Assembly: GCA_016936975.1 (NCBI GenBank)
Contig: JAFGWU010000061.1
Location: 1-64,000, forward strand
Direction of reading: 5' to 3'
Length of the DNA stretch: 64,000 nt
Origin: Bacteroidales bacterium
GTDB taxonomy: Bacteria; Bacteroidota; Bacteroidia; Bacteroidales; GCA-2748055
Shown: positions 1-64,000 of the stretch, piece by piece
Layout: every line of letters starts with the position of its first letter
Numbering within the stretch: position 1 is the stretch's first letter
Position numbers and translations under genes: made by a program
Notes under the pieces: model-generated
Seen by the model: only the letters and a program-made list of their open reading frames with translations
Database searches by the model: none
What the model was told of the DNA's origin: nothing

Positions 1-295
1 AAAACAGGCGGTAAATGCTGTCTCCATCATTCTGGTAATTCTTTGCAGCATTAATTCCTCCCTGTGCTCCAATACTGTGTGCCCGTCGGGGACTGTCCTG
101 GTAACAGAAAGATTTTACCTTGAATCCCATTTCCGCAAGCGCTGCGGCAGAAGATGCACCAGCCAGACCGGTTCCGACAACAATGATATCCAGCTTACGC
201 TTGTTGGCCGGATTCACAAGATTTTGCAATGACTTGTAGTTGGACCATTTTTCCGAGATGGGGCCTTCAGGTATTTTAGAATCAAGTAGAGCCAT
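1..295 (-). CDS. sdhA: Succinate dehydrogenase/fumarate reductase flavoprotein subunit (5' part)
   Basis: Only the first 98 codons are in the window; the gene continues past position 1. The ATG is at 295-293. The N-terminus carries the Rossmann FAD-binding motif [19 protein letters not shown], followed by the [25 protein letters not shown] region where FAD is attached or contacted in this family. The subunit oxidises succinate or reduces fumarate at the cytoplasmic face of the inner membrane. It begins 12 bp after the sdhC stop, so the two are one operon with sdhC first, the usual Bacteroidota order. The iron-sulfur subunit gene is presumably outside the window. Confidence 0.93.
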
Positions 296-307
296 GATTT
301 TTTATGA

Positions 308-982
308 TTAAGCGGGTTGGGTAAAATAAATGATGATTGGGATGATGGAAAATCCGGTAACGACAATAATTGTATAGACCAGACCCAGTATATTGATCGA
401 CCGGGCGTATTTCAAATCATATAATCCAAATGTTTTAAAGGCAGACTGGAATCCGTGAAGAAGATGAAATCCAAGAAACAAAAAAGAGAGAATATAAAAT
501 ATAACAAATCCCGGCATTTGGAATTTCCGGATCACCTCACCGGCAAAATCATGATAAACAACTCCCTCGTAAATAATTTCGCTTCCCTTTCCGAACTTGG
601 CCTTGAAATAGAAGTCGATCAGGTGGATAACGAGAAAAACGCCGATTATAGCCGCTGTATGAATCATGAATTTTGAAAAGAAAGAGGTATTCGAAAAATT
701 ATATTTCCTATGCCGTTTAGGACGGGCCAGCCAGTTCTGAACCTGCAGGATCAGGGCATACAGGATATGAAGGAGGAATCCCCCGAAAAGCAAAATCTCA
801 AAGACTTTAATGACGATACTGCTGCTCATAAAATGCGCCGCACGATTATAAACCATAGGATCATCAAACAGGATCACCAACAGGTTTATGCCCATATGCA
901 CCAATAAAAATAATATTAGAAAGATGCCGGCAATTGACATCAGGAGTTTCTTTCCGATGGAGGAGATGATAACTGAAGCCAT
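308..982 (-). CDS. sdhC: Succinate dehydrogenase/fumarate reductase cytochrome b subunit
   Basis: This 224-residue protein has five long hydrophobic segments (about residues 12-35, 58-82, 108-130, 155-178 and 198-220) and several His residues in or near them (for example in LLVHMG, GGFLLHILYA and FHLLHGFQ), as expected of a di-haem cytochrome b membrane anchor. The family anchors SdhA/SdhB to the inner membrane and exchanges electrons with quinone; the Bacteroidota form is a single large cytochrome subunit. It is the first gene of the sdhCA(B) operon, transcribed leftwards from the 983-1148 intergenic region shared with the divergent hydrolase gene. Confidence 0.92.
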   Translation of the reverse strand: MASVIISSIGKKLLMSIAGIFLILFLLVHMGINLLVILFDDPMVYNRAAHFMSSSIVIKVFEILLFGGFLLHILYALILQVQNWLARPKRHRKYNFSNTSFFSKFMIHTAAIIGVFLVIHLIDFYFKAKFGKGSEIIYEGVVYHDFAGEVIRKFQMPGFVIFYILSFLFLGFHLLHGFQSAFKTFGLYDLKYARSINILGLVYTIIVVTGFSIIPIIIYFTQPA

Positions 983-1148
983 GTTATTACAATTAAAATA
1001 AGTTATTTAACTTGCCATTGAAGAAGGATTTCAGAGAACGTCACTGAACAAATATAAATAAATATCAACCTTCCTGAAGGTTCTTTTTTATATCCTACAA
1101 CAGGTATAATAAATTATAAAACTGATTGATAATAATATGTAAGAAATA

Positions 1149-1940
1149 ATGAAGAAATCTGCATTATTCAAGGGAGCGAAGATTGTATACAACGATACGG
1201 GGAAGGGCGATGTGCTGTTTTTCTTGCATGGGTACCTGGAGACCCGAAGGATATGGGACGAATTTTTTCCTTTATTCAGGCATCATTTCAGAATAATCAC
1301 CATGGATATTCCGGGGCACGGAGAATCGGAATTCTGGGGTGAGGAACTGAATATGGATGACCTGGCATCAGCCGTTCTTTATATCATCGACAGGGAGGGG
1401 ATCAATAAAATCTATCTGATTGGTCATTCAATGGGTGGATATATAACTATGGCCTTCGCCGAGCTTTACAGGGAACGGTTGAAGGGATACTGCCTGTTTC
1501 ATTCCACCTGCTTTGCCGATTCAGGGGAAAAGCAGAAAAACCGGGATCGGGAGATCAGCCTGATTCAAAGCGGTAAGAAACAGCACATCATCAATCTGAA
1601 TGTTCCCAAAGGATTCGCGGATGATAACCTGGAAAGGATGAAGCATCAGGTTGATAAGGCAAAAGAGCTGGCTCAATCCTGCAGTGATGAGGGAATGATC
1701 GCCCTGCTGAGAGGTATGAAAAAAAGGCCCGACAGGTCACATGTATTGTCGGAGGCAGATTTACCACTTCTGCTAATATGGGGAGAGAAGGATAATTACA
1801 TTTCAGGGGAGGTCTTCGGGGCGCTTCAAAGGATTGCCCCGCATGCATCGGTTTTAACACTCAAAAATTCCGGTCATATGGGATTTATGGAAGAACCCGG
1901 ACGGTGTTGTGAGGCGGTTTTAACATGGATGGGTCACTAA
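1149..1940 (+). CDS. Alpha/beta hydrolase
   Basis: A 263-residue single-domain alpha/beta-hydrolase. It has an oxyanion-hole motif HGYL near residue 27, the nucleophile elbow GHSMGG with Ser94, an acid in LLLIWGEKDNYIS (Asp215), and the catalytic His in NSGHMGFMEEP near residue 243. This is the complete triad in the usual order. No signal peptide is seen, so it is probably cytoplasmic. Substrate cannot be inferred; the family includes esterases, lactonases and C-C hydrolases. It is monocistronic, divergent from sdhC, and is followed by the MITE-like element at 1949. Confidence 0.85.
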   Translation: MKKSALFKGAKIVYNDTGKGDVLFFLHGYLETRRIWDEFFPLFRHHFRIITMDIPGHGESEFWGEELNMDDLASAVLYIIDREGINKIYLIGHSMGGYITMAFAELYRERLKGYCLFHSTCFADSGEKQKNRDREISLIQSGKKQHIINLNVPKGFADDNLERMKHQVDKAKELAQSCSDEGMIALLRGMKKRPDRSHVLSEADLPLLLIWGEKDNYISGEVFGALQRIAPHASVLTLKNSGHMGFMEEPGRCCEAVLTWMGH

Positions 1941-1948
1941 ACAAAAAA

Positions 1949-2219
1949 GGGGTTGTCTCAAAAGACTATTTATGGTTTTTATAACTTACAAAGTGTAAGT
2001 TTAAGTTAGAAATATACTAATGATGGGTGCACAAATACCCCCTCTCTAATCTCCCCCTTGAAAGGGGGAGATGTCTGAGCAACCTGATAATCAAGGTTAT
2101 TGAATACTTAAGAAAATTGTTGCGAAGACAGAGGGGGTATCAAAGCATGGTAAGGAATGTAATACTTGTGATAAATTAAAAGTATACAGTGTCAAATTTT
2201 CACTTTTGAGACAGACCCG
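1949..2219. mobile_element. MITE-like non-coding element, copy 1
   Basis: This 271-bp non-coding segment fills the gap between two convergent genes. Imperfect terminal inverted repeats bound it: GGGGTTGTCTCAAAAG at 1949-1964 and its near-complement at 2202-2219. Inside are an 11-bp inverted pair (2035-2045 and 2130-2140) and a perfect hairpin with arms in 2051-2070. The blocks 1981-2016, 2031-2080 and 2122-2140 recur in inverted orientation at 23204-23327. It has no ORF, so any movement would need a transposase in trans. No clear target-site duplication was found. Confidence 0.7.
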
Positions 2220-2224
2220 TTAGA

Positions 2225-2710
2225 TTATCTTCCGCGACGCATCCGTGCTGGTCCGTAACCACACATGCCTGCTCCGGGCCAATTCCCGGACATTTGCATT
2301 TCCTGTTCATCATTCAATATCCCTTTTACGGCAAGCTGATGTTCCGTCCGGAGTTTCTGCATCTTATTCATCAATGCTGTTTGTTCATCGATGTTTTTAT
2401 TGACCGATTTCAGGTCCACATTCTCCTCGGACATGAGTGTCCTGCGTTGGGCCCTCAGTTCCCCCATTTTATTTCTGAGGGGCTCCATTTTTTTAAAATG
2501 CTCAATTCGGAGGGCATTCATCTGTTCCTGTTGTTCCTCGGAAAGATTCAGGGCCGGACAAGAAGGTCCCCGTTTGAAGTTCTGCTCCTGGTTAAAATCC
2601 CGGTCCTTATAGTAACACTGTCCGCCCCGGCGGGGTTGTGCATTGAGTCCGATAACCAATAAGGTGCTCATCACAATGATTGCGGCTGATTTAAAAATGT
2701 TCTGTTTCAT
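2225..2710 (-). CDS. Spy/CpxP-like periplasmic protein
   Basis: A 161-residue exported protein. A signal peptide (residues 1-24, cleavage after LNA) is followed by a helical, charged region containing LSEEQQEQMNALRIEHFKK, which resembles the LTxxQ repeats of Spy/CpxP/ZraP proteins. These are periplasmic chaperones or metal- and stress-responsive sensors. The tail (GMCGYGPARMRRGR) and the segment after the signal (PRRGGQCYY) are rich in Arg, Gly and Cys, which may bind metal. It lies alone, 79 bp from the ctpA stop and in the same orientation. Confidence 0.65.
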   Translation of the reverse strand: MKQNIFKSAAIIVMSTLLVIGLNAQPRRGGQCYYKDRDFNQEQNFKRGPSCPALNLSEEQQEQMNALRIEHFKKMEPLRNKMGELRAQRRTLMSEENVDLKSVNKNIDEQTALMNKMQKLRTEHQLAVKGILNDEQEMQMSGNWPGAGMCGYGPARMRRGR

Positions 2711-2789
2711 GATTCCGTCTGTTTTGATTAATAATCCGTTTTCTCAATTATTTAGATACGGATGGAAAGAAAAGGTTTAATCCTTCTAT

Positions 2790-4457
2790 TTAAAAAGCGG
2801 AAAGGGTATCAATTGCCATCTTCAGGGTATTGTCAATCGCACTGATAATCGGGTAGAATCCTTCATTATCAATAATGTTCCTGGCAATGTATGCCTTGAT
2901 CATCGTTTCGATGACCAATTTCGATTCGTTGATTTCTGCGTAATCGGGTTCTATATCCCTTGAGCGGGCAAACTCCACAAAATCGGAAAGAATATTTTCA
3001 TTGTCCAGGTAGCTGGCTATCTGTTCCGGTGATTTGAGCTTTTCAAGCTCGCTGCGGTGTAAGTCGGTATAGAAAAACGCAAAGCGGTAAATTAAGCCTG
3101 TGCTTCTCACCCGGGTGTAGTAGGGTGTGATACCTGTGGTGTCAAATGGCACAAAGATATCGGGCATGATTCCCCCGCCGCCATACACAATCTTACCGCC
3201 CGGGGTAACGTATCTCAGGGAATCAGAAAACTGGATGCTGTCCCTGGTTTCAAGTTCACCCCTGAACAGGCGCAGGCTCAGGTCATGATAATACTCTTCC
3301 CTTCCGTTATTGTAAGGCTTCTGGATGCTTCTTCCGGTAGGAGTGAAATAGCGGGCAACCGTCAGGCGCAGGGCGGAACCATCCTTGAATTGCATCTGCT
3401 CCTGTACAAGTCCTTTCCCGAAAGACCTTCTGCCGATAATGATTCCGCGGTCATTGTCCTGCAGGGCACCGGCTACGATTTCACTGGCTGAAGCAGTTCC
3501 CTCATTGATCAGAACCACAACAGCGTCGTTTTTAAGTACGCCACGGCTGGTGGCATAGTTATTATTTCGCGGACGGGTTTTTCCTTCCGTGTAAACAATC
3601 AGCTGACCCTCCTCAAGGAACTGATCGCTTATTTGTATGGCTGTTTCCATGATGCCCCCGCCATTATCCCTGAGATCAAGAATCAGCTTTTTCTCTCCCT
3701 GTGCCTTCAGCTTCTCCACCGCTTCCATGAATTCCTTAAAGGTTGTCTGCGCAAACTGGGTAATCTTAATGTACCCTATGTGGTCAGTGATCATATAGGC
3801 AGCGTCGATACTGTAGATGGGAATATCGCCACGTGTGATTTCAAAGGTAAGGGGTTCCTTTACACCCCATCTGACTATCTTTACCCTGACAATGGTTCCC
3901 TTCTCCCCCTTAAGCATATTCACGATATCGTTGCTATCCATGTTAACCCCTGCAACCGTGGAGTCTTCAACTTCAATTATCCGGTCGCCCGGAAGGATTC
4001 CCACAATCTCTGAAGGTCCGTTTGGAATGGTGTTGATAATGGCTACAGTATCGTCAACCATGTTGAAGGAGACCCCGATGCCGCTGAAATTTCCGGTCAG
4101 CGGCTCATTATATTTCTGAAAATCCTCTGCCGGGATGTATATCGAGTGCGGATCCAGATTCTCAACCAGGGCAGGCAATACCGACTCGTTGATCTTATCT
4201 ATGGAAACAGTATCGACATACTCATTCAGTATGTACTGCAATGCCGTGGTAATTTTATCGGCTTTCGGATTCAGTGAAAAACCGGCACCAACATTGATTC
4301 CGGGTTTAATGGAAAAATGTTGTTTATTGAACTCTTTACTGACGACGGTTCGTACCCGCAGGCTGCAGAACCAGTTCCCGAGCACAATACCCGCAACAAG
4401 AACCAGACTGAGCACTATTGGCAGGAATGGAAATATTTTGTCTCTTTTAATCTTCAT
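2790..4457 (-). CDS. ctpA: S41 family C-terminal processing peptidase with PDZ domain
   Basis: This 555-residue tail-specific protease has an N-terminal membrane anchor or signal (residues 9-28), a PDZ domain around residues 122-200 (FSGIGVSF...GILPGDRIIEV), and an S41 catalytic core. The Ser/Lys dyad is Ser323 in GTASASEIVAG and Lys348 in RSFGKG, 25 residues apart as in Prc/CtpA enzymes. A C-terminal helical domain of about 150 residues follows. It would act in the periplasm on unfolded or tagged envelope proteins. Its start overlaps the end of the dCMP deaminase gene by 11 bp, so the two are translationally coupled. Confidence 0.93.
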   Translation of the reverse strand: MKIKRDKIFPFLPIVLSLVLVAGIVLGNWFCSLRVRTVVSKEFNKQHFSIKPGINVGAGFSLNPKADKITTALQYILNEYVDTVSIDKINESVLPALVENLDPHSIYIPAEDFQKYNEPLTGNFSGIGVSFNMVDDTVAIINTIPNGPSEIVGILPGDRIIEVEDSTVAGVNMDSNDIVNMLKGEKGTIVRVKIVRWGVKEPLTFEITRGDIPIYSIDAAYMITDHIGYIKITQFAQTTFKEFMEAVEKLKAQGEKKLILDLRDNGGGIMETAIQISDQFLEEGQLIVYTEGKTRPRNNNYATSRGVLKNDAVVVLINEGTASASEIVAGALQDNDRGIIIGRRSFGKGLVQEQMQFKDGSALRLTVARYFTPTGRSIQKPYNNGREEYYHDLSLRLFRGELETRDSIQFSDSLRYVTPGGKIVYGGGGIMPDIFVPFDTTGITPYYTRVRSTGLIYRFAFFYTDLHRSELEKLKSPEQIASYLDNENILSDFVEFARSRDIEPDYAEINESKLVIETMIKAYIARNIIDNEGFYPIISAIDNTLKMAIDTLSAF

Positions 4458-4899
4458 TGGTTGGATCCGGTATATGTACCAGTTCGATGTTTGCTTTTTT
4501 CAGCAGTTCCAGTCCATCGGTGATTCTGTACTTTTCTGCAAAAACCACCCTGATTATGCCTGACTGAATAATAAGTTTTGAACACTCCATACATGGGGAG
4601 GTTGTAACATAGAGCGTAGCACCTTCACTGCTGTTGCTGGATTTGGCCACTTTGGTAATGGCATTAGCCTCTGCATGAAGAACATAAGGTTTTGTCACAT
4701 CATTCTCGTCCTCACATTTGTTCTCGAATCCCGATGGGGTTCCGTTATAGCCATCGGAAATAATCATGCGGTTCTTTACAATAAGCGCGCCGACCTTTTT
4801 CCTGTTGCAATAGGAATTTTCTCCCCAAATGGAAGCCATACGCAAATAACGCTTATCAATGGCCAGTTGTTTTACGGCGGAATTGATGGTATGTTTCAA
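4447..4899 (-). CDS. dCMP deaminase (cytidine/deoxycytidylate deaminase family)
   Basis: A 150-residue deaminase with the zinc site HAEANAI (His75, catalytic Glu77) and PCMEC (Cys104, Cys107), as in ComEB/dCMP deaminases, which make dUMP for dTMP synthesis. The NGTPSGF segment and the N-terminal MASIWGENSYC region also fit this family rather than tRNA adenosine deaminases. It is first in an operon with ctpA, whose start lies inside the last codons of this gene. This pairing of a nucleotide enzyme with a periplasmic protease appears to be positional only. Confidence 0.92.
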   Translation of the reverse strand: MKHTINSAVKQLAIDKRYLRMASIWGENSYCNRKKVGALIVKNRMIISDGYNGTPSGFENKCEDENDVTKPYVLHAEANAITKVAKSSNSSEGATLYVTTSPCMECSKLIIQSGIIRVVFAEKYRITDGLELLKKANIELVHIPDPTNED

Positions 4900-4927
4900 G
4901 TTAAGATCCCCTCCTCAGCGAAATTTG

Positions 4928-5011
4928 TACCCGGAGCCGGGGTCGAACCGGCACGGTATTGCTACCACTGGTGTTTGAGACCAGCGCGTCTACCAATTCC
5001 GCCATCCGGGC
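4928..5011 (-). tRNA. tRNA-Leu (anticodon CAA)
   Basis: The minus strand folds as an 84-nt class II tRNA. The acceptor arm GCCCGGA pairs with TCCGGGT (a G-U pair at 1-72), the discriminator base is A73, and no CCA is encoded. The anticodon stem CTGGT/ACCAG encloses the loop CTCAAAC, giving anticodon CAA. There is a long variable arm and the T-loop GGTTCGACCC. It lies 28 bp upstream of the dCMP deaminase start. Its 5' end is partly duplicated in the palindrome at 5075-5164. Confidence 0.95.
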
Positions 5012-5074
5012 AATTATAAATTATACCTTCTCTTTTTTCAATATAACATTAAAGAAATATTCCAATTTTTTTTT

Positions 5075-5164
5075 GGATGGCGGAATTGGCCACCGCTGCA
5101 GCCTGGCCCCTCGCTAAATTGCTCCACCGGAGCAATTCTTTACGCTCGGTCCTGCCATCCGGGC
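5075..5164. repeat. tRNA-Leu-derived palindromic element
   Basis: A 90-bp unit capped on both sides by copies of the neighbouring tRNA-Leu 5' end. Plus-strand 5075-5089 equals tRNA nucleotides 5-19. Minus-strand 5164-5154 equals tRNA nucleotides 1-11, after which the match ends. Between them is a long hairpin with a perfect inner stem (AATTGCTCC, loop ACC, GGAGCAATT, about 5117-5137), extended outward with a small bulge to about 5109-5149. It has no coding capacity. Confidence 0.7.
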
Positions 5165-5325
5165 AAAAACGAAAGTTTTTCAAGTCTGCGAATATAATAT
5201 AATTCAGGCTAATAGGCAAATATGAAGCCATATCTGGCGGACTATGTTTTTAAATATCTTTTAGGTAACCGGTCATTGTTAAATTTGAATGATTATTGGG
5301 ATATAAATTTTAAAACGATATAATA

Positions 5326-6885
5326 ATGGTACAGAATTACAGGAAAAAAGCAGAAGCTGTTTTAAAGAGACTTGGCATAGAAAGCCTGAACAAGGGGGCC
5401 ACGACCGGAACGGTCTGGCTGAATACTGAGGGGGAAACAACCGATTCAGTTTCCCCGATTGACGGCGAGGTTATCGCCAGGGTTACGAATGCCTCTTCAG
5501 GGGATTATGAAGTCATCGTACAGGAAGCCCAGAAAGCGTTTCTGGCCTGGAGGAGTGTTCCCGCACCGGTAAGGGGAGAGGTGGTAAGGCAGATAGGGAT
5601 TGCTCTGCGGGAGGCAAAAGCGGATCTTGGATTCCTTGTTTCCCTGGAGATGGGAAAGATTTACCAGGAAGGAATGGGCGAAGTCCAGGAGATGATCGAC
5701 ATCTGTGATTTTGCTGTGGGGCAGTCCAGGCAGCTTCATGGTTTTACGATGCAATCGGAGCGGCCCAATCACCGGATGTACGACCAGTACCATCCCCTCG
5801 GCATCCTGGGGCTGATAACCGCATTCAACTTTCCTGTTGCCGTCTGGGCCTGGAATGCGATGATTGCGGCGGTGGCAGGGGATGTGGTCATCTGGAAACC
5901 GAGTTCAAAAACGCCGTTGAGCGCAATTGCAACGCATCACATTATCCGGAACGTGTTGGAGCGCAATAAGGTTCCCGAAGGGGTTTTCAATCTGATTATA
6001 GCAAAGTCTTCTGTTGTTGGGGATAATTTTGCCGATGACAGGCGTATACCGCTTTTCAGTGTGACGGGTTCCACGGCTGTCGGTAAGCGGATTTCAGGAA
6101 TTGTCGGAAAAAGGCTGGGACGGTCCATCATGGAACTGGGAGGCAACAATGCAATTATCGTTTCGAGGGATGCGGACCTGGATCTGGCTGTTCCGGCCAT
6201 CGTCTTTGGTTCGGTGGGAACAACCGGTCAGCGCTGTACAACCACACGTCGGCTGATTATTCATGCTGAAGTGTACGAAGAGGTCAGGGCGCGCCTGGTC
6301 AGAGCCTATCAGCAGGTTGCAAAACGTATCGGGAATCCCCTGGAGGAAGGTGTATTGGTAGGACCGTTGGTGGACAAAGCCGCGGTACAGTTGTTCACCA
6401 GTGCGCTGGCTGAGGTTGAAAAGGAGGGAGGAAATATTATTTTCGGCGGTGATCTTTTGGAGGGGGAAAACTATGCTTCAGGAAATTATGTGGTCCCGGC
6501 TCTCGCTGAAGTGGAAAATCACTATAAGATTGTCCAGGAAGAAACCTTTGCCCCGATTCTCTACCTGATAAAATACCGGACGCTGGAAGAAGCTATTGCC
6601 ATTCATAACGATGTTCCGCAGGGACTTTCCTCCGCGATATTCACAAATAACCTGCGGGAGGCAGAACGGTTCCTTGCGGGAACGGGCTCCGATTGCGGAA
6701 TAGCCAATGTAAATATCGGGACTTCGGGTGCCGAGATAGGCGGGGCGTTCGGAGGGGAGAAGGAAACAGGGGGTGGAAGAGAATCGGGATCAGACGCCTG
6801 GAAGGCATACATGCGAAGGCAGACAAATACCATTAATTACGGCAGTGCACTTCCTCTTGCCCAGGGGATAAAATTCGATCTGTAA
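5326..6885 (+). CDS. Aldehyde dehydrogenase, ALDH7 (aminoadipate-semialdehyde/P6C dehydrogenase) type
   Basis: This 519-residue NAD(P)+ aldehyde dehydrogenase has the catalytic Cys in GTTGQRCTTTRRL, the general base Glu in MELGGNN, and the cofactor motif FSVTGSTAVGKR. The segments ITAFNFPVAVWAWNAMIA and WKPSSKTPL are typical of the ALDH7/antiquitin (AmaB, Pcd) branch. That branch oxidises alpha-aminoadipate semialdehyde (in equilibrium with piperideine-6-carboxylate) in lysine catabolism. The length fits the family. No other lysine-degradation gene is nearby, so the substrate is inferred from similarity only. It converges on dxs with an 8-bp gap between the two stops. Confidence 0.88.
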   Translation: MVQNYRKKAEAVLKRLGIESLNKGATTGTVWLNTEGETTDSVSPIDGEVIARVTNASSGDYEVIVQEAQKAFLAWRSVPAPVRGEVVRQIGIALREAKADLGFLVSLEMGKIYQEGMGEVQEMIDICDFAVGQSRQLHGFTMQSERPNHRMYDQYHPLGILGLITAFNFPVAVWAWNAMIAAVAGDVVIWKPSSKTPLSAIATHHIIRNVLERNKVPEGVFNLIIAKSSVVGDNFADDRRIPLFSVTGSTAVGKRISGIVGKRLGRSIMELGGNNAIIVSRDADLDLAVPAIVFGSVGTTGQRCTTTRRLIIHAEVYEEVRARLVRAYQQVAKRIGNPLEEGVLVGPLVDKAAVQLFTSALAEVEKEGGNIIFGGDLLEGENYASGNYVVPALAEVENHYKIVQEETFAPILYLIKYRTLEEAIAIHNDVPQGLSSAIFTNNLREAERFLAGTGSDCGIANVNIGTSGAEIGGAFGGEKETGGGRESGSDAWKAYMRRQTNTINYGSALPLAQGIKFDL

Positions 6886-6893
6886 GGAAGGGG

Positions 6894-8810
6894 TTAAACG
6901 GCGCGGGTCAGTAATTTGGAGCTTACCATGCTTCTGACCGCCATCACGATGCCTTCGGCATCAAACCCACATAGTTTGTGGAGTTCATCAGGTGTTCCCT
7001 GTTCGATAAAATGGTCCGGAATTCCGAGGCGGACTATTTTTGCATTGTAGTTATTGTCGTTCATGTATTCCATGACCACACTGCCCAGTCCGCCCAGTAT
7101 GGTTCCGTCCTCCACCGTTACGATTTTCTTAAACCGGTTAAACACTGTTTTTAAAAGCTTTTTGTCGATCGGTTTCAGAAACCGGATATCAAAATGAGCC
7201 GGATGAATGCGTTCCTTCTCCAGGGAATAAATGGCTTCAGTGACTTTATTGCCGATGGCCCCGATTGAAAGAATGGCTATCTCTTCTCCATCCTGAATCA
7301 TGCGGCCCGTCCCGACTTCAATTTCGCTGAAGGTTTGTTGCCATTCCCTGCATACACCTCTCCCGCGCGGATAACGAATTGCAAACGGACCATATGGTCT
7401 GAGCTGTGCCGTGAACATCAGGTTCCGCATTTCAATTTCATTCATCGGGGCGGAAATGATCATTTCGGGAATACAACGCAGGTAGGCAAGGTCGAAAGCA
7501 CCGTGGTGGGTTGCCCCGTCTTCCCCTACCAGTCCGGCCCTGTCGATGCAGAAAATAACAGGAAGCTTCTGCAGGGCTACATCGTGGATGACCTGGTCAT
7601 AGGCTCTTTGCAGGAACGTCGAGTATATGACACAGAAGGGAACCATTCCTGCAGCCGCAAGCCCGGCAGCAAATGTTACGGCATGCTGTTCGGCTATTCC
7701 AACATCGTAGGTTCGTTCGGGAATTTCATCCATCATGATTTTCAGCGATGAGCCGGTGGGCATGGCGGCAGTGATTCCCACAATACGTTTGTTGGTTTTT
7801 GCCAGTTCCAGGATGGTATTACCGAAAACATCCTGGAAGCGGGGGGGGAGTTTTTCCTGGGAAGTTGGTTTGATAAACTCACCGGTATTTTTATCGAACT
7901 TGCCGGGAGAGTGAAAAGCAGTCTGGTTTTTTTCGGCCATGGCAAAGCCTTTCCCCTTTTTGGTAAGCACATGCAGAATTTTTGGACCGTCGATCTCCTT
8001 TATATCCTTCAATACCGAGGCGAGGTGAACCACATCATGTCCATCAACAGGACCAAAATACCTGAAGTTAAAAGATTCGAAGAGATTACTCTGTTTAAGG
8101 ACAATCGACTTAATGGCCACTTCGATTTTCTGAACATACTGCCTGGCATTCGGGGTTATTTTATCGAGATATCCGAGCAGGTTCCATACATCGGTTTTAA
8201 CCTTATTATACGCTTTGGAAGTGGTTATATCAAGCAGGTAATCCTTCATGGCCCCGACATTGGGATCGATGGCCATGTTATTGTCATTGAGGATTACAAG
8301 AATGTTCTTGTGCTCGTGCCCGGCGTTGTTCAATCCCTCGTAAGCCAACCCGGCGTTCAGGGATCCATCCCCGATAATGGCTACCACATGCTTGTCCTTC
8401 TGGTTAAGATGAAGGTTTGCAACCGACATTCCCACTGCAGCCGAGATGGAGGTTGAAGAATGTCCCACGCCGAATGCATCATATGCACTCTCCGAGATTT
8501 TCGGGAAGCCGCTGATACCCTTAAACTTCCTGTTCGTATGAAAAACATCCCTCCGTCCGGTCAATATTTTATGGCCATAAGCCTGGTGTCCCACATCCCA
8601 GATGATCTGATCATACGGGGCATTGAATACATGGTGAATGGCGACAGTCAGTTCGACCACACCCAGACTGGCCCCAAAGTGACCGGGATTGGAGGATACA
8701 ACATCAATAATAAATTGCCTTAACTCATTGCTGAGCAGAATCAGCTGTTCGGGTGAGAGCGTCTTGAGGTCCTGTGGTCCCTCAATCTGATTTAATAGCT
8801 TGTAATCCAC
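6894..8810 (-). CDS. dxs: 1-deoxy-D-xylulose-5-phosphate synthase
   Basis: This 638-residue thiamine-diphosphate enzyme condenses pyruvate and glyceraldehyde-3-phosphate, the first step of the MEP isoprenoid pathway. Visible motifs are DVGHQAYGHKILTGRR, the ThDP/Mg site GDGSLNAGLAYEGLNNAG...NDNNMAI, the central pyrimidine domain DVGIAEQHAVTFAAGLA, and the C-terminal transketolase domain with GRMIQDGEEIAILSIG. Length matches typical Dxs. A TAnnTTTG promoter box lies 35-42 bp upstream of the start. It is monocistronic. Confidence 0.97.
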   Translation of the reverse strand: MDYKLLNQIEGPQDLKTLSPEQLILLSNELRQFIIDVVSSNPGHFGASLGVVELTVAIHHVFNAPYDQIIWDVGHQAYGHKILTGRRDVFHTNRKFKGISGFPKISESAYDAFGVGHSSTSISAAVGMSVANLHLNQKDKHVVAIIGDGSLNAGLAYEGLNNAGHEHKNILVILNDNNMAIDPNVGAMKDYLLDITTSKAYNKVKTDVWNLLGYLDKITPNARQYVQKIEVAIKSIVLKQSNLFESFNFRYFGPVDGHDVVHLASVLKDIKEIDGPKILHVLTKKGKGFAMAEKNQTAFHSPGKFDKNTGEFIKPTSQEKLPPRFQDVFGNTILELAKTNKRIVGITAAMPTGSSLKIMMDEIPERTYDVGIAEQHAVTFAAGLAAAGMVPFCVIYSTFLQRAYDQVIHDVALQKLPVIFCIDRAGLVGEDGATHHGAFDLAYLRCIPEMIISAPMNEIEMRNLMFTAQLRPYGPFAIRYPRGRGVCREWQQTFSEIEVGTGRMIQDGEEIAILSIGAIGNKVTEAIYSLEKERIHPAHFDIRFLKPIDKKLLKTVFNRFKKIVTVEDGTILGGLGSVVMEYMNDNNYNAKIVRLGIPDHFIEQGTPDELHKLCGFDAEGIVMAVRSMVSSKLLTRAV

Positions 8811-8844
8811 CTCTAATCTTAAAATGGTTCGGTCAGTTTCTTTA

Positions 8845-8852
8845 CAAAGATA
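8845..8852 (-). promoter_or_regulatory. dxs: Putative -7 box of the dxs promoter
   Basis: The minus strand reads TATCTTTG, an exact match to the Bacteroidota -7 consensus TAnnTTTG. It ends 34 bp before the dxs start codon and implies a leader of about 28 nt. Confidence 0.5.
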
Positions 8853-8957
8853 CGAATTATGTTGTTTGTTAATATCTTCAAATTACCCTGTGAAAAAATG
8901 GTATCAGCCCCATGCGTTTTTTTATGTAATTTGCAGGAACTTTTTCGTTATAGTAAT

Positions 8958-9959
8958 ATGACTCATTGGTTGAAAATAGGGTTGGTCCTGGGAATAGCCG
9001 TTTCTTCCTGTGTCCCTGCCAGCGAGTTTACCGAATTAACGGGTAACAGCAATACGCTGAAGCGGGAGCGGGATGAACTGATGGCGGAGAATGAGAAGCT
9101 GACGGTGGAGAACCGGGAAATGCTTGCCCGTATGGATGCGGTTGAGTTACAACAGAAAAATTTAATGGAGGACAGCATCCGGCTGCATAATGAAATAGAG
9201 ACATTAAAGGGTGAGGTTGCACAGCTTGAGCGGAAGTATAAAGATCTGGAATCGACACACGAATCCCTGCTGAGGGGCAATGCAAGAGAAACCCGGAGAT
9301 TATTGAACGAGTTGCAGGGGACCCAGGAAGATCTTGCTGGCAAGGAGCAGATGCTTAAAGAACTGGAGCGCAATATCAATGATCAGAGGAATGATGTGAA
9401 CCAGTTGAAGGCTGAACTGGAGGCCCGGAATGCCAGACTGATGGAGCTGGAGGAACTGCTTTTCCAGAAGGATGCTATACTGGATGATTTGAAGAGAAAA
9501 GTTTCCGATGCCCTGCTTGGATTTGAGGGAGAGGGGTTAACGGTAACCCGGAAGAATGGAAAAGTATATGTTTCCCTGGAAGAGAAACTTCTTTTTAAAA
9601 CGGGTAGCACAACTGTTGATCCAAACGGGATAAGGGCCCTGAAGCAACTTTCGGCTGTACTGGCCAGAAATCCTGATATCAATATCATGATTGAGGGTCA
9701 TACCGATGATGTGCCGTTCAGAAAAGGTTCTTCAATAAAAGATAACTGGGATCTGAGTGTCCTCAGGGCAACCTCCATCGTAAGAATTTTGTTGGAAGAG
9801 TCGAATATCGATCCTTTAAGGATAACCGTTGCGGGAAGGGGAGAATATCTGCCGGTTGATCCGGCCGATACACCGGAAGCAAGGAGAAAAAACAGAAGAA
9901 CTGAGATTATCCTGTCGCCGAATCTGGATGAATTGTACAGGATACTCGATCTGCAGTAG
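8958..9959 (+). CDS. OmpA/MotB-domain lipoprotein with coiled coil
   Basis: The ATG at 8958 is preferred over an upstream in-frame start at 8859 because it gives a proper lipoprotein signal (MTHWLKIGLVLGIAVSSC, lipobox Cys18). The 333-residue product continues with a coiled coil of about 150 residues (heptads rich in Leu, Glu and Lys). It ends in an OmpA-like peptidoglycan-binding domain (MIEGHTDDVPF...NWDLSVLRATSIVRILLE...GRGEYLP...NRRTEIIL). It probably anchors in a membrane by lipid and binds peptidoglycan. It converges on frr with a 1-bp gap. Confidence 0.85.
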   Translation: MTHWLKIGLVLGIAVSSCVPASEFTELTGNSNTLKRERDELMAENEKLTVENREMLARMDAVELQQKNLMEDSIRLHNEIETLKGEVAQLERKYKDLESTHESLLRGNARETRRLLNELQGTQEDLAGKEQMLKELERNINDQRNDVNQLKAELEARNARLMELEELLFQKDAILDDLKRKVSDALLGFEGEGLTVTRKNGKVYVSLEEKLLFKTGSTTVDPNGIRALKQLSAVLARNPDINIMIEGHTDDVPFRKGSSIKDNWDLSVLRATSIVRILLEESNIDPLRITVAGRGEYLPVDPADTPEARRKNRRTEIILSPNLDELYRILDLQ

Positions 9960-9960
9960 C

Positions 9961-10524
9961 TCAGATGGTCATGATATCCTGTTCTTTATTCTCCACAATC
10001 CTGTCGATCTTTTCTGTATACTCCTGGGTAAGTTTCTGAATTTCCTCCTCAGCTTTTTTTGCCAAATCTTCAGATAACCCATCCTTTTGCATCTGTTTGT
10101 ATTCTTCGTTGGCCTCCCTGCGGCTGGTCCGGATGCTCACCCTCGCATTTTCCCCTTCTGCCTTAACCTGCCGGACAAGTTGAATACGTCGCTCCTCGGT
10201 AAGAGGCGGAATGTTCAGCCTTATAATCTCTCCGTTATTAATAGGGGTTATACCAACTTTTGAATTCTGGATGGCTTTTTCGATAAGTTCAATCATTTTC
10301 TTTTCCCAGGGCTGGATGGCAATGGTTTTGCCGTCGGGGGTACTGATATTGGAGACCTGGTTCAGTGGTGTGGGTGTTCCGTAATACTCGACCAGAATTC
10401 CGTCGAGGATATGCGGATTGGCTTTACCGGCCCTGATACGGCTTAATTCAGTTTCAAGGTGTTCAACGGCCTTCTCCATTTTTTCCAGAGCCATTTCATA
10501 AACCATCTGAACTTCTTCATTCAT
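9961..10524 (-). CDS. frr: Ribosome recycling factor
   Basis: This 187-residue protein shows the full RRF signature: ELSRIRAGKANPHILDGILVEYYG, the central PLTEERR...LVRQVKAEGENARVSIR segment, and a helical tail. With EF-G it splits post-termination ribosomes. It follows pyrH by 37 bp on the minus strand; pyrH-frr is a widely conserved pair. Length is typical. Confidence 0.97.
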   Translation of the reverse strand: MNEEVQMVYEMALEKMEKAVEHLETELSRIRAGKANPHILDGILVEYYGTPTPLNQVSNISTPDGKTIAIQPWEKKMIELIEKAIQNSKVGITPINNGEIIRLNIPPLTEERRIQLVRQVKAEGENARVSIRTSRREANEEYKQMQKDGLSEDLAKKAEEEIQKLTQEYTEKIDRIVENKEQDIMTI

Positions 10525-10561
10525 ATCGGTTTGGTTTAACGATTAACAACCCCTAAATTAT

Positions 10562-11272
10562 TTAAATTTTAACTAAAGTTCCAATTTTTTCACCCAAAAT
10601 CACTTTTTTCAGGTTGCCCCTCACATTCATGTTAAAAACAATAATGGGAAGTTCATTTTCCTTGCACATGGTAAATGCGGTCCGGTCGAGTATTTTCAGC
10701 TCCCTGTCAAGGGCTTCATCGAAAGTGATTTCATCGAACTTTTCAGCTTCCGGGTCTGTTTCAGGATCATGATTGAAGACGCCTTCAACCCGGGTTCCCT
10801 TCAGCATAACGTCCGCTTCGATTTCAACAGCCCTGAGCGAGGAAGCTGTATCGGTGGTAAAGAAGGGATTCCCCGTACCCCCGGAGAAAATGACAATCTG
10901 GCCTTTCTCCAGGGCCTCCATGGCACGGGACTTCATATAATACTCTGCGACTGGTTCCATTCTGATTGAAGTGAAAAGGCGGACCCCGGCTTGCTTTGAT
11001 TCGAATGCGGAATGAAGAGCCAATCCGTTGATGATAGTGGCCAGCATGCCCATATAGTCTCCTTTGACGCGGTCGTAACCGGCTTCCACACCGGACAGTC
11101 CCCTGAAGATATTCCCGCCTCCGATGACGATACCAATCTGAACCCCAAGTTCGGAGACCTCGATGATTTCATCAACATAATCGTTTAACCGCCTGGGATC
11201 AATACCGTGCGAACGCCCTGCCATCAGGGCCTCACCGCTAAGTTTAAGAAGTACCCGTTTATATGCCGCCAT
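10562..11272 (-). CDS. pyrH: UMP kinase
   Basis: A 236-residue amino-acid-kinase-fold UMP kinase. Markers are the N-terminal LKLSGEAL, the nucleotide loop GIVIGGGNIFRG, and the conserved GTGNPFFTTDTAS motif typical of bacterial PyrH. It phosphorylates UMP to UDP. It sits between the tsf terminator and frr, so it probably starts a separate pyrH-frr transcript. Confidence 0.97.
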   Translation of the reverse strand: MAAYKRVLLKLSGEALMAGRSHGIDPRRLNDYVDEIIEVSELGVQIGIVIGGGNIFRGLSGVEAGYDRVKGDYMGMLATIINGLALHSAFESKQAGVRLFTSIRMEPVAEYYMKSRAMEALEKGQIVIFSGGTGNPFFTTDTASSLRAVEIEADVMLKGTRVEGVFNHDPETDPEAEKFDEITFDEALDRELKILDRTAFTMCKENELPIIVFNMNVRGNLKKVILGEKIGTLVKI

Positions 11273-11333
11273 AATATTTTAATTAATGCACGAATTTAAT
11301 GATTAAATTAAGAGCAGGATGAACAGGCAGGCA

Positions 11334-11367
11334 CAAAAAAAGGGCTGAATGCCAAACAGTCAGCCCT
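11334..11367 (-). terminator. Rho-independent terminator after tsf
   Basis: On the minus strand a perfect 8-bp stem AGGGCTGA/TCAGCCCT (11341-11348 with 11360-11367) with an 11-nt loop is followed at once by seven T (11340-11334). It begins 23 bp after the tsf stop and separates the ribosomal-protein operon from pyrH-frr. Confidence 0.88.
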
Positions 11368-11390
11368 GTGATTATAAAAAATGGAATATT

Positions 11391-12212
11391 CTACTTTATG
11401 GAGAATCGCTTGAATCCGGTAACCTTTAATTCCTTGTCGGCTTCTTTAAGATACTGCGCGATGGTTTTTTTGGAGTCTTTTGTAAAATCCTGGTTCAGTA
11501 GGGTACTCTCCTTAAGGAATTTTTGAACCATTCCCTCGGCGATCCGGTCAACGATACTTTCCGGCTTTCCTTCCTGCAGGGCTTTTTCACGGCCAATTTC
11601 CCGTTCTTTCCTGATAATTTCTTCAGGAACGTCATCCTTATCGATTGAAACAGGTGACATGGCAGCGACCTGCATGGCAACGTCCTTTGCGACCTGGTTG
11701 TCTACATCCGCCTTGTTGAATCCGACAAGCGTGGCCAGGTTATTCCCAAAGTGGTTGTATTCAATAACTTTTGCCGATTCTATGTAATCGTAGTAGGTGA
11801 GCTCGAGTTTTTCCCCGATGATTCCGGTTTGTTCGATTATCTTTTCCTCGACGGATTTATCCTCCAGTTTGAGTTTCCTGAGATCGTCAAGGGTTCTGGG
11901 CCTTTCCTCCAGGGCCCTGTCAAGGATGGATTTTGCAAACGCAACGAAATTTTCATTTTTGGCGACGAAGTCGGTTTCGCAGTTAAGCGAGATTATGGCG
12001 CCAAAGTTGCCTTTAACTTTTGCCTGAACGGTACCCTCACCAGCTTCTCTGTCGGCGCGCTTGCTGGCTACAATCTGACCCTTTTTACGAATAACATCAA
12101 TTGCTTTTTCAAAATCACCATCAGCTTCCTGGAGCGCTTTTTTACAGTCCATCATCCCGGCACCGGTGGCTTTTCTCAGTTTACTTACATCAGCAGCTTT
12201 TATCTCGGCCAT
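11391..12212 (-). CDS. tsf: Translation elongation factor Ts
   Basis: EF-Ts, the GDP/GTP exchange factor for EF-Tu. The ATG at 12212 (MAEIKAADVSKLRKATGAGMMDCKKAL, the classic N-terminus) is preferred to a TTG two codons earlier. The 273-residue product has the UBA-like N-terminal domain, the GKIGAIISLNCETDFVA-type motif (here GNFGAIISLNCETDFVAKNENF), and one extended core domain, the usual Bacteroidota length. It follows rpsB by 36 bp and ends at a strong terminator. Confidence 0.97.
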   Translation of the reverse strand: MAEIKAADVSKLRKATGAGMMDCKKALQEADGDFEKAIDVIRKKGQIVASKRADREAGEGTVQAKVKGNFGAIISLNCETDFVAKNENFVAFAKSILDRALEERPRTLDDLRKLKLEDKSVEEKIIEQTGIIGEKLELTYYDYIESAKVIEYNHFGNNLATLVGFNKADVDNQVAKDVAMQVAAMSPVSIDKDDVPEEIIRKEREIGREKALQEGKPESIVDRIAEGMVQKFLKESTLLNQDFTKDSKKTIAQYLKEADKELKVTGFKRFSIK

Positions 12213-12248
12213 TTTCAATTGTGTATTTATAATTTTTAATTTATTTGC

Positions 12249-13241
12249 CTATTTATCTTCAGCGGTGGCATCAACGGGATTATCTCCGGCTTCTTCATCA
12301 GTAACTTCCTCCTCATCCACATCTTCCCCGGTCTCTTCACCGGCTACATCAGATGGCTTATTCTTTGCCACGGGTCGTTCGTCGGACAAACCTGCTTCTT
12401 TTGCTTTGCTGGCATCTTCAACTTTTACCTTATCCCTCGTTCGGGTTCTTTTACCCCGCTCTTTTTCCTCAGGAGCTTCTTCCTCGTCCTCTTCCCTGGT
12501 CTCCTTTTTCGCTTTTTTCTCCTTAGCTTCGGAAGCTTCTTTCTCACGTTCCATTTTTCGTTCTTTCAATCCCTCCTCAATATCAGAAGCAATATAATCG
12601 ATGATGAGCGAAATGGATTTCGATGCATCATCGTTTGCGGGAATCGGAAAATCAATGTTCCTTGGATCGGAGTTAGTGTCGACCATTGCAAATACCGGAA
12701 TGTTCAGCCTGTTTGCTTCCCTGACGGCTATGTACTCCTTGGTAATATCCACTATAAACATTGCAGCAGGCAACCGGGTGAGGTCGGCAATACTGCCCAG
12801 GTTCTTTTCCAGTTTGGCACGTTGCCGTGTGATTTGAAGCCGTTCACGTTTTGAAAGCGTATCGAACGTGCCGTCAACAGCCATCTTATCAATGGCGGCC
12901 ATTTTCTTGACTGCTTTTCTTATGGTAGGAAAGTTGGTAAGCATTCCGCCTGGCCAGCGTTCGGTAACATAGGGCATGTTTATCTTACTGATCCGTTCGG
13001 CCACTATCTCTTTTGCCTGCTTTTTGGTAGCAACAAAAAGGATCTTTCTTCCGGATTTGGCTATTTGCTTCAGGGCGGACGACGCTTCTTCCAGCATCGC
13101 CTGAGTCTTTTTAAGATCAATGATGTGGATCCCGTTCTTCTCCATGAAGATATAGGGAGCCATGGCTGGATTCCACTTTCTTTTCAGGTGTCCGAAATGA
13201 ACACCGGCTTCTAATAATTCCTCAAAACTTGTTTTTGGCAT
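12249..13241 (-). CDS. rpsB: 30S ribosomal protein S2 with long charged C-terminal extension
   Basis: Residues 1 to about 225 are a normal S2: [51 protein letters not shown] and [20 protein letters not shown]. The remaining 100 or so residues form a low-complexity tail of Glu, Asp, Lys, Ala and Thr, first mixed-charge and then strongly acidic (for example [16 protein letters not shown]). S2 sits on the back of the 30S subunit and is needed for S1 binding. The tail is far longer than in most bacteria and is probably disordered. Operon: rplM-rpsI-rpsB-tsf. Confidence 0.96.
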
Positions 13242-13325
13242 CTGCTTGATTTTTGCTGGTCAATCGGCAGGTAGCTCCGGAATGGAAGTCTTGCCGATTT
13301 CGCAATGATTACATATTTGATTGGT

Positions 13326-13712
13326 TTAACGCTTACTGAACTGGAACCGCTTGCGGGCTTTCGGGCGGCCGGGCTTCTTGCGCTCAACGACACGCGGATC
13401 CCTGGTCACAAATCCTTCGGCTTTGAGAGAGGATTTGTTTTCAGGATTCACCTTGATTAAAGCTCTTGTAATGGCAAGGCGCAGAGCTTCGGCCTGACCC
13501 TTGATACCTCCTCCTTTAAGATTAACCTTTATGTCATACTTATCTTTGACCTCCAAGAGGTTGAGCGGTTGTTCAATGACATAGTGAAGTTGTTTATCGG
13601 GGAAATATTCTTTGTAGTCTCTATCATTCACAGTAATCTGCCCTTTCCCATCACTCATGTATACACGGGCGATGGCCGACTTTCTCCTTCCAATGGTATT
13701 GATTAACTCCAT
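13326..13712 (-). CDS. rpsI: 30S ribosomal protein S9
   Basis: This 128-residue S9 has the N-terminal IGRRKSAIARVYM signature and the invariant basic C-terminus ending KKPGRPKARKRFQFSKR, which reaches the P-site tRNA. It starts 5 bp after the rplM stop, the usual L13-S9 coupling. Confidence 0.98.
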   Translation of the reverse strand: MELINTIGRRKSAIARVYMSDGKGQITVNDRDYKEYFPDKQLHYVIEQPLNLLEVKDKYDIKVNLKGGGIKGQAEALRLAITRALIKVNPENKSSLKAEGFVTRDPRVVERKKPGRPKARKRFQFSKR

Positions 13713-13717
13713 GTTGA

Positions 13718-14173
13718 TTATTTAATGGTGTTTAAGTCTAATTTTTTCGGTTGCTGTGCTTCATGCGGATGATCCGGTCCGGCATAGACAAACAGATTGT
13801 TGAACAATTTATGGCCCAGGCGGTTTTTGGGAAGCATGCCGATGACAGCCTGTTCAACAACTGCCTTAGGTTTTTTTTGCATCAGGCTTTCAGGGGTTTC
13901 GATACGCTGTCCTCCGGGTCTTCCCGTATGCCGGAAATACTTTCTGTCGGTCATTTTCTGGCCGGTGAGCCTGATCTTTTCAGCATTGACAATGATTACA
14001 TTGTCTCCGCAATCCACATGAGGCGTGAAGTAAGGTTTATTTTTACCCCTCAGTATTTTTGCAACTTTTGACGCAAGTCTTCCCAGTACCTCATCCTGGG
14101 CGTCGACGATAAACCAATTCTTCTGAACGGTTTCCCTATTCGCAGAAAAGGTCTTATAACTTAAAGTATCCAC
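13718..14173 (-). CDS. rplM: 50S ribosomal protein L13
   Basis: A 151-residue L13 with WFIVDAQDEVLGRLASKVAKILRGKNKP near the N-terminus, GDNVIIVNAEKIRLTGQKMTDRKYFRHTGRPGG in the middle, and GMLPKNRLGHKLFNNLFVYAGPDHPHEAQQP at the end. It is the first gene of the rplM-rpsI-rpsB-tsf operon. A promoter box lies about 60 bp upstream of its start. Confidence 0.98.
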   Translation of the reverse strand: MDTLSYKTFSANRETVQKNWFIVDAQDEVLGRLASKVAKILRGKNKPYFTPHVDCGDNVIIVNAEKIRLTGQKMTDRKYFRHTGRPGGQRIETPESLMQKKPKAVVEQAVIGMLPKNRLGHKLFNNLFVYAGPDHPHEAQQPKKLDLNTIK

Positions 14174-14473
14174 AATGAAAAAATTTTATGTGCGTATTCT
14201 ATTAAATTCACACCCTGATTTTAGGTTCGCAAAAATACAATTAATTTCCATAAAACAAGAACTTATCAACAAGAAATTTTATGTTTTGTTAATTGGCAGG
14301 AAAACAATGGTATATACTATTTTTATGGGGCAAACAGAGCCGTTCATAAATTATTCCGTAAGGCAATCTGCAATCGGATGCCGGTTGGATTATCTGCTCC
14401 CGGGAAATAAATAAAATAAGGTCCTCAGGAACCGATTTGACTATGAAATTATATATTTAAGGATTATTATTTT
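14174..14473. other. Intergenic region with the rplM promoter
   Basis: This 300-bp AT-rich gap lies between divergent rplM and the O-antigen-ligase-like gene. The minus strand has TATTTTTG at 14237-14230, fitting TAnnTTTG, with a TTG about 18 nt further upstream as a possible -33 element. The predicted rplM leader is about 50 nt. A 79-codon plus-strand reading frame here looks random in composition and is not called. Confidence 0.5.
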
Positions 14474-16054
14474 ATGATGTTTCCCAAAAAGGTACATGAT
14501 CAGATTTATTTCTGGTCGCTGGTGTTTCTTGCGGTGAGTTTACCATTATCGATATTTTTTACATCGGTATTTCAGTTTGTACTGATAGGTAATTGGATTG
14601 CGGAAGCAAAATTCAGGGAGAAATGGATCCGTTTCAGGAGTGACCCGGCTCTCTGGATATTTCTGGCCCTATTCCTGATTCACCTGCTGGGCATGACGTG
14701 GACCAACAACCTGGATTACGGTCTGAAAGATCTTCGCATCAAATTGCCGCTCCTCGTGCTACCGCTGGTTGTTGGAACCGTTACCCCGCTGACAAAGAAG
14801 CAGACTGACCTGATCCTGCATTTTTTTGTCGGAGCAGTGTGTGTGGCGACCCTGGCCAGTGTTTTTGCGCTCACGGGTCTTCTCCCAGGTGAAATTAACG
14901 ATTTCAGGGATATTTCCTTATTCATCAGCCACATCAGGTTTGCATTGCTGATTGTTCTCGCCATAGCCATCAGTTTTTACTTCCTTTTTTTGAATGACGA
15001 AAAACTGCCGGTATTCCTCAGGTGGTTTTACCCTGTTAACCTGGTATGGATGCCCCTTTTCCTGATTGCACTGAAATCGCTTTCGGGAATCGTAATATTC
15101 ATTATCCTGACTTATTTATTTCTGTTACGACTGACTTTTCGTATCAGGGATATATCGTTGCGGTTCATGGTATTCGTTTTCATCCTGATCATTCCCCTGG
15201 TATCGCTAGCCTATGTGGGAACTGTCGTGAAGCGCTTCTACACGGTTGATCCGATTGAATCAGCGGAGATTGATCTGAAGACAAATGAGGGGAATCTGTA
15301 TATGAATTTATCCGACAGGAAAGAGATTGAGAACGGACATCATGTTTGGATGTATGTTTGTATCAGCGAGCTGGAACGGGAATGGAACCGGGTTAGCGAT
15401 ATCGATTTTAACGGCATTACAGCTAACGGAAACTCACTCCAGCATACCCTGATCCGTTACATGACCTCCATGGGACTGAGGAAGGATGCAGTTGGATTCA
15501 GCAGGCTGACGGATAAGGATATCAAAGCGATTGAAAAGGGAATTGCAAATCAAATTTATCTGAAAAAGTTCAGCCTCTATCCGCGAATATATGAGATTAT
15601 CTGGGAGATTCACCGTGTGAGGCTGGGATACAGTCCAAACGACAAATCCATTGTCCAGAGATGGCTCTACCTTGAAGCCGGGCTGAGCATTGCCGGAGAC
15701 CATTTCTGGACGGGTGTTGGCACCGGAGATATCCCCGATGCTTTTAATGCTTACTATGAAAAGGTGCAATCTCCCCTTGAAACGGATCGCAGAAGAAGGG
15801 CCCACAATCAATTTCTGACCTTTGTTATTGCTTTCGGGATTTTCGGGTTCATGGCCTGTATGGCGGCCATACTGGTCCCCGTATGGATCAGGAAAAAATG
15901 GGATTCATGCATGACCGTGGTTTTCCTGGTTATCATGGGATTGTCGATGATGAATGAGGATACAATAGAAACTTCAGCCGGAGCCGCATCCTTTGCCTTC
16001 TTCTATGTCATCACTATTTTCGGACCCCATTATAAATGGTTCAGGGATGGATGA
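14474..16054 (+). CDS. O-antigen ligase/polymerase-like membrane protein
   Basis: A 526-residue multi-pass protein. Eight or so hydrophobic segments occur in residues 1-250, then a large polar loop (about 260-430), then more membrane segments. The loop ends in a sequence resembling the Wzy_C/WaaL signature (GVGTGDIPDAF...RRRRAHNQFLTFVIAFGIFGF, with the HNQ motif). Such proteins join lipid-linked glycans to lipid A core or polymerise them in the periplasm. No glycan-synthesis cluster is adjacent, so the substrate is unknown. The stop overlaps the next start by 8 bp. Confidence 0.75.
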   Translation: MMFPKKVHDQIYFWSLVFLAVSLPLSIFFTSVFQFVLIGNWIAEAKFREKWIRFRSDPALWIFLALFLIHLLGMTWTNNLDYGLKDLRIKLPLLVLPLVVGTVTPLTKKQTDLILHFFVGAVCVATLASVFALTGLLPGEINDFRDISLFISHIRFALLIVLAIAISFYFLFLNDEKLPVFLRWFYPVNLVWMPLFLIALKSLSGIVIFIILTYLFLLRLTFRIRDISLRFMVFVFILIIPLVSLAYVGTVVKRFYTVDPIESAEIDLKTNEGNLYMNLSDRKEIENGHHVWMYVCISELEREWNRVSDIDFNGITANGNSLQHTLIRYMTSMGLRKDAVGFSRLTDKDIKAIEKGIANQIYLKKFSLYPRIYEIIWEIHRVRLGYSPNDKSIVQRWLYLEAGLSIAGDHFWTGVGTGDIPDAFNAYYEKVQSPLETDRRRRAHNQFLTFVIAFGIFGFMACMAAILVPVWIRKKWDSCMTVVFLVIMGLSMMNEDTIETSAGAASFAFFYVITIFGPHYKWFRDG

Positions 16055-16559
16055 CCGGCTTGACTCTGAATTTTACAGCAGGGATGTTCTGTATGTAGCG
16101 CCCGCACTTCTGGGCATGAAATTAATCAGATGTTACCCGGCAGGTGAAAAAGAGATATTCATCATTTCTGAAACAGAAGCCTATAAGGGGACGGAAGATC
16201 TGGCATGTCACGCCAGCAAGGGATTGACTGCCCGAAACAGGATCATGTTTGAAAGAGGGGGGCATTTGTATTTATACCTCATTTACGGAATGTACTGGAT
16301 GATGAATGTGGTGACCGGCGGCAGGGATGTTCCCCAGGCGGTTCTGATCAGGGGTTTAAAGGAAATATACGGACCGGGAAGAGTGACCAGAAGACTGCAG
16401 ATCGACGGTTCCTTTAACGGGGAGGATCTTTTAACCTCCCGGAAAATATGGATTGAAAAAGGAATAAAAAAGACTCAAATTACAGCGGGACCGCGGATTG
16501 GAATTGATTATGCCGGAGAATTCTGGAAAAATGTCCCCTGGCGCTTCTACTTGAAGTAA
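16047..16559 (+). CDS. DNA-3-methyladenine glycosylase (AAG/MPG family)
   Basis: The ATG at 16047 gives a 170-residue protein, somewhat short for the family. It matches the AAG fold: FYSRDVLYVAPALLGMKLIRCY, SETEAYKGTEDLACHASKGLTARNRIMFERGGHLYLYLIYGMYWMMNVVTG, and AVLIRGLKEI-GPGRVTRRLQID. The catalytic Glu of the family is in the ETEAY motif. It excises alkylated purines from DNA. Translation is coupled to the membrane-protein gene through an 8-bp overlap. An earlier in-frame ATG at 15993 lies inside that gene and is not favoured. Confidence 0.9.
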   Translation: MDDRLDSEFYSRDVLYVAPALLGMKLIRCYPAGEKEIFIISETEAYKGTEDLACHASKGLTARNRIMFERGGHLYLYLIYGMYWMMNVVTGGRDVPQAVLIRGLKEIYGPGRVTRRLQIDGSFNGEDLLTSRKIWIEKGIKKTQITAGPRIGIDYAGEFWKNVPWRFYLK

Positions 16560-16648
16560 TTATAGGATTTAAGAGGGCTTTTCGTTGGATATTATAATGA
16601 AATTTAACAGCTTTGCACCCTGTAAAATCACTGAACGATTATTAAAAT

Positions 16649-16656
16649 TATCTTTG
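16649..16656 (+). promoter_or_regulatory. Putative -7 box upstream of the GT117 gene
   Basis: TATCTTTG matches the Bacteroidota -7 consensus TAnnTTTG exactly. It lies 32 bp before the start codon at 16689 in a 129-bp intergenic gap. Confidence 0.45.
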
Positions 16657-16688
16657 TTCCTTGTCGTAATACATTATCAAAAAAATAA

Positions 16689-19600
16689 ATGGAAAACTAT
16701 CGCCGGCTTAACCTCATCACGGGATGGGGAATCTTCCTGATTTCGCTTGTAGTCTATTTACTCACCATGGAGCCCACAACCAGTTTCTGGGATTGCGGTG
16801 AATTTATTGCCACTGCCTATAAACTTGAGGTCGGGCATCCTCCCGGAGCCCCTTTCTTCATGGTCCTGGGCCGTTTTTTCACGCTTTTTGCCGGGAACCA
16901 CCTCTCCCGGGTGGCTGTAACAATGAATATTTTATCCGCAATGGCCAGTGCCTTTACCGTGCTGTTTCTGTTCTGGACCATTACCCACCTGGTAAAGAAG
17001 TTTTACAGCAAAGATGAAAAGCTTTCGCTGTCGGCTCTGATTGTCATCCTGGGTGCAGGGACTGCAGGCGCACTGACCTATACCTTCAGTGATTCGTTCT
17101 GGTTTTCTGCCGTTGAGGCGGAAGTATATTCAACTTCATCCCTTTTTACAGCCATTGTTTTCTGGGCGATCCTGAAATGGGAAAATGTGGCCGATGAACC
17201 ATACGCCAACCGGTGGCTCATTTTCATCGCCTATCTCATGGGTCTCTCCATCGGTGTCCACCTGCTGAACCTCCTTACCATACCGGCCATCATATTTGTG
17301 TTCTATTTCAAGAAATACAAACCATCCGTCAAAGGAGTCATCGCTTCCCTGCTGATGTCGGTCTTCTTCATGGGGGCCATAATGTATATTCTGATTCCAG
17401 GACTGACCCTGTTGGCATCAAAATTTGAGCTGCTGTTTGTCAATGGTATGAATCTGCCATTCAACACCGGTGTAGTGATTTTTGCATCATTGCTGATCGG
17501 ATCTTTAATCACGCTCATCTATTACACCCATGCCCGGGGAAAAGTATTATGGAATACCATCCTTTTGGGATTGTTTGTGGTCATAATCGGCTACTCTTCC
17601 TATGCGGTTATTGTTATTCGCTCGGCAGCCAATACGCCGCTTGATGAAAGCAATCCCGAGAATGTTTTCTCACTTTACAGTTATCTCAACCGGGAGCAGT
17701 ACGGGGAGAATCCCCTTTATTACGGATCCTATTTCAATGCGCGACCGGTGGAAATAGAAGAGGGAAAACCCGCATATTACAGGGGGGAGGATGAATATTA
17801 CAAAGTTTACAATAACAATGAATATAAATACGACCGGAATATGCAGGGACTGTTCCCAAGAATGTGGAGTCCTCAGGCACAACATGCAAACGAGTATATC
17901 TACTGGGGTAAGCTGGATGAATCGGAGCTTTACGATGTCCGCAGGGATGCTAACGGAAACCCGGTTCGCGGCTCAATGGGGGAGTTTACATACGACCGTT
18001 CCCGGCCCATCGGGAAACCTACCTTCGGACAGAATTTAAGGTTCTTCTTCCGCTATCAGGTTGGTTTCATGTACTTCCGATATTTTATGTGGAACTTTGC
18101 CGGGCGGCAGAATGATATCCAGGGACATGGTGAACTGACAAAAGGCAACTGGATCAGCGGTATCAAATTCATCGACCGGGCCCGGCTCGGCCCGCAGGAT
18201 AATCTTCCTGGCTTTATCAAGGAGAATAAGGCTCATAATAAATATTACATGCTGCCCCTTCTGCTGGGACTGATCGGTGCATACTTCCATTACCGGAAGC
18301 ACCGGAACGATTTCTGGGTGGTAGTATTGCTGTTTGTTCTCACAGGTCTGGCTATCGTGGTTTACCTCAATCAGTATCCCCTTCAGCCCAGGGAGCGCGA
18401 TTACGCCTACGCAGGTTCCTTTTACGCCTTTGCAATCTGGATCGGTATTGGCTTCGCGGCTCTTTCAGATTGGATCTCAAGCCGGGTACGTTCATGGCTG
18501 ACGCCATCTTTAGTTCTTTTGCTCGTTCTCATTATGGTCCCGGGAATTATGGCAAAGGAGAACTGGGATGATCACAACCGGTCGCATCGTTACACAGCCC
18601 GGGCTTTTGCCCATAATTTCCTCAATTCCTGCAGGCCCAATGCCATCATGTTCACGAATGGTGATAATGACACATTCCCATTATGGTATTACCAGGAGGT
18701 GGAAGGATTCAGAACGGATGTGAGAATAGTGAATCTCAGCTACCTGACGGCCGACTGGTACATCGAACAAATGACTTATCAGTTCTATGACAGTGATCCC
18801 CTTCCGATTAACATGACGATGGCCCAATATATCCAGGGAACCCGGGATTATGCATACATGGTTGAAACAGCCGGAGCCCTTATCCAGCAGAAATATAAAC
18901 TCAACCGGGAAAAGTATGATGAAGAACTGATGGATATTTACAACCGTTCGATGACAGTACTGAGATCCTCATTGCTGCCTGCGAACCATCCAAAGGATTA
19001 TGAGGCTATTAAGGAGTTAGGTGAAAACATGGATATCCTGAAGCTTTACAGTTACCTGAGAACCTTCAATACACAGGAGATCATAAACCGTATCAAGCTT
19101 GATTCGGACGCCATTCAAAGTTACGTGCTGCAAATTGAAGGGCTGATAAAAAGAGTCGATGCCGATTATGTAACGCTGAAGGATGCCATGGACTTCTTCA
19201 TGTCTGATGATCCCAGATTCAGGGACGGGCAGTACTTCATCCCTGCCAGGAAATTTGTTATTCCGGTCAATGAAGAAACACTTCCTGAATGGGTCGTGCC
19301 TGAAAAATTTGCAGACATCAGGGTCGATGAAGTTCGGTTCACCCTGTCGGATAATGTAATGTACAAGAATCTTCTTACAGTCATGAGCATCCTTGCCAAT
19401 AACGAATGGCAACGGCCTGTCTACTATTCGACCACCGTATCATCGGATAACTACCTGAACCTTGAAGATTACATGATCCGGGAGAATCTTGCCCTGCGGG
19501 TGGCGCCGGTTTTCCAGGAGAATCCTGAATTTCTGGGTTCCATTGACACCGATTACATGTACAAAAAATTAATGGAGGAATTTGAATGGGGAGGGATAGG

Positions 19601-20063
19601 TGATCCGCGAATCTTCATGGATGAGAATAACCTGCGAATGACCATTCATTACCGGTATGCCTTTGCCATTCTGGCCGGGGCACTGGCCGCGGAAGATGAT
19701 AATGTTCGTGCCAAGGAGGTCCTTGACGAATGTATGAGCAGGATGCCGGAGGAGATTATTCCTTACAACGCAGGGATGATCCCTGTTATCCAGGGATATT
19801 TCAGTATCGGGGAGAGTGATACAGCAAAGAAAATGGTTGAGAAATATGCTGAGATCCTGGAGTCGGAGCTTTTTTATTACCGTGCCATATCTGAAACCAA
19901 TAAGGTCCGGTTCCGGAAAACCGGTCCCGATTTCCTCTCAAGCATCCGGGATATAAATAACCTGAGAAGCATATGTACCGGATATGGAGAGATAGATCTG
20001 GCCCGCAGTCTGGATGAAAAGATCTCATTATTTGCACAGGATTATGAACGGTTTTTCCGGTAG
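16689..20063 (+). CDS. GT117/DUF2723 family membrane protein (TMEM260-like)
   Basis: An 1124-residue protein. The first 630 residues hold about a dozen membrane segments with the family N-terminus [32 protein letters not shown]; the acidic WDCGE motif resembles the catalytic Asp/Glu of GT-C glycosyltransferases. The last 490 residues are a soluble, probably periplasmic domain containing [32 protein letters not shown]. DUF2723 proteins are widespread in Bacteroidota and are grouped as glycosyltransferase family 117. The human relative TMEM260 is a protein O-mannosyltransferase, so protein O-glycosylation is a reasonable guess. It is followed closely by a polysaccharide deacetylase gene. Confidence 0.88.
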   Translation: [1124 protein letters not shown]

Positions 20064-20080
20064 GGATCATTAACGGATTT

Positions 20081-20704
20081 ATGTCCAATGCAAAACCATC
20101 CGGCCTGCTTTCCCATGTCATAAAAAACATGACATGGAATTTTTACGGCAGCCACCGGAATATATACCTGACATTTGATGATGGTCCGACACCGGTTGTT
20201 ACAAAACATGTTCTGGATCTGCTTGATGAATTCGGGGCGCGGGCAACATTTTTTTGTCTTGGCAGGAACGTGGATAAATACCCGGAACTGTACCGGCAAA
20301 TAATAACTTCCGGACATGCGGTGGGCAATCACAGCTACAGTCATATCAAAGGATTCCGCTCTTCAAACCGTCATTACCTGGATGATATTGAACTCGCAGA
20401 CAACCTGATTCATTCCAGATTGTTTCGTCCGCCCTACGGACAGATATTTCCATGGCAGGCCAGGGAGGTTATACATAATTATCGTATCATAATGTGGGAC
20501 ATACTCAGTTTTGATTACAACAGCAGTCTGACCGGAACCCGTGTGGTAAGGAATGTGATCTCAAAGGTCAGGCCAGGTTCCATTATTGTGTTCCACGACT
20601 CTGAAAAAGCCCGAAAAAACCTTTACGCAGCCCTTCCTGAAGTTTTAGGTTTTCTAAAAGAGAATCATTATAACATGGAATTAATTCCTGAGAACGGTAA
20701 GTAA
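20081..20704 (+). CDS. Polysaccharide deacetylase (NodB domain) family protein
   Basis: A 207-residue carbohydrate-esterase-4 domain: YLTFDDGPTP (catalytic Asp and first metal-binding Asp), GHAVGNHSYSH (metal His pair), LFRPPYGQ, MWDILSFDYN, and IIVFHDSEKA with the late catalytic His. All motifs are intact. Such enzymes remove N-acetyl groups from peptidoglycan, chitin or exopolysaccharide. No clear signal peptide is seen. It begins 17 bp after the GT117 gene and may share its transcript. Confidence 0.9.
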   Translation: MSNAKPSGLLSHVIKNMTWNFYGSHRNIYLTFDDGPTPVVTKHVLDLLDEFGARATFFCLGRNVDKYPELYRQIITSGHAVGNHSYSHIKGFRSSNRHYLDDIELADNLIHSRLFRPPYGQIFPWQAREVIHNYRIIMWDILSFDYNSSLTGTRVVRNVISKVRPGSIIVFHDSEKARKNLYAALPEVLGFLKENHYNMELIPENGK

Positions 20705-20710
20705 GAGGGA

Positions 20711-21694
20711 TCAAAGAGCCGTTATCTGAACAAAAACGCCCAGGCCAATCAGGATCCAGATAAACAATTCTTTAATAAATGCGCCGCTTTTCTGGTTGAA
20801 ATAATTGGAAAGAAGGTATGTTAACGGAATCGTCATAAAGTAGATTGCACCCTGGTTCTGTCCGGATAACGGGAAATAAAAAACCAGGCTGAACAGGAAC
20901 ATCACCAGCAGGACACGGTAAATATTTCGGGTAATGATCTTCTTGATGTGGAACCCCCTGGCGATAAACGCACTGGATATTATGGTCAGGAAAAATATGT
21001 AACCGATAAAGAGATATTTACTGAAATGCAGCGGATGCAGGCTTGCCTTGAAGTTCAGGTTTTTCTGCAGAATAAGGGAGAGCTCCCGGAGATTATCCTC
21101 AATGACCCAGTAATAGGTTAACAGGAGGAGTGCAGTAAAAACGGCCGCAACAAAAGGATAGGACAGCTCCCGCAGGGTTACCGGCCGTAAGGTTAAAAGA
21201 ATAATCAACATCACCGGAAAAAACCAGACCAGCCTTGCGTAGAATAGCGTTCCTGCGAAAAAGACCAGGAATGCATGGAAAATCCGGTAGTTGTCCGCCG
21301 GTTCAGCGTGGGAATCGATCAAAATTCTGAAGCTGAGCAGGTAGAAGAGACTGCCTATCAATAACGGGTTCACCTGGTGAAGCAGGGGAAATGCATTTAC
21401 AATCAGCAGGTAAAAAAGAGCCGGCATGAAGGTCCGCTCTTCAATAAGTGAATATCGGAGGTTCAGGCGAACCAGCGCAAGGCAGACGATCAGATGAATC
21501 AGGATGGCAAGAAGGCTGGAGAGACGCGGGAACCCGGCAAGTGGTCCGAAGAGAAAGTTGTAAAGAGGCATGCCATGCCATTCAACTGTTTCCGGTGAAC
21601 GGACAAAGGTGATCAAACAGGTTAGAAAGGCGAGAAGGATTACCAGGACAATGCCTCCTTCCCGGTTGTTTTTGAACAGGCGTAATATGAGCAT
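20711..21694 (-). CDS. Multi-pass membrane protein (DUF6427-like)
   Basis: This 327-residue protein is almost entirely hydrophobic, with roughly ten membrane segments spread along its length and short polar loops. It resembles the DUF6427 membrane proteins commonly found in Bacteroidota next to purD or uracil phosphoribosyltransferase genes. Function is unknown. It lies 11 bp downstream of purD on the same strand and converges on the deacetylase gene. Confidence 0.65.
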   Translation of the reverse strand: MLILRLFKNNREGGIVLVILLAFLTCLITFVRSPETVEWHGMPLYNFLFGPLAGFPRLSSLLAILIHLIVCLALVRLNLRYSLIEERTFMPALFYLLIVNAFPLLHQVNPLLIGSLFYLLSFRILIDSHAEPADNYRIFHAFLVFFAGTLFYARLVWFFPVMLIILLTLRPVTLRELSYPFVAAVFTALLLLTYYWVIEDNLRELSLILQKNLNFKASLHPLHFSKYLFIGYIFFLTIISSAFIARGFHIKKIITRNIYRVLLVMFLFSLVFYFPLSGQNQGAIYFMTIPLTYLLSNYFNQKSGAFIKELFIWILIGLGVFVQITAL

Positions 21695-21705
21695 AAATAT
21701 ATGAA

Positions 21706-22977
21706 CTATTCGAGATCAAACCCGATGTCCCTTCGATAGTATTTCTTATCGAAATGGATAATCTCAGCATTTCTGTAAGACTTCGCAAGTGCCTCCTTCA
21801 TGTTCTTCCCGAAGGAACTCAGGGCGAGGACACGTCCGCCGTCGGTCAGTAATTTTCCGTTTTCCATGCGTGTTCCGGCATGAAAGATCAGACTGCCTTT
21901 CACCTTTTGAGTATTGAAAATCTCTTTTCCTTTTTCGTAGGGGCCGGGATAACCGCCCGATACCAGCATCAAAGTTGAAACGGTGCGCTCGTCTGTTTCG
22001 ATGGACATTGTATCCAGCTTTTTTTCAGCGGTGGCCGTGAGCAGATCGACCAGGTCGGTTTTGATCCGGGGGATGACCACTTCTGCTTCGGGGTCTCCCA
22101 TCCTTACATTATACTCTACCACATAAGGATCCCCATTGCAGTTCATCAATCCGAAAAAGATAAATCCGTTGTAATCGAGTTTCTCTTTTTGCAGTCCCCT
22201 GACCGTAGGCGCCACGATACGCTCCTCCACCTTTTTCATAAAGATTTTATCTGCAAAGGGGACGGGTGATACGGCTCCCATGCCACCCGTATTCAGACCG
22301 GTATCCTTTTCCCCGATCCGCTTATAATCCTTGGCTTCAGGAAGAATTACATATCCTTTTCCATCGGTCAGCGCAAAAACCGAAAGCTCAATACCCCGGA
22401 GGAATTCTTCCACAATTACCTTCTTTGAAGCGTTTCCGAATTTACCCTTCAGCATGTTAGTGAGTTCCTTCCGGGCATCCTCCAGGTTGTCGAGTATCAA
22501 TACGCCTTTCCCTGCGGCCAGTCCGTCGGCTTTCAGCACAAAGGGAGGAGTGAGCTGTTCGAGGTATTGCAATCCCTCATGGATGGAATAGTCGATAAAG
22601 GTTCTGAAATCGGCTGTTGGAATGTCATACTTTTGCATGAACATCTTGGCAAAATCCTTGCTTCCTTCCAGCATGGCTGCATTTCCTGCCGGTCCGATCA
22701 GGGGAACCCGCTTCAGTTTTGCATCACCGAGAAAAAAATCGCGAATCCCTTCCACGAGCGGGACTTCCGGGCCCACCAGCACCAGGTCAACACCATTCTC
22801 GAGTACCGTATTTTTTAATCCTTTAAAGTCATTCACCTTCACCGGGATGTTTGTTCCCACAGTGGCGGTACCGGCGTTTCCGGGAGCGATGAAGAGCCGG
22901 TCTGTTTTTTTGCTTTGTGCCATTTTCCAGGCAAGGGCATGTTCTCGACCGCCGGAACCGATAATAAGGATGTTCAT
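21706..22977 (-). CDS. purD: Phosphoribosylamine-glycine ligase (GAR synthetase)
   Basis: A 423-residue ATP-grasp enzyme for the second step of purine synthesis. It has the N-terminal MNILIIGSGGREHALAWKMAQS, LVGPEVPLVEGI, the ATP-grasp core PFVLKADGLAAGKGVLI, and the metal-binding NVRMGDPEAEVVIPRI. Length is typical. It heads a two-gene operon with the DUF6427-like gene. A short AAGTAAAA-type tandem array lies directly upstream of its start. Confidence 0.97.
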   Translation of the reverse strand: MNILIIGSGGREHALAWKMAQSKKTDRLFIAPGNAGTATVGTNIPVKVNDFKGLKNTVLENGVDLVLVGPEVPLVEGIRDFFLGDAKLKRVPLIGPAGNAAMLEGSKDFAKMFMQKYDIPTADFRTFIDYSIHEGLQYLEQLTPPFVLKADGLAAGKGVLILDNLEDARKELTNMLKGKFGNASKKVIVEEFLRGIELSVFALTDGKGYVILPEAKDYKRIGEKDTGLNTGGMGAVSPVPFADKIFMKKVEERIVAPTVRGLQKEKLDYNGFIFFGLMNCNGDPYVVEYNVRMGDPEAEVVIPRIKTDLVDLLTATAEKKLDTMSIETDERTVSTLMLVSGGYPGPYEKGKEIFNTQKVKGSLIFHAGTRMENGKLLTDGGRVLALSSFGKNMKEALAKSYRNAEIIHFDKKYYRRDIGFDLE

Positions 22978-22980
22978 GGT

Positions 22981-23055
22981 TGAAAGTAAAAAGTAAAAAG
23001 TTAAAAGTAAAAAGTAAAAAGGAAAAAGTTAAAAGTAAGAAAGAAAAAGTTAAAT
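22981..23055. repeat. Low-complexity A/G/T tandem array
   Basis: About 75 bp of irregular 7-14-bp units built on AAGTAAAAAGTTAAAAG, directly upstream of the purD start. The register slips between units, as expected of a microsatellite-like tract. Confidence 0.8.
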
Positions 23056-23112
23056 AAATGTTACAGGGTACAGGTTCCATGGAGCAGGGTTGAGCATGCA
23101 CCTTGCCGCGTT

Positions 23113-23359
23113 GAGGTTGTTTCAAAACGCCTACAGCAAATTGTTCTCGAATAATTTTAAAAAAATTACGATAATCTCAATTCCTCTACATGTATGTATA
23201 AAATATACCCCCTCTGTCTTCGCGCTGCTCAGACATCTCCCCCTGAACCAGGGGGAGACGGGAGAGGGGGTATTTGAGTACCCATTATAAGTATATTTCT
23301 AACTTAAACTTACACATTGTAAGTTATTAGAATAATAATATGATTTTCTGGACAACTCC
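23113..23359. mobile_element. MITE-like non-coding element, copy 2 (inverted)
   Basis: This second copy is inverted relative to 1949-2219. Degenerate ends are GAGGTTGTTTCAAAACG at 23113 and the complement of GGAGTTGTCCAGAAAATC at 23342-23359. Shared internal blocks are 23204-23222 (11-bp arm plus GTCTTCGC), 23226-23275 (C-rich/G-rich hairpin and second arm), and 23291-23327 (GTATATTTCTAACTTAAAC and the rest). It has no ORF. The whole 22978-23533 gap between purD and the T9SS gene holds this element, the tandem array, a short CCTGAACCCTGAAT repeat near 23450 and a terminator. Confidence 0.68.
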
Positions 23360-23472
23360 AGATCAATGACTGCTTTGTCTGATTGGGTATAAGAGGTGGC
23401 ACCCTGTACCCTTCACTCGAAGCTTTTAGCTATATTTCCCCATGAATCCTGAACCCTGAATGCTGAATAAGA

Positions 23473-23497
23473 AAACCCCGAAACGAATTCGGGGTTT
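23473..23497 (-). terminator. Terminator after the T9SS/SprB gene
   Basis: A perfect 10-bp stem AAACCCCGAA/TTCGGGGTTT with a 5-nt loop lies 37 bp past the stop of the 23534-25891 gene. A short T-rich stretch (TCTTATTC) follows on the minus strand. Confidence 0.75.
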
Positions 23498-23533
23498 ATT
23501 ATAGAAGTTTGACTTTGAGTTCCCGGTTTTTTC

Positions 23534-25891
23534 TTATTCGATCATCAGTTTCGTGTTCAGGATCCTGCCGTCTACGCGGAGGAGATACATGCCACTGCCG
23601 ATGTGGGTGAGGTCAAATGATTCGTTGTAGATCCCACCGGAAGTGAACCCTTTTTTCCGGAACACCACCTGACCGGTAATGCTGAGGATTTCGAGATCAA
23701 GTTCCGGTTCGTCATACGTCATTTCAATAGTGACCATCCCTTTCGTTGGATTCGGATAGAGGGAGAATTGGGATAGTAAAGCGGCTTTAATGCCGGTGAC
23801 TTCGTTGGACAGGCAGCCGTTGGCATCCATGACCTGGATCACGTAGGCTTCTGCCGGCTGCACATCTGTGAAAATACTGTCGGATTGGGGTGTCCCTTCA
23901 TTAAGGATGTAAGAGTAGGGTCGTGTGCCTCCGGAAACGGATTTCACGGTTATGGTTCCGCTTCCCAGGACATCAAAATCGATCTCCAGGATTTCGAGCA
24001 AGCCGGGCTGACCCAGAATGATGGTGGTATCTTCAGGACTGCACCCTTCAATATCATTTACATGGATGAGGTATTCGCCGGCAGGCAGGTCGGATGCGGT
24101 AACGGGTCCGGAATTCACATAAGCCTTATCAATCACATAGGTATAAATCGGGGTGCCGCCCGATGCCGATACGGTGATGGAGCCTGTGGCTTCCCCGTGG
24201 CAGAGCGGATCTTTCTGCGCAACGATAGAATAGGTAAGTTCTGCAGGCTGCGTAATGCGAACCACCGGGCCTATCTGGGTACAATTCTCCTGATCAATGA
24301 CCACAACGGGATAATCCCCTGCACAAAGATTCAGAAAGTTTGGATTATTTTCCTGGTAGGACAATCCGTTGTCAATGGAATATTTATAAGGGGATCCGAA
24401 TCCTCCGGAAGCCAGGAGGGATATCTTTCCGTTGCAATCACCGTAGCACCCGTTCACATCCACGGTAAAGGCTGTATCCACCGCAATCGGAAGACAGCCG
24501 AGAACGCCCATTACGGCATAATATTTCCCGGTTGTGGAGGTGTAAATACTGTCGCCCAGGACCAGCAGATCAGAATTTGAACGCATCACGGTATACAGAT
24601 TATTACTGTCGTAGAACAGATCCCTTGCCTCTTCCCAGCTGTTGCTTCTGCCAAAATAACTATTGGCGGTTCTGTAATTCCCTTCGGGATCCATGCTACC
24701 GAAAAACATATCCACATCCGAGGGCCCTTTTGTAGTTAATTGAATGCCTCCCCATGAAAGGGTGTCTGCGAAATGTCCGGACAACTTTAATTCATTGTTA
24801 AAAAATTTGCTGTCAAACAGTTTATCGGTTCCTTTTCCTCCGACTGCCTTAAACCATTCCAAAGTGCCGGAAGGTCTGTATTTGGCGATCAGGATATCAC
24901 TCCCGCCTTTGTTTCCCGTGAATTCCATTGTTTCGGTATCACCTGATTCAATAATCAGGGTATCGCTTTCGTAATAACCTGACAGGTAAATATTTTCAGA
25001 AGCATCCAGGGAGAGGGAGTAAGAATATTCGTAATTGTCCCCGACGATAGTTCTGACCCATTGAGAAGTTCCTGCGGTATCCGTTTTAATAAGATGGATA
25101 TCATAAAGTTCTCCCTCAGACGCGATGGTGTCATTATCAATGACAATGGAATCGGAAAAATAGCCGGAAAAATAATATGACTGGTCAGTTGTTTCAATAT
25201 TTGTTATTATTCCGTACAGCGGACTGCTGATTCCCTTAATCTGTTTTGCCCATACAAAATTTCCGTTTTCGCTTTTGAACTTGGCATAAAAATAGTCATC
25301 ATAACCATCCCGGGAATAAATTGTGGTATCGTTATAAAATGCGATGCTGTCGGTAAAAAAGCCGGCAATGATTAAATCCCCGTTGGTGTCAATTCCCATG
25401 TTTGAGGGACGCTGATTTGCAGTTCCCCTGCCATAATTCCGGATCCATACGAGGTTACCATCCGGGGCATATTTAGCGGCAAAAGCATCGAATCCGCCCG
25501 TGCTGATAATGGAATCACCGGGAGCATATTTTAAATAATTTCTGTACCCTCCTGTGATGTAAATATGATCGTCAGGATCGATACAAATGCCTCCATCGAC
25601 ATATTCAAGAGAGGGGCCCCCTAAATGCCTTATCCAATCTACCTCTCCTGATTGAAGATATTTAATGAGGAAATAATCCCGTGAACCGAGGGCATTGATG
25701 ACCTCTCCGTTGGGGGGCATCAGGGTGCCGGTGAAAAAGCCCAGGGTATAGATGCTGTTTTCAGAGTCAATCGTAGACCGGATGACCACTACATCCTGAT
25801 TTCCGACAAGACGGTTTGAACTTATCCAGGATTGTGCAGGCAGGATAAGTGAAACTGATAAAATGTAAAATAAGAGTATAATTTTCCTCAT
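23534..25891 (-). CDS. T9SS-sorted protein with SBBP and SprB-type repeats
   Basis: A 785-residue secreted protein. The signal peptide is residues 1-19 (MRKIILLFYILSVSLILPA). Residues 20 to about 440 are repeated beta-propeller-like (SBBP) units of the form W-x-x-x-x-G...D...G-Y. About 470-690 are three SprB-like modules (for example SGGTPIYTYVIDKA and LPAGEYLIHVNDIEGC). The end is a type A T9SS sorting domain (FSLYPNPTKGMVTIEM...GSGMYLLRVDG). It should be exported through the outer membrane. Its start lies 12 bp after the stop of the lasso-peptide precursor, so it may be read from the same transcript; whether it has a role in that system is unknown. Confidence 0.85.
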   Translation of the reverse strand: MRKIILLFYILSVSLILPAQSWISSNRLVGNQDVVVIRSTIDSENSIYTLGFFTGTLMPPNGEVINALGSRDYFLIKYLQSGEVDWIRHLGGPSLEYVDGGICIDPDDHIYITGGYRNYLKYAPGDSIISTGGFDAFAAKYAPDGNLVWIRNYGRGTANQRPSNMGIDTNGDLIIAGFFTDSIAFYNDTTIYSRDGYDDYFYAKFKSENGNFVWAKQIKGISSPLYGIITNIETTDQSYYFSGYFSDSIVIDNDTIASEGELYDIHLIKTDTAGTSQWVRTIVGDNYEYSYSLSLDASENIYLSGYYESDTLIIESGDTETMEFTGNKGGSDILIAKYRPSGTLEWFKAVGGKGTDKLFDSKFFNNELKLSGHFADTLSWGGIQLTTKGPSDVDMFFGSMDPEGNYRTANSYFGRSNSWEEARDLFYDSNNLYTVMRSNSDLLVLGDSIYTSTTGKYYAVMGVLGCLPIAVDTAFTVDVNGCYGDCNGKISLLASGGFGSPYKYSIDNGLSYQENNPNFLNLCAGDYPVVVIDQENCTQIGPVVRITQPAELTYSIVAQKDPLCHGEATGSITVSASGGTPIYTYVIDKAYVNSGPVTASDLPAGEYLIHVNDIEGCSPEDTTIILGQPGLLEILEIDFDVLGSGTITVKSVSGGTRPYSYILNEGTPQSDSIFTDVQPAEAYVIQVMDANGCLSNEVTGIKAALLSQFSLYPNPTKGMVTIEMTYDEPELDLEILSITGQVVFRKKGFTSGGIYNESFDLTHIGSGMYLLRVDGRILNTKLMIE

Positions 25892-25903
25892 GATTTATAT
25901 TTA

Positions 25904-26029
25904 TTAACTCATGTAAAATCCAACCTCCGCAGTATAACGGGTTTGTCCGTTGAGAGTATTCTTAAAATCCAGTTTCTCGAACACCGGCTTTTCCCAGGTT
26001 TTTTTTATCTGATGGTTATCGCGCTTCAT
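25904..26029 (-). CDS. Lasso peptide precursor (A gene)
   Basis: A 41-codon gene; its ATG (26029-26027) is one base after the stop of the B2 peptidase gene. The leader holds WEKPVFEKLDFKNTL (residues 12-26), which fits the aromatic-x-x-Pro recognition motif bound by B1 proteins and the Thr at leader position -2 needed by B2 and cyclase. The predicted core is NGQTRYTAEVGFYMS (27-41), with an Asn1-Glu9 isopeptide ring and a 6-residue tail. A core starting one residue later would give a Gly1-Glu8 ring but would place Thr at -3. The C-terminal residue is Ser, the known phosphorylation site in paeninodin-type lasso peptides. Confidence 0.85.
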   Translation of the reverse strand: MKRDNHQIKKTWEKPVFEKLDFKNTLNGQTRYTAEVGFYMS

Positions 26030-26030
26030 G

Positions 26031-26435
26031 TTAATTTATTTTATGGTAACTAACCGGTTCCATCCTGGTCAGTGGATTCCATGCATGGGCCAGTAGCTGA
26101 CCTTCCTCATCCTTCTTCAATCCCAGGTAAATGGGAAAGGGCACATTCTTTTTCTTAAAATAATCCTGCAGGGCAATATTTTGCATCAGGCAGGTAGTTT
26201 TTACAGGAATGAATTTAACAATTTTCCGGAACCGACGCAACTCTTTACCCGAAAATTGCAATTCGGTCTGATGTTCTGGCTGCGGGATAAAAAAGCGGTG
26301 CCGGTAACGTTTTAAGGGCACATGGCGTACCAGGAAACGGGCTCTGAGCAGGAGAAATACCATCCTGATCACTGACAGTTTTTCCGGCTTACTGCAGTGC
26401 ATAAATTTTCGAATATAGTGAATCAAACTACGCAT
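26031..26435 (-). CDS. Lasso peptide leader peptidase (B2 protein)
   Basis: This 134-residue protein is the size of a stand-alone B2 protein, a transglutaminase-like Cys protease that removes the leader. The nucleophile Cys82 is in VKTTCLMQN and His117 is in LLAHAWNPL; the IYLGLKKDEEG segment between them fits the family. The acidic third residue that often follows HAW in a DG motif is not evident, and Asn120 lies there instead. The N-terminal 50 residues are basic and partly hydrophobic. It overlaps the B1 gene by 8 bp and is followed after one base by the precursor gene. Confidence 0.88.
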   Translation of the reverse strand: MRSLIHYIRKFMHCSKPEKLSVIRMVFLLLRARFLVRHVPLKRYRHRFFIPQPEHQTELQFSGKELRRFRKIVKFIPVKTTCLMQNIALQDYFKKKNVPFPIYLGLKKDEEGQLLAHAWNPLTRMEPVSYHKIN

Positions 26436-26733
26436 GAACCTTAATGATTCCGCTTTCCAGCAAAGCTTTCAGGAAGGGCGTTACATCCTTTCTGCACTGT
26501 TCAGCCGAAACATCGTACTCTTCCATCAGGGCAGCAATAAGCTCCCTGAACGATCGGGGTTCCGACAGAAGGTTCCAGATATCCCGGCCTGTCGGATCCA
26601 GGTGATAGTATTCGCTGTTTTCAATGCTCAGCATCACGATCTCTCCATCCACCTCGCTGAACAGAGGCTCTGTGCTTCTCTGCAATATTGTGTGTTCTTC
26701 TATTTCGATACTTGACCTGATTTGCGGCACCAT
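26428..26733 (-). CDS. PqqD-like RiPP recognition protein (lasso B1)
   Basis: A 101-residue PqqD-superfamily protein: LFSEVDGEIVMLSIENSEYYHLDPTGRDIWNLLSEPRSFRELIAALMEEYDVSAEQCRKDV. The beta-strand/helix pattern and the LDPTGRDIWNLL motif are diagnostic of the RiPP recognition element. It binds the precursor leader and delivers it to B2. It overlaps B2 by 8 bp, the typical split B1-B2 arrangement. A 126-bp gap separates it from the sulfotransferase gene upstream. Confidence 0.9.
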   Translation of the reverse strand: MVPQIRSSIEIEEHTILQRSTEPLFSEVDGEIVMLSIENSEYYHLDPTGRDIWNLLSEPRSFRELIAALMEEYDVSAEQCRKDVTPFLKALLESGIIKVHA

Positions 26734-26859
26734 TTAAAAGACTGCTAAAATTCTTTTATCTGCAACTATATCAGACAAAACTTGTTGTCGGTTGTACCTA
26801 CTGCCCCCGGTTCCCGATACCTTTAAAAAACAAAGTTACAAAAATATAGTTCAATTCGT

Positions 26860-27726
26860 TTAATATGAATTGATTTCCGGAAAATATCCGTAGTGCTTCA
26901 TCAGGGGGCCATGTTTATCAATGATAAACCGGATGGTTTCCTGATCCAGGAGCGTTTTCCAGGTGCCGGCCCGGCCGCTCCTGAAAAACGATTCGGACTT
27001 CGGTGCCTTTTCCTTGAATCCTTTCTTCTGCTCCTGGGCCTGCAGGATGCGGAAATCGCTGTTCCGGATGGCCTTTTCAAACTGGTCCCTGTGGTAGTTC
27101 AATTCCAGGAAATCCAATGCTTCTGAAAAGGTTTTAAAGCTATCCCGGAGCAAATCTTCATAGCGGATCACATGAACCGGCAGTCCCGACTGTTCCGTCC
27201 AGGAGCGGACATGTCCCGACCAGTCCGATAAATCCTGCCGGAGCTGGTTATAAAGTTTATCCGGTTTAAAGCAGAAACTGTAGCGGGGATCATTCAGGTT
27301 CGTGGCAGACTGCTTCACCTCGATACTGTTATGGTGTGCGAAGGATACGGCCACATCCAGGGGATTACGGATCATATAGATGACTGCCCGGGTGGCATCC
27401 GCCGGGAAGAGCGGCTCTTTATTTTCATTCAGGGTCCAGGCGTCGTGGACTTTTATAAACAGCAATTCCGGGGCTTCCCGGGAGATGCGGCGGTACACCT
27501 CCGGACGGAGGTTTGCAATCTCCGTTTCGGTCAGATCGGAAGCACTGGTACCAGCAGACTCATCAAACAGCAGCCGGCTGCTGGCAATGGGGGTTTTATC
27601 CAGCTCATTGATATCAAACGGTTCATCGGAATCGGAGAAGAGGTTATGCAGGAAAGCCCTGAACCAGGTGTTCCCCGATTTCGGATAGGAGGCCAGCCAG
27701 ACAATATTTCCGGTTGCTTTCAACAT
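26860..27726 (-). CDS. Sulfotransferase domain protein in the lasso cluster
   Basis: A 288-residue PAPS-dependent sulfotransferase. The 5'-phosphosulfate loop is SYPKSGNTWFRAFL (residues 13-26), and the 3'-phosphate site is MIRNPLDVAVSFAHHNS. The RAGTWKTLL motif near the end (RSGRAGTWKTLLDQET) closes the cofactor pocket. Length fits cytosolic sulfotransferases. Its ATG overlaps the stop of the lasso kinase gene by 7 bp, so they are co-translated. A Tyr, Ser or Thr of the lasso peptide (for example Tyr32 or Tyr39 of the precursor) is a possible acceptor; this is inference. Confidence 0.87.
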   Translation of the reverse strand: MLKATGNIVWLASYPKSGNTWFRAFLHNLFSDSDEPFDINELDKTPIASSRLLFDESAGTSASDLTETEIANLRPEVYRRISREAPELLFIKVHDAWTLNENKEPLFPADATRAVIYMIRNPLDVAVSFAHHNSIEVKQSATNLNDPRYSFCFKPDKLYNQLRQDLSDWSGHVRSWTEQSGLPVHVIRYEDLLRDSFKTFSEALDFLELNYHRDQFEKAIRNSDFRILQAQEQKKGFKEKAPKSESFFRSGRAGTWKTLLDQETIRFIIDKHGPLMKHYGYFPEINSY

Positions 27727-28628
27727 TCTCCCTGCAGTATATGCTTATCCACGAAATCGGCCAGTTCCCTCACCTGCAGTGGGGCAGAGGGGCGTTCTAC
27801 CCTGTAAACCCTGATGCGGCTGACTATTTGCGAAAGCTGTTTAAAATGGGTTTCGGTCTGTTTCAGCCTGTCAACATATTGTAGACGGTAGGTGTGGGAA
27901 CGCAGGAGGCTGAATTTTTTTGCGCCGCGTATCTCTTCCATGGTGAACCCGGGGGTGTTTTTGGTAGCGAGAACAATGATGCGGCAAAGTTTTGTGTTCG
28001 TATCCGGACCAATTTGTTTTACGGGCTTTTTGTATTTCTCCATCCGGGGCCGGATCCTTTCCAGTGATTTTCCTTCGTTCATATAGATCAGCACATCCTT
28101 CCACAGTTTCAAATGGGGAATGCCCGGAGAAACGGCAGGAATAGATGCATCCCCTGTGTTGATGACTGTGATATCATCGGAGAGGATGGCATATCCCTTC
28201 TCATAAAGACCGGCTGCAAGGGATGATTTTCCTGCGGATGAGACGCCGGTAATGATGGTTGCCCGGTTGTTTTTGACCACCGCACTGCCATGCAGGGCCA
28301 GCATTCCCCTCTGGTGCAGGAGGGCCCCCATAACGGATCCCAGCAAAAAGAGCCGGACCTCCTCAGGGGCAGCATTTTTATTCGCCTGAATGGTTATAAA
28401 TCGTCCCTCCCTAACCCTGTACCGGGCCACATTGTCAAGCCTGAAAATAAAATCATCCTCCCCGGCCTCATACAGAACACCCGAACCCAGCGGTTTCTCA
28501 AGTTGGTCCGGAACCATTCCCAGTTTAATAAAGACATCCGGTGCTTTATTCTTTTCCATGATCAGTTCAGGAAGACTGATTTCCGAATCGATGACCAGTC
28601 CGTATACTTTATATCTGAAAGATCCCAA
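27720..28628 (-). CDS. HPr-kinase-like lasso peptide kinase
   Basis: A 302-residue protein resembling the catalytic domain of HPr kinase/phosphorylase. It has LALHGSAVV (residues 111-118), the P-loop GVSSAGKSSL (128-137), and the acidic ILSDDITVI motif (148-156). It lacks the N-terminal domain of true HprK. Proteins of this type in lasso clusters (PadeK, ThcoK) phosphorylate the C-terminal Ser of the precursor, and the precursor here ends in Ser. It is first in the minus-strand operon kinase-sulfotransferase-B1-B2-A and has a promoter box 17-24 bp upstream. Confidence 0.87.
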   Translation of the reverse strand: MGSFRYKVYGLVIDSEISLPELIMEKNKAPDVFIKLGMVPDQLEKPLGSGVLYEAGEDDFIFRLDNVARYRVREGRFITIQANKNAAPEEVRLFLLGSVMGALLHQRGMLALHGSAVVKNNRATIITGVSSAGKSSLAAGLYEKGYAILSDDITVINTGDASIPAVSPGIPHLKLWKDVLIYMNEGKSLERIRPRMEKYKKPVKQIGPDTNTKLCRIIVLATKNTPGFTMEEIRGAKKFSLLRSHTYRLQYVDRLKQTETHFKQLSQIVSRIRVYRVERPSAPLQVRELADFVDKHILQGEC

Positions 28629-28644
28629 GGAATTAAATTTTTTA

Positions 28645-28652
28645 CAAAGATA
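28645..28652 (-). promoter_or_regulatory. Putative -7 box of the kinase-sulfotransferase-B1-B2-A operon
   Basis: The minus strand reads TATCTTTG, an exact TAnnTTTG match, 16 bp before the kinase start. It lies in the 140-bp divergent region shared with the cyclase gene. Confidence 0.5.
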
Positions 28653-28755
28653 ATATTAATAGATTCGGGAGCATTAAAACGGAGGATTTGGCTCCGGTGC
28701 GGTGTTCATGCATTTTAATAAACGGTTTCAGGATATGCGGTGTAAAAGTTTCTGG

Positions 28756-28763
28756 TAAATTTG
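28756..28763 (+). promoter_or_regulatory. Putative -7 box of the lasso cyclase gene
   Basis: TAAATTTG (a TAnnTTTG match) lies 5 bp before the preferred ATG at 28769. Transcription starting about 7 nt downstream would give an almost leaderless mRNA. No Shine-Dalgarno-like sequence is evident. Confidence 0.4.
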
Positions 28764-28768
28764 CAGGG

Positions 28769-30721
28769 ATGAGTTCGATTATTGGTATTATCAACAAAAA
28801 AGGCAGAACCCTTGAACCGGCCCTGGTTGAAAAGACCATGGTTCCTCCTGTTTACTGGGAACCGGACGATTCAGGAATCTGGAGCCGTGGCCCGGTTGCA
28901 TTGGGATGCCATATGCTGTATACCACCCCCGGGTCGCTGAATGAAAAACTGCCGCATTATCATGAGGAGTCGGGGTGCTGTATTACGGCTGATGCACGGA
29001 TTGATTACCGGGAGGAGCTGGCAGAAGAGTTAAACCTGGACTGGAAAGATGCAAGGAATCTGCCCGACAGTATCTTCCTGTTAAAGGCTTACCAGAAATG
29101 GGGAAGGGATTGTGTAAAGCATTTTTATGGCGATTTCGCCTTTGCCATCTGGGACGATCGCTCGCAGACGCTCTTTGCCGCAAGGGATCATTTCGGGTGC
29201 CGGCCCTTCTACTATTTTGAAACCGAAGAACTATTTGCCTTCTCTTCGGATATCATGGGATTGATGCTTATGCCCGGTTTTTCCGCAAAAATTGATGAGA
29301 TGTTCCTGGTGGACACCCTGGCAACCATCGTGCCGGAGAAAGATAAAACTGCCTTCGAGACTCTTTTCAGGCTCCGGCCGGCACACATGCTCTCCATCGA
29401 CCGTGACGCCGGTTTAACGACCGTCAGGTACTGGGACCTGGAATTAAAACCCGCGTTCACCGGCCTCAATGAGACGGAAGCCGCGGCAGGATTGAGGCAG
29501 CGGTTCATGAAAGCAGTCGGGGAGCGGTGCCGGAGCGCCTTTCCTGTAGGCATTGAGCTCAGCGGAGGTCTGGACTCGTCGGCCATTGCCTGTGCGGCTT
29601 CAGGGGTATCTAATAAGGAAAACAGCCTGACGGCTTTTTCTCATACGCTCTCCGAAGAACAAAAAAAGCATTATTATCCGTTTATAGATGAAACCGGATA
29701 TGCAGAAATCGTTGCCGGGACCTGCCATTTTAAGGATCATTTCAGGATTCATGGAGAAGGTTCATATGGATGCCTGCAGGTACTGTCCGATTTTCTGGAT
29801 TTGTGCCCGATGCCATATGGACAGGGATTCAGCCTGTTCTCCGACCTGTTATACAATTCGGCAAGGAAAGCCGGCGTCAGGGTGTTGCTTTCAGGATTCG
29901 GAGGTGATGAAGGGGTAACCTCCCAGGCTGGCGGTTTTTTCGAGGAGTTGGTTCAGGCAGGAAAATTGGGTGAATTGAAAAAACAACTCCGGTTAAAGAT
30001 CAGGAAAGGAGGGGGAAATTACTATTTGAGCCTGTTTCGGCTGGTGATGGGTAAATGGTTCCCGTGTTTCCCTAACCTGTTGAACGGCCTGCACCTGAAG
30101 AGAGACTGGCGACAGCCGAGATTTAATACCTTTGCCATTGATCCCGGTATTAAGAAACATTACAGTCTGAAACAACGGTTTTTCCGAAAAGTCGGATTTC
30201 CGGAAGATCCCGATGTGCGCAGGCGGCAGTATAAGCGCATTATGCATGATCATGTTCCGGAACGTCTCGAAGAGTCGTGGCTGAATGCCCGCCGGAACCG
30301 GATTGAGTACCGTTATCCGTTTTTTGATGTGAAGCTCATCGAATTTTATTACGCCCTGCCATCAGAATTTAAATACCGGGATGGTCTTGGCCGTTACATC
30401 TTCCGGAAAGCAATGGAAGGCATTCTTCCTGATGAAATATTCCGGAGAAATGATAAAACGGGAGCAACCATTCCGAACCTTCCCTACCGGCTGGCAATGG
30501 ATGCCGATGCCTTTCGTGAAATCATTAAAGAAGCCAGAAAAAACAACAGGTACCACTATGTGGATTATGAGAAGTTGGCAGAGAATCTCGATCTTTTATT
30601 AGATCGTAACACCGGGAAAAGAATTGGCTTCGGGAACAGGTCTTTTTTCAGCTCCATTGTGGTACTGATCCTTCAGAAGCGGCAGAGGGAGGGGAGGATC
30701 AATATAGGGATTAAGTGTTAA
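28769..30721 (+). CDS. Lasso peptide cyclase (asparagine-synthetase homolog, C protein)
   Basis: The ATG at 28769 (MSSIIGIINKKGR) is preferred because glutaminase-like N-termini of this family start there; an in-frame start at 28688 adds an unrelated 27 residues. The 650-residue product has an AsnB-like N-terminal domain (YGDFAFAIWDDRSQTLFAARDHFGCRPFYY) without the catalytic Cys2, so it cannot use glutamine. The C-terminal synthetase domain has the PP-loop SGGLDSS at 265-271. Lasso cyclases adenylate the ring Asp/Glu side chain and close the isopeptide bond with residue 1. It diverges from the kinase-B1-B2-A operon. Confidence 0.92.
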   Translation: MSSIIGIINKKGRTLEPALVEKTMVPPVYWEPDDSGIWSRGPVALGCHMLYTTPGSLNEKLPHYHEESGCCITADARIDYREELAEELNLDWKDARNLPDSIFLLKAYQKWGRDCVKHFYGDFAFAIWDDRSQTLFAARDHFGCRPFYYFETEELFAFSSDIMGLMLMPGFSAKIDEMFLVDTLATIVPEKDKTAFETLFRLRPAHMLSIDRDAGLTTVRYWDLELKPAFTGLNETEAAAGLRQRFMKAVGERCRSAFPVGIELSGGLDSSAIACAASGVSNKENSLTAFSHTLSEEQKKHYYPFIDETGYAEIVAGTCHFKDHFRIHGEGSYGCLQVLSDFLDLCPMPYGQGFSLFSDLLYNSARKAGVRVLLSGFGGDEGVTSQAGGFFEELVQAGKLGELKKQLRLKIRKGGGNYYLSLFRLVMGKWFPCFPNLLNGLHLKRDWRQPRFNTFAIDPGIKKHYSLKQRFFRKVGFPEDPDVRRRQYKRIMHDHVPERLEESWLNARRNRIEYRYPFFDVKLIEFYYALPSEFKYRDGLGRYIFRKAMEGILPDEIFRRNDKTGATIPNLPYRLAMDADAFREIIKEARKNNRYHYVDYEKLAENLDLLLDRNTGKRIGFGNRSFFSSIVVLILQKRQREGRINIGIKC

Positions 30722-30889
30722 TATTCTCTTGCGAACTGTCATGTCTGCAGATTCTGATTAAGGCATTCAGGCAGGAAGGGAAGAAGGTCCTGAAACAAGT
30801 TCAGGATGGCAGTTATTGGGATTAACGATGATTGGTTGACATGAGAAGAAGGTCCTGATATGTGTAATTTTTTTTTGTAATTTTAGCGT
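30722..30889. repeat. Intergenic gap with an inverted repeat and a 12-bp direct repeat
   Basis: This 168-bp gap separates the cyclase and nucleotidyltransferase genes. It holds a small hairpin TCCTGAA/TTCAGGA (30788-30806), without a T-run, and a direct repeat AGAAGGTCCTGA at about 30782 and 30847. No terminator was found, so readthrough into the nucleotidyltransferase gene is possible. Confidence 0.5.
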
Positions 30890-31945
30890 ATGCCTCATCC
30901 GTCTGCCGAGCAGTTAATTGTCTTCAGTTTACTGAAGGGAGAGCCGGTTCATTCTCTTGAAGGGGTGAATGGGCCCAAGCTTGTGGATTTGATCCGGCGG
31001 CATAAGCTGTTCCCGATTGCGGAAGGGCTCCTGAAAATGATGAAGGAACCGGAGCGCGGCGAATTGAAGAAAGGAATCCAGGTTCAGTCGATAAAATCCC
31101 AGCACCTCTCGTCGGTTCTGACGGAGATTTTCAGTGAATTTAAAAACAGCGGCATCGAGGCACTTGCACTGAAGGGTCCTGTCCTTGCCCGCGCACTTTA
31201 CGGGGATGTGATCAAACGCAGTTTTAATGATCTCGATATCCTGGTGAAGCAGGATGCCCTGTGGGATACCATTGAGGTACTGAAAACATTCGGATTTAAA
31301 CTGCTCTATCCCCGTGAAAATCTTACAGGAAAGCAATGGGAATATTATTTCCGCTATCAAAAAGAGGTGGGATTGGTCCATGTACGGCAGAAATCGTATA
31401 TCGAACTGCATACAGGGATTTATATTCATGAGTTATTGCGGAAGTCGGAAGAGTTCATTCTCCTTGAGGAGCCTGTTGAGGAACTCATTTATGAATCATC
31501 CGTCGGAACCCTTAACCGCGAAAATACATTTCTTTACCTGGTGTATCATGGAGCATACCATCTCTATAACCGGCTCTTCTGGCTGAGGGATGTGGCACAG
31601 GCGCAAAAAACATGGAAGCTGGACCACCAGTCGGTTCTTGACAAAGCCAGTCAGCTGGGCATCGATCGTCTGCTGGGAGTTTCGCTGCTTCTGTCGGAAT
31701 CTTACGCCGGGATCCCGATTCCGGAAACGTATGCCGGCTACCTGAAAAGAAACAGGCACATATTGCGCAGGCTGGCTGGAATGTGTCACCGGCGGATCTG
31801 CGGAAAGGAACACGAAACGGTATTCGGGAAACTGCGCCGGAACATTTATTTCAGCCTGCTGAAGCCGGGACTGCATTACCGGCTGACGGTATTTAAAAGC
31901 CTGTTCCACCGCTGGTATATCCGTCATTTCCTGGGGGGACACTAA
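30890..31945 (+). CDS. Nucleotidyltransferase family protein of the lasso cluster
   Basis: A 351-residue protein of the NTP_transf_5-type family. The motif GIEALALKGPVLARALYGD (residues 89-106) and FNDLDILV (112-119, two acidic residues) form the metal/NTP site of a minimal nucleotidyltransferase. The C-terminal 200 residues are mostly helical with conserved LVYHGAYHLYNRLFWLRDV. Such genes are common companions of kinase-containing lasso clusters, where they are thought to add to the peptide or its phosphate; the reaction is unproven. It follows the cyclase on the same strand. Confidence 0.85.
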   Translation: MPHPSAEQLIVFSLLKGEPVHSLEGVNGPKLVDLIRRHKLFPIAEGLLKMMKEPERGELKKGIQVQSIKSQHLSSVLTEIFSEFKNSGIEALALKGPVLARALYGDVIKRSFNDLDILVKQDALWDTIEVLKTFGFKLLYPRENLTGKQWEYYFRYQKEVGLVHVRQKSYIELHTGIYIHELLRKSEEFILLEEPVEELIYESSVGTLNRENTFLYLVYHGAYHLYNRLFWLRDVAQAQKTWKLDHQSVLDKASQLGIDRLLGVSLLLSESYAGIPIPETYAGYLKRNRHILRRLAGMCHRRICGKEHETVFGKLRRNIYFSLLKPGLHYRLTVFKSLFHRWYIRHFLGGH

Positions 31946-31951
31946 AAACAG

Positions 31952-31983
31952 CAGGCAGTATGCAGTATGCAGTAAGCAGTAAG
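31952..31983. repeat. GCAGTAT/GCAGTAA short tandem array
   Basis: Four imperfect 7-bp units (GCAGTAT, GCAGTAT, GCAGTAA, GCAGTAA) just after the nucleotidyltransferase stop. They are non-coding. Confidence 0.7.
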
Positions 31984-32029
31984 ACTTACGATAAGTAGTA
32001 GACTGTCTTGTTAAATGAAGAATCAAAAT

Positions 32030-32099
32030 CCTGCACCCTGAACCATGGACCCTGCACCCTGAACCATGGACCCTGCACCCTGAACCATGGACCCTGCAC
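32030..32099. repeat. 21-bp tandem repeat
   Basis: Three perfect copies of CCCTGCACCCTGAACCATGGA start at 32030, 32051 and 32072, with a partial fourth. A related CCTGAACCCTGAAT tract occurs near 23450. They are intergenic between the lasso cluster and the next operon. Confidence 0.85.
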
Positions 32100-32154
32100 T
32101 CAACCTGCAGGGGACGGACCAGGTCCTCAGCCTCTCATCAAATGGTTCCTGGTT

Positions 32155-32580
32155 TTATTTTGATACGTGGCTCATGATCCCGATGGTCTCGCCTGCCTTC
32201 CCGTTTTTAAAGGTAATGACAATGTTGTACTGGCCGGTTTTACGGCATAGAAAGTTGATTGGATTGAATTCTTTGTTGGTATTTGCATCGTAGGTGGAAA
32301 GGATCATGTTCGAACTGTCGTAAATGCGCAGAACGGCTTCTCCTTTCTGGTTGCACAGATTGAACCGGTAAATATTGTTTCCCCGCAGCACCACTGCCTG
32401 CCTGTACATGGCAGGTTGTCCATCGCGCTCGGATTTAGGCAGATCCACAACAAACTCACGAAGATAGATGGCCCCTTCACCCGCTTCAGCGGCACATGCC
32501 TGCACCATTTTCTGCCGGTCGGACTGGAACAAAAGCGTGGCGGCAATGGTTAAAACAACGAATATTGTGGGTAGTTTCAT
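32155..32580 (-). CDS. Exported protein of unknown function
   Basis: A 141-residue protein with an N-terminal signal or anchor (residues 1-19, MKLPTIFVVLTIAATLLFQ). The rest is beta-rich: AGEGAIYLREFVVDLPKSER, YRFNLCNQKGEAVLRIYDSSN, and a C-terminal FLCRKTGQYNIVITFKNGKAG that reads like a small beta-sandwich. I do not recognise the family. It follows the lipoprotein gene by 1 bp, so the two form a pair that may act together at the cell envelope. Confidence 0.65.
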   Translation of the reverse strand: MKLPTIFVVLTIAATLLFQSDRQKMVQACAAEAGEGAIYLREFVVDLPKSERDGQPAMYRQAVVLRGNNIYRFNLCNQKGEAVLRIYDSSNMILSTYDANTNKEFNPINFLCRKTGQYNIVITFKNGKAGETIGIMSHVSK

Positions 32581-32581
32581 T

Positions 32582-33478
32582 TTATTGAATATTTAGATGC
32601 CTGTTACGTATCTCTTTGGTGGTTTCTATAATCTCATTCAGGATCTTGTCGCTCATGGAGACGTGGCTGGTTTCGGTCTGAACCACCATCAGCATTCCAT
32701 CTTTCTCGATGGCCTGGGGATCGCCGGCCTCATAGGTTATCTTTACGCGATCATACAGGGATTTGAGTGCGTCGTAATCGGCAAGAAGATTTTTAAAAAA
32801 TTGTTCGTTGCTGTAATTCTGAAGGATGAGCAGAAGGTTGGCGAGGATCAGTTTCTGTTCCCCGATCATATTTCGCAGTTCCGGGGAGGTGTTGTCGCGG
32901 GCCACCTGCGTGGAAAGGTAAAGTCCCTCGATCCAGACGCCTGATACCATCAGGGCGCTGAGATTGCTTCGGTCGGTTTCGCGCAGGTAATCATCCATCC
33001 TGTTGAAGCTGTTCATCGAAAGGAATACCAGGGAGTCAAGATTTCCACTGCTGGTAGCCAGGCGCTTCAGTGTGGGGAAATCGAAAAACTGGCCAACCTG
33101 AAGGGCCTCAGCCAGACGGTTGATGGCAGACAGGTAGTTCACAGCCGAGCCTGTCTTTTCATACATATTCAGGTACCCGAGGTCCGCACTGAGTGCCCCG
33201 AGGCTGTATGCCATTTCATAACTCGTGGTACTGGAAGAGAGATTTTCCGGAACAGCCAGGTAAGATTTGGAAAACGGGATGTTCAACGCATTGATCAGAG
33301 CAGCTACCTCAATGGGAGAGGCGATGTTCTGGATAATCTCATCCATTGTTTCAGCGGGAACCTCCAGCTGTGCCGGCTTCAGTTCATCTTCCCGGAGAGC
33401 AAGATCACCGGACGGTCTCTGTCCGCAGGAGGCTGATAAAACCAGCGCAGAAAGTAATACTGTAAATCGCTTTACCAT
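32582..33478 (-). CDS. Helical lipoprotein of unknown function
   Basis: A 298-residue lipoprotein: signal MVKRFTVLLSALVLSASC with the lipobox Cys at position 18, then an almost wholly helical body without recognised motifs. Segments such as YEMAYSLGALSADLGYLNMYEKTGSAVNYLSAINRLAEALQV suggest a helical-repeat packing. It probably sits on the inner face of the outer membrane or on the inner membrane. It is coupled to the small exported protein downstream. The ABC transporter gene ends 138 bp upstream on the same strand. Confidence 0.7.
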   Translation of the reverse strand: MVKRFTVLLSALVLSASCGQRPSGDLALREDELKPAQLEVPAETMDEIIQNIASPIEVAALINALNIPFSKSYLAVPENLSSSTTSYEMAYSLGALSADLGYLNMYEKTGSAVNYLSAINRLAEALQVGQFFDFPTLKRLATSSGNLDSLVFLSMNSFNRMDDYLRETDRSNLSALMVSGVWIEGLYLSTQVARDNTSPELRNMIGEQKLILANLLLILQNYSNEQFFKNLLADYDALKSLYDRVKITYEAGDPQAIEKDGMLMVVQTETSHVSMSDKILNEIIETTKEIRNRHLNIQ

Positions 33479-33616
33479 AATGATGTCGTTTTTAACGAGA
33501 ATCCATAATGACCTCTAAAATAAGAAATATCATGCAATGTTACCGGGTTAATTCTGAAAAACCCATTGTTTTTTCAACCGGTTGACTGTATAAAACCGGA
33601 GCAGGCCATCCCCCGC

Positions 33617-36600
33617 CTAATCGTTTTCAACAACCTGGCGTTTCTTAAAAACGGGATGGTTGATGATGCGGGCAATCACATCGTAGTAAAGTACTATGTA
33701 AAGGAGTCCCGTCATAAACCAGATAAAACCCATATTGAAATTAAAGGTGTCGTGGTAACGGCCAAGAAAATATTTCCGGGGTGCAAAAAAATGTGCACGG
33801 ATACCGAGTCCTGAAGGTTCGGGATCGTGAAAGACCGGATCGATTTGCCGGTATAGCCGCCCTCTGTATTCAACGATTTTATTTTTTTCATAGATCTTCT
33901 GCACCTGGTCCGATACGCTTTCATTATGATACCTGTCCAGCATGGTAAAGTAGAGGGCCCTGCGGTCATCTGAGAAAAGGGTGTTCAGGTGGTGCTGCTT
34001 CTCCCTGTCGGCTTTGCTGAAGCGTTGGAGAAAAACCCGGTTCAGGTTGTCAAGGAATTTCTCTGTTTTTTCGGCCTGTTTGGCATTGAAATGTGAAGGG
34101 TCCAGTTCACCGGCTTTAAAGCTTACATCCTGAACCAGTTCCCGGTGCCTCCAGATTTCGTTCTTCAAAACCTCAAAGGCCGGTAAAGTTTCATTCAATG
34201 CACCCTTGAGGTTGTATTCGGTGCGGCAGGCATCCAGACGTTCCTTCAGTTCGGGTATGAAATAAGCCGTCATGAAATTGTTCTGACTGATTTTCTTTTC
34301 CACTTCGTAGAAGTTGCGCTGGAATTCATTATCCTTGAATTGTTTGACCATCAGGGCCTCATACGACCATTTGGTAGGCATCAGTTCAGCGATCAGCGGG
34401 ACTTTATCCACCCGGGTGAGGCGGCGGTTCAGCTTCTCAAATGAAAACATGGCCCCGCTGAGGACCATCATGGGGATCATCACCAGGGGGATGATAATGT
34501 AGATGGTTACTGCTGAGTTGAAGGAGGATGATATGATCAATCCGATCAGGTTGGCACATACGGCGGTTGAAAAGAGCGCAAACCAGTAAGGGAAAAGCAT
34601 GTTCCGGATCTCAAGGATGGAGTTGGCGATGATCACAAACGTGAAGGCCTGGATGGCCGAGATGATCACCAGCGTAAATATTTTGGCGATGAGATAGGAG
34701 GAACGGCTGAGATTCAGGAATTTTTCTCGTTTCAGAATTTTCCGGTCGCGAAAAATCTCCTCGGCACTGATGATCAGTCCCAGGAACAGGGCTACAATCA
34801 GTGCCATGAAAATATAGATCGGGATGTTTTCATTCTCCCTGAAGATATAGGACCGGCTCGTCGGGTCGGCTATATACCGGATGATATAGGAGAGAATAAA
34901 TGCCAGCACCGGCGATACCAGCAGGTTCAGGAGCACGTACTGCCGGTTGTTCATCTTTGACTTGAAATCTCTCCTGAAATAGTTGGCCAGCTGGGAGAAC
35001 CATCCCGGGATATTCAGGTTCACCGGAGGCGCCTCGTCGGTCGGCTCCGGCTGTTCCTGTGACTTAGTTTCCCGGTACACCTCCTCCCACTTTTTCGGAC
35101 TCATCTTCCGCTGATCGGTATAGTTGCCGAACTCATCCACCTGACGGGCCTCAATAATGTTGAATATCAGTTCGGGATTTACGTTACCGCACACAGGACA
35201 TTCACCCACATCCGCATTTACCTGGTTATCGACCTTCTTGAAGTGCATGATGCCTTCCACCGGATTCCCGAAATAGACCAGTCTTCCGCCCGTATCCAGA
35301 ATCAGCACCTTGTCGAACATCTTGTAAAGTTCGGAGGAGGGCTGGTGGATGACCACAAAAATGAGTTTGCCCTTCAGGGCCAGTTCACGGAGCAGGTCCA
35401 TGACATTTTCCGAATCCTTTGAAGAAAGGCCCGAAGTCGGCTCGTCGAGGTAGAGAACCGATGGCTCGCGGATCAGCTCGAGGGCGATGTTCAGCCGTTT
35501 TCTTTGCCCACCCGAAATGGTCTTGTTCAGTACCGAACCCACTCTCAGATCTTTCTTGTCAAGCAGTCCGAGACTGGAAAGGGTATCCTCCACATTTTTC
35601 CGGATGGCGCTGTCGGAGCGATCTCTGAAACAAAACCTGGCATTAAAGTAAAGGTTATCAAAAACAGACAGTTCCTCAATCAGCAGATCATCCTGCGGCA
35701 CATATCCTGTCGTTCCCGTGATTAATCCGGGATCTTTCCGGACATCAAGGTTATTGATCCGGATGGATCCGCTGTCGGGCACATAAATACCGGAAAGCAC
35801 ATTCAGGAGTGTGGTTTTCCCTGAGCCGCTTGATCCGAGGATACCGATGAGATTCCCCTGTTCAGCAAAGAAGGAGATATCGTGCAGTCCTTTATATCCG
35901 TTTGGGAAAGTAAAGGTAATGTGGTCGGCTTCAAATGTGATTTTCTGAATGGAGGTACCGGCATGAAACCGGCTCCGGATGTCGCTGTAAAAAAAAGGTT
36001 GTCCACCGGTAATACGTATGGTGCTCCCGTTGGCCAGCAAATAAATCACACCGCTCCGCAGGGCCAGTCCGTTCAGAAAAATCTCCTGTGTCCCCAGGTA
36101 TTTAATGAAATAAAGTTCAACGGAGGGAACCCGGAGGACCATCATTTCACCCCGCATACCAGGGGCCCTGAAATGTCTGAAGGACATCTCCTCCGTATCT
36201 TTGTCTCTTATAAGGAGCAGATTCATGTCTGACAAACCGGCCCCTGCTTCAGAGGTGACGAAGGTAAAAATAGTGTCGTATTCCAGCCTGCTGACCCTGA
36301 ATACCTCCGCAACCGTGTCGACAATCTCCAGGCGCTGTTTCGTTAATTTGTATTCTGAATTGATTAATTCCAGTATCCTTACCAGAACCACAATCTTCTG
36401 TCTCTGATTCAGAGTCGTATTGATTTGCCTGCAGAGTCTCAATATCTTCACCGAATCGAGAACGGAGGTGAGCCTGTTCTCCCCGGAGATCTCTTCGGGA
36501 TGGTCGCCAGATGCCGTTTCCAGGAATAACCGGAAATAGGCCTCGGAGGATTCAACACCGATCTGCTGGTTGAGAAAATTCCGGACATACTCCTTCTCCT

Positions 36601-36676
36601 TCTCTTCAATTCCGCCATCCTGCTTGATGATGATGGCAAAAAGCTGCATCAGGGCTTTGAGTATCTCCTCGCTCAT
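33617..36676 (-). CDS. TerB-FHA-ABC transporter fusion (ABCG-like half-transporter)
   Basis: A 1019-residue protein in four parts. Residues 1-140 are TerB-like (LMQLFAIIIKQDGGIEEKEKEYVRNFL). About 150-250 is an FHA-like beta domain. About 260-480 is an ABC ATPase with GILGSSGSGKTTLLNVLSG (Walker A), the signature ISGGQRKRLNIALEL and LYLDEPTSGLSS (Walker B). From about 560 there are ABC-2 membrane segments around a long soluble insertion (about 770-940), with a last one near the C-terminus. A CPVC motif (ECPVCGNVNPE) lies in the linker. The order ATPase-then-membrane matches ABCG exporters. It is the last gene of the signalling operon below and may be its output. Confidence 0.87.
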   Translation of the reverse strand: MSEEILKALMQLFAIIIKQDGGIEEKEKEYVRNFLNQQIGVESSEAYFRLFLETASGDHPEEISGENRLTSVLDSVKILRLCRQINTTLNQRQKIVVLVRILELINSEYKLTKQRLEIVDTVAEVFRVSRLEYDTIFTFVTSEAGAGLSDMNLLLIRDKDTEEMSFRHFRAPGMRGEMMVLRVPSVELYFIKYLGTQEIFLNGLALRSGVIYLLANGSTIRITGGQPFFYSDIRSRFHAGTSIQKITFEADHITFTFPNGYKGLHDISFFAEQGNLIGILGSSGSGKTTLLNVLSGIYVPDSGSIRINNLDVRKDPGLITGTTGYVPQDDLLIEELSVFDNLYFNARFCFRDRSDSAIRKNVEDTLSSLGLLDKKDLRVGSVLNKTISGGQRKRLNIALELIREPSVLYLDEPTSGLSSKDSENVMDLLRELALKGKLIFVVIHQPSSELYKMFDKVLILDTGGRLVYFGNPVEGIMHFKKVDNQVNADVGECPVCGNVNPELIFNIIEARQVDEFGNYTDQRKMSPKKWEEVYRETKSQEQPEPTDEAPPVNLNIPGWFSQLANYFRRDFKSKMNNRQYVLLNLLVSPVLAFILSYIIRYIADPTSRSYIFRENENIPIYIFMALIVALFLGLIISAEEIFRDRKILKREKFLNLSRSSYLIAKIFTLVIISAIQAFTFVIIANSILEIRNMLFPYWFALFSTAVCANLIGLIISSSFNSAVTIYIIIPLVMIPMMVLSGAMFSFEKLNRRLTRVDKVPLIAELMPTKWSYEALMVKQFKDNEFQRNFYEVEKKISQNNFMTAYFIPELKERLDACRTEYNLKGALNETLPAFEVLKNEIWRHRELVQDVSFKAGELDPSHFNAKQAEKTEKFLDNLNRVFLQRFSKADREKQHHLNTLFSDDRRALYFTMLDRYHNESVSDQVQKIYEKNKIVEYRGRLYRQIDPVFHDPEPSGLGIRAHFFAPRKYFLGRYHDTFNFNMGFIWFMTGLLYIVLYYDVIARIINHPVFKKRQVVEND

Positions 36677-36684
36677 GGATCAGT

Positions 36685-37065
36685 TCAGATTTCGTAGGTC
36701 ATATATTCAAAAGGGAGATTAATCATCTCCGAATACTCCTCTCCTGCTTCCCGCATATCCTCATCGCCCGGCATAGAGTACCATTTAACAGCCACCTCGT
36801 TCCCGGTTTCCCTGATCTCTTCGAGAATCATGAGGATATCCAGGATAAGCTTTGAGGAAGCGGTATTGAAGTATATCAGTTTAAAATGAAACTCAGTTTT
36901 TCCGGAAGGATCATTCTTGTAGTTCCGCAGCCAGTTCATTACCGGCAGGTAAAATTCTATCACGTCTTCCGGAAGGGATTTGCCGGAGATCTCGAAACGA
37001 TTCTGCTCCTTGTCCAGAATGATAAACGGACTGTCGTCGGTCTGCTCAATCATGAGTTTTTCCAT
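36685..37065 (-). CDS. SiaC-like regulatory phosphoprotein (DUF1987)
   Basis: A 126-residue DUF1987 protein: SLPEDVIEFYLPVMNWLRNY near the N-terminus, and YFNTASSKLILDIL with Thr68, the position phosphorylated in Pseudomonas SiaC. SiaC is the switch protein of the SiaABC system: SiaB phosphorylates it, SiaA dephosphorylates it, and its unphosphorylated form binds an effector. Here it lies between a SiaB-like kinase and an ABC transporter and 8 bp before the latter's start, so the transporter is a candidate target. Confidence 0.87.
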   Translation of the reverse strand: MEKLMIEQTDDSPFIILDKEQNRFEISGKSLPEDVIEFYLPVMNWLRNYKNDPSGKTEFHFKLIYFNTASSKLILDILMILEEIRETGNEVAVKWYSMPGDEDMREAGEEYSEMINLPFEYMTYEI

Positions 37066-37071
37066 ATCCTT

Positions 37072-37656
37072 TTATTTTGAGATTTTCGATACAAAGATGA
37101 AGAAGGAGGTTCTTTCATCAATTGTTATAAAATGATACTCAATGGGGTTTCCGGTCTTTCTGCGAATATCAATAAAGCCCAGTCCGGCGCCCCCCCTGGA
37201 GGAAAGGTGTCCTTCACCGAGCTGTTTCATATACATCTCATCGAGCGATTCCCCGTCAAGATGGTTAATCTTTGCCAGGAATTCTGTTAGTTCCTCCATC
37301 TGATAATGGTCTATCACGTTGCCCGTGGTAATATTGCAGGACTCCTTCCGGTTGTCGATCATAATCAGTCCCCTTCCCGGGCAGGAAAGCCCTTCCTGCT
37401 CCAATGTTTCAGCATGCCTGCTGATGTTTTGCAGGGATTCGACCATGACATGAAAGACGCGACGGCGGACCACTTCATTTTCCCCTGACTTTGAAAGCTG
37501 CTCTTCCACCAGGTTTGACAATGTTTTCATGATCCGGTGGGTGACCTGTCCTTCAAACATCAGCAGAATTTCATGCAGGTCCAGTGACCGGTAGTATTCG
37601 TAGATGTAATTCAGGAAACCCTGATTGTTTTTTATTTGCATCTTTTCAACCTTCAA
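37072..37656 (-). CDS. SiaB-like protein kinase (DUF6272)
   Basis: A 194-residue protein with a divergent GHKL/HATPase fold: VFHVMVESLQNISRHAETL (N-box-like helix) and LSSRGGAGLGFIDIRRKTG (G-loop). The overall pattern matches SiaB, which phosphorylates SiaC on a Thr. It ends 6 bp before the SiaC-like gene and follows the phosphatase gene by 68 bp. Anti-sigma-factor kinases share the fold, but the neighbouring DUF1987 protein rather than a STAS protein points to the SiaB type. Confidence 0.82.
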   Translation of the reverse strand: MKVEKMQIKNNQGFLNYIYEYYRSLDLHEILLMFEGQVTHRIMKTLSNLVEEQLSKSGENEVVRRRVFHVMVESLQNISRHAETLEQEGLSCPGRGLIMIDNRKESCNITTGNVIDHYQMEELTEFLAKINHLDGESLDEMYMKQLGEGHLSSRGGAGLGFIDIRRKTGNPIEYHFITIDERTSFFIFVSKISK

Positions 37657-37724
37657 TGTGTGTTAAGTCGCCTTCGCACATTGCTTTGGCATAAACTGTT
37701 CCCGGCGGGCATTATAGAGTATTT

Positions 37725-40337
37725 TTACAGTTCAATTCCTATCAACAGCACATCATCAAGCTGGGGTTCGGAACCCATCCAGTTGCTGAAGTCGTGTTGT
37801 ATGTATGCCTCTATCCGGGGTATGCTTAATCCGGTATTTTCAAGCAAAATTCTCCGTATCCTTTCGGTCCCGTACTTCAGGCCTTTTTCTCCACCGAGCT
37901 GATCTGTCAGTCCGTCGGTGAAGATAAGTATCTTATCACCCCTGCGATATTCCATCCGGTAATTTGTAAAGGGTTCCTCCTGTTTACCGGCCTTTTGAAA
38001 ACCGCCAATGGCCTTTCTTTCTCCTTTGTAAACGGTCAGTTCCCCTTCGCTCAGATGGAGGAGAGGGCGATGGGCGCCGGCAAATTCCAGAATCCGTTCT
38101 TTCCTGAATATTTTGCAGAGCGCCAGGTCCATGCCATCCATGGCATTGGACTGCCCGGAATCCTGTTTCAATGTTTGTCTGACCTCCGAGTGGAGGGCAT
38201 CGCAAATTTGTGCCGGGGAACTGCCCGGATTGAGGGCTGTTATATTATTCAGCAGGAAAAATCCAACGAACGAGAGAAGGGCCCCCGGCACGCCATGGCC
38301 GGTGCAGTCGACCGCGGCAATAAATACGGCATCTTCTGTCTCAAAAAACCAGGGAAAGTCACCGGATATAACATCTCTTGCCCTGTAAAACACGAAACAA
38401 TCGGGGAACGCCGACCTGATACGCCTGATTTCCGGAAGGATGGATGATTGAATCCGCTCTGCATAATTGATGCTGTCCTGAATTTTTGTGTTTTTGATTT
38501 TAATCTCCTTTTCGATCTTTTTGACCTCGGTAATATCATGACCGACAAAGAGAATTGTTTCCAGTTCCCCGTCCTGGAATTCCGGAATGGCATCAAAACT
38601 GATGATCCGTTCACTCACCGTATCGCCAAGCCGAAGGGGAACGGTCAGCTGTGTGTTTTTCTTCAGGGGTTCAGAATTCATGGCGTACAAAGTGGCCTTG
38701 AAGAATTCACTGAACTCCCTGCTGAGCGGAATATCATCAAGGGGCTTGTTGAGCATGGAACCGGGTGAAATGTGCGTATAGTCTTCAGCGATGGGATTGA
38801 CGTAATGAATGGTTCCCCCTGTACTGATCCGGAATATCAGGTCCAGTGAATTTTCCGAGAGGGATTGCATCCGGGTTTTCAGGCGTTGTTCCTTTTCAAC
38901 CTGTTTTGACTGGGTGATGTCGGTTGTGTTCAGAACAAAGCCCTTGAGGGAAGGATCTGAAAACCGGTTGTGGCAAATGGCACGCAGGTGAATGGTATCC
39001 CCGTTTCTTTTTATGAACGGGTATTCAATTTCCAGAATACGGTCGGGCTCTTCCAGCAGCCGATGCAGGGTTTTCCTGAGCAGTGCCGCTACTTCCCGCC
39101 CGATGCGCTGAAGATCGTTCCCATCCATCATTTCTTCCTCCGTGAATCCCAGTATTTTCCTTACCGCAGGACTGATATAAATCAGTTTCAGCTCACGGTC
39201 GTAAATGGAAATGATCTCGGAAGCGTTTTCCAGTACCCATTGTAAACGATTGCTGGCATTCTGGGCCTCCTCGATTTTGGACTGAAGCTGGATATTAGCC
39301 TCCTTCAGCTCATCCTGGGTTCTTTCCATCGTCATTGCGCTTTCCTGAAGCGATTTTTCGTTCCTGCGAAGTTCTTCGGTCATCCGCCTTGATTCCTCCA
39401 GCAGGTTCTCCGTTCTTCTGGTAACCTTCAGGTTATAAAGAGTCCTTGCAATGATTTCCCCCAGTTCGAGAAGCAGCTGGATGGTTAATTTCGGAACCTT
39501 CGGGTCGAGGAAAGCAAATTCCATTACACCCTGCAGTACATTATCGGTGACTAAAGGGATGAGAAGGATGGCTGAAGGTTTGCGCTCCCCAAGCAAACCA
39601 GAGGTAATGGTTATGTAATCGCCGGGGATTTCCGTCCGGTAGATATAATCCATTTCAAAGGCACACTGGCCCACCAATCCTTCGCCAATCCTGATTTCCT
39701 GGTCAATGAACTTCCTGCGGTTATAAGCATGGGTTCCGATATTCAGCAGCAGTTCCTTCTCTTCATCGTAAAGGTAAACAGCACCCTGGACCGATTGGAT
39801 GTAATTGTTCAACCAGCTGAGGACATGATCGGAAAGCTCCTTAAAATCGGTATGGGAACGCAATATTCTTGACAGGATCTCTTTGCCTTCAGCGATCCAT
39901 GTCTGTTCATGATCCCTTCTCCGGTTGGATTTAATATTCAGTTGAATCAGGCGCAGTGACTGTCCCAGTTCTGTTTTCATCATTTCATCAAAAAGTTCCG
40001 GGTCTGAACCTTCCGATAACTCTTTCGCAAAAGATGTATGACGTTCAATTGAGTGGTGGTATTCCCGGACCTGCCTGGCATAATCCAGGATAATATGTCC
40101 CGTGATCCTGTGAACGGGATAGAGAAAAAGGAATATAAACAGGGGGAGCAGATCATAGATAAAATATACGGGATGGTCGGAATGGAGGCGGGATATGGCA
40201 GCGAAGGTTACCGGCTGATTTTGTTCCATAATGGCCATGATCCAGAACAGAACGACAACCAGGAAACCGATCAGCGTTATGAGGATGATCCTCCGAAGAT
40301 TCAATCGTATCGTGCGTTCTGCCTCTTCAACACGCAT
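37725..40337 (-). CDS. GAF-PAS-PAS-SpoIIE phosphatase (SiaA-like PP2C)
   Basis: An 870-residue membrane sensor phosphatase. Two membrane segments lie in residues 13-34 and 56-77. A linker and GAF domain follow (about 150-310), then a coiled coil (315-365) and two PAS domains (about 370-490 and 500-625). The C-terminal PP2C/SpoIIE domain (about 640-870) has RDVISGDFPWF and AVDCTGHGVPGALLS for Mn/Mg binding, and KILIFTDGLTDQLGG. It is likely to dephosphorylate the SiaC-like protein in response to a ligand or redox signal sensed by GAF/PAS. It sits directly upstream of the siaB- and siaC-like genes. Confidence 0.88.
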   Translation of the reverse strand: MRVEEAERTIRLNLRRIILITLIGFLVVVLFWIMAIMEQNQPVTFAAISRLHSDHPVYFIYDLLPLFIFLFLYPVHRITGHIILDYARQVREYHHSIERHTSFAKELSEGSDPELFDEMMKTELGQSLRLIQLNIKSNRRRDHEQTWIAEGKEILSRILRSHTDFKELSDHVLSWLNNYIQSVQGAVYLYDEEKELLLNIGTHAYNRRKFIDQEIRIGEGLVGQCAFEMDYIYRTEIPGDYITITSGLLGERKPSAILLIPLVTDNVLQGVMEFAFLDPKVPKLTIQLLLELGEIIARTLYNLKVTRRTENLLEESRRMTEELRRNEKSLQESAMTMERTQDELKEANIQLQSKIEEAQNASNRLQWVLENASEIISIYDRELKLIYISPAVRKILGFTEEEMMDGNDLQRIGREVAALLRKTLHRLLEEPDRILEIEYPFIKRNGDTIHLRAICHNRFSDPSLKGFVLNTTDITQSKQVEKEQRLKTRMQSLSENSLDLIFRISTGGTIHYVNPIAEDYTHISPGSMLNKPLDDIPLSREFSEFFKATLYAMNSEPLKKNTQLTVPLRLGDTVSERIISFDAIPEFQDGELETILFVGHDITEVKKIEKEIKIKNTKIQDSINYAERIQSSILPEIRRIRSAFPDCFVFYRARDVISGDFPWFFETEDAVFIAAVDCTGHGVPGALLSFVGFFLLNNITALNPGSSPAQICDALHSEVRQTLKQDSGQSNAMDGMDLALCKIFRKERILEFAGAHRPLLHLSEGELTVYKGERKAIGGFQKAGKQEEPFTNYRMEYRRGDKILIFTDGLTDQLGGEKGLKYGTERIRRILLENTGLSIPRIEAYIQHDFSNWMGSEPQLDDVLLIGIEL

Positions 40338-40348
40338 GTGACAATATT

Positions 40349-41107
40349 TTATGTTTCGCTGTTTTCCGATAATATTTTACTTACCAGCTGAAAAATGTGC
40401 AGCAGATCCCCGGGTTTATACCTGAAACCGGAGCATTCAATAATCATCCGGGTCTGGTTGTTTTTTAATACGGGAATGATGGCCAGGTAGGCAGGCTGAC
40501 TGCTTCCCAGTCCGGAGGACACCTTTATATAACCGGCCGGCAGATCGGATATTAAATTAACCTGCCGGTTTTTTGCAGCCTGTCCGGTCAGGCCTTCCCC
40601 TTCCCTGAATGATAAGGGCTCCCCGGTTTCAGGTATTGCAAAACGTGCCTCTGCCCTGAAGGTTCCATCCTTTCCCCTGAAATAAACAAGTCCCGACATG
40701 ATATCCAGCTCTTTGGAAAGATTCTGAAGCAGGATTGCTCCCGTCTGTTTGTTCCCATCTTTTCCTGAGACACCCCTCAGTATCTTTCTGACTTTTGCAT
40801 CGACATTTATGTCATCACCCACTGAATCTGAAAATCCGGTGCTGCTCTCCTCCCTGCTGAAATCATGAGAACGTTCCGGTTTGCTCTGACGTTCTGCCTG
40901 TAAAGCGTTGAGGGTTTGTCTCGCCGCAAAAAAGAAAAGATAGATTGTTGCAGCGGCCAGCAGGCACCATAACAGGATCATCAGAACAGGAGAGGGAGGT
41001 TCCGTGAAATTCCTGTTCCAGGTCAGGATCACCATCAGGAGTCCATCCAGGATCATCACAAACAGAGCCACCCAGGTTAACAGATATTTTAATTTATGCA
41101 TTTTCAA
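40349..41107 (-). CDS. GAF-domain membrane protein
   Basis: A 252-residue protein with two N-terminal membrane segments (about 8-28 and 40-62), a polar linker (65-110) and one GAF domain (about 115-245: FREGEGLTGQAAKNRQVNLISDLPAGYIKVSSGLGSSQPAYLAIIPVLKNN). It has no output domain. The GAF is clearly paralogous to those of the two flanking genes. It overlaps the upstream sensor gene by 14 bp and is 11 bp from the phosphatase gene. It may heterodimerise with the sensors; this is inference. Confidence 0.8.
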   Translation of the reverse strand: MKMHKLKYLLTWVALFVMILDGLLMVILTWNRNFTEPPSPVLMILLWCLLAAATIYLFFFAARQTLNALQAERQSKPERSHDFSREESSTGFSDSVGDDINVDAKVRKILRGVSGKDGNKQTGAILLQNLSKELDIMSGLVYFRGKDGTFRAEARFAIPETGEPLSFREGEGLTGQAAKNRQVNLISDLPAGYIKVSSGLGSSQPAYLAIIPVLKNNQTRMIIECSGFRYKPGDLLHIFQLVSKILSENSET

Positions 41108-43436
41108 GGTCTTTCAGTTTGTTACGAAGCCGTTCCACTTCCCTGTTCGCATTTTCGAGCAACTGGTATTTTAATTTTTTTTCAGTGATGTCAAGGGCCA
41201 GAAAGTATATTTTATAGATTGCCCCGCTTTCATCCTTAACCGGCGAAAAGACAGACATGAGCCAACACTCTTCACCGGTTGGTTTGGTCCGTCGCAAGAC
41301 CCCTTCATATGTCTTTTCCTTTTTCACTTCTGTCCAGATCTTTTCGAACTGCTCCTTTTCAAGATCCTTCAGAAAGAGCCGGTAATTTCTCCCGAGTACC
41401 TCTTTCCTGCTGTATCCTGTAACGCCGATGAAATTTTCGTTCATATCGGTGATGACTCCTTCTGCATCCATTTCACATTTAATAAGGGAGGCATTGACAG
41501 CCTGGTTGAGGGAGGCCATCTCCCTGCTTTTGCGCTCTATTTCAATGGCCTGGACTTCGAGGTTCTTTTGCTGTTCAATATTGCTGGTAATGTCGATGGC
41601 AATGTTCAGGATCTTGTAAACATGGCCTTCATTATTAAAGATGGGAGTGAAGGTCTGCTGAAGCCAGATCTCTTTTCCGGAGAACAATCTGAACTGCTCG
41701 ATCCTGGAGTGGCTCCGGCCTTCCTTCAGGGATTGCCAGAAATCCTTATATTCACCGGAGTAGCGGTCCACCAAAGCAAAGTCGCCGTGGTGCTTCCCGA
41801 TCAACTGCTCCCGCGGCATCTCGAGCAGGAATGTGAAACGGTCGTTTATTTCGGATATTCTTCCGGTAAGGCTGTACTCCGCCACAAGAGAAGAGTGATT
41901 CATTGCATTGATGATTCCGCTGATCTCGGAGGTTTTCTTATCTGACTCCTCCTGGGCCTGCTTGAGCTGTTCAAGGTTTCTTTTCAAATCCTCCTCCTTA
42001 CGGAGCAGTTCATCCGATTGATTTCTTGACCGGACAAGCAGTTCGGCATTTTTTTCATTGGTTTTTACGGTCAGAAGTGTTGAGGCAATGCTTTCCGCAA
42101 CCGATTCAATAAAGTCAACCTCATACGGACTCATTATTTTCAGGGAGGCCAGCTCGATAATACCCAGTATGTTTCCTTCCAGCTTCAGGGGAACCAGCAG
42201 AATGCATTTTGGCAATGTACTGCCGGTTCCGGAGACGATTTCATAATAATCTTCCGGAATATCGGTCAAGAATATCGGTTCCTTTTCCTGCGCGCAGGTT
42301 CCGGGCAGTCCTTCCCCCCACCTCAGGACCCTGTCGATATATTTGCGGCGGTCGTATGCAAACGATGCCACCGATTCAAGGAGGGGATTAGCAGGATCCG
42401 CATCGTTGGTGAGGAAAAGGGTCCCCATTTCCGCCTTCAGATAGGAAACAAGTTTTTGAATTATTTTAAACGACAGCTCTTTTACATTCCCGGGTTCCGA
42501 CCTCAGGATCTCACCGAGCTGTGCCATCCCTTCAGAAATCCAGTTTCTCCGCATATCCTGTTCCTTCCGCTCCCTGTCCTCCTGCTCCTTCATGCTGAGG
42601 TGTTGGGACAGCAGCAGGAGTTCATTTCCGAGCCGGTCGTTTGCCGGGGGTTGGAAGTCCATGTGATACTCCCCGCGGGCAATCGATTGCAGAAAAAGGA
42701 CTTTATCCCTAAGATCTTTTGCAGATGCGTCCAGATGGCTGGTGATCCTATCAAATTCATCTCCCGGAGGCGATGCGGCAGATTCTGTATTCTCTTTTCC
42801 TGAGAGATTTTGTGCCGCCCTGATCAGCGTGTTGAATCCGGATGAAAGATATCTGGAAAAGAGAAACAAGATGGTGAAAATCAGAAAAACGCTTGCAACC
42901 AGGGAGATCTTTAGCAATGACGCACTTTTTTGAACATTCCTGTTTTGCGGGGGAAGGAGTAAGGACAGAAAATCCTTAAACTGGTCATCCATGTTGGAAC
43001 GCAGGGACAATAAGGCGGATGGACTGTCGGTATGTTGCGTAACTCCTGCGGTCAGGGCCGGCTTTATGTTATTCATGGTCTCCAACAGGGCATTCAGTGC
43101 GTGGTCTGCAGGGGAAGCTACCGTTATCCAGCCTGCTTTCCTGAACTCTGTGAGCTGATCCCGGGTGTACCTCAATTGTGACAGGGCGTTATTGAGAAGG
43201 ACCATGTGACCCCCCCGGGGATCCTCAACCGGCAGGACAGAGTAAGCATGCATTAACTCTGACTGCAGGAGGTTAAATTCACCCTGAATGAAGGTGACCT
43301 TTTCAAGAAGTTTTTCCCGGGATTGAAGATGGTTCAGGGCATTTAAATAAAACAGGGAAAGGATGAACCAGAAAAGCATTGCAAGAAATACAACCAGCAG
43401 AAATTTTGTGCGTAATGAAATTTTTGAACAATGCAT
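41094..43436 (-). CDS. HAMP-GAF-PAS-PAS sensor without kinase domain
   Basis: A 780-residue membrane sensor. Membrane segments at 12-32 and about 178-196 enclose an extracytoplasmic helical domain like those of chemoreceptors (QSELMHAYSVLPVED). Then come a HAMP-like linker, a GAF domain (about 300-440), a coiled coil, and two PAS/PAC domains (520-645 and 650-765). The protein ends in a short coiled coil and has no histidine kinase, GGDEF or phosphatase domain. It probably passes its signal by contact with the neighbouring phosphatase. Its ATG shares one base with the CheR stop codon. Confidence 0.83.
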   Translation of the reverse strand: MHCSKISLRTKFLLVVFLAMLFWFILSLFYLNALNHLQSREKLLEKVTFIQGEFNLLQSELMHAYSVLPVEDPRGGHMVLLNNALSQLRYTRDQLTEFRKAGWITVASPADHALNALLETMNNIKPALTAGVTQHTDSPSALLSLRSNMDDQFKDFLSLLLPPQNRNVQKSASLLKISLVASVFLIFTILFLFSRYLSSGFNTLIRAAQNLSGKENTESAASPPGDEFDRITSHLDASAKDLRDKVLFLQSIARGEYHMDFQPPANDRLGNELLLLSQHLSMKEQEDRERKEQDMRRNWISEGMAQLGEILRSEPGNVKELSFKIIQKLVSYLKAEMGTLFLTNDADPANPLLESVASFAYDRRKYIDRVLRWGEGLPGTCAQEKEPIFLTDIPEDYYEIVSGTGSTLPKCILLVPLKLEGNILGIIELASLKIMSPYEVDFIESVAESIASTLLTVKTNEKNAELLVRSRNQSDELLRKEEDLKRNLEQLKQAQEESDKKTSEISGIINAMNHSSLVAEYSLTGRISEINDRFTFLLEMPREQLIGKHHGDFALVDRYSGEYKDFWQSLKEGRSHSRIEQFRLFSGKEIWLQQTFTPIFNNEGHVYKILNIAIDITSNIEQQKNLEVQAIEIERKSREMASLNQAVNASLIKCEMDAEGVITDMNENFIGVTGYSRKEVLGRNYRLFLKDLEKEQFEKIWTEVKKEKTYEGVLRRTKPTGEECWLMSVFSPVKDESGAIYKIYFLALDITEKKLKYQLLENANREVERLRNKLKDLENA

Positions 43437-44278
43437 TATGATGTTTTAAAATAAAACCGGTCTTTTTCAATTAAGCGGCCGGAAAATGAATCCGGCATCA
43501 ATTCCCGGCGGCCCAGCATAAGACAGGCGCCATGGTTCATGTTCCTGTAAAACAAATCAAAGACTTTTTTCTGCAACGTATCATTAAAATATAAGATAAC
43601 GTTCCGGCAGATGATCAGATCGAAATTTACAAAAAAGAGATTGGGATCCTGAACCAGATCCATTTTCTTATAAACAGGTTTATCTCTGAGGTGCTTTTTC
43701 ATTTTCAGCGAATCACGGTTCCTGTTCACGGAAAAATAGTCTTTCCATGGAAAAGGTCGTACTGTTTCACTTCCGGTACCAGACGGATCCAGAAGCCGTT
43801 CAAAATGATTTAGGTTGGGCACATTCTGCAGGTATGGATAACGCCCTTCCCTTGCAACATCAAGTGCGCGGCTGTTTATATCGCTGGCATAGATATCGGC
43901 CCGGTCAAGCAGTCCTGCTTCCTCAAGAAGAATCATGAGGGTGTAGACCTCCTGGCCGGTTGAACAGCCGGGATGCCAGACCGTGATAGAGTCCTTTTGC
44001 TTCAACTCCATAAGAACCAGTTCGCCGAGCCGTTTCCATTCCGGCGGATCCCTGAATAGTTCCGTAGTCGTCACAGTAAGCCTGAGGATGACCTCTTCAA
44101 GAAAAACCGGATCGTTTTGCATTCTTCCCAGCATCTCCTCCATTGTAATCCCATACGTCAGGAGTATTTTAAAAATCCTTCTCTTCAACGATTTGATTTT
44201 GTACTCATCAAAATCGTAAGGTGAGAATTGCTGCAAGGTTTTCCTGAAGCGGATTATATCTTGGTGTTTTATGTTCAT
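43436..44278 (-). CDS. CheR-type protein-glutamate methyltransferase
   Basis: With the ATG at 44278 (MNIKHQDIIRFRKTL) this is a 280-residue CheR: N-terminal helical domain with FDEYKIKSLKRRI, SAM-binding ITVWHPGCSTGQEVYTLMILLEE, and LIICRNVILYFNDTLQKKVF. An ORF extension to 44419 lacks homology-like features. CheR methylates glutamates of receptors. It precedes the kinase-less sensor, whose membrane/HAMP layout is receptor-like, so methylation may tune that sensor. First gene of the signalling operon. Confidence 0.9.
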   Translation of the reverse strand: MNIKHQDIIRFRKTLQQFSPYDFDEYKIKSLKRRIFKILLTYGITMEEMLGRMQNDPVFLEEVILRLTVTTTELFRDPPEWKRLGELVLMELKQKDSITVWHPGCSTGQEVYTLMILLEEAGLLDRADIYASDINSRALDVAREGRYPYLQNVPNLNHFERLLDPSGTGSETVRPFPWKDYFSVNRNRDSLKMKKHLRDKPVYKKMDLVQDPNLFFVNFDLIICRNVILYFNDTLQKKVFDLFYRNMNHGACLMLGRRELMPDSFSGRLIEKDRFYFKTS

Positions 44279-44481
44279 TGGATATGTGAAGCTGTCTGCT
44301 GAGAAATTCCGGATGAAAAATAAAAAAGAATTCTTTATGCCTCGTGTCCGGGGCTCACGAATTTCCCCCGGGGAGAGGAACTTTTTCAACAGGTTCGATG
44401 GGAAATCACCGGTCGGCACTGTTGCAATAAACCGGTTTAATCAACAGATAAGCTCCGATTTGCATAAATTCCATTTTCAGT

Positions 44482-44489
44482 TATCTTTG
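44482..44489 (+). promoter_or_regulatory. Putative -7 box of the PurQ-like gene
   Basis: TATCTTTG matches TAnnTTTG exactly and lies 21 bp before the ATG at 44511. It supports that start over an in-frame one at 44271. Confidence 0.5.
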
Positions 44490-44510
44490 ATACGCCTTAA
44501 AACGTGTCAG

Positions 44511-45197
44511 ATGAAATTTGGTATTTTTGCTTTTCCCGGTTCTCATGGTTATAAGGAACTTATATGGGTTCTTAAAAAGCAGTTTAAAAAAGAAACGAGA
44601 ATGGTCTGGCATCAGCAGGATAAGCTTTCCGATCTGGATGCCATCTTTATTCCGGGAGGTTACCCCTGTAAGGGCTCGTCTGAAGCCAAATGCCTTACCG
44701 AATCTCCGGCTATTAATGCGGTCATTGAATTTGCGGAGAAGGGGAAAATTGTCATTGGAATCGGAAATGGATTCAGACTCCTGTGTGACGCCGGTCTGGT
44801 ACCGGGTGATCTGCGCATGAACCGGAACAAGCGTTTTATTTGCAGGCATGTATTTATCAAACCCGATAATGACCATCTGCCCATCACGAGTCAGATGAGC
44901 AATGAAAAATGGTACAGGATCCCCATAGCTACAGGATACGGGCGATATACGGCCAGGGATGAAACACTGATTGAAATGAGGCACAGGGGACAGATTATCT
45001 TCAGATATTGTGATCATCTTGGCCGGATTTCGGAAGAGATCAATGTGACCGGCTCCATCGATAATATTGCCGGGATCTGCAACAGCCGGAAAAATGTATT
45101 CGGCATTGTTCCCCAGCCGGAAAGGGCCTCTCTTGATATTTCAGGGAATACGGAAGGGCAGGGAATCTTCCGCTCGCTGATACATTTCCTGTCATAA
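44511..45197 (+). CDS. PurQ-like protein lacking glutaminase catalytic residues
   Basis: The ATG at 44511 is chosen from the promoter box and from the PurQ-type N-terminus MKFGIFAFPGSHGYKE. The 228-residue product aligns along its length with FGAM synthase glutaminase subunits: DLDAIFIPGG, GIGNGFRLLCDAGLVPGDLRMNRNKRFICR, DNIAGICNSRKNVFGIVPQPERA. In active PurQ the motifs are GVCNGFQ and PHPER. Here the Cys is Gly85 and the His is Gln202, while Glu204 remains. It should therefore not hydrolyse glutamine. It overlaps the convergent Schlafen-type gene by 6 bp. Confidence 0.85.
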   Translation: MKFGIFAFPGSHGYKELIWVLKKQFKKETRMVWHQQDKLSDLDAIFIPGGYPCKGSSEAKCLTESPAINAVIEFAEKGKIVIGIGNGFRLLCDAGLVPGDLRMNRNKRFICRHVFIKPDNDHLPITSQMSNEKWYRIPIATGYGRYTARDETLIEMRHRGQIIFRYCDHLGRISEEINVTGSIDNIAGICNSRKNVFGIVPQPERASLDISGNTEGQGIFRSLIHFLS

Positions 45198-45854
45198 TCG
45201 CTCTTCACCCGGCTGTTCAGTCAGACTGAACCGGGTGCCACCTTCATCAAAATTCATGGTCACCACATCGAAAGCAATCAGTTTCACAAGGAGCTCCTTT
45301 AAGAGCGCTCTTTTGAATCCTGTGTCCCTGATCATTTTTGAGATAGTTACATTTTTGTTCCGGGAGAGGTATTGAAGCAAAAGCTCTTCGTTACGGGTAA
45401 ACTTTATAAGGATGCCGCGTTTCTGTTTCCGGTATTTCCAGAGATCGAGCAGTATACTATTTGCCAGGTAATTCTGATCATGCACGCGGTGATACGCCAT
45501 CCACCGTCCGTTTTCATCCTTTGCATAAAACGGTTTATGATCGGCCGGCGGCACATAGACTTCCAGAACGGTTTTGCCGTCAATGTTCCAGCTTTTTGTT
45601 TCAAAGGCAATTTCGGGCTTGCAGAAATTCTGGGCCGCAGACTGGATCATATAAAACTCCTCTTCCGAACGGATACCGCTTATTTTTCCATTATCCTTTA
45701 CACCGATTAACAACCGGCCGCCGTCGGTGTTTGCAAATGCCACCAGTGTACGGGCAATTTTTCGTGCCTCATTGATTTCGAATTTGAAATCGAGCTGACT
45801 GTGTTCACCCTGGTCAATCAGGTTCTGAATATATTTTCTGGCAAAACCTTTCAT
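45192..45854 (-). CDS. Schlafen/AlbA_2-domain ATP-binding protein
   Basis: ATG at 45854 (a GTG one codon earlier is possible). The 220-residue protein has an AlbA_2 (divergent AAA-4) domain: LDFKFEINEARKIARTLVAFANTDGGRLLIGVKDNGKISG, with the EFK-like and ANTDGGRLLIGV motifs, then a segment VYVPPADHKPFYAKDENGRWMAYHRV. The C-terminus looks like a winged helix (NEELLLQYLSRNKNVTISKMIRDTGFKRALLKELLVKL). Such proteins are seen as putative transcription regulators or nucleases. It converges on the PurQ-like gene. Confidence 0.8.
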   Translation of the reverse strand: MKGFARKYIQNLIDQGEHSQLDFKFEINEARKIARTLVAFANTDGGRLLIGVKDNGKISGIRSEEEFYMIQSAAQNFCKPEIAFETKSWNIDGKTVLEVYVPPADHKPFYAKDENGRWMAYHRVHDQNYLANSILLDLWKYRKQKRGILIKFTRNEELLLQYLSRNKNVTISKMIRDTGFKRALLKELLVKLIAFDVVTMNFDEGGTRFSLTEQPGEERL

Positions 45855-45992
45855 CACTGCCGGAAATAATTATAAAATTACGAGTAAAAAAAATTCCTGA
45901 TAGGATATTTATGGATGAATTCTTAACTTAATGGCCAATAATTATCACGGGAAGACTTTTCAGATCCATTTTTACTAACTAATAACTGTAAT

Positions 45993-47489
45993 ATGAATAA
46001 AAGTACGACGAAAGATTCCTCCGGTAAGATGTCCCGGAGGAGTTTTGTTGCTTCAACGGTAACAGCGGCCGCAGGTCTGACCATCCTGCCGGGAGGGATC
46101 ATCAGTGCAAGGGGCCGGGTGGCACCAAGCGATAAGCTAAACATTGCCGGCATCGGTATTGGCGGTATGGGCCACACAAACGTCAATGAGGTGAAAAGCC
46201 AGAACATTGTTGCCCTGTGCGATGTAGACTGGGCCTATTCGGCACAGACTTTTGCAGATTACCCCGGGGCAAAAAGGTACTGGGATTACAGGAAGATGTT
46301 TGATGAGATGGCTAATTCAATCGATGCGGTCATCATTGCAACTCCCGACCATACCCATGCGATCACAGCCATTGATGCCATTACCCTGGGGAAACACGTG
46401 TATGTCCAGAAACCGCTGACGCACACCGTTTATGAATCACGGATGCTCCGGCTGAAGGCTGCTGAGTATAAGGTGGCCACTCAAATGGGGAACCAGGGCA
46501 ATTCCGGGGAAGGATTGAGACAAATTTGTGAATGGCTGTGGGACGGAGCCATCGGAACCGTTGAACGGGTTCATGCCTGGACAAACCGTCCGATCTGGCC
46601 GCAGGGATTGGAAAGGCCCGCCAAAGGGATGTGGGTTCCCGATACCCTCAACTGGGATCTCTTTATCGGTCCGGCACCAAAACGACCCTACCATGAAGTC
46701 TACACCCCCTGGAACTGGAGGGGATGGTGGGATTTTGGAACCGGGGCACTGGGAGATATGGCCTGCCATATCCTCGACCCGGTATTTATGGGATTGAAGC
46801 TCGGGCATCCTGTGAAGGTGCAGGCGAGCTCCACGCAATTCAATACCGAAAGTCCGCCGCAGGCTGAAATAGTGCACTACAAATTTCCCGCCCGTGAAAA
46901 GTACATGAAATTGAAAATGCCCGCCGTTCATGTGACCTGGTACGACGGAGGGTTTATGCCCATGAGGTTTTCGGAACTGAAGCCGGGGGAAATGATGGGG
47001 GATGGTGACGGTGGCGTTTTATTTGAAGGCAGCAAGGGCAAGATCATGTGCGGTACCTACGGTAAGAATCCAAGGCTCTGGATAAACGGGACCGAGGAAA
47101 CCGGATCGTATATCGCCCCAAAAGTGATCAGAAGGATAAACACCACTCATGAGATGGATTGGGTCAGGGCATGCAAGGAGAGTCCCGAGAACAGGATTGA
47201 GACCAGTTCCAACTTCAATTATTCCGGTCCGCTGAATGAGATGGTCGTTATGGGTAACCTTGCGGTAAGGCTCCAGGACCTCAAGCGTGAACTGGAGTGG
47301 GATGGCGAGGCCATGAAAATAACCAACATCGGAGAAAACGAAGAGGTAAGCATTGTTAAATCCGATACTTTCACAGTTGAGTCGGGCCACTCGCATTTTG
47401 ATACAAAGCATGAAACCATCCCGGCCAAGCCTTTTGCAGAGGAGATGATTAAACACACCTATCGCGAAGGCTGGAAACTGAATGTTTAA
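45993..47489 (+). CDS. Gfo/Idh/MocA family oxidoreductase with Tat signal
   Basis: A 498-residue exported NAD(P)-dependent oxidoreductase. The N-terminus carries a twin-arginine signal (SRRSFVASTVTAAAGLTILPGG). The Rossmann domain begins KLNIAGIGIGGMGHTNV and contains VIIATPDHTHAITAIDAITLGKHVYVQKPLTHT, in which the conserved Lys of the EKP motif is present as QKP. A C-terminal alpha/beta domain follows. Bacteroidota encode many secreted members acting on sugars or polyols in carbohydrate degradation. The substrate is unknown; it is monocistronic with no sugar genes nearby. Confidence 0.88.
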   Translation: MNKSTTKDSSGKMSRRSFVASTVTAAAGLTILPGGIISARGRVAPSDKLNIAGIGIGGMGHTNVNEVKSQNIVALCDVDWAYSAQTFADYPGAKRYWDYRKMFDEMANSIDAVIIATPDHTHAITAIDAITLGKHVYVQKPLTHTVYESRMLRLKAAEYKVATQMGNQGNSGEGLRQICEWLWDGAIGTVERVHAWTNRPIWPQGLERPAKGMWVPDTLNWDLFIGPAPKRPYHEVYTPWNWRGWWDFGTGALGDMACHILDPVFMGLKLGHPVKVQASSTQFNTESPPQAEIVHYKFPAREKYMKLKMPAVHVTWYDGGFMPMRFSELKPGEMMGDGDGGVLFEGSKGKIMCGTYGKNPRLWINGTEETGSYIAPKVIRRINTTHEMDWVRACKESPENRIETSSNFNYSGPLNEMVVMGNLAVRLQDLKRELEWDGEAMKITNIGENEEVSIVKSDTFTVESGHSHFDTKHETIPAKPFAEEMIKHTYREGWKLNV

Positions 47490-47570
47490 GGTTGCTAAGG
47501 GTTCAGACAGGGGATAGATTAAACGGGGATTGCATTTTATCGGCTCTTGCACCGTGCGTAACAATGCAGT

Positions 47571-48275
47571 TCATGGTTTGGACAAATCATCGAGTGTAAC
47601 CATGAGTCTGGCGGTGATGGAGTGCAGAAGGGAAATATCTTCCGGTTTGAGGATGGCTGCCCGTTCCATAATCCGGTGATGAAGAGGCGTTTCGGTGGGG
47701 ATGCCGATGATTTCAAGAAGAAATTGGGTTCTCTGTTTAAGTTCAGAGAACCCTTTTTCATTTTTTTGTTTTTTTGATACGGTTTTGATAAAATACTCCC
47801 GGAGAGATAATTCATAGGCCACGATCATTACCGATTGGGAAAGGTTCAGGGAGGGGTATTTAGCATACATTGGGATGGTGACCGCAAGATCGGACTGCAG
47901 AACGATCTGGTTTGGAAGTCCGCTCTCTTCTGTGCCGAAAATAATTCCAACCTTTCTCAGGGATTCTTTTTTTTCATTCAGGATTCCGGCAACTTCCCGG
48001 CTGGAGTGATAATCAAATTTGGCGCTCCGGGTTTTTGCGGTGGTGCAGATCAGAAAGTCCAGGTCCGAAACGGCTTCTTCAAAGGATTCATATAATTTGG
48101 CTGTCTCAAGGATGTCATGACTCCCGTGTGCCATCATCCTGGCTTCGTCGCACAGATGGTCACAGGGCTGGATTAACCGGAGTTGTTTAAACCCCATGGT
48201 CTTGATGGCTCTGGCACTGGCTCCCACATTTCCCGGGACAGCCGGTTTATACAGTATGAAGATGCATTCGGGCAT
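47571..48275 (-). CDS. SpoU-family RNA 2'-O-methyltransferase (TrmJ-like)
   Basis: A 234-residue SPOUT methyltransferase: IFILYKPAVPGNVGASARAIKTMGFKQLRLIQP (motif 1), IIFGTEESGLPNQIV (motif 2), and IPMYAKYPSLNLSQSVMIVAYEL (motif 3, knot region). The NVGASARAIKTMGF and LNLSQSV motifs are closest to TrmJ, which methylates position 32 of tRNA. A helical C-terminal extension of about 70 residues also fits TrmJ. It is followed upstream, 8 bp away, by a small helical-protein gene. Confidence 0.88.
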   Translation of the reverse strand: MPECIFILYKPAVPGNVGASARAIKTMGFKQLRLIQPCDHLCDEARMMAHGSHDILETAKLYESFEEAVSDLDFLICTTAKTRSAKFDYHSSREVAGILNEKKESLRKVGIIFGTEESGLPNQIVLQSDLAVTIPMYAKYPSLNLSQSVMIVAYELSLREYFIKTVSKKQKNEKGFSELKQRTQFLLEIIGIPTETPLHHRIMERAAILKPEDISLLHSITARLMVTLDDLSKP

Positions 48276-48283
48276 ATCTGGTT

Positions 48284-48814
48284 TTATCTGTTCTGCAATT
48301 TCCGGATAATTTTTATCCCCCTCGCTTTGAAACCGGCGGAATTATTGTCCAGTTGGTCCTCTATAACCGTAAGAAGTTCACAGGAGAGATCCGGGTAGGA
48401 TTTACAGAGCCTGGAAATTATTTCCATGGCGTAAACCTTCACGGAAACGATATGAATATCTGAGATCATATACTGGAAACAGAGGTCAACCAGCAATCCA
48501 CGGTCGGCTTCAGGGATTTCATGTCTTGACAGCAGTCTCAGAAAACTTCTCAGGGTCCCTTCTGATCGGAGGGTTGGAAGTTCCCGGATTATTCTGCAAA
48601 GGGACTTCTCGGAAAGGGTGGGATTCTTCTCATCGCATCCGTCCATGATCCATGCCGCACGCCATTTTGCAGGATCCTTTTCCCTTATGACGATATCCAG
48701 CAGATCGTTAAAATCCTTTTGGGATTTACAGAAAGCCTCAATGAAAATTTCCCGCTCCCGGATTGATGGAGCAGATTGAAAAAAGGTGTTCAGGAGGTTA
48801 CTCTTTCGGGGCAT
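48284..48814 (-). CDS. Helical-repeat protein of unknown function
   Basis: A 176-residue cytoplasmic protein, nearly all helical. Repeated pairs of helices of about 35 residues (for example KDFNDLLDIVIREKDPAKWRAAWIMD and VSVKVYAMEIISRLCKSYPDLSCELLTVIEDQL) suggest HEAT-like packing. No catalytic motif is seen. It overlaps the upstream DUF4412-like gene by 17 bp and lies 8 bp from the trmJ-like gene, so the three form one operon. Confidence 0.65.
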   Translation of the reverse strand: MPRKSNLLNTFFQSAPSIREREIFIEAFCKSQKDFNDLLDIVIREKDPAKWRAAWIMDGCDEKNPTLSEKSLCRIIRELPTLRSEGTLRSFLRLLSRHEIPEADRGLLVDLCFQYMISDIHIVSVKVYAMEIISRLCKSYPDLSCELLTVIEDQLDNNSAGFKARGIKIIRKLQNR

Positions 48815-49814
48815 TTTTCATGCCGATGATATTGAATCCCTTTGTGGAAACGGAATGACCGGTATTCATATCAAGGTCTTTCACCTGCATGAAGATACGC
48901 TCCCCGTTGGTTTTATCCAGCAGGTCATATTCGAGCACCATTCCCTTCATATAGGCGGCATGAAAGAACCATCCCGCAAAAACGGAGTTCTTCATCACTT
49001 CTTTCCGGGCTTTCTGGTTGATGTCGTCGGTGACATAAATCCTGGCTTCGGATTCTTCATCCTCGATTAGATATTCCTCGCATTTATAACCCAGGATGGT
49101 TTTCGTTTTACCGGTTTTATAAGCTTTGTAGGCGTCCTCTTCAACCTCTTCCACTTCTCCTTCTGCAGGTTCCTCAATGTCTTCAGGATCTATGGAGATG
49201 GCAAAACCGGTTTTTTCCCCTCCGGATTCAGAAAGTGTGAGCATCAGATGGTTCTCCGTATCGAAAATGATGGTGGATTTATCCCCCTGATTGCCGGCGT
49301 CATAAAAAATCATGGCATAATCCAGGGCTTCAACATTGTTGTAGGTGTCGTATATTCCAGTCTCTTCGAGGGTTCCGCTTTTGTCATAGGAGGAAACCTC
49401 CATTTTCACGTAGGAATCGAAGTTATACTGATCTTTTACCGCCACATTTGCCGACATTCCCATGGCACCCATGATTGCTTTTCCGAGGGCATCGCCGGAG
49501 GAAGAGGCCCCGGACCCGGAACTCTTTGTTGTTTCGGTTGAACCGGGCTCGGCCTGAACCTCGCTCTTCTCCGATGGTTCTCCCTCTGAGGAGGAGGAAC
49601 CGGATGTACCCAGGATCCTGGACTTCAGGACGTCAATGCTTTTATTAACGCCCTTTACCACCACGCTGTCGGTCTCTTTATCCACTCTTTCCTCTATGGC
49701 GTCATCGGCTGTGTGCATCCTCTTTCTCACAAATCTGCCCAGATCCTGTGAAAACAATTCATTCATGCCTGTTACAAGCAGGCATAAAATGAAAACAATG
49801 ACAATACGTTTCAT
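48798..49814 (-). CDS. Exported DUF4412-like protein
   Basis: A 338-residue protein with a signal peptide (residues 1-22, ending FSQ). A Ser/Glu-rich low-complexity linker lies about 75-105. A domain resembling DUF4412 follows: FDSYVKMEVSSYDKSGTLEETGIYDTYNN, TIIFDTENHLMLTLSESGGEKTG and KTKTILGYKCEEYLIEDEESEARIYVTDD. An acidic stretch (EEPAEGEVEEVEEDAYKAY) interrupts it. These domains are found in lipoprotein-carrier-like periplasmic proteins of unknown function. Confidence 0.7.
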   Translation of the reverse strand: MKRIVIVFILCLLVTGMNELFSQDLGRFVRKRMHTADDAIEERVDKETDSVVVKGVNKSIDVLKSRILGTSGSSSSEGEPSEKSEVQAEPGSTETTKSSGSGASSSGDALGKAIMGAMGMSANVAVKDQYNFDSYVKMEVSSYDKSGTLEETGIYDTYNNVEALDYAMIFYDAGNQGDKSTIIFDTENHLMLTLSESGGEKTGFAISIDPEDIEEPAEGEVEEVEEDAYKAYKTGKTKTILGYKCEEYLIEDEESEARIYVTDDINQKARKEVMKNSVFAGWFFHAAYMKGMVLEYDLLDKTNGERIFMQVKDLDMNTGHSVSTKGFNIIGMKNAPKE

Positions 49815-49862
49815 TTTCCTGATATTAATGTATCAAGCAATAAAATTAAGGAAAAAATTTAA

Positions 49863-52800
49863 TTAAAGTACGCCGATTTCCTGCTTAACCGATTTTGTCA
49901 ATCCTTTTTCTTCCGCGTACTGATAAGCTTGGTGCATAAAAGCCTGAAGCCGCAGCTCGATGGAGGTATCTTCCTGTCCGTCGTAGGCAATATTCACATA
50001 GGGAATATTATTCTTGTCTTTCCGCAATTGGTCGGAAACGGCGGTTACGAGGGTTCCCGGCATGCAGGTAAACGGAAGGATATTTGCAATTCCCGAAATT
50101 CCCTTATCGGCAAGGATGGCGGAGGTTCCCAGGTTAAGGGCAGGATCACCGTCATAATGCCTGTGAACATAAGGGCTGCAGGCGTTCAGCATATCTTTTA
50201 CGGCAACCTCTTTATCCTCGTCGAATAATCCGTGGAACATGCCGGTAACTTTTTTCGCGGAGCGCTCCTGCATGAATTCCTGTATCTTTGACTTGATGAC
50301 GCCCTTAAAATCGCCTTTCCACCGGCTGTCACGTGTGTATCTGATGGTTGAGTAGGAGAGCCATTCAGCAAACGGAGCGATCCATGTTTCAGCCCCGAAT
50401 TTCTCAAGCCTGTTAACGATGTTTGCACTGCAGAAGGCATTATCTCTCATGAAAATTTCTCCGACCACCGCAATGACCGGTTTACGTTTACCATTGGTAA
50501 TGGGGATCTGGGTAAATGCATACCCTATCTGTGCCAGGACATCCAACAGGTCCTTCCCGCCATTTTCCATGCAGCTGACCAGGTCCTTGAGGGCTTGCCG
50601 GTAAACCTGATCGGTATTACCCGGGTACAATTCATAGGGCTTACGTTCCTGTTTCAGTTTACGGATAATATCCATGGCGACAAAGCCTTTCCAGACATTC
50701 AACCGGAACCTGGTACCGTGGCCTGCAGAAATATCCTCGTAGGAACTGTCGTTGCTCGGAGCAATGATTTCTGTTTTGTCGTAGCCGAGCCGGTCAAACA
50801 GGACCCGCTGAAACCGGTTATACTGACCAAACCTGCAGGGGCCGTTATGGTCGGGCATAAAAAAGCTGACTTTTGCCGAATCGACCCCGGGTGCCATAAG
50901 TTTTTTCAAAAAACTCCCCGTGGTGCAGATCATCGGGAAACACTCCCTCGAGGAGGTATATTTCCTTGCCAGGTCGATATCCTCCTGGGTCTGCATCGGA
51001 AGGGATTCGGAATTGATGCCAAAACTTCTGCAAACACCCGCAATTACATAGGAAGCGTCGTTCATGTAGGGGAAATAGAGTATACGGTCCTTCATCGGAG
51101 AGCCGGTCATGACTCCGGGAACATACACTTTCTTTTCTATGGGTTTGCCCATACGGGATCCCTTGAGGCTGTCCAGGAAGGCCTCATACCGGGTAATCAT
51201 TCCCGCATCGGCACCGTGTTCATCAACTTCGATTTCCATATAGGGTTTACCGGCCATCTCTTCATGCACGAAATGGGCAAGGAACGAATCGGGTCCGCAC
51301 CTGAAGTTGCCCATGTAGATGCCATGAAGCCTGTCGTCGCGGGCGATTATCCGGGCCGCTGCCAGAATTTTCTGGCCATTGGGCCAGTACATTTTATTGT
51401 AGTCGCGGGTAATGTGTTCTTCATGCAGGGGAAGGTAATCCATCGGGATGGGGAACACATCGAGGTTGATGAGTTTATCCACCATGCTCAGGTTGAGAGC
51501 CGGATCCCCCGTGTTGTATGGCCGGCCCATAATAACCAGGCATTCCCTGTCATCCGGCAGTGTGGCCAGTACTTCACGGCCGCGTTCTTTTATGATATCC
51601 TCGAACTCCGTTTGTTTCTGATCCGCTTTTTTCATGGCCGAAACGATGCGGCTCTTCTTAAGGCCGAATTTTTTGCCGAAGTAATCATAGAGTTCGTTTT
51701 CAACCACCTTTCCATAGAAGCGGAAATTCAAGGAGGGAGTGAGCATTTTGCTTCTCTTATCCTCGGGGAGGGAGGCTTTCACCATGAACGGAAAGGTCTG
51801 GACCCAGGGGCAGTTGCAGTTATTGGTAGGATTATCGGGCTCTGCTTTTGCGTTTATAATAAAAGGAGTGAACACATAATCCACACCGGGGGAATCCAGA
51901 AGCTCATAGATATGACCGTGCATAACCTCAACCGGGAAACAAGTTTCGGCCACAATAAGGCTCAGCGATTTTTTTATGGTCTGGCTGGAAGTTTCCTCCG
52001 AAACGGCTACGTTAAATCCAAGTTCTTCAAAAAACGTTCTCCAGTAAGGAAACTGCTGGAAGAATACCATTAATCCCCGAGGGATGCCGATGGTTTTTTT
52101 TGAGGGATCCCTTTCAGGGTTATAACCATCCGTCAGAAAGCATAAACGTTCAAGAAAGTAGTTGGGAATTCCTTTTCCTTTTCCTTTACGTTCGTCCAGT
52201 TCATATTTCTCGCAACGTCCCCCGTAATAGAGCGGTTTTTTCTCGCCCTGGATCCTCACGCGCCTGATTTCGCACTGGTTGGAGCAGGCCTTGCAGGTAA
52301 AGCGATCAATTGTATAGGGGATCTTGCTGATGTCGAATCCTTTAAACCGGGTTTGCAGATTGTTTTTCCTGATGTGTTCCCGTGCCAGGATGGCGGCACC
52401 AATGGCGCCCGTAACATCGAAGTGCGGCGGGATGTGAATTTTCTTGCCTGTCACTTCCTCGAAAGCGGCTACTACTGCCTGGTTATTGGTTACGCCTCCC
52501 TGAAACAGGACGTGGTTACCGATGCGCTTTTTCCGGACCACCTTATTGATATAGTTGAGAACGATGGCGTAGGCCAGTCCGCCGACCAGGTTTTCTTTCT
52601 CAACGCCTTTCTGCTGGAAGGAGTTGAGATCAGATTCCATAAATACAGTGCAGCGGTCCCCCAGACCGGCAGGACTGCCGGCTCGGAGGGCCATTTCACC
52701 GAACTCATCAATAATGTTGATATCCAGTTTCTCCGCCTGCTCTTCCAGGAAGGAGCCCGTTCCGGCGGCACAGACCTTGTTCATTTCGAAATCCACAACC

Positions 52801-54134
52801 ACCCCGTTATCGATACTGATGTACTTCGAATCCTGTCCGCCGATTTCAAAGATGGTATCCACCTCCGGATCAAATGCAATGGCGGCTGTAGCCTGGGCGG
52901 TAATTTCATTCCGTATCACGTCGGCTCCCACAAAGTCGCCTGTCAGGTAACGTCCCGAGCCGGTTGTCCCGGCCCCTTTAACCACCACACGGTCACCAAC
53001 CTCCTCGAATATTTCCGACATCCCCTGGCGAATCGCTTCAATCGGTTTGCTTGCTGTCGGAAGGTAACGCCTGGCAATAACCCTGTTCTCATCATCAATA
53101 AGGACGACATTGGTGCTCAGTGAACCGATATCCAGACCAAGATATACCTCATATTTATCTTTTGAATCCGGGATCTTATAAACCTCTTTATTGATTTCAG
53201 CTTTGGGTTCCACAAGGGGTTTAAAGGATTTCCCCTTTGATTTTTCTCCTTTCAGGTAAGCTTCCAGATTTGCCGTTCCGGAATATTTTCCTGTGTGGTT
53301 TCCACTTTTTTTCATGGCATCCATAATGGCGCCCAATGCACCCATGGAAGCATTGTGTTCGGGAATGATCAAATCCTCTTCAGATGCATTCAACAATTCC
53401 CTGAAAGCCCGAACCATGCCGGAGTTGAAAGAAACTCCACCCTGGAACATCACCGGAAACTCAATGGTTTTGCCACGGCCCAGGGAGCTGATAAAATTTC
53501 TTGCCACGGCAAAACAGAGCCCCGCAACAATATCGTGAACCGGGGTGGCGATTTGCTGGAGGTGGATCATATCACTTTTGGCAAAGACACTGCACCTGCC
53601 GGCAATCCGGGGAGGATTTTCGGATTTGAGCGCCAGTGCCCCGAATTCATCCTCGATGGAAACCCCGATGCGTTTTGCCTGCTGGTCCAGGAAGGATCCC
53701 GTACCTGCCGCACAAAGATTATTCAATTCAAAATCAGAAAGGCGGGAAGCTTCCCCGCCGGCATTATCCATGAAAATGAGCTTGGAATCTTCACCACCCA
53801 TCTCGATGATGGTCCTTACCCGGGGGTATAATTTTGAAACAGACGTGGATTGGGCAACAACCTCATTGACGAAGGCCCCCCCCAGCAACTCGGCGGCCAG
53901 TTTGCCGCCTGTACCGGTAAAACTTATCACTTCAATCAGTTGGGGCGGATACTTTATATTGATCTGATCAAGAATTTCCTTCAGCCTTTCAAAAGGTTTG
54001 CCGTGACAGTAATCATAGTGGTTTTCCAGGACATTGCCCTCGGTGTCCAAAATGACCGAATTGATTGAAATGGAACCGATGTCGATTCCAAGAAAAATCT
54101 TATTCAGCTTATTGGATTTGGGGGAGGGTGTCAT
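49863..54134 (-). CDS. 2-hydroxyacyl-CoA dehydratase activase, fused form with DUF2229 and HgdB-like region
   Basis: A 1423-residue protein. Two ASKHA ATPase domains (about 12-290: FLGIDIGSISINSVILD; about 330-600: YLGLDIGSLSTNVVLIDD) each contain the NxxCAAGTGSFL-type motif whose Cys binds the [4Fe-4S] cluster. Then comes a Cys-rich hinge (FTCKACSNQCEIRRV, about 620), a DUF2229 region (IGIPRGLMVFFQQFPYW) and an HgdB-like region with C-rich motifs. Activases of this family use ATP to drive one electron into 2-hydroxyacyl-CoA dehydratases or benzoyl-CoA reductases. The fused form is common in anaerobic Bacteroidota and Firmicutes. No dehydratase genes are adjacent. Confidence 0.9.
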   Translation of the reverse strand: MTPSPKSNKLNKIFLGIDIGSISINSVILDTEGNVLENHYDYCHGKPFERLKEILDQINIKYPPQLIEVISFTGTGGKLAAELLGGAFVNEVVAQSTSVSKLYPRVRTIIEMGGEDSKLIFMDNAGGEASRLSDFELNNLCAAGTGSFLDQQAKRIGVSIEDEFGALALKSENPPRIAGRCSVFAKSDMIHLQQIATPVHDIVAGLCFAVARNFISSLGRGKTIEFPVMFQGGVSFNSGMVRAFRELLNASEEDLIIPEHNASMGALGAIMDAMKKSGNHTGKYSGTANLEAYLKGEKSKGKSFKPLVEPKAEINKEVYKIPDSKDKYEVYLGLDIGSLSTNVVLIDDENRVIARRYLPTASKPIEAIRQGMSEIFEEVGDRVVVKGAGTTGSGRYLTGDFVGADVIRNEITAQATAAIAFDPEVDTIFEIGGQDSKYISIDNGVVVDFEMNKVCAAGTGSFLEEQAEKLDINIIDEFGEMALRAGSPAGLGDRCTVFMESDLNSFQQKGVEKENLVGGLAYAIVLNYINKVVRKKRIGNHVLFQGGVTNNQAVVAAFEEVTGKKIHIPPHFDVTGAIGAAILAREHIRKNNLQTRFKGFDISKIPYTIDRFTCKACSNQCEIRRVRIQGEKKPLYYGGRCEKYELDERKGKGKGIPNYFLERLCFLTDGYNPERDPSKKTIGIPRGLMVFFQQFPYWRTFFEELGFNVAVSEETSSQTIKKSLSLIVAETCFPVEVMHGHIYELLDSPGVDYVFTPFIINAKAEPDNPTNNCNCPWVQTFPFMVKASLPEDKRSKMLTPSLNFRFYGKVVENELYDYFGKKFGLKKSRIVSAMKKADQKQTEFEDIIKERGREVLATLPDDRECLVIMGRPYNTGDPALNLSMVDKLINLDVFPIPMDYLPLHEEHITRDYNKMYWPNGQKILAAARIIARDDRLHGIYMGNFRCGPDSFLAHFVHEEMAGKPYMEIEVDEHGADAGMITRYEAFLDSLKGSRMGKPIEKKVYVPGVMTGSPMKDRILYFPYMNDASYVIAGVCRSFGINSESLPMQTQEDIDLARKYTSSRECFPMICTTGSFLKKLMAPGVDSAKVSFFMPDHNGPCRFGQYNRFQRVLFDRLGYDKTEIIAPSNDSSYEDISAGHGTRFRLNVWKGFVAMDIIRKLKQERKPYELYPGNTDQVYRQALKDLVSCMENGGKDLLDVLAQIGYAFTQIPITNGKRKPVIAVVGEIFMRDNAFCSANIVNRLEKFGAETWIAPFAEWLSYSTIRYTRDSRWKGDFKGVIKSKIQEFMQERSAKKVTGMFHGLFDEDKEVAVKDMLNACSPYVHRHYDGDPALNLGTSAILADKGISGIANILPFTCMPGTLVTAVSDQLRKDKNNIPYVNIAYDGQEDTSIELRLQAFMHQAYQYAEEKGLTKSVKQEIGVL

Positions 54135-54710
54135 TGGCAGCAGGATTTAAGTTTACGATCAGGGGCACTGTATCTTCAGCACTGTTGTCAATAATAAAGA
54201 TAGTTCTTAAGGTTAGTTCAGCAAGGTTAAGTTTTTTATCAAATTGGCACCAATATAGAAAAAATGTAGTACAAAATTTGTTAAAAAAAATAGAAACCGA
54301 CAATTATTTATAATCCAGCTGAATAACAATTGCATAATATTTACAATTTAAAGGTGTATAACAGCGAAATTAAAAAAAAAGAGACACACGCGCATGGTAT
54401 TCACCTTCCGTGCCATTGAAAAAACGTATTGAAGATACCCACGGAAATAATCCATCCATTGCTTTTTTCCCTGCCATTTCCTTTACCCGGACAGGGGAAC
54501 TATGTCAGGGGGATTATGGTGCATGCATAGCTTAATAATATCTTTTAAACAGACTTAACAGCTAAATTTTTCTTAACTTGGTAAACTCTGATTTTTAATT
54601 CAGAACGGATGCATCCAGGAGAAAAAATAGAGGAATTGGATCATGGTCCCTGATCATATGGGGTCAATGAACAGGATACCGCACAGAATACAGTGAAAAA
54701 TCAGTATAAT
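54135..54710. other. AT-rich intergenic region, nothing recognised
   Basis: A 576-bp gap between the divergent activase and DUF937 genes. No ORF with protein-like composition, tRNA, terminator hairpin or exact TAnnTTTG box was found. It ends in the tandem duplication at 54711. Confidence 0.5.
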
Positions 54711-54750
54711 TATTTTAATAAACCAGTAACTATTTTAATAAACCAGTACC
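54711..54750 (+). repeat. 20-bp tandem duplication before the DUF937 gene
   Basis: TATTTTAATAAACCAGTAAC (54711-54730) is followed at once by the same 20 bases with one change (54731-54750), ending at the base before the ATG. The duplicated unit therefore forms the whole translation-initiation leader. Confidence 0.85.
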
Positions 54751-55344
54751 ATGAAAAACATTTTAGGAGAACTTCTCTCAACCCTTGACGACAATGCTCT
54801 GGAATCGATAGCCAGGAAAACAAATGCTTCACCCACACAGGCAAAAAGTGCTCTTGCCAGTGCCATCCCGATATTGATGAGTGCCATGGCAAAAAACAGC
54901 AAAACAAAAGATGGTGCAACCGCACTTCAGAAAGCTGTTGAGAAGGACCATGACGGAAGTCTTCTCGATAACCTGGGAGACTTTCTCGGTAATCCGGAAG
55001 CTGCCAATGGAGTCGGGATACTCAGGCATGTCCTGGGGGGCAAGCAACAGAATGTAGCCAGTTACATCAGCAATGATACCGGGCTCAGCGGGGAATCGGC
55101 CGGGAAAATACTTGAAATAGCGGCCCCTCTCGTAATGGGATACCTGGGAAAGAAACGCTCTACGGGAGAAGTCAGTAACGTCAGCAGTCTGCTGAATACC
55201 TTCATGAAAACCGAAAAGAAACAGGCCCCGAAGGCCCAGGGAGTTATCGCCCAGTTGCTGGACAGTAACAACGACGGCAATGTGATGGATGATATCAGCC
55301 AGATGGGGATGTCGTTCCTTGGAAAGATGCTGAGAAGAAAATAA
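54751..55344 (+). CDS. DUF937-domain protein (YidB-like)
   Basis: A 197-residue protein with DUF937 features: ALESIARKTNASPTQAKSALASAIPILMSAMAKN, followed by GSLLDNLGDFLG, and a second half VASYISNDTGLSGESAGKILEIAAPLVMGYLGKK. The C-terminus LLDSNNDGNVMDDISQMGMSFLGKM contains an EF-hand-like DSNNDGNVMDD loop, which may bind calcium. It is mostly helical with no signal peptide. Function is unknown. Monocistronic, 58 bp upstream of the T9SS gene. Confidence 0.8.
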   Translation: MKNILGELLSTLDDNALESIARKTNASPTQAKSALASAIPILMSAMAKNSKTKDGATALQKAVEKDHDGSLLDNLGDFLGNPEAANGVGILRHVLGGKQQNVASYISNDTGLSGESAGKILEIAAPLVMGYLGKKRSTGEVSNVSSLLNTFMKTEKKQAPKAQGVIAQLLDSNNDGNVMDDISQMGMSFLGKMLRRK

Positions 55345-55402
55345 TTTTTTTTTTTGGTTCAGAAGGGCTATTTTTCCGACTTCATCACATTAACAGATAA
55401 AA

Positions 55403-57502
55403 ATGTTAATGATGATGAAGAAAAATTTTACCATTACATGCATGGGTGTCCTGCTGATCGTTTCGTTATCAGCGCGGGCACAAAACGGTTTGTTCATCTC
55501 CGAGGTCACGGATCCTGCAGATGATTACACCGGAAGATTTATTGAGATTTACAACGCCGGCAGTGAGGCTGTTGACTTTGATGCATCTCTGTTTTACCTT
55601 TCACGCCAGAGCAACGGGGGAACCACATGGGGGGAAGTGCAGTTAACCGGGGTGATTCCTGCCGGTGAAGCTTATGTTGTGGGTGGTTCAGCCTTTGAAA
55701 CACTTTATGGTTTTGCGCCCCACCTTGTGACAGGCATCCTGATCGGGAACGGGGATGATGCCTATTGCCTGTTCCGGGATGGGAACCATTCATCCGGAAT
55801 CCTTCACGACATCTATGGAGAGATTGATGTTGACGGCAGCGGCACCCTGTGGGAGTATGAAGATTCCAGGGCCTTGAGGATATCCGGTGTTAAGACACCC
55901 AATCCATTATGGAACCTCACCGAATGGGAAATTACTCCGGCCAATATGGCGGATTGTAATCCGGGCGTGCATCACGTCTCCTCCCCCGGCGACACGATTC
56001 CTTTTCCGGGAGATTTCATTATCTCTCTGCCGAATGACACGGTGCACGGAATTCAGTCCTTTAACGTACCGGTTATGGTCAGTGAACTTACGGCGGCTGA
56101 CGATATCATTTCCTACCAGTTTGATCTTGACTTTAACAGTACCCTGCTGGAATATACGGGCTATTCCCTGTCCGGAACCATTGCAGACGGAGGTACCGTT
56201 GAGGTTAATCCTGCCGTTTCAGGCAGGTTGTCGGTCAGTTATATGAATACCACTGCGCTGACCGGAGCCGGAAATATCCTGATTCTGCAATTTGATGCAC
56301 TCGGGATGGGAACATCCGGCCTGGTTCTGTCCGGTGCATACCTGAACAGTATGCCGGTTGAGAAGCTGGTTCATGGGAGCGTGTTAATAACCGAATCCTC
56401 TCCGCCAACTGCGGTTGTTTCCTATAATGATACGGTCAACCGGTTTGCAGATACCCTGCTGATCATCGCTACATTCGATGAATCGCTGGATCCGTCGAAA
56501 CCCGTAAAGATCAGTTTCACCGGGGCGGTAAGTCTCGACAATGCGGATATGACCCGTTTGAGCGATACGGTTTATATCTTTCCTTTCCGCATCCCGAAAG
56601 CGGAGGGGGAGGTCTTGGTAAGCTTAAGCAACGGAACGGATCTCTGGGGGAATCCGATTGTTTCTGTTCCGGCAGAGGGGGGCACCTTTATCATCACCGG
56701 CTTCAGGGCAGGTGATGTGGACGACGACGGACTGATACTGGCCTATGATGCCGCACTGACGCTTCAGCACTCGGTGGGGATTGATCCGTTGCCGGAAACC
56801 GATCCCCTGCCCTGGGAGGCCTGGCGCGACAGCACCGCAAACGTTGACGGCCTGGGTGAGATTACCGCTTATGATGCAGCCATGATATTGCGTTACTCTG
56901 CCGGGATCCTGTCCGTTTTTCCCTCAGGCTCTTCCAAAACTGTGCCGGCGGCTGAAATCCTTGCTGAGGTCAGGGAAAATATGATCCTGTTTTATTCTTA
57001 TGGGGAATTATACGGGTTGAATATCGCAGCGTCTGATGATCAGAATATACTGGGAGATCCTGAAGTCCTGGCTGGCGAATTCATGTCGGCTTTCAATATA
57101 AATGAAACAGGCTACCGCATTGGCCTGTGTACCACAACCTGCCCGAAAAACGGGAGCCGTATCCTGCGGATTCCTTTTCACAGGCAGGGGTCCCTGACCA
57201 TCACAATGAATATTAACGGTGTTGACAACCAGGTAACACTCGACCTGGTTACCGGCAGGATTAACCAGGAGAATGCGCCCGTTTCAATCTATCCCAATCC
57301 CACCTCCGGGAAATTGAAAATAGATGGAATTACAGGTCCTTCGGATGCTGTTATTTACAACATTCATGGGGCATTGAAGGCATGGATTCTGAGTGCGGGA
57401 GGTCCCCTGGAAATCGACATATCTGCATTGCCAGCAGGGATGTATATGATAAGGATTGATTCGGATGAAGGGCAATTTGTGGATCGGTTCGTAAAAAATT
57501 AG
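55403..57502 (+). CDS. Lamin-tail, cohesin and dockerin domain protein with T9SS sorting signal
   Basis: A 699-residue secreted protein. After a signal peptide (cleavage near SARAQ; ATG at 55403 or one of the next two in-frame ATGs) comes a lamin-tail domain (about 28-170: LFISEVTDPADDYTGRFIEIYNAG). A cohesin-like domain follows (about 205-335: DDIISYQFDLDFNSTLLEYTGY), then an Ig-like domain (340-455). A dockerin-type pair of calcium loops (about 460-530: GDVDDDGLILAYDAALTLQ and NVDGLGEITAYDAAMILRY) precedes a type A sorting domain (about 620-699: SIYPNPTSGKLKIDG). Cohesin and dockerin in one chain suggest self-assembly. Confidence 0.85.
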   Translation: MLMMMKKNFTITCMGVLLIVSLSARAQNGLFISEVTDPADDYTGRFIEIYNAGSEAVDFDASLFYLSRQSNGGTTWGEVQLTGVIPAGEAYVVGGSAFETLYGFAPHLVTGILIGNGDDAYCLFRDGNHSSGILHDIYGEIDVDGSGTLWEYEDSRALRISGVKTPNPLWNLTEWEITPANMADCNPGVHHVSSPGDTIPFPGDFIISLPNDTVHGIQSFNVPVMVSELTAADDIISYQFDLDFNSTLLEYTGYSLSGTIADGGTVEVNPAVSGRLSVSYMNTTALTGAGNILILQFDALGMGTSGLVLSGAYLNSMPVEKLVHGSVLITESSPPTAVVSYNDTVNRFADTLLIIATFDESLDPSKPVKISFTGAVSLDNADMTRLSDTVYIFPFRIPKAEGEVLVSLSNGTDLWGNPIVSVPAEGGTFIITGFRAGDVDDDGLILAYDAALTLQHSVGIDPLPETDPLPWEAWRDSTANVDGLGEITAYDAAMILRYSAGILSVFPSGSSKTVPAAEILAEVRENMILFYSYGELYGLNIAASDDQNILGDPEVLAGEFMSAFNINETGYRIGLCTTTCPKNGSRILRIPFHRQGSLTITMNINGVDNQVTLDLVTGRINQENAPVSIYPNPTSGKLKIDGITGPSDAVIYNIHGALKAWILSAGGPLEIDISALPAGMYMIRIDSDEGQFVDRFVKN

Positions 57503-57504
57503 AG

Positions 57505-57583
57505 ACGTAGTGCATGCTTGCAGAGACGCCATGCATTTGGCAGAGACGCCATGCATGGCGTCTCTGCATGCATGGCGTCTACA
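57505..57583. repeat. Palindromic AGACGCCATGCATGGCGTCT repeat cluster
   Basis: Between the T9SS gene and tRNA-Ala lie several copies of AGAGACGCCATGCAT in both orientations. They include a perfect 28-bp palindrome at 57541-57568 (GCAGAGACGCCATG and its complement). It could form a strong cruciform or RNA hairpin and is probably a small dispersed repeat. Confidence 0.8.
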
Positions 57584-57591
57584 TAATCCGT

Positions 57592-57664
57592 GGAGCATAC
57601 CGGAGTCGAACCGGTGACCTCTTGACTGCCAGTCAAACGCTCTAGCCAACTGAGCTAATGCCCC
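57592..57664 (-). tRNA. tRNA-Ala (anticodon GGC)
   Basis: The minus strand gives a 73-nt tRNA. The acceptor arm GGGGCAT/ATGCTCC includes the G3-U70 pair that marks alanine. The D-arm is AGCTCAGTTGGCTAGAGC, the anticodon loop CTGGCAG gives GGC, the T-arm is CCGGTTCGACTCCGG, and the discriminator is A73. CCA is not encoded. Confidence 0.95.
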
Positions 57665-57902
57665 GAAAATAAACTGAACCTGTCAAACGTTTTAATATTG
57701 AAAGGTATTAAATCGTTTTCAAGCCCCAAAAATATTAAAAATATCCCAGCCGGTAAAGATGTCTGGCAGAATTTTTGAGGTATTTTAGTGGCGGTTATGC
57801 GTTTTATTTGAAATAAATAGGAATTTTATTGCTCTTTATCCTAATTCTTTTTGAATTTCAATTATGAAATGATTATTTTTAATGCGCTAAAAATAAGCTG
57901 TT

Positions 57903-58592
57903 ATGGAATCAAAGAAATCAAAACAGGCGGATCTTGAAAAAAGAAAGGGCCTGTTTCTACAGGTCGGGCTGGTGGTGGCCCTCTCATTAATACTCATTGG
58001 TTTTGAGTGGACCCAGGCTCCGGCAACCGATGACGACACTGAGATGGTAAAGGAGATTCAGTTTGAAGATGAGATGATGCAGATCACCCGCCGTGAGGAA
58101 CCCAAACCGGAACCCAAGCCGGAACAGCCCAAGGTTGCCGAGGTGCTGGACATTGTTGATGATGATGTGGTGATTGATGATGAATTTGACTTTGACATGG
58201 AGGCAACCGATGATACGGAATACGATTTTACATCAGTGATCACAGACGATGCTGAGGAGATTGAAGAGGAGGAGGTATTCTACATCGTGGAGGATATGCC
58301 CACTTTTAACGGTGGAGACCCGGCCACGGAGTTCAGGAAATATATCGCCCAGAATCTCAGGTATCCTGAGATTGCTGCTGAAAATGGTATCAGCGGACGG
58401 GTCATCGTTCAGTTTGCCGTGAACAGGACCGGGCAGGTCGTTGATGCAGTTGTGGTGAGAAGCGTGGATCCGGCTCTCGATAAGGAAGCTATCCGGGTGG
58501 TAATGGCTTCACCAAAATGGGAACCGGGAAAGCAGAGAGGCAAGCCTGTGAAGGTATTGTTCACCTTCCCGATAAATTTTGTGCTACAATAA
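57903..58592 (+). CDS. Energy transducer TonB
   Basis: A 229-residue TonB-family protein. One membrane segment at 21-38 (LFLQVGLVVALSLILIGF) is followed by a Pro/Glu/Lys stretch (EEPKPEPKPEQPK) and an unusually acidic spacer of about 60 residues. The C-terminal TonB domain (about 135-229) has LRYPEIAAENGISGRVIVQFAVNRTGQVVDAVVVRSVDPALDKEAIRVV and W-x-PGKQRGKPVKV. It couples ExbBD energy to TonB-dependent receptors. No exbB/exbD is adjacent. It ends at a strong terminator. Confidence 0.92.
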   Translation: MESKKSKQADLEKRKGLFLQVGLVVALSLILIGFEWTQAPATDDDTEMVKEIQFEDEMMQITRREEPKPEPKPEQPKVAEVLDIVDDDVVIDDEFDFDMEATDDTEYDFTSVITDDAEEIEEEEVFYIVEDMPTFNGGDPATEFRKYIAQNLRYPEIAAENGISGRVIVQFAVNRTGQVVDAVVVRSVDPALDKEAIRVVMASPKWEPGKQRGKPVKVLFTFPINFVLQ

Positions 58593-58615
58593 GCATTACA
58601 CATAAACCTTTTGTT

Positions 58616-58648
58616 AAAAAGACCGGCATTTTGTTGGTCTTTTTTTTT
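58616..58648 (+). terminator. Rho-independent terminator after the TonB gene
   Basis: The stem AAAAAGACC/GGTCTTTTT (58616-58624 with 58636-58644) has an 11-nt loop and runs into a stretch of nine T ending at 58648. It lies 23 bp past the stop codon. Confidence 0.85.
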
Positions 58649-58720
58649 GCGCAATACCCGATACGGTATTTACATGCAGGGGATAATTTCCTAAATTGCA
58701 GCCAATAAAAAACTGAAACG

Positions 58721-59899
58721 ATGAAACAACTTGCCGCTATTTTAACCACTGCCCTGCTCCTTGCCGGATGCGCCACCACAACCAGGCAGATGCAAAGGGG
58801 GAATTATGATACAGTGATCAATAAAAGTGTTAAGAAGCTCATTAAAAATCCGAATAGCGAAAAATATGCCTCCACAATGGACCGGGCATATAAACTGGCA
58901 AATGAACGGGACCTCGAAAGGATCAAGTACCTCAAAATGGAAAACAATCCTGACAATTACGATGAGGTGATGAGCCGATATAATATGCTCAAGCAGAGAC
59001 AGCAGCAGGTTCGTACCGTCACACCTCTCAATATAAATGGCAGATCCTATGCCTATGAATATATCGATTATGATGCCGAGATTGTTAATTCCAAGCGAAA
59101 GGCTGCAGAATTTTTCTATAACAACGGAAGGCAGCTTCTGGACCATGCCCTGCAGAAAACCGATTACAGGGAGGCCTATTACCAGCTGTCGAAGGCATCG
59201 GAATATGCCGGGGGACAGTATTCGAACCTGGATAATCTTATCTATGATGCCAGGATGAAAGGGATTAGCCGGGTTGTCGTGGAGGTGGTAAACCAGTCAC
59301 CGGTCAGACTGCCGGTTCAGGTTGAGGATGATCTTCTGGCTTTTGATACACAGGGATTGAATAACAGTGAATGGATTGAATACCATTTCAGACGACTGGA
59401 CGAGAAGATTGAATATGATTATGCGGTCCTGGTAAAGTTATTGTCCATCATGGTCGGACCCGATGAAACCAAGGATACCGACCATGTTTTCAATAAAAAG
59501 ATTGACGACGGATTCGAATATGTTCTCGATGCCAACGGTAATGTGATGAAGGATACCGCAGGAAATGATATCAAAATCAGGAAATACAGGGACATAACCT
59601 GTACATTGATTGAGACGCGGCAGTTCAAGGCGGTGGAGATAAAGGGAGAGATCGAAATCGTGTCCCTGAAACCTGAACGGCTCATTAAGAGAGAACCTTT
59701 CGGCGCCCAGAATCTGTTTGAACATTTCTCGGCCAGGGCGATTGGCGACCTGGGGGCGTTGACGGATGAAGCCCTGAAAAAGACCCAGCAGGAAAAAGTG
59801 CCCTTCCCGTCTGATGTGGAAATGGTCATGATGTGCACGGAAACCATCAAACCGGCAATCAGGAATGCCATTTATGCCAACCGTCAGCACATCCGGTAA
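58721..59899 (+). CDS. Lipoprotein of unknown function
   Basis: A 392-residue lipoprotein. The signal MKQLAAILTTALLLAGC has Cys17 at the lipobox. The N-terminal half (about 20-180) is helical and TPR-like: YDTVINKSVKKLIKNPNSEKYASTMDRAYKLANERDLERIKYLK and NGRQLLDHALQKTDYREAYYQLSKASEY. The C-terminal half is beta-rich with no familiar motif (FEYVLDANGNVMKDTAGNDIKIRKYRDITCTLIETRQFKAVEIKGE). I do not recognise the family. Monocistronic between two terminators. Confidence 0.7.
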   Translation: MKQLAAILTTALLLAGCATTTRQMQRGNYDTVINKSVKKLIKNPNSEKYASTMDRAYKLANERDLERIKYLKMENNPDNYDEVMSRYNMLKQRQQQVRTVTPLNINGRSYAYEYIDYDAEIVNSKRKAAEFFYNNGRQLLDHALQKTDYREAYYQLSKASEYAGGQYSNLDNLIYDARMKGISRVVVEVVNQSPVRLPVQVEDDLLAFDTQGLNNSEWIEYHFRRLDEKIEYDYAVLVKLLSIMVGPDETKDTDHVFNKKIDDGFEYVLDANGNVMKDTAGNDIKIRKYRDITCTLIETRQFKAVEIKGEIEIVSLKPERLIKREPFGAQNLFEHFSARAIGDLGALTDEALKKTQQEKVPFPSDVEMVMMCTETIKPAIRNAIYANRQHIR

Positions 59900-59963
59900 C
59901 CTTTTAAGATTCGTGAAGCCCGGACACTTCGGGTTCAGAATCTCCGAAATATTAATTCTTAAT

Positions 59964-59991
59964 GGCTCCGGTTTTAGCCGGGGCTTTTTTT
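59964..59991 (+). terminator. Terminator after the lipoprotein gene
   Basis: The stem GGCTCCGG/CCGGGGCT (two G-U pairs) closes a short loop and is followed by seven T. It overlaps the first codons of an upstream-extended hflX reading frame, which argues for the downstream hflX start at 60025. Confidence 0.8.
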
Positions 59992-59993
59992 AT

Positions 59994-60001
59994 TAAATTT
60001 G
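59994..60001 (+). promoter_or_regulatory. hflX: Putative -7 box of hflX
   Basis: TAAATTTG matches TAnnTTTG, directly after the terminator and 23 bp before the preferred start at 60025. Confidence 0.45.
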
Positions 60002-60024
60002 CAACCCCGATTGGGTTTGATGAA

Positions 60025-61215
60025 ATGGGTAAACTGATTGATTTATCGCCGGAGGTGGAGACTGCCGTTCTTGTCGGGGTCATTAATGAACACCAGCAGG
60101 AACAGGAGGTGCAGGAATACCTGAACGAACTGGCTTTTCTCACCGAAACAGCCGGCGCCGAGCCCATGGCCATATTTACACAGCATCTTAACATACCCAA
60201 TCCAAGGACTTTCATCGGTTCGGGAAAACTAGCCGAGATTAAGGCATATATCGAAGAGCATAAGATCGACCTGGTGATCTTCGATGATGAACTCTCACCT
60301 TCCCAGATGAGGAATATCGAAAGGGAAACCCGGTGCAGGATTCTTGACCGTACCAACCTGATACTGGATATTTTCGCCAGGCGTGCCAAAACAGCCCATG
60401 CCAGGGCCCAGGTGGAGCTGGCACAGTACCAGTACCTGCTTCCCCGGTTAACCCGGATGTGGACCCACCTTGAACGCCAGAGGGGAGGGATCGGATTAAG
60501 GGGTCCCGGCGAAACGGAGATAGAAACAGACCGCAGGATTATCAGGGATAAGATAGCAAGGTTACAAACCCAGCTGGAAAAAATTGACAGGCAGGTGACC
60601 TCACAGCGAAAGAACCGCGGAAGAATGGTAAAAGTGGTACTGGTAGGTTATACCAACGTGGGAAAATCGACCCTGATGAACCTGCTGAGCAAAACAACCC
60701 TGTTTGCGGAGGACAAGTTATTTGCCACACTCGATACCACGGTGCGAAAGGTGGTTATTGAAAACCTGCCCTTCCTGCTTTCCGATACGGTTGGATTTAT
60801 AAGAAAGCTTCCCGCACACCTGGTGGAGTCCTTCAAATCGACGCTTGATGAAGTCAGGGAAGCCGATATCCTGTTGCACGTGGTGGATATTTCGCATCAT
60901 AATTACAGGGAGCAGATCGAAGTGGTCAGGCAAACCCTTGAAGAGTTGAATTCAGCAGATAAGCCCACCATCATGGTATTCAATAAAACAGATGTATTCA
61001 CCTATGTCAGGAAGGATGAAGATGACCTTACCGATAGAACCGAGGAGAACCGGAGCCTGAATGAGCTTGAAAAGCTGTGGGTGGGAAAACACAGGGATTC
61101 TATTTTTATATCGGCAACCAGGAAAACAAATATTGATTACCTGAAGGATATTCTGTACCAGAAGGTGCGGGAAATTCACATCCAGCGATATCCTTACAAT
61201 GATTTCTTATATTAA
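60025..61215 (+). CDS. hflX: GTPase HflX
   Basis: With the ATG at 60025 the product has 396 residues. It has the N-terminal HflX domain with [25 protein letters not shown], and [28 protein letters not shown]. The G domain has Walker [37 protein letters not shown] (G3), FNKTD (G4), and [12 protein letters not shown] (G5). HflX splits stalled or heat-damaged ribosomes. Upstream codons to 59962 overlap a terminator and are not included. The gene is convergent with asd, overlapping by 9 bp. Confidence 0.95.
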
Positions 61216-62214
61216 TCTATTTTTAACCAGGTATTCCGCTATCTGAACCGCATTTAATGCAGCGCCCTTCCTGATTTGATCCCCCACACACCAGAAGGCG
61301 ATTCCTTTCGGATTGGTCAGATCCTTTCTCAGTCGGCCCACAAAAACCTCATCCTTCCCTGCGGCATGAATGGGCATGGGGTATTTCAGGTTCTCCGGAT
61401 CATCGATTACCTTTATGCCTTCCGCGTTATCAAGGGCTCTCCTGACTGCCCCCAGATCGAGTTCCTCCTCCGTCTCCAGCCATATGGCTTCGGAATGGTT
61501 CCGCAAAACCGGCACCCTGACACAGGTTGCGCTCACTTCAATATCAGAATGCATGATCTTTCTCGACTCATGGTGCATTTTCAGCTCCTCTTTGGTATAA
61601 CCGTTATCGGTGAAAACGTCCACCTGGGGTATCAGGTTCATCATCAGCTGGTAGGGAAACCTGCTGACGGTTGCGGCCTTTCCTTTTCCAAATTGATGCA
61701 TCTGGTCGATCAGCTCCTGCATGGCAGCGGCCCCCGCACCGCTGGCAGCCTGGTACGTGGCCGCATGAACCCGCCTGATGTGGGACAGGTCCTCCACAGG
61801 CTTGAGACACAGTACCATCTGAATGGTGGTGCAGTTCGGGTTGGCCACAATATTACGCGGGATCCGGTGCAAATCGGAGGCATTGATCTCGGGAACCACC
61901 AGCGGTACATCATCCTCCATCCTGAAGGCGCTGGAATTGTCGATCATAATGGTGCCGTATCGCGTAATCACCGGTGCAAATTGCCTGCTAGTACTGCCCC
62001 CCGCTGAAACCAGTGCAATATGGATCCCTTTAAAGTTATCGTTGTCTTTCAGCTCCCTGACCTTTATCCGCTCACCCCTGAACTGAAACTCCTGTCCTGC
62101 ACTGCGGGAGGATCCAAACAGAAGAAGGTCATCCAGGGGGAAGTCCCTTTCAGAAAGCACCTTCATGAACTCCTGTCCGACCGCACCGCTGACACCTACA
62201 ATCGCTAATCTCAT
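61207..62214 (-). CDS. asd: Aspartate-semialdehyde dehydrogenase
   Basis: A 335-residue enzyme: N-terminal [20 protein letters not shown] (NADP Rossmann), [11 protein letters not shown] region seen here as [13 protein letters not shown], catalytic Cys in [15 protein letters not shown], and [15 protein letters not shown]. It makes aspartate semialdehyde for Lys, Thr and Met synthesis. Length is standard. Monocistronic, with a T-rich leader upstream. Confidence 0.95.
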
Positions 62215-62253
62215 TTTTCTTTTTTTTTTGTGGTCAGTAACCCGTTTTATTTT

Positions 62254-62261
62254 TAAATTTG
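62254..62261 (+). promoter_or_regulatory. Putative -7 box of the lamin-tail protein gene
   Basis: TAAATTTG, an exact TAnnTTTG match, 62 bp before the GTG at 62324. Confidence 0.4.
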
Positions 62262-62323
62262 TACATTATCCCCAATCTTTTCTACAATTCTTAAGCGGTA
62301 AAATTTGTAAATAATTTGGTAAA

Positions 62324-64000
62324 GTGAAAAAACTATGCCTGTTTTTTTCATGGATCCCGTTGTTTGTTTCTGCTCAGGTTCATTTTACCTTCGAGGATTC
62401 AACCCTTAATCTCTGGCAGCAGTTTCCGCCCGGCCGATGGATTGTTACCGGTGAACAGCCGCTCTCAGGTAATTATTCGCTTCGTCATGGTTATGATAAT
62501 CCTGAACCGGGCTGCGACCGGATCGCTTTTTTCCACGATGCAGTGCAATTCTCAGAACCTTTCATGTGCACGTTCAGGATCAGGCACGCCTATCCTCCAA
62601 GCAGTATGAACCACTGGCAGATTGCGTTTTTTGCATCCATGGATCCGAATCCTCCTGAAGCGGAGGCACTGCCCGACGGAATCTATTTTGGGGTGAACCT
62701 GGAAGGATCGGATGATCTGCTGACCCTCTCAAAAGTATCCGGAGGAACCGGGGAGGAATTGATAAAAACCGAAATCAATTACCAGGAAGATATCGGGATC
62801 CAGCGTGCCCCATGCTTCCGGCTGATTCGTTTTTCAGATGGATCCTGGGAAATCCTGTACCATCCTGACGGGGATGAGCAGAAGATGGTGCGGGCAGGCA
62901 TGAGTAAGCCTGCCGGGACCCCGGAAGGAAGAACCCTCCTGGTCAGGTATTCCTATTCTTCTTCCCAGGACCGGAAACTCTGGCTGGATGACCTTCGCAT
63001 CGCTGGTTCCTTTGTCGAGGACCGCTCTCCGCCGGTGGTCGTATCGGTTCTTCCCGGCCTGAATGACCTGGATATTGAATTTAATGAACCCGTAAGGTTG
63101 GGATCCGGTTCCGCATTCATTCTGAATGATCTTCAAACGGCCTCCATGGTGAAGCTGGTTCAGAAACACCTTTTTCTCTCTTTTGAGCATCTTTTTCAAA
63201 ACCGGGAGAAACAGTTGCTGTGCATCAGAAATGTGGAGGATGCAGACGGAAACATCCTTCAGGATACAACGGTAACCTTTGTACCCAACAGGGCGGAATG
63301 GGGGGATATGGTGATCAGTGAAATCATGGCCGACCCCCTGCCGGCCGTTTTTTTACCGGAGTGCGAATATATAGAACTGTTCAACCGATCAGGGTGGTAC
63401 CTTTTCACAGGGGGGTGGAACCTTGATGTCAACGGGAAACAGGTTACCCTGCCGGAAGATTCCGTTCCCCCGGATTCTTACCTGGTGGTCACGCACCACG
63501 AATGCATATATCTGTTCGAAAAGATGGGAATCCCGGCAGTAGCGGGACTGTCCTCTCCGACTGCAGTGACCAATTCAGGGGGGACCATTGCCCTTTTCGA
63601 TCAGTTCGGACACCTTGTTCACGTGGTTAAATACGGCCTGGATACCGGCACAAACGGATGGAAAGCGGAGGGCGGTTGGTCCCTGGAAATGATCGATCCC
63701 GCTTATATCTGCGGTAACGGGCTAAACCGGGACTATTCCGAAGATCCTTCAGGGGGCACGCCGGGACGCCCCAATAGCATTTCCCGGAAGATTGAGGACG
63801 ATGTTCCGCCGGAGGTGGTGTACACGGGAGTGGCTGACGAAAGGATCTTAACGGTCCATTTTTCAGAGTTGCTCGACAGGACCCGCAGTGATATTGGCGG
63901 TCTTATTATTGATCCCGGAAGTTACCATCCGGACAGTATTCAGTTTACCCATCCCTATTTTAGCGGCATCAGGATGTTCCTGCCGGCCGGAGTTTTAACA
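62324..64000 (+). CDS. Lamin-tail-domain exported protein (5' part)
   Basis: An open frame runs from a GTG at 62324 to the window edge (559 codons, no stop). The first residues form a signal peptide (KKLCLFFSWIPLFVSAQ). Next are a concanavalin-like jelly-roll region (about 20-230, with WQIAFFASMDPNP and KLWLDDLRIAG), an SbsA-like Ig domain (about 230-320), and a lamin-tail domain (about 328-480: MVISEIMADPLPAVFLPECEYIELFNRSG). A second Ig-like domain then starts (PPEVVYTGVADERILTVHFSELL). Bacteroidota proteins of this kind usually end in a T9SS sorting domain, which would lie beyond the window. Confidence 0.82.
   Translation, partial: MKKLCLFFSWIPLFVSAQVHFTFEDSTLNLWQQFPPGRWIVTGEQPLSGNYSLRHGYDNPEPGCDRIAFFHDAVQFSEPFMCTFRIRHAYPPSSMNHWQIAFFASMDPNPPEAEALPDGIYFGVNLEGSDDLLTLSKVSGGTGEELIKTEINYQEDIGIQRAPCFRLIRFSDGSWEILYHPDGDEQKMVRAGMSKPAGTPEGRTLLVRYSYSSSQDRKLWLDDLRIAGSFVEDRSPPVVVSVLPGLNDLDIEFNEPVRLGSGSAFILNDLQTASMVKLVQKHLFLSFEHLFQNREKQLLCIRNVEDADGNILQDTTVTFVPNRAEWGDMVISEIMADPLPAVFLPECEYIELFNRSGWYLFTGGWNLDVNGKQVTLPEDSVPPDSYLVVTHHECIYLFEKMGIPAVAGLSSPTAVTNSGGTIALFDQFGHLVHVVKYGLDTGTNGWKAEGGWSLEMIDPAYICGNGLNRDYSEDPSGGTPGRPNSISRKIEDDVPPEVVYTGVADERILTVHFSELLDRTRSDIGGLIIDPGSYHPDSIQFTHPYFSGIRMFLPAGVLT

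Follow-up and report, generated by a model that had tools for sequence, protein, structure and literature searches.

The cluster described here, in a window of 64,000 nucleotides of DNA from a Bacteroidales bacterium (GCA_016936975.1, contig JAFGWU010000061.1; its nearest named relatives are Bacteroidales genomes), is by its sequence a paeninodin-like lasso cluster. Considering all the proposed steps together, we slightly favour the view that it constitutes a complete paeninodin-like lasso operon with a secreted surface protein as the partner of its product. Open reading frame and profile analysis placed A, B2, B1, S and K on the minus strand, with C and N divergent on the plus strand (Table 1), and the K and S genes overlap by 7 bp. 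The positions given for these seven genes in a preliminary description were each confirmed by the ORF check, and the profile matches bear out its claim of a complete lasso gene cluster in Bacteroidota. Its left edge at 25904 was nevertheless set too short, since the gene at 23534-25891 shares the predicted operon; this final gene, encoding a secreted propeller protein, had been overlooked. The gene set, and largely the gene order, are conserved among relatives, which excludes a chance origin.

Table 1. Coordinates of the genes and putative regulatory features of the lasso cluster in the window
Feature	Position	Strand	Basis
A, lasso precursor, 41 aa, predicted core NGQTRYTAEVGFYMS with C-terminal Ser	25904..26029	-	ORF, leader motif
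B2, leader peptidase	26031..26435	-	PF13471, NF033537
B1, PqqD-like leader-binding protein	26428..26733	-	NF033536
S, sulfotransferase	26860..27726	-	PF00685, conserved motifs
K, HPr-kinase-like lasso kinase	27720..28628	-	HprK-type models, motif alignment
C, lasso cyclase, asparagine-synthetase-like	28769..30721	+	NF033535 best match, SGGLDSS
N, nucleotidyltransferase family	30890..31945	+	PF14907
Propeller partner protein, 785 aa	23534..25891	-	PF18962, SprB repeats, structure model
Terminator-like hairpin, 10 pairs	23473..23497	-	Terminator scan
K/C divergent intergenic region, probable promoter region	28629..28768	.	Layout only

Lasso precursors are marked by a W/Y..P motif in the leader and by a Thr at position -2. 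Precursor A has the leader W..P, the Thr at -2 and an acidic core residue within positions 7-9, as expected for a lasso precursor. The core of 15 residues proposed earlier holds if the Thr is indeed at -2, which gives NGQTRYTAEVGFYMS and a ring Asn1-Glu9, whereas a start at Gly would leave 14 residues and Glu8; Asn1, not Gly, is the likelier first core residue. Against the paeninodin-family model NF033524, the precursor gave an E value of 1.7e-4 and 21.3 bits, under the cut-off of 27, and judged on its sequence it is paeninodin-like without being a member of NF033524. B1 passes NF033536 (88.3 bits, cut-off 80) and B2 passes NF033537 (36.8 bits, cut-off 33), B2 being the sole PF13471 match in the genome sequence searched. 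The best match of C was the lasso cyclase model NF033535 (412.6 bits; the model cut-off is 525); the protein has an ATG start and the motif SGGLDSS and, as had been pointed out before, its translation has no Cys at position 2. In maturation, B1 would carry the 41-residue precursor, B2 would cleave after Thr-Leu and C would close the ring, probably between Asn1 and Glu9. That the cluster yields a lasso product is, from these sequences, very probable.

K matched HprK-type models only under their cut-offs in the profile search; its alignment revealed a His-Lys-Asp-Asp motif which, with the C-terminal Ser of the precursor, points to the phosphorylated (paeninodin-like) kind of lasso cluster. Before folding, K would quite probably phosphorylate this C-terminal Ser. 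The kinase was found in 46 of 393 genomes of the order Bacteroidales, matches weaker than E 1e-10 being left out. When cores were taken from loci or genomes with S (S+) and without S (S-), 54/60 S+ and 22/24 S- cores ended in Ser, the S+ exceptions being those of L049, L050, L053, L073, L169 and one of L093.

N passes PF14907 (116.7 bits, cut-off 31.2), the family to which PsmN presumably belongs as well; no solved structural relative was obtained at E 0.1. Among the 38 Bacteroidota loci holding K and C, 29 have N. PsmN is reported, in the portion of the literature available, to add hexose to phospho-Ser, which makes hexose a better guess than the nucleotidylated peptide initially suggested. 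By analogy with this report, N would add a hexose onto the Ser phosphate, a step to which we give slightly less than an even chance.

S passes PF00685 (87.8 bits, cut-off 22) with an intact PAPS loop, in keeping with membership of the sulfotransferase family. The stretch SYPKSGNTW and residues K92/H94/D95, R120 and S128 are invariant in an 18-row alignment, and we take the residues of the PAPS loop and of the KxHD stretch to be catalytic. Its nearest solved relatives by sequence include Teg12, Teg14 and StaL. Searched independently, S gave 38 matches in 36 of the 393 genomes; 33 of them directly adjoin K and the remaining five adjoin B1. K is present in all 36 S-bearing genomes (G330 was counted from a separately observed kinase), and the K-S gene pair occurs across several phyla. 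Sulfation of the lasso peptide by S is plausible on sequence, a reading made stronger by the fact that S keeps its motifs and accompanies K.

Non-terminal Ser/Thr/Tyr reached 0.262 in S+ cores and 0.161 in S- cores (p 4e-4), and cores devoid of them numbered 0/60 versus 4/24 (p 0.006; the Bacteroidota loci L079 and L192 are among these four), in a comparison that spans phyla and whose statistics ignore kinship and core length (median 16 vs 20). Core counts, as well as the Bacteroidota locus list, leave out the duplicate contigs L080-L083, L089 and L090. Tyr was considered as the only target of S and ruled out, since it is missing in 34 of the 60 S+ cores. We infer the site as follows: S, encoded directly after K, would sulfate core Ser/Thr/Tyr other than the C-terminal Ser, with an even chance in our estimation.

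The propeller gene starts 12 bp after A and is predicted to lie in the same operon. On the minus strand, a terminator scan detected nothing terminator-like between the two genes, and the hairpin just after the propeller gene is the probable end of the operon; as the scan returned 7 such sites versus 6.4 expected, their placement, not their number, is informative. A promoter-like match (25917-25890, minus strand, 9/12) stands between the two genes, so that the propeller gene could have its own promoter. The encoded protein has at its N terminus a beta-propeller of some 460 residues, together with SprB repeats and a T9SS sorting tail; with 42.4 bits for the sorting domain PF18962 (cut-off 27) and a signal peptide judged by eye, it has the features of a type IX substrate. 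When a model of the propeller (24452-25891) was submitted to Foldseek, the nearest solved fold was CylK (E 4.1e-18, TM 0.70 by query length), with an rmsd of 7.1 over 468 columns. A domain search found no hydrolase domain in the partner protein, so that the cluster is not of the isopeptidase type; the seven cluster genes belong to other families.

We then considered the relatives. Of 31 precursor-bearing lasso loci of Bacteroidota, 17 have the propeller gene directly behind A and the other 14 do not. A precursor-like frame was observed upstream of 19/58 propeller genes versus 3/476 other large frames. When propeller genes were found by their own sequence, a precursor was located upstream in 11/20 cases in kinase-bearing genomes and in 0/16 elsewhere, three of the 11 precursors (L167, L192, L199) having poor leader-model scores and being accepted by eye. 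Lasso-linked copies supplied the propeller profile, A4, and therefore score high by construction, and frames at a contig edge (7/59) were dropped. C-A-propeller trios devoid of K, S, B1 and B2 in the stretch covered were observed at L163, L165, L171, L173, L192 and L193, and precursor-propeller pairs for which the stretch covered contained no lasso enzyme at L167, L169, L177, L187 and L199; L192 and L193 were rejected as pairs of the latter kind, C adjoining the precursor in both. In the genome of the window, a candidate second precursor, a weak match (E 0.001) inside a 246-codon frame, was also rejected. Outside the order Bacteroidales, two additional genomes out of 395 gave a weak propeller match, and a simple pattern found no precursor-like frame there. 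Among the literature matches listed for lasso and type IX secretion together, none mentioned a lasso peptide. From the gene pairing, we consider it somewhat likely that the propeller is a functional partner of the lasso peptide.

No lasso ABC exporter matched with at least 200 bits between positions 18001 and 45000 of the window, which sets the cluster apart from the exporter type. The ABC gene at 33617-36676 was discarded as a candidate: it is of the ABC-2 type, scores 98 bits against the exporter profile and is a recurrent chromosomal neighbour. An ABC exporter was counted in 0/21 kinase-bearing propeller clusters versus 6/20 others, using a profile made from six clusters already seen without a propeller and a threshold of 200 bits, which excluded L185 (148 bits) and L121 (126 bits).

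The maturation steps proposed above rest on enzyme families and the last one on gene pairing: the gene that follows on the predicted transcript would give a beta-propeller exported via Sec and the type IX system, which may bind the exported peptide, perhaps via a shared anionic C-terminal handle, and hold or present it at the cell surface. Such binding and display is a tentative proposal, to which we assign rather less than an even chance. A propeller exported via Sec cannot take a lasso peptide along from the cytoplasm, so that the pairing does not explain how the peptide itself is exported.

Another explanation is that the propeller has no relation to the cluster: a secreted protein that came to lie behind it at a shared chromosomal site and was co-inherited, the lasso peptide being a secreted antimicrobial or signal of the ordinary kind. 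The genome contains 117 type IX tail matches, so that a secreted neighbour is common in itself; parts of a single chromosomal neighbourhood (purD, DUF2723, deacetylase) are common to seven propeller clusters, which are not independent; and beside 24 of the 59 propeller frames examined there is neither a precursor nor a lasso cluster, which means that the family also occurs apart from lasso peptides. However, the pairs also occur as C-A-propeller trios or without any lasso enzyme in the stretch covered, the pairing is confined to kinase-bearing genomes, and when 56 propellers were placed on a quick tree, 8 changes were needed for the label "paired" versus 17.2 with shuffled labels. We regard such co-inheritance as unlikely. 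The observation that exporter and propeller were not found together in the clusters covered would also suit a guard, sequestering the peptide at the surface of the producer as a self-immunity that replaces the ABC exporter; this is unlikely in our view, the peptide having no known activity and a type IX protein, located outside, guarding only against external peptide.

Concerning S, its usual position next to K and the frequency of N in Bacteroidota loci with K and C are compatible with sulfation of the N-added hexose on the phosphate, not of the peptide, giving a sulfated glycophospho handle. This is quite unlikely in our view, as S clusters without N in the stretch covered exist (L096, L099, L101, L102), although N may be elsewhere in those genomes.

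Returning to the partner reading, lasso architectures of the exporter and isopeptidase types could be joined by a third, the peptide-propeller pair. The Bacteroidales enzymes for maturation (B1, B2, C, K, S, N) would sometimes act at a distance, and each precursor would be encoded with its own type IX propeller, which would capture and display the peptide with the C-terminal phospho-Ser, glycosylated or sulfated, as a common handle. We consider this generalization doubtful, because no genome is shown with two complete pairs and C stands beside two of the seven supposed stand-alone pairs.

The window shares with the paeninodin cluster of Paenibacillus (kinase PadeK) B1, B2, C, K and a precursor with a C-terminal Ser, but it lacks the ABC exporter, has in addition S, N and the secreted propeller, and comes from another phylum. 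In the parts of the literature available, lasso clusters of anaerobes are reported to include an HPr kinase with a sulfotransferase, those of Firmicutes to include genes for a sulfotransferase and a nucleotidyltransferase, and a single Paenibacillus operon to hold these last two together; the lasso clusters of Paenibacillus polymyxa CR1 and Paenibacillus sp. APC 4171 have, by description, the same kinds of tailoring gene. The type seen in the window differs from these Bacillota clusters by the K-S pair in most S loci, the absence of an exporter and the propeller partner; among the Bacillota loci covered, S of the family found in the window is present in L094 (389 bits) and L119 (378 bits). Since they are in print for Bacillota, the tailoring genes of the window are not new in kind, which weakens the earlier description of their combination as unusual; that K, S and N all occur in one lasso cluster is nevertheless not spelled out in the portions of that literature available. 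Pseudomycoidin (PsmK, PsmN) has in common K and an N of the nucleotidyltransferase family, with one or two hexoses reported on phospho-Ser, and the available parts of reviews mention no sulfotransferase or propeller for it.

The propeller gene is considered the more interesting part. Isopeptidase clusters (AtxE2, SpI-IsoP) are, in the sources available in part, mostly without an ABC exporter, and their partner, which has an open beta-propeller domain, recognises the shape of the folded peptide; the isopeptidases also contain an alpha/beta-hydrolase domain. The partner in the window carries a type IX tail and SprB repeats. The solved fold nearest to it, CylK, is that of an alkylating enzyme that has additional domains, and no catalytic site is claimed for the propeller of the window.

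The accessible part of a 2020 survey (PMC7533575) states that the advantage of tailoring lasso peptides with phosphate, hexose or sulfate is still unclear. As the peptide is repeatedly paired with a propeller that is conserved and secreted, the purpose of this tailoring becomes testable, the propeller being a ready bait, and the K-S pair offers a sulfotransferase that may modify peptides at residues other than tyrosine. If the proposed pairing is true, the lasso peptide would work at the surface with a protein partner, and not as a free antibiotic.

All seven lasso genes of the preliminary description (25904-31945) were found at their coordinates, and the best part of the cluster, a propeller gene, lies just outside this extent. 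In a profile search, the PqqD-like leader-binding protein B1 and the leader peptidase B2 scored above the curated lasso cut-offs, and the precursor A showed likeness, under the cut-off, to the paeninodin-family precursor model. For the cyclase C, the lasso cyclase model was the best match, with a score under the cut-off. The sulfotransferase S and the nucleotidyltransferase N (PF14907) passed their Pfam cut-offs, and the kinase K gave weak matches to HPr-kinase-type models. K retains the His-Lys-Asp-Asp motif described for lasso kinases (PMC9266682, in part); in an alignment of 17 rows, K134 and D152 are invariant and H113 and D151 are conserved at 90% or more. Two or three of the genes for DUF2723, a deacetylase and PurD also flank lasso clusters at six loci fetched from relatives (L032, L034, L035, L037, L039 and L040), marking a shared chromosomal neighbourhood.

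Features of the window and of loci from other genomes (L-numbers)
Feature	Locus	Coordinates	Strand
DUF2723, deacetylase and purD genes	window	16689-22977	
Propeller gene	window	23534-25891	-
Precursor A	window	25904-26029	-
Sulfotransferase S	window	26860-27726	-
Kinase K	window	27720-28628	-
Short tandem repeat between N and the next gene (21-base unit, about 3 copies by eye)	window	32030-32105	
K-S-K (kinase gene on either side of S)	L072	8052-10740	
K-S-K	L073	7507-10236	
S adjoining B1	L041	7970-9994	
Precursor-like frame, then M23 peptidase gene	L175	2563-4003	

K was found in 46 of the 393 genomes of the window's order (E 1e-10), and neighbourhoods were fetched and mapped for the K matches listed. 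Searched alone, S gave 38 matches in 36 of these genomes (E 1e-40), which on the locus maps directly adjoin K in 33 cases and B1 in the remaining 5. All 36 genomes also carry K; S without K was not seen in the 393 genomes, and the converse is common. Across a phylum-wide sample, few genomes have S (4/395, two of them in the window's order). When named genomes were scanned with K, 79 loci were kept, labelled as Bacteroidales, other Bacteroidota metagenome genomes and, more remotely, Chloroflexota, Acidobacteria, Proteobacteria, Verrucomicrobia, Bacillota and others. At loci fetched with K, 38 of 39 S matches in Bacteroidota and 18 of 24 in other phyla immediately follow K; 20/59 and 39/62 K loci, respectively, have no S within the fetched stretch. 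Since S stands beside K in most matches, the two form a recurrent pair.

Variants of this arrangement were also observed. The K-S-K loci may reflect phosphorylation at two sites or a division of labour. In L041 and L180 to L183, S adjoins B1, and B2 and C are absent from the fetched stretch; either the lasso system is split in these cases, or S and B1 form a system that acts on another substrate. In Acidobacteria-type genomes (L096, L099, L101, L102) the K-S pair lies between two cyclase genes; L096, L099 and L102 carry runs of three to five consecutive precursors, and no precursor was found in L101.

Precursors were located across the loci by a leader profile. Ser is the final residue of 54/60 cores where the locus or genome has S and of 22/24 where it does not, and Glu or Asp occupies core positions 7-10 in 58/60 and 19/24, a few cores having been parsed too long. 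If Thr takes position -2, the window core has Asn as its first residue, as do those of L079, L084 and L167. Non-terminal Ser/Thr/Tyr is richer in cores with S (0.262 vs 0.161, kinship not controlled; 0.267 vs 0.155 with one core per locus). Not one of the 60 cores with S is devoid of such residues, compared with 4/24 without S (L079, L111, L157 and L192, the status of the first three resting on the fetched stretch only). This enrichment, together with the lack of any S-associated core without such a residue, favours a core hydroxyl as the target of S.

Tailoring genes of this type are already known in lasso clusters, as indicated by the available text of several publications: a 2014 survey reported HPr kinase and sulfotransferase in some clusters of anaerobes (PMC4289311), a 2021 review described putative sulfotransferase and nucleotidyltransferase genes in some Firmicutes clusters (PMC8498205), and a 2024 study found the latter two genes in one Paenibacillus operon and cited them in P. 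polymyxa CR1 (PMC11381294). The pseudomycoidin nucleotidyltransferase is reported to add one or two hexoses onto the phosphorylated peptide (PMC8498205). The combination had been called unusual; its kinds of gene are in print, but all three together in one cluster were not found spelled out in the available parts of these publications. A proven sulfated lasso peptide was not found among the open-access matches listed, nor reported in the available parts of PMC9484694, PMC10370606, PMC12446376 and PMC11758808.

The propeller gene starts 12 bp downstream of A on the same strand. No terminator was predicted between them, a promoter-like match was found there, and a terminator-like hairpin directly follows the propeller gene. 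The protein (785 residues) has a type IX sorting tail as well as SprB repeats. The first 480 residues can be aligned over their full length with counterparts from 12 relatives and are modelled as a beta-propeller (mean pLDDT 86), for which CylK was the best solved match to the predicted structure. Of the 31 Bacteroidota lasso loci with a precursor, 17 have a propeller gene as the very next gene after it. The remaining 14 comprise L051, which ends at a contig edge, L038, where two propellers lie at other places in the cluster, and 12 loci with no propeller adjoining the precursor. In another Bacteroidales branch (L064, L065, L067, L070), the cluster's neighbours are not a propeller gene but a formyltransferase-like gene together with two or three genes for a phage tail-collar domain (PF07484, tested in L064).

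Searched by its own sequence in the same 393 genomes, the propeller gave 57 matches in 40 genomes (E 1e-60); in the phylum sample, only 2/395 genomes besides the window's had one. Among 59 propeller frames, 23 stand immediately downstream of a lasso precursor and a further 5 are found within lasso clusters; a contig edge truncates 7, and the remaining 24 show neither association. With the score threshold fixed, 19/58 propeller genes vs 3/476 other large frames are preceded by a precursor-like frame; this count takes in clusters used to build the profiles, and two of the three other frames are lasso exporters. When the comparison is limited to the 36 propeller genes that were retrieved with their own sequence and are not cut, a precursor is adjacent in 11/20 from kinase-bearing genomes (3 of the 11 accepted by eye) vs 0/16 elsewhere (p 6e-4). 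The paired state clusters on a rapidly built tree of 56 propellers, with 8 changes vs a shuffled mean of 17.2. Six loci (L163, L165, L171, L173, L192, L193) hold a cyclase-precursor-propeller trio, the other enzymes being absent from the stretch, and no lasso enzymes were found in the 3.0-5.5 kb fetched around L167, L169, L177, L187 and L199 (short stretches near contig ends for the last two); some lasso enzymes sit elsewhere in the genomes of these trios and stand-alone pairs. No genome showed two complete precursor-propeller pairs. At L175 the propeller gene has the opposite orientation, and an M23 peptidase gene follows the precursor-like frame.

At 200 bits, an ABC exporter was found in 0/21 kinase-bearing clusters with a propeller vs 6/20 without (p 0.009, uncorrected for kinship and with some short contigs), the six being Bacteroidales clusters (L064, L065, L070, L072, L073, L075). 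Clusters with a propeller match neither the exporter-type nor the isopeptidase-type lasso architecture. An open-access literature search found nothing joining "lasso peptide" with "type IX secretion"; in the available text of one lasso-peptide paper, "propeller" denotes a feature of the isopeptidase itself.

Because their genes are paired, we infer that peptide and propeller meet. We take the product of the cluster to be a phosphorylated lasso peptide, perhaps also sulfated and perhaps glycosylated, that works with a secreted propeller protein.
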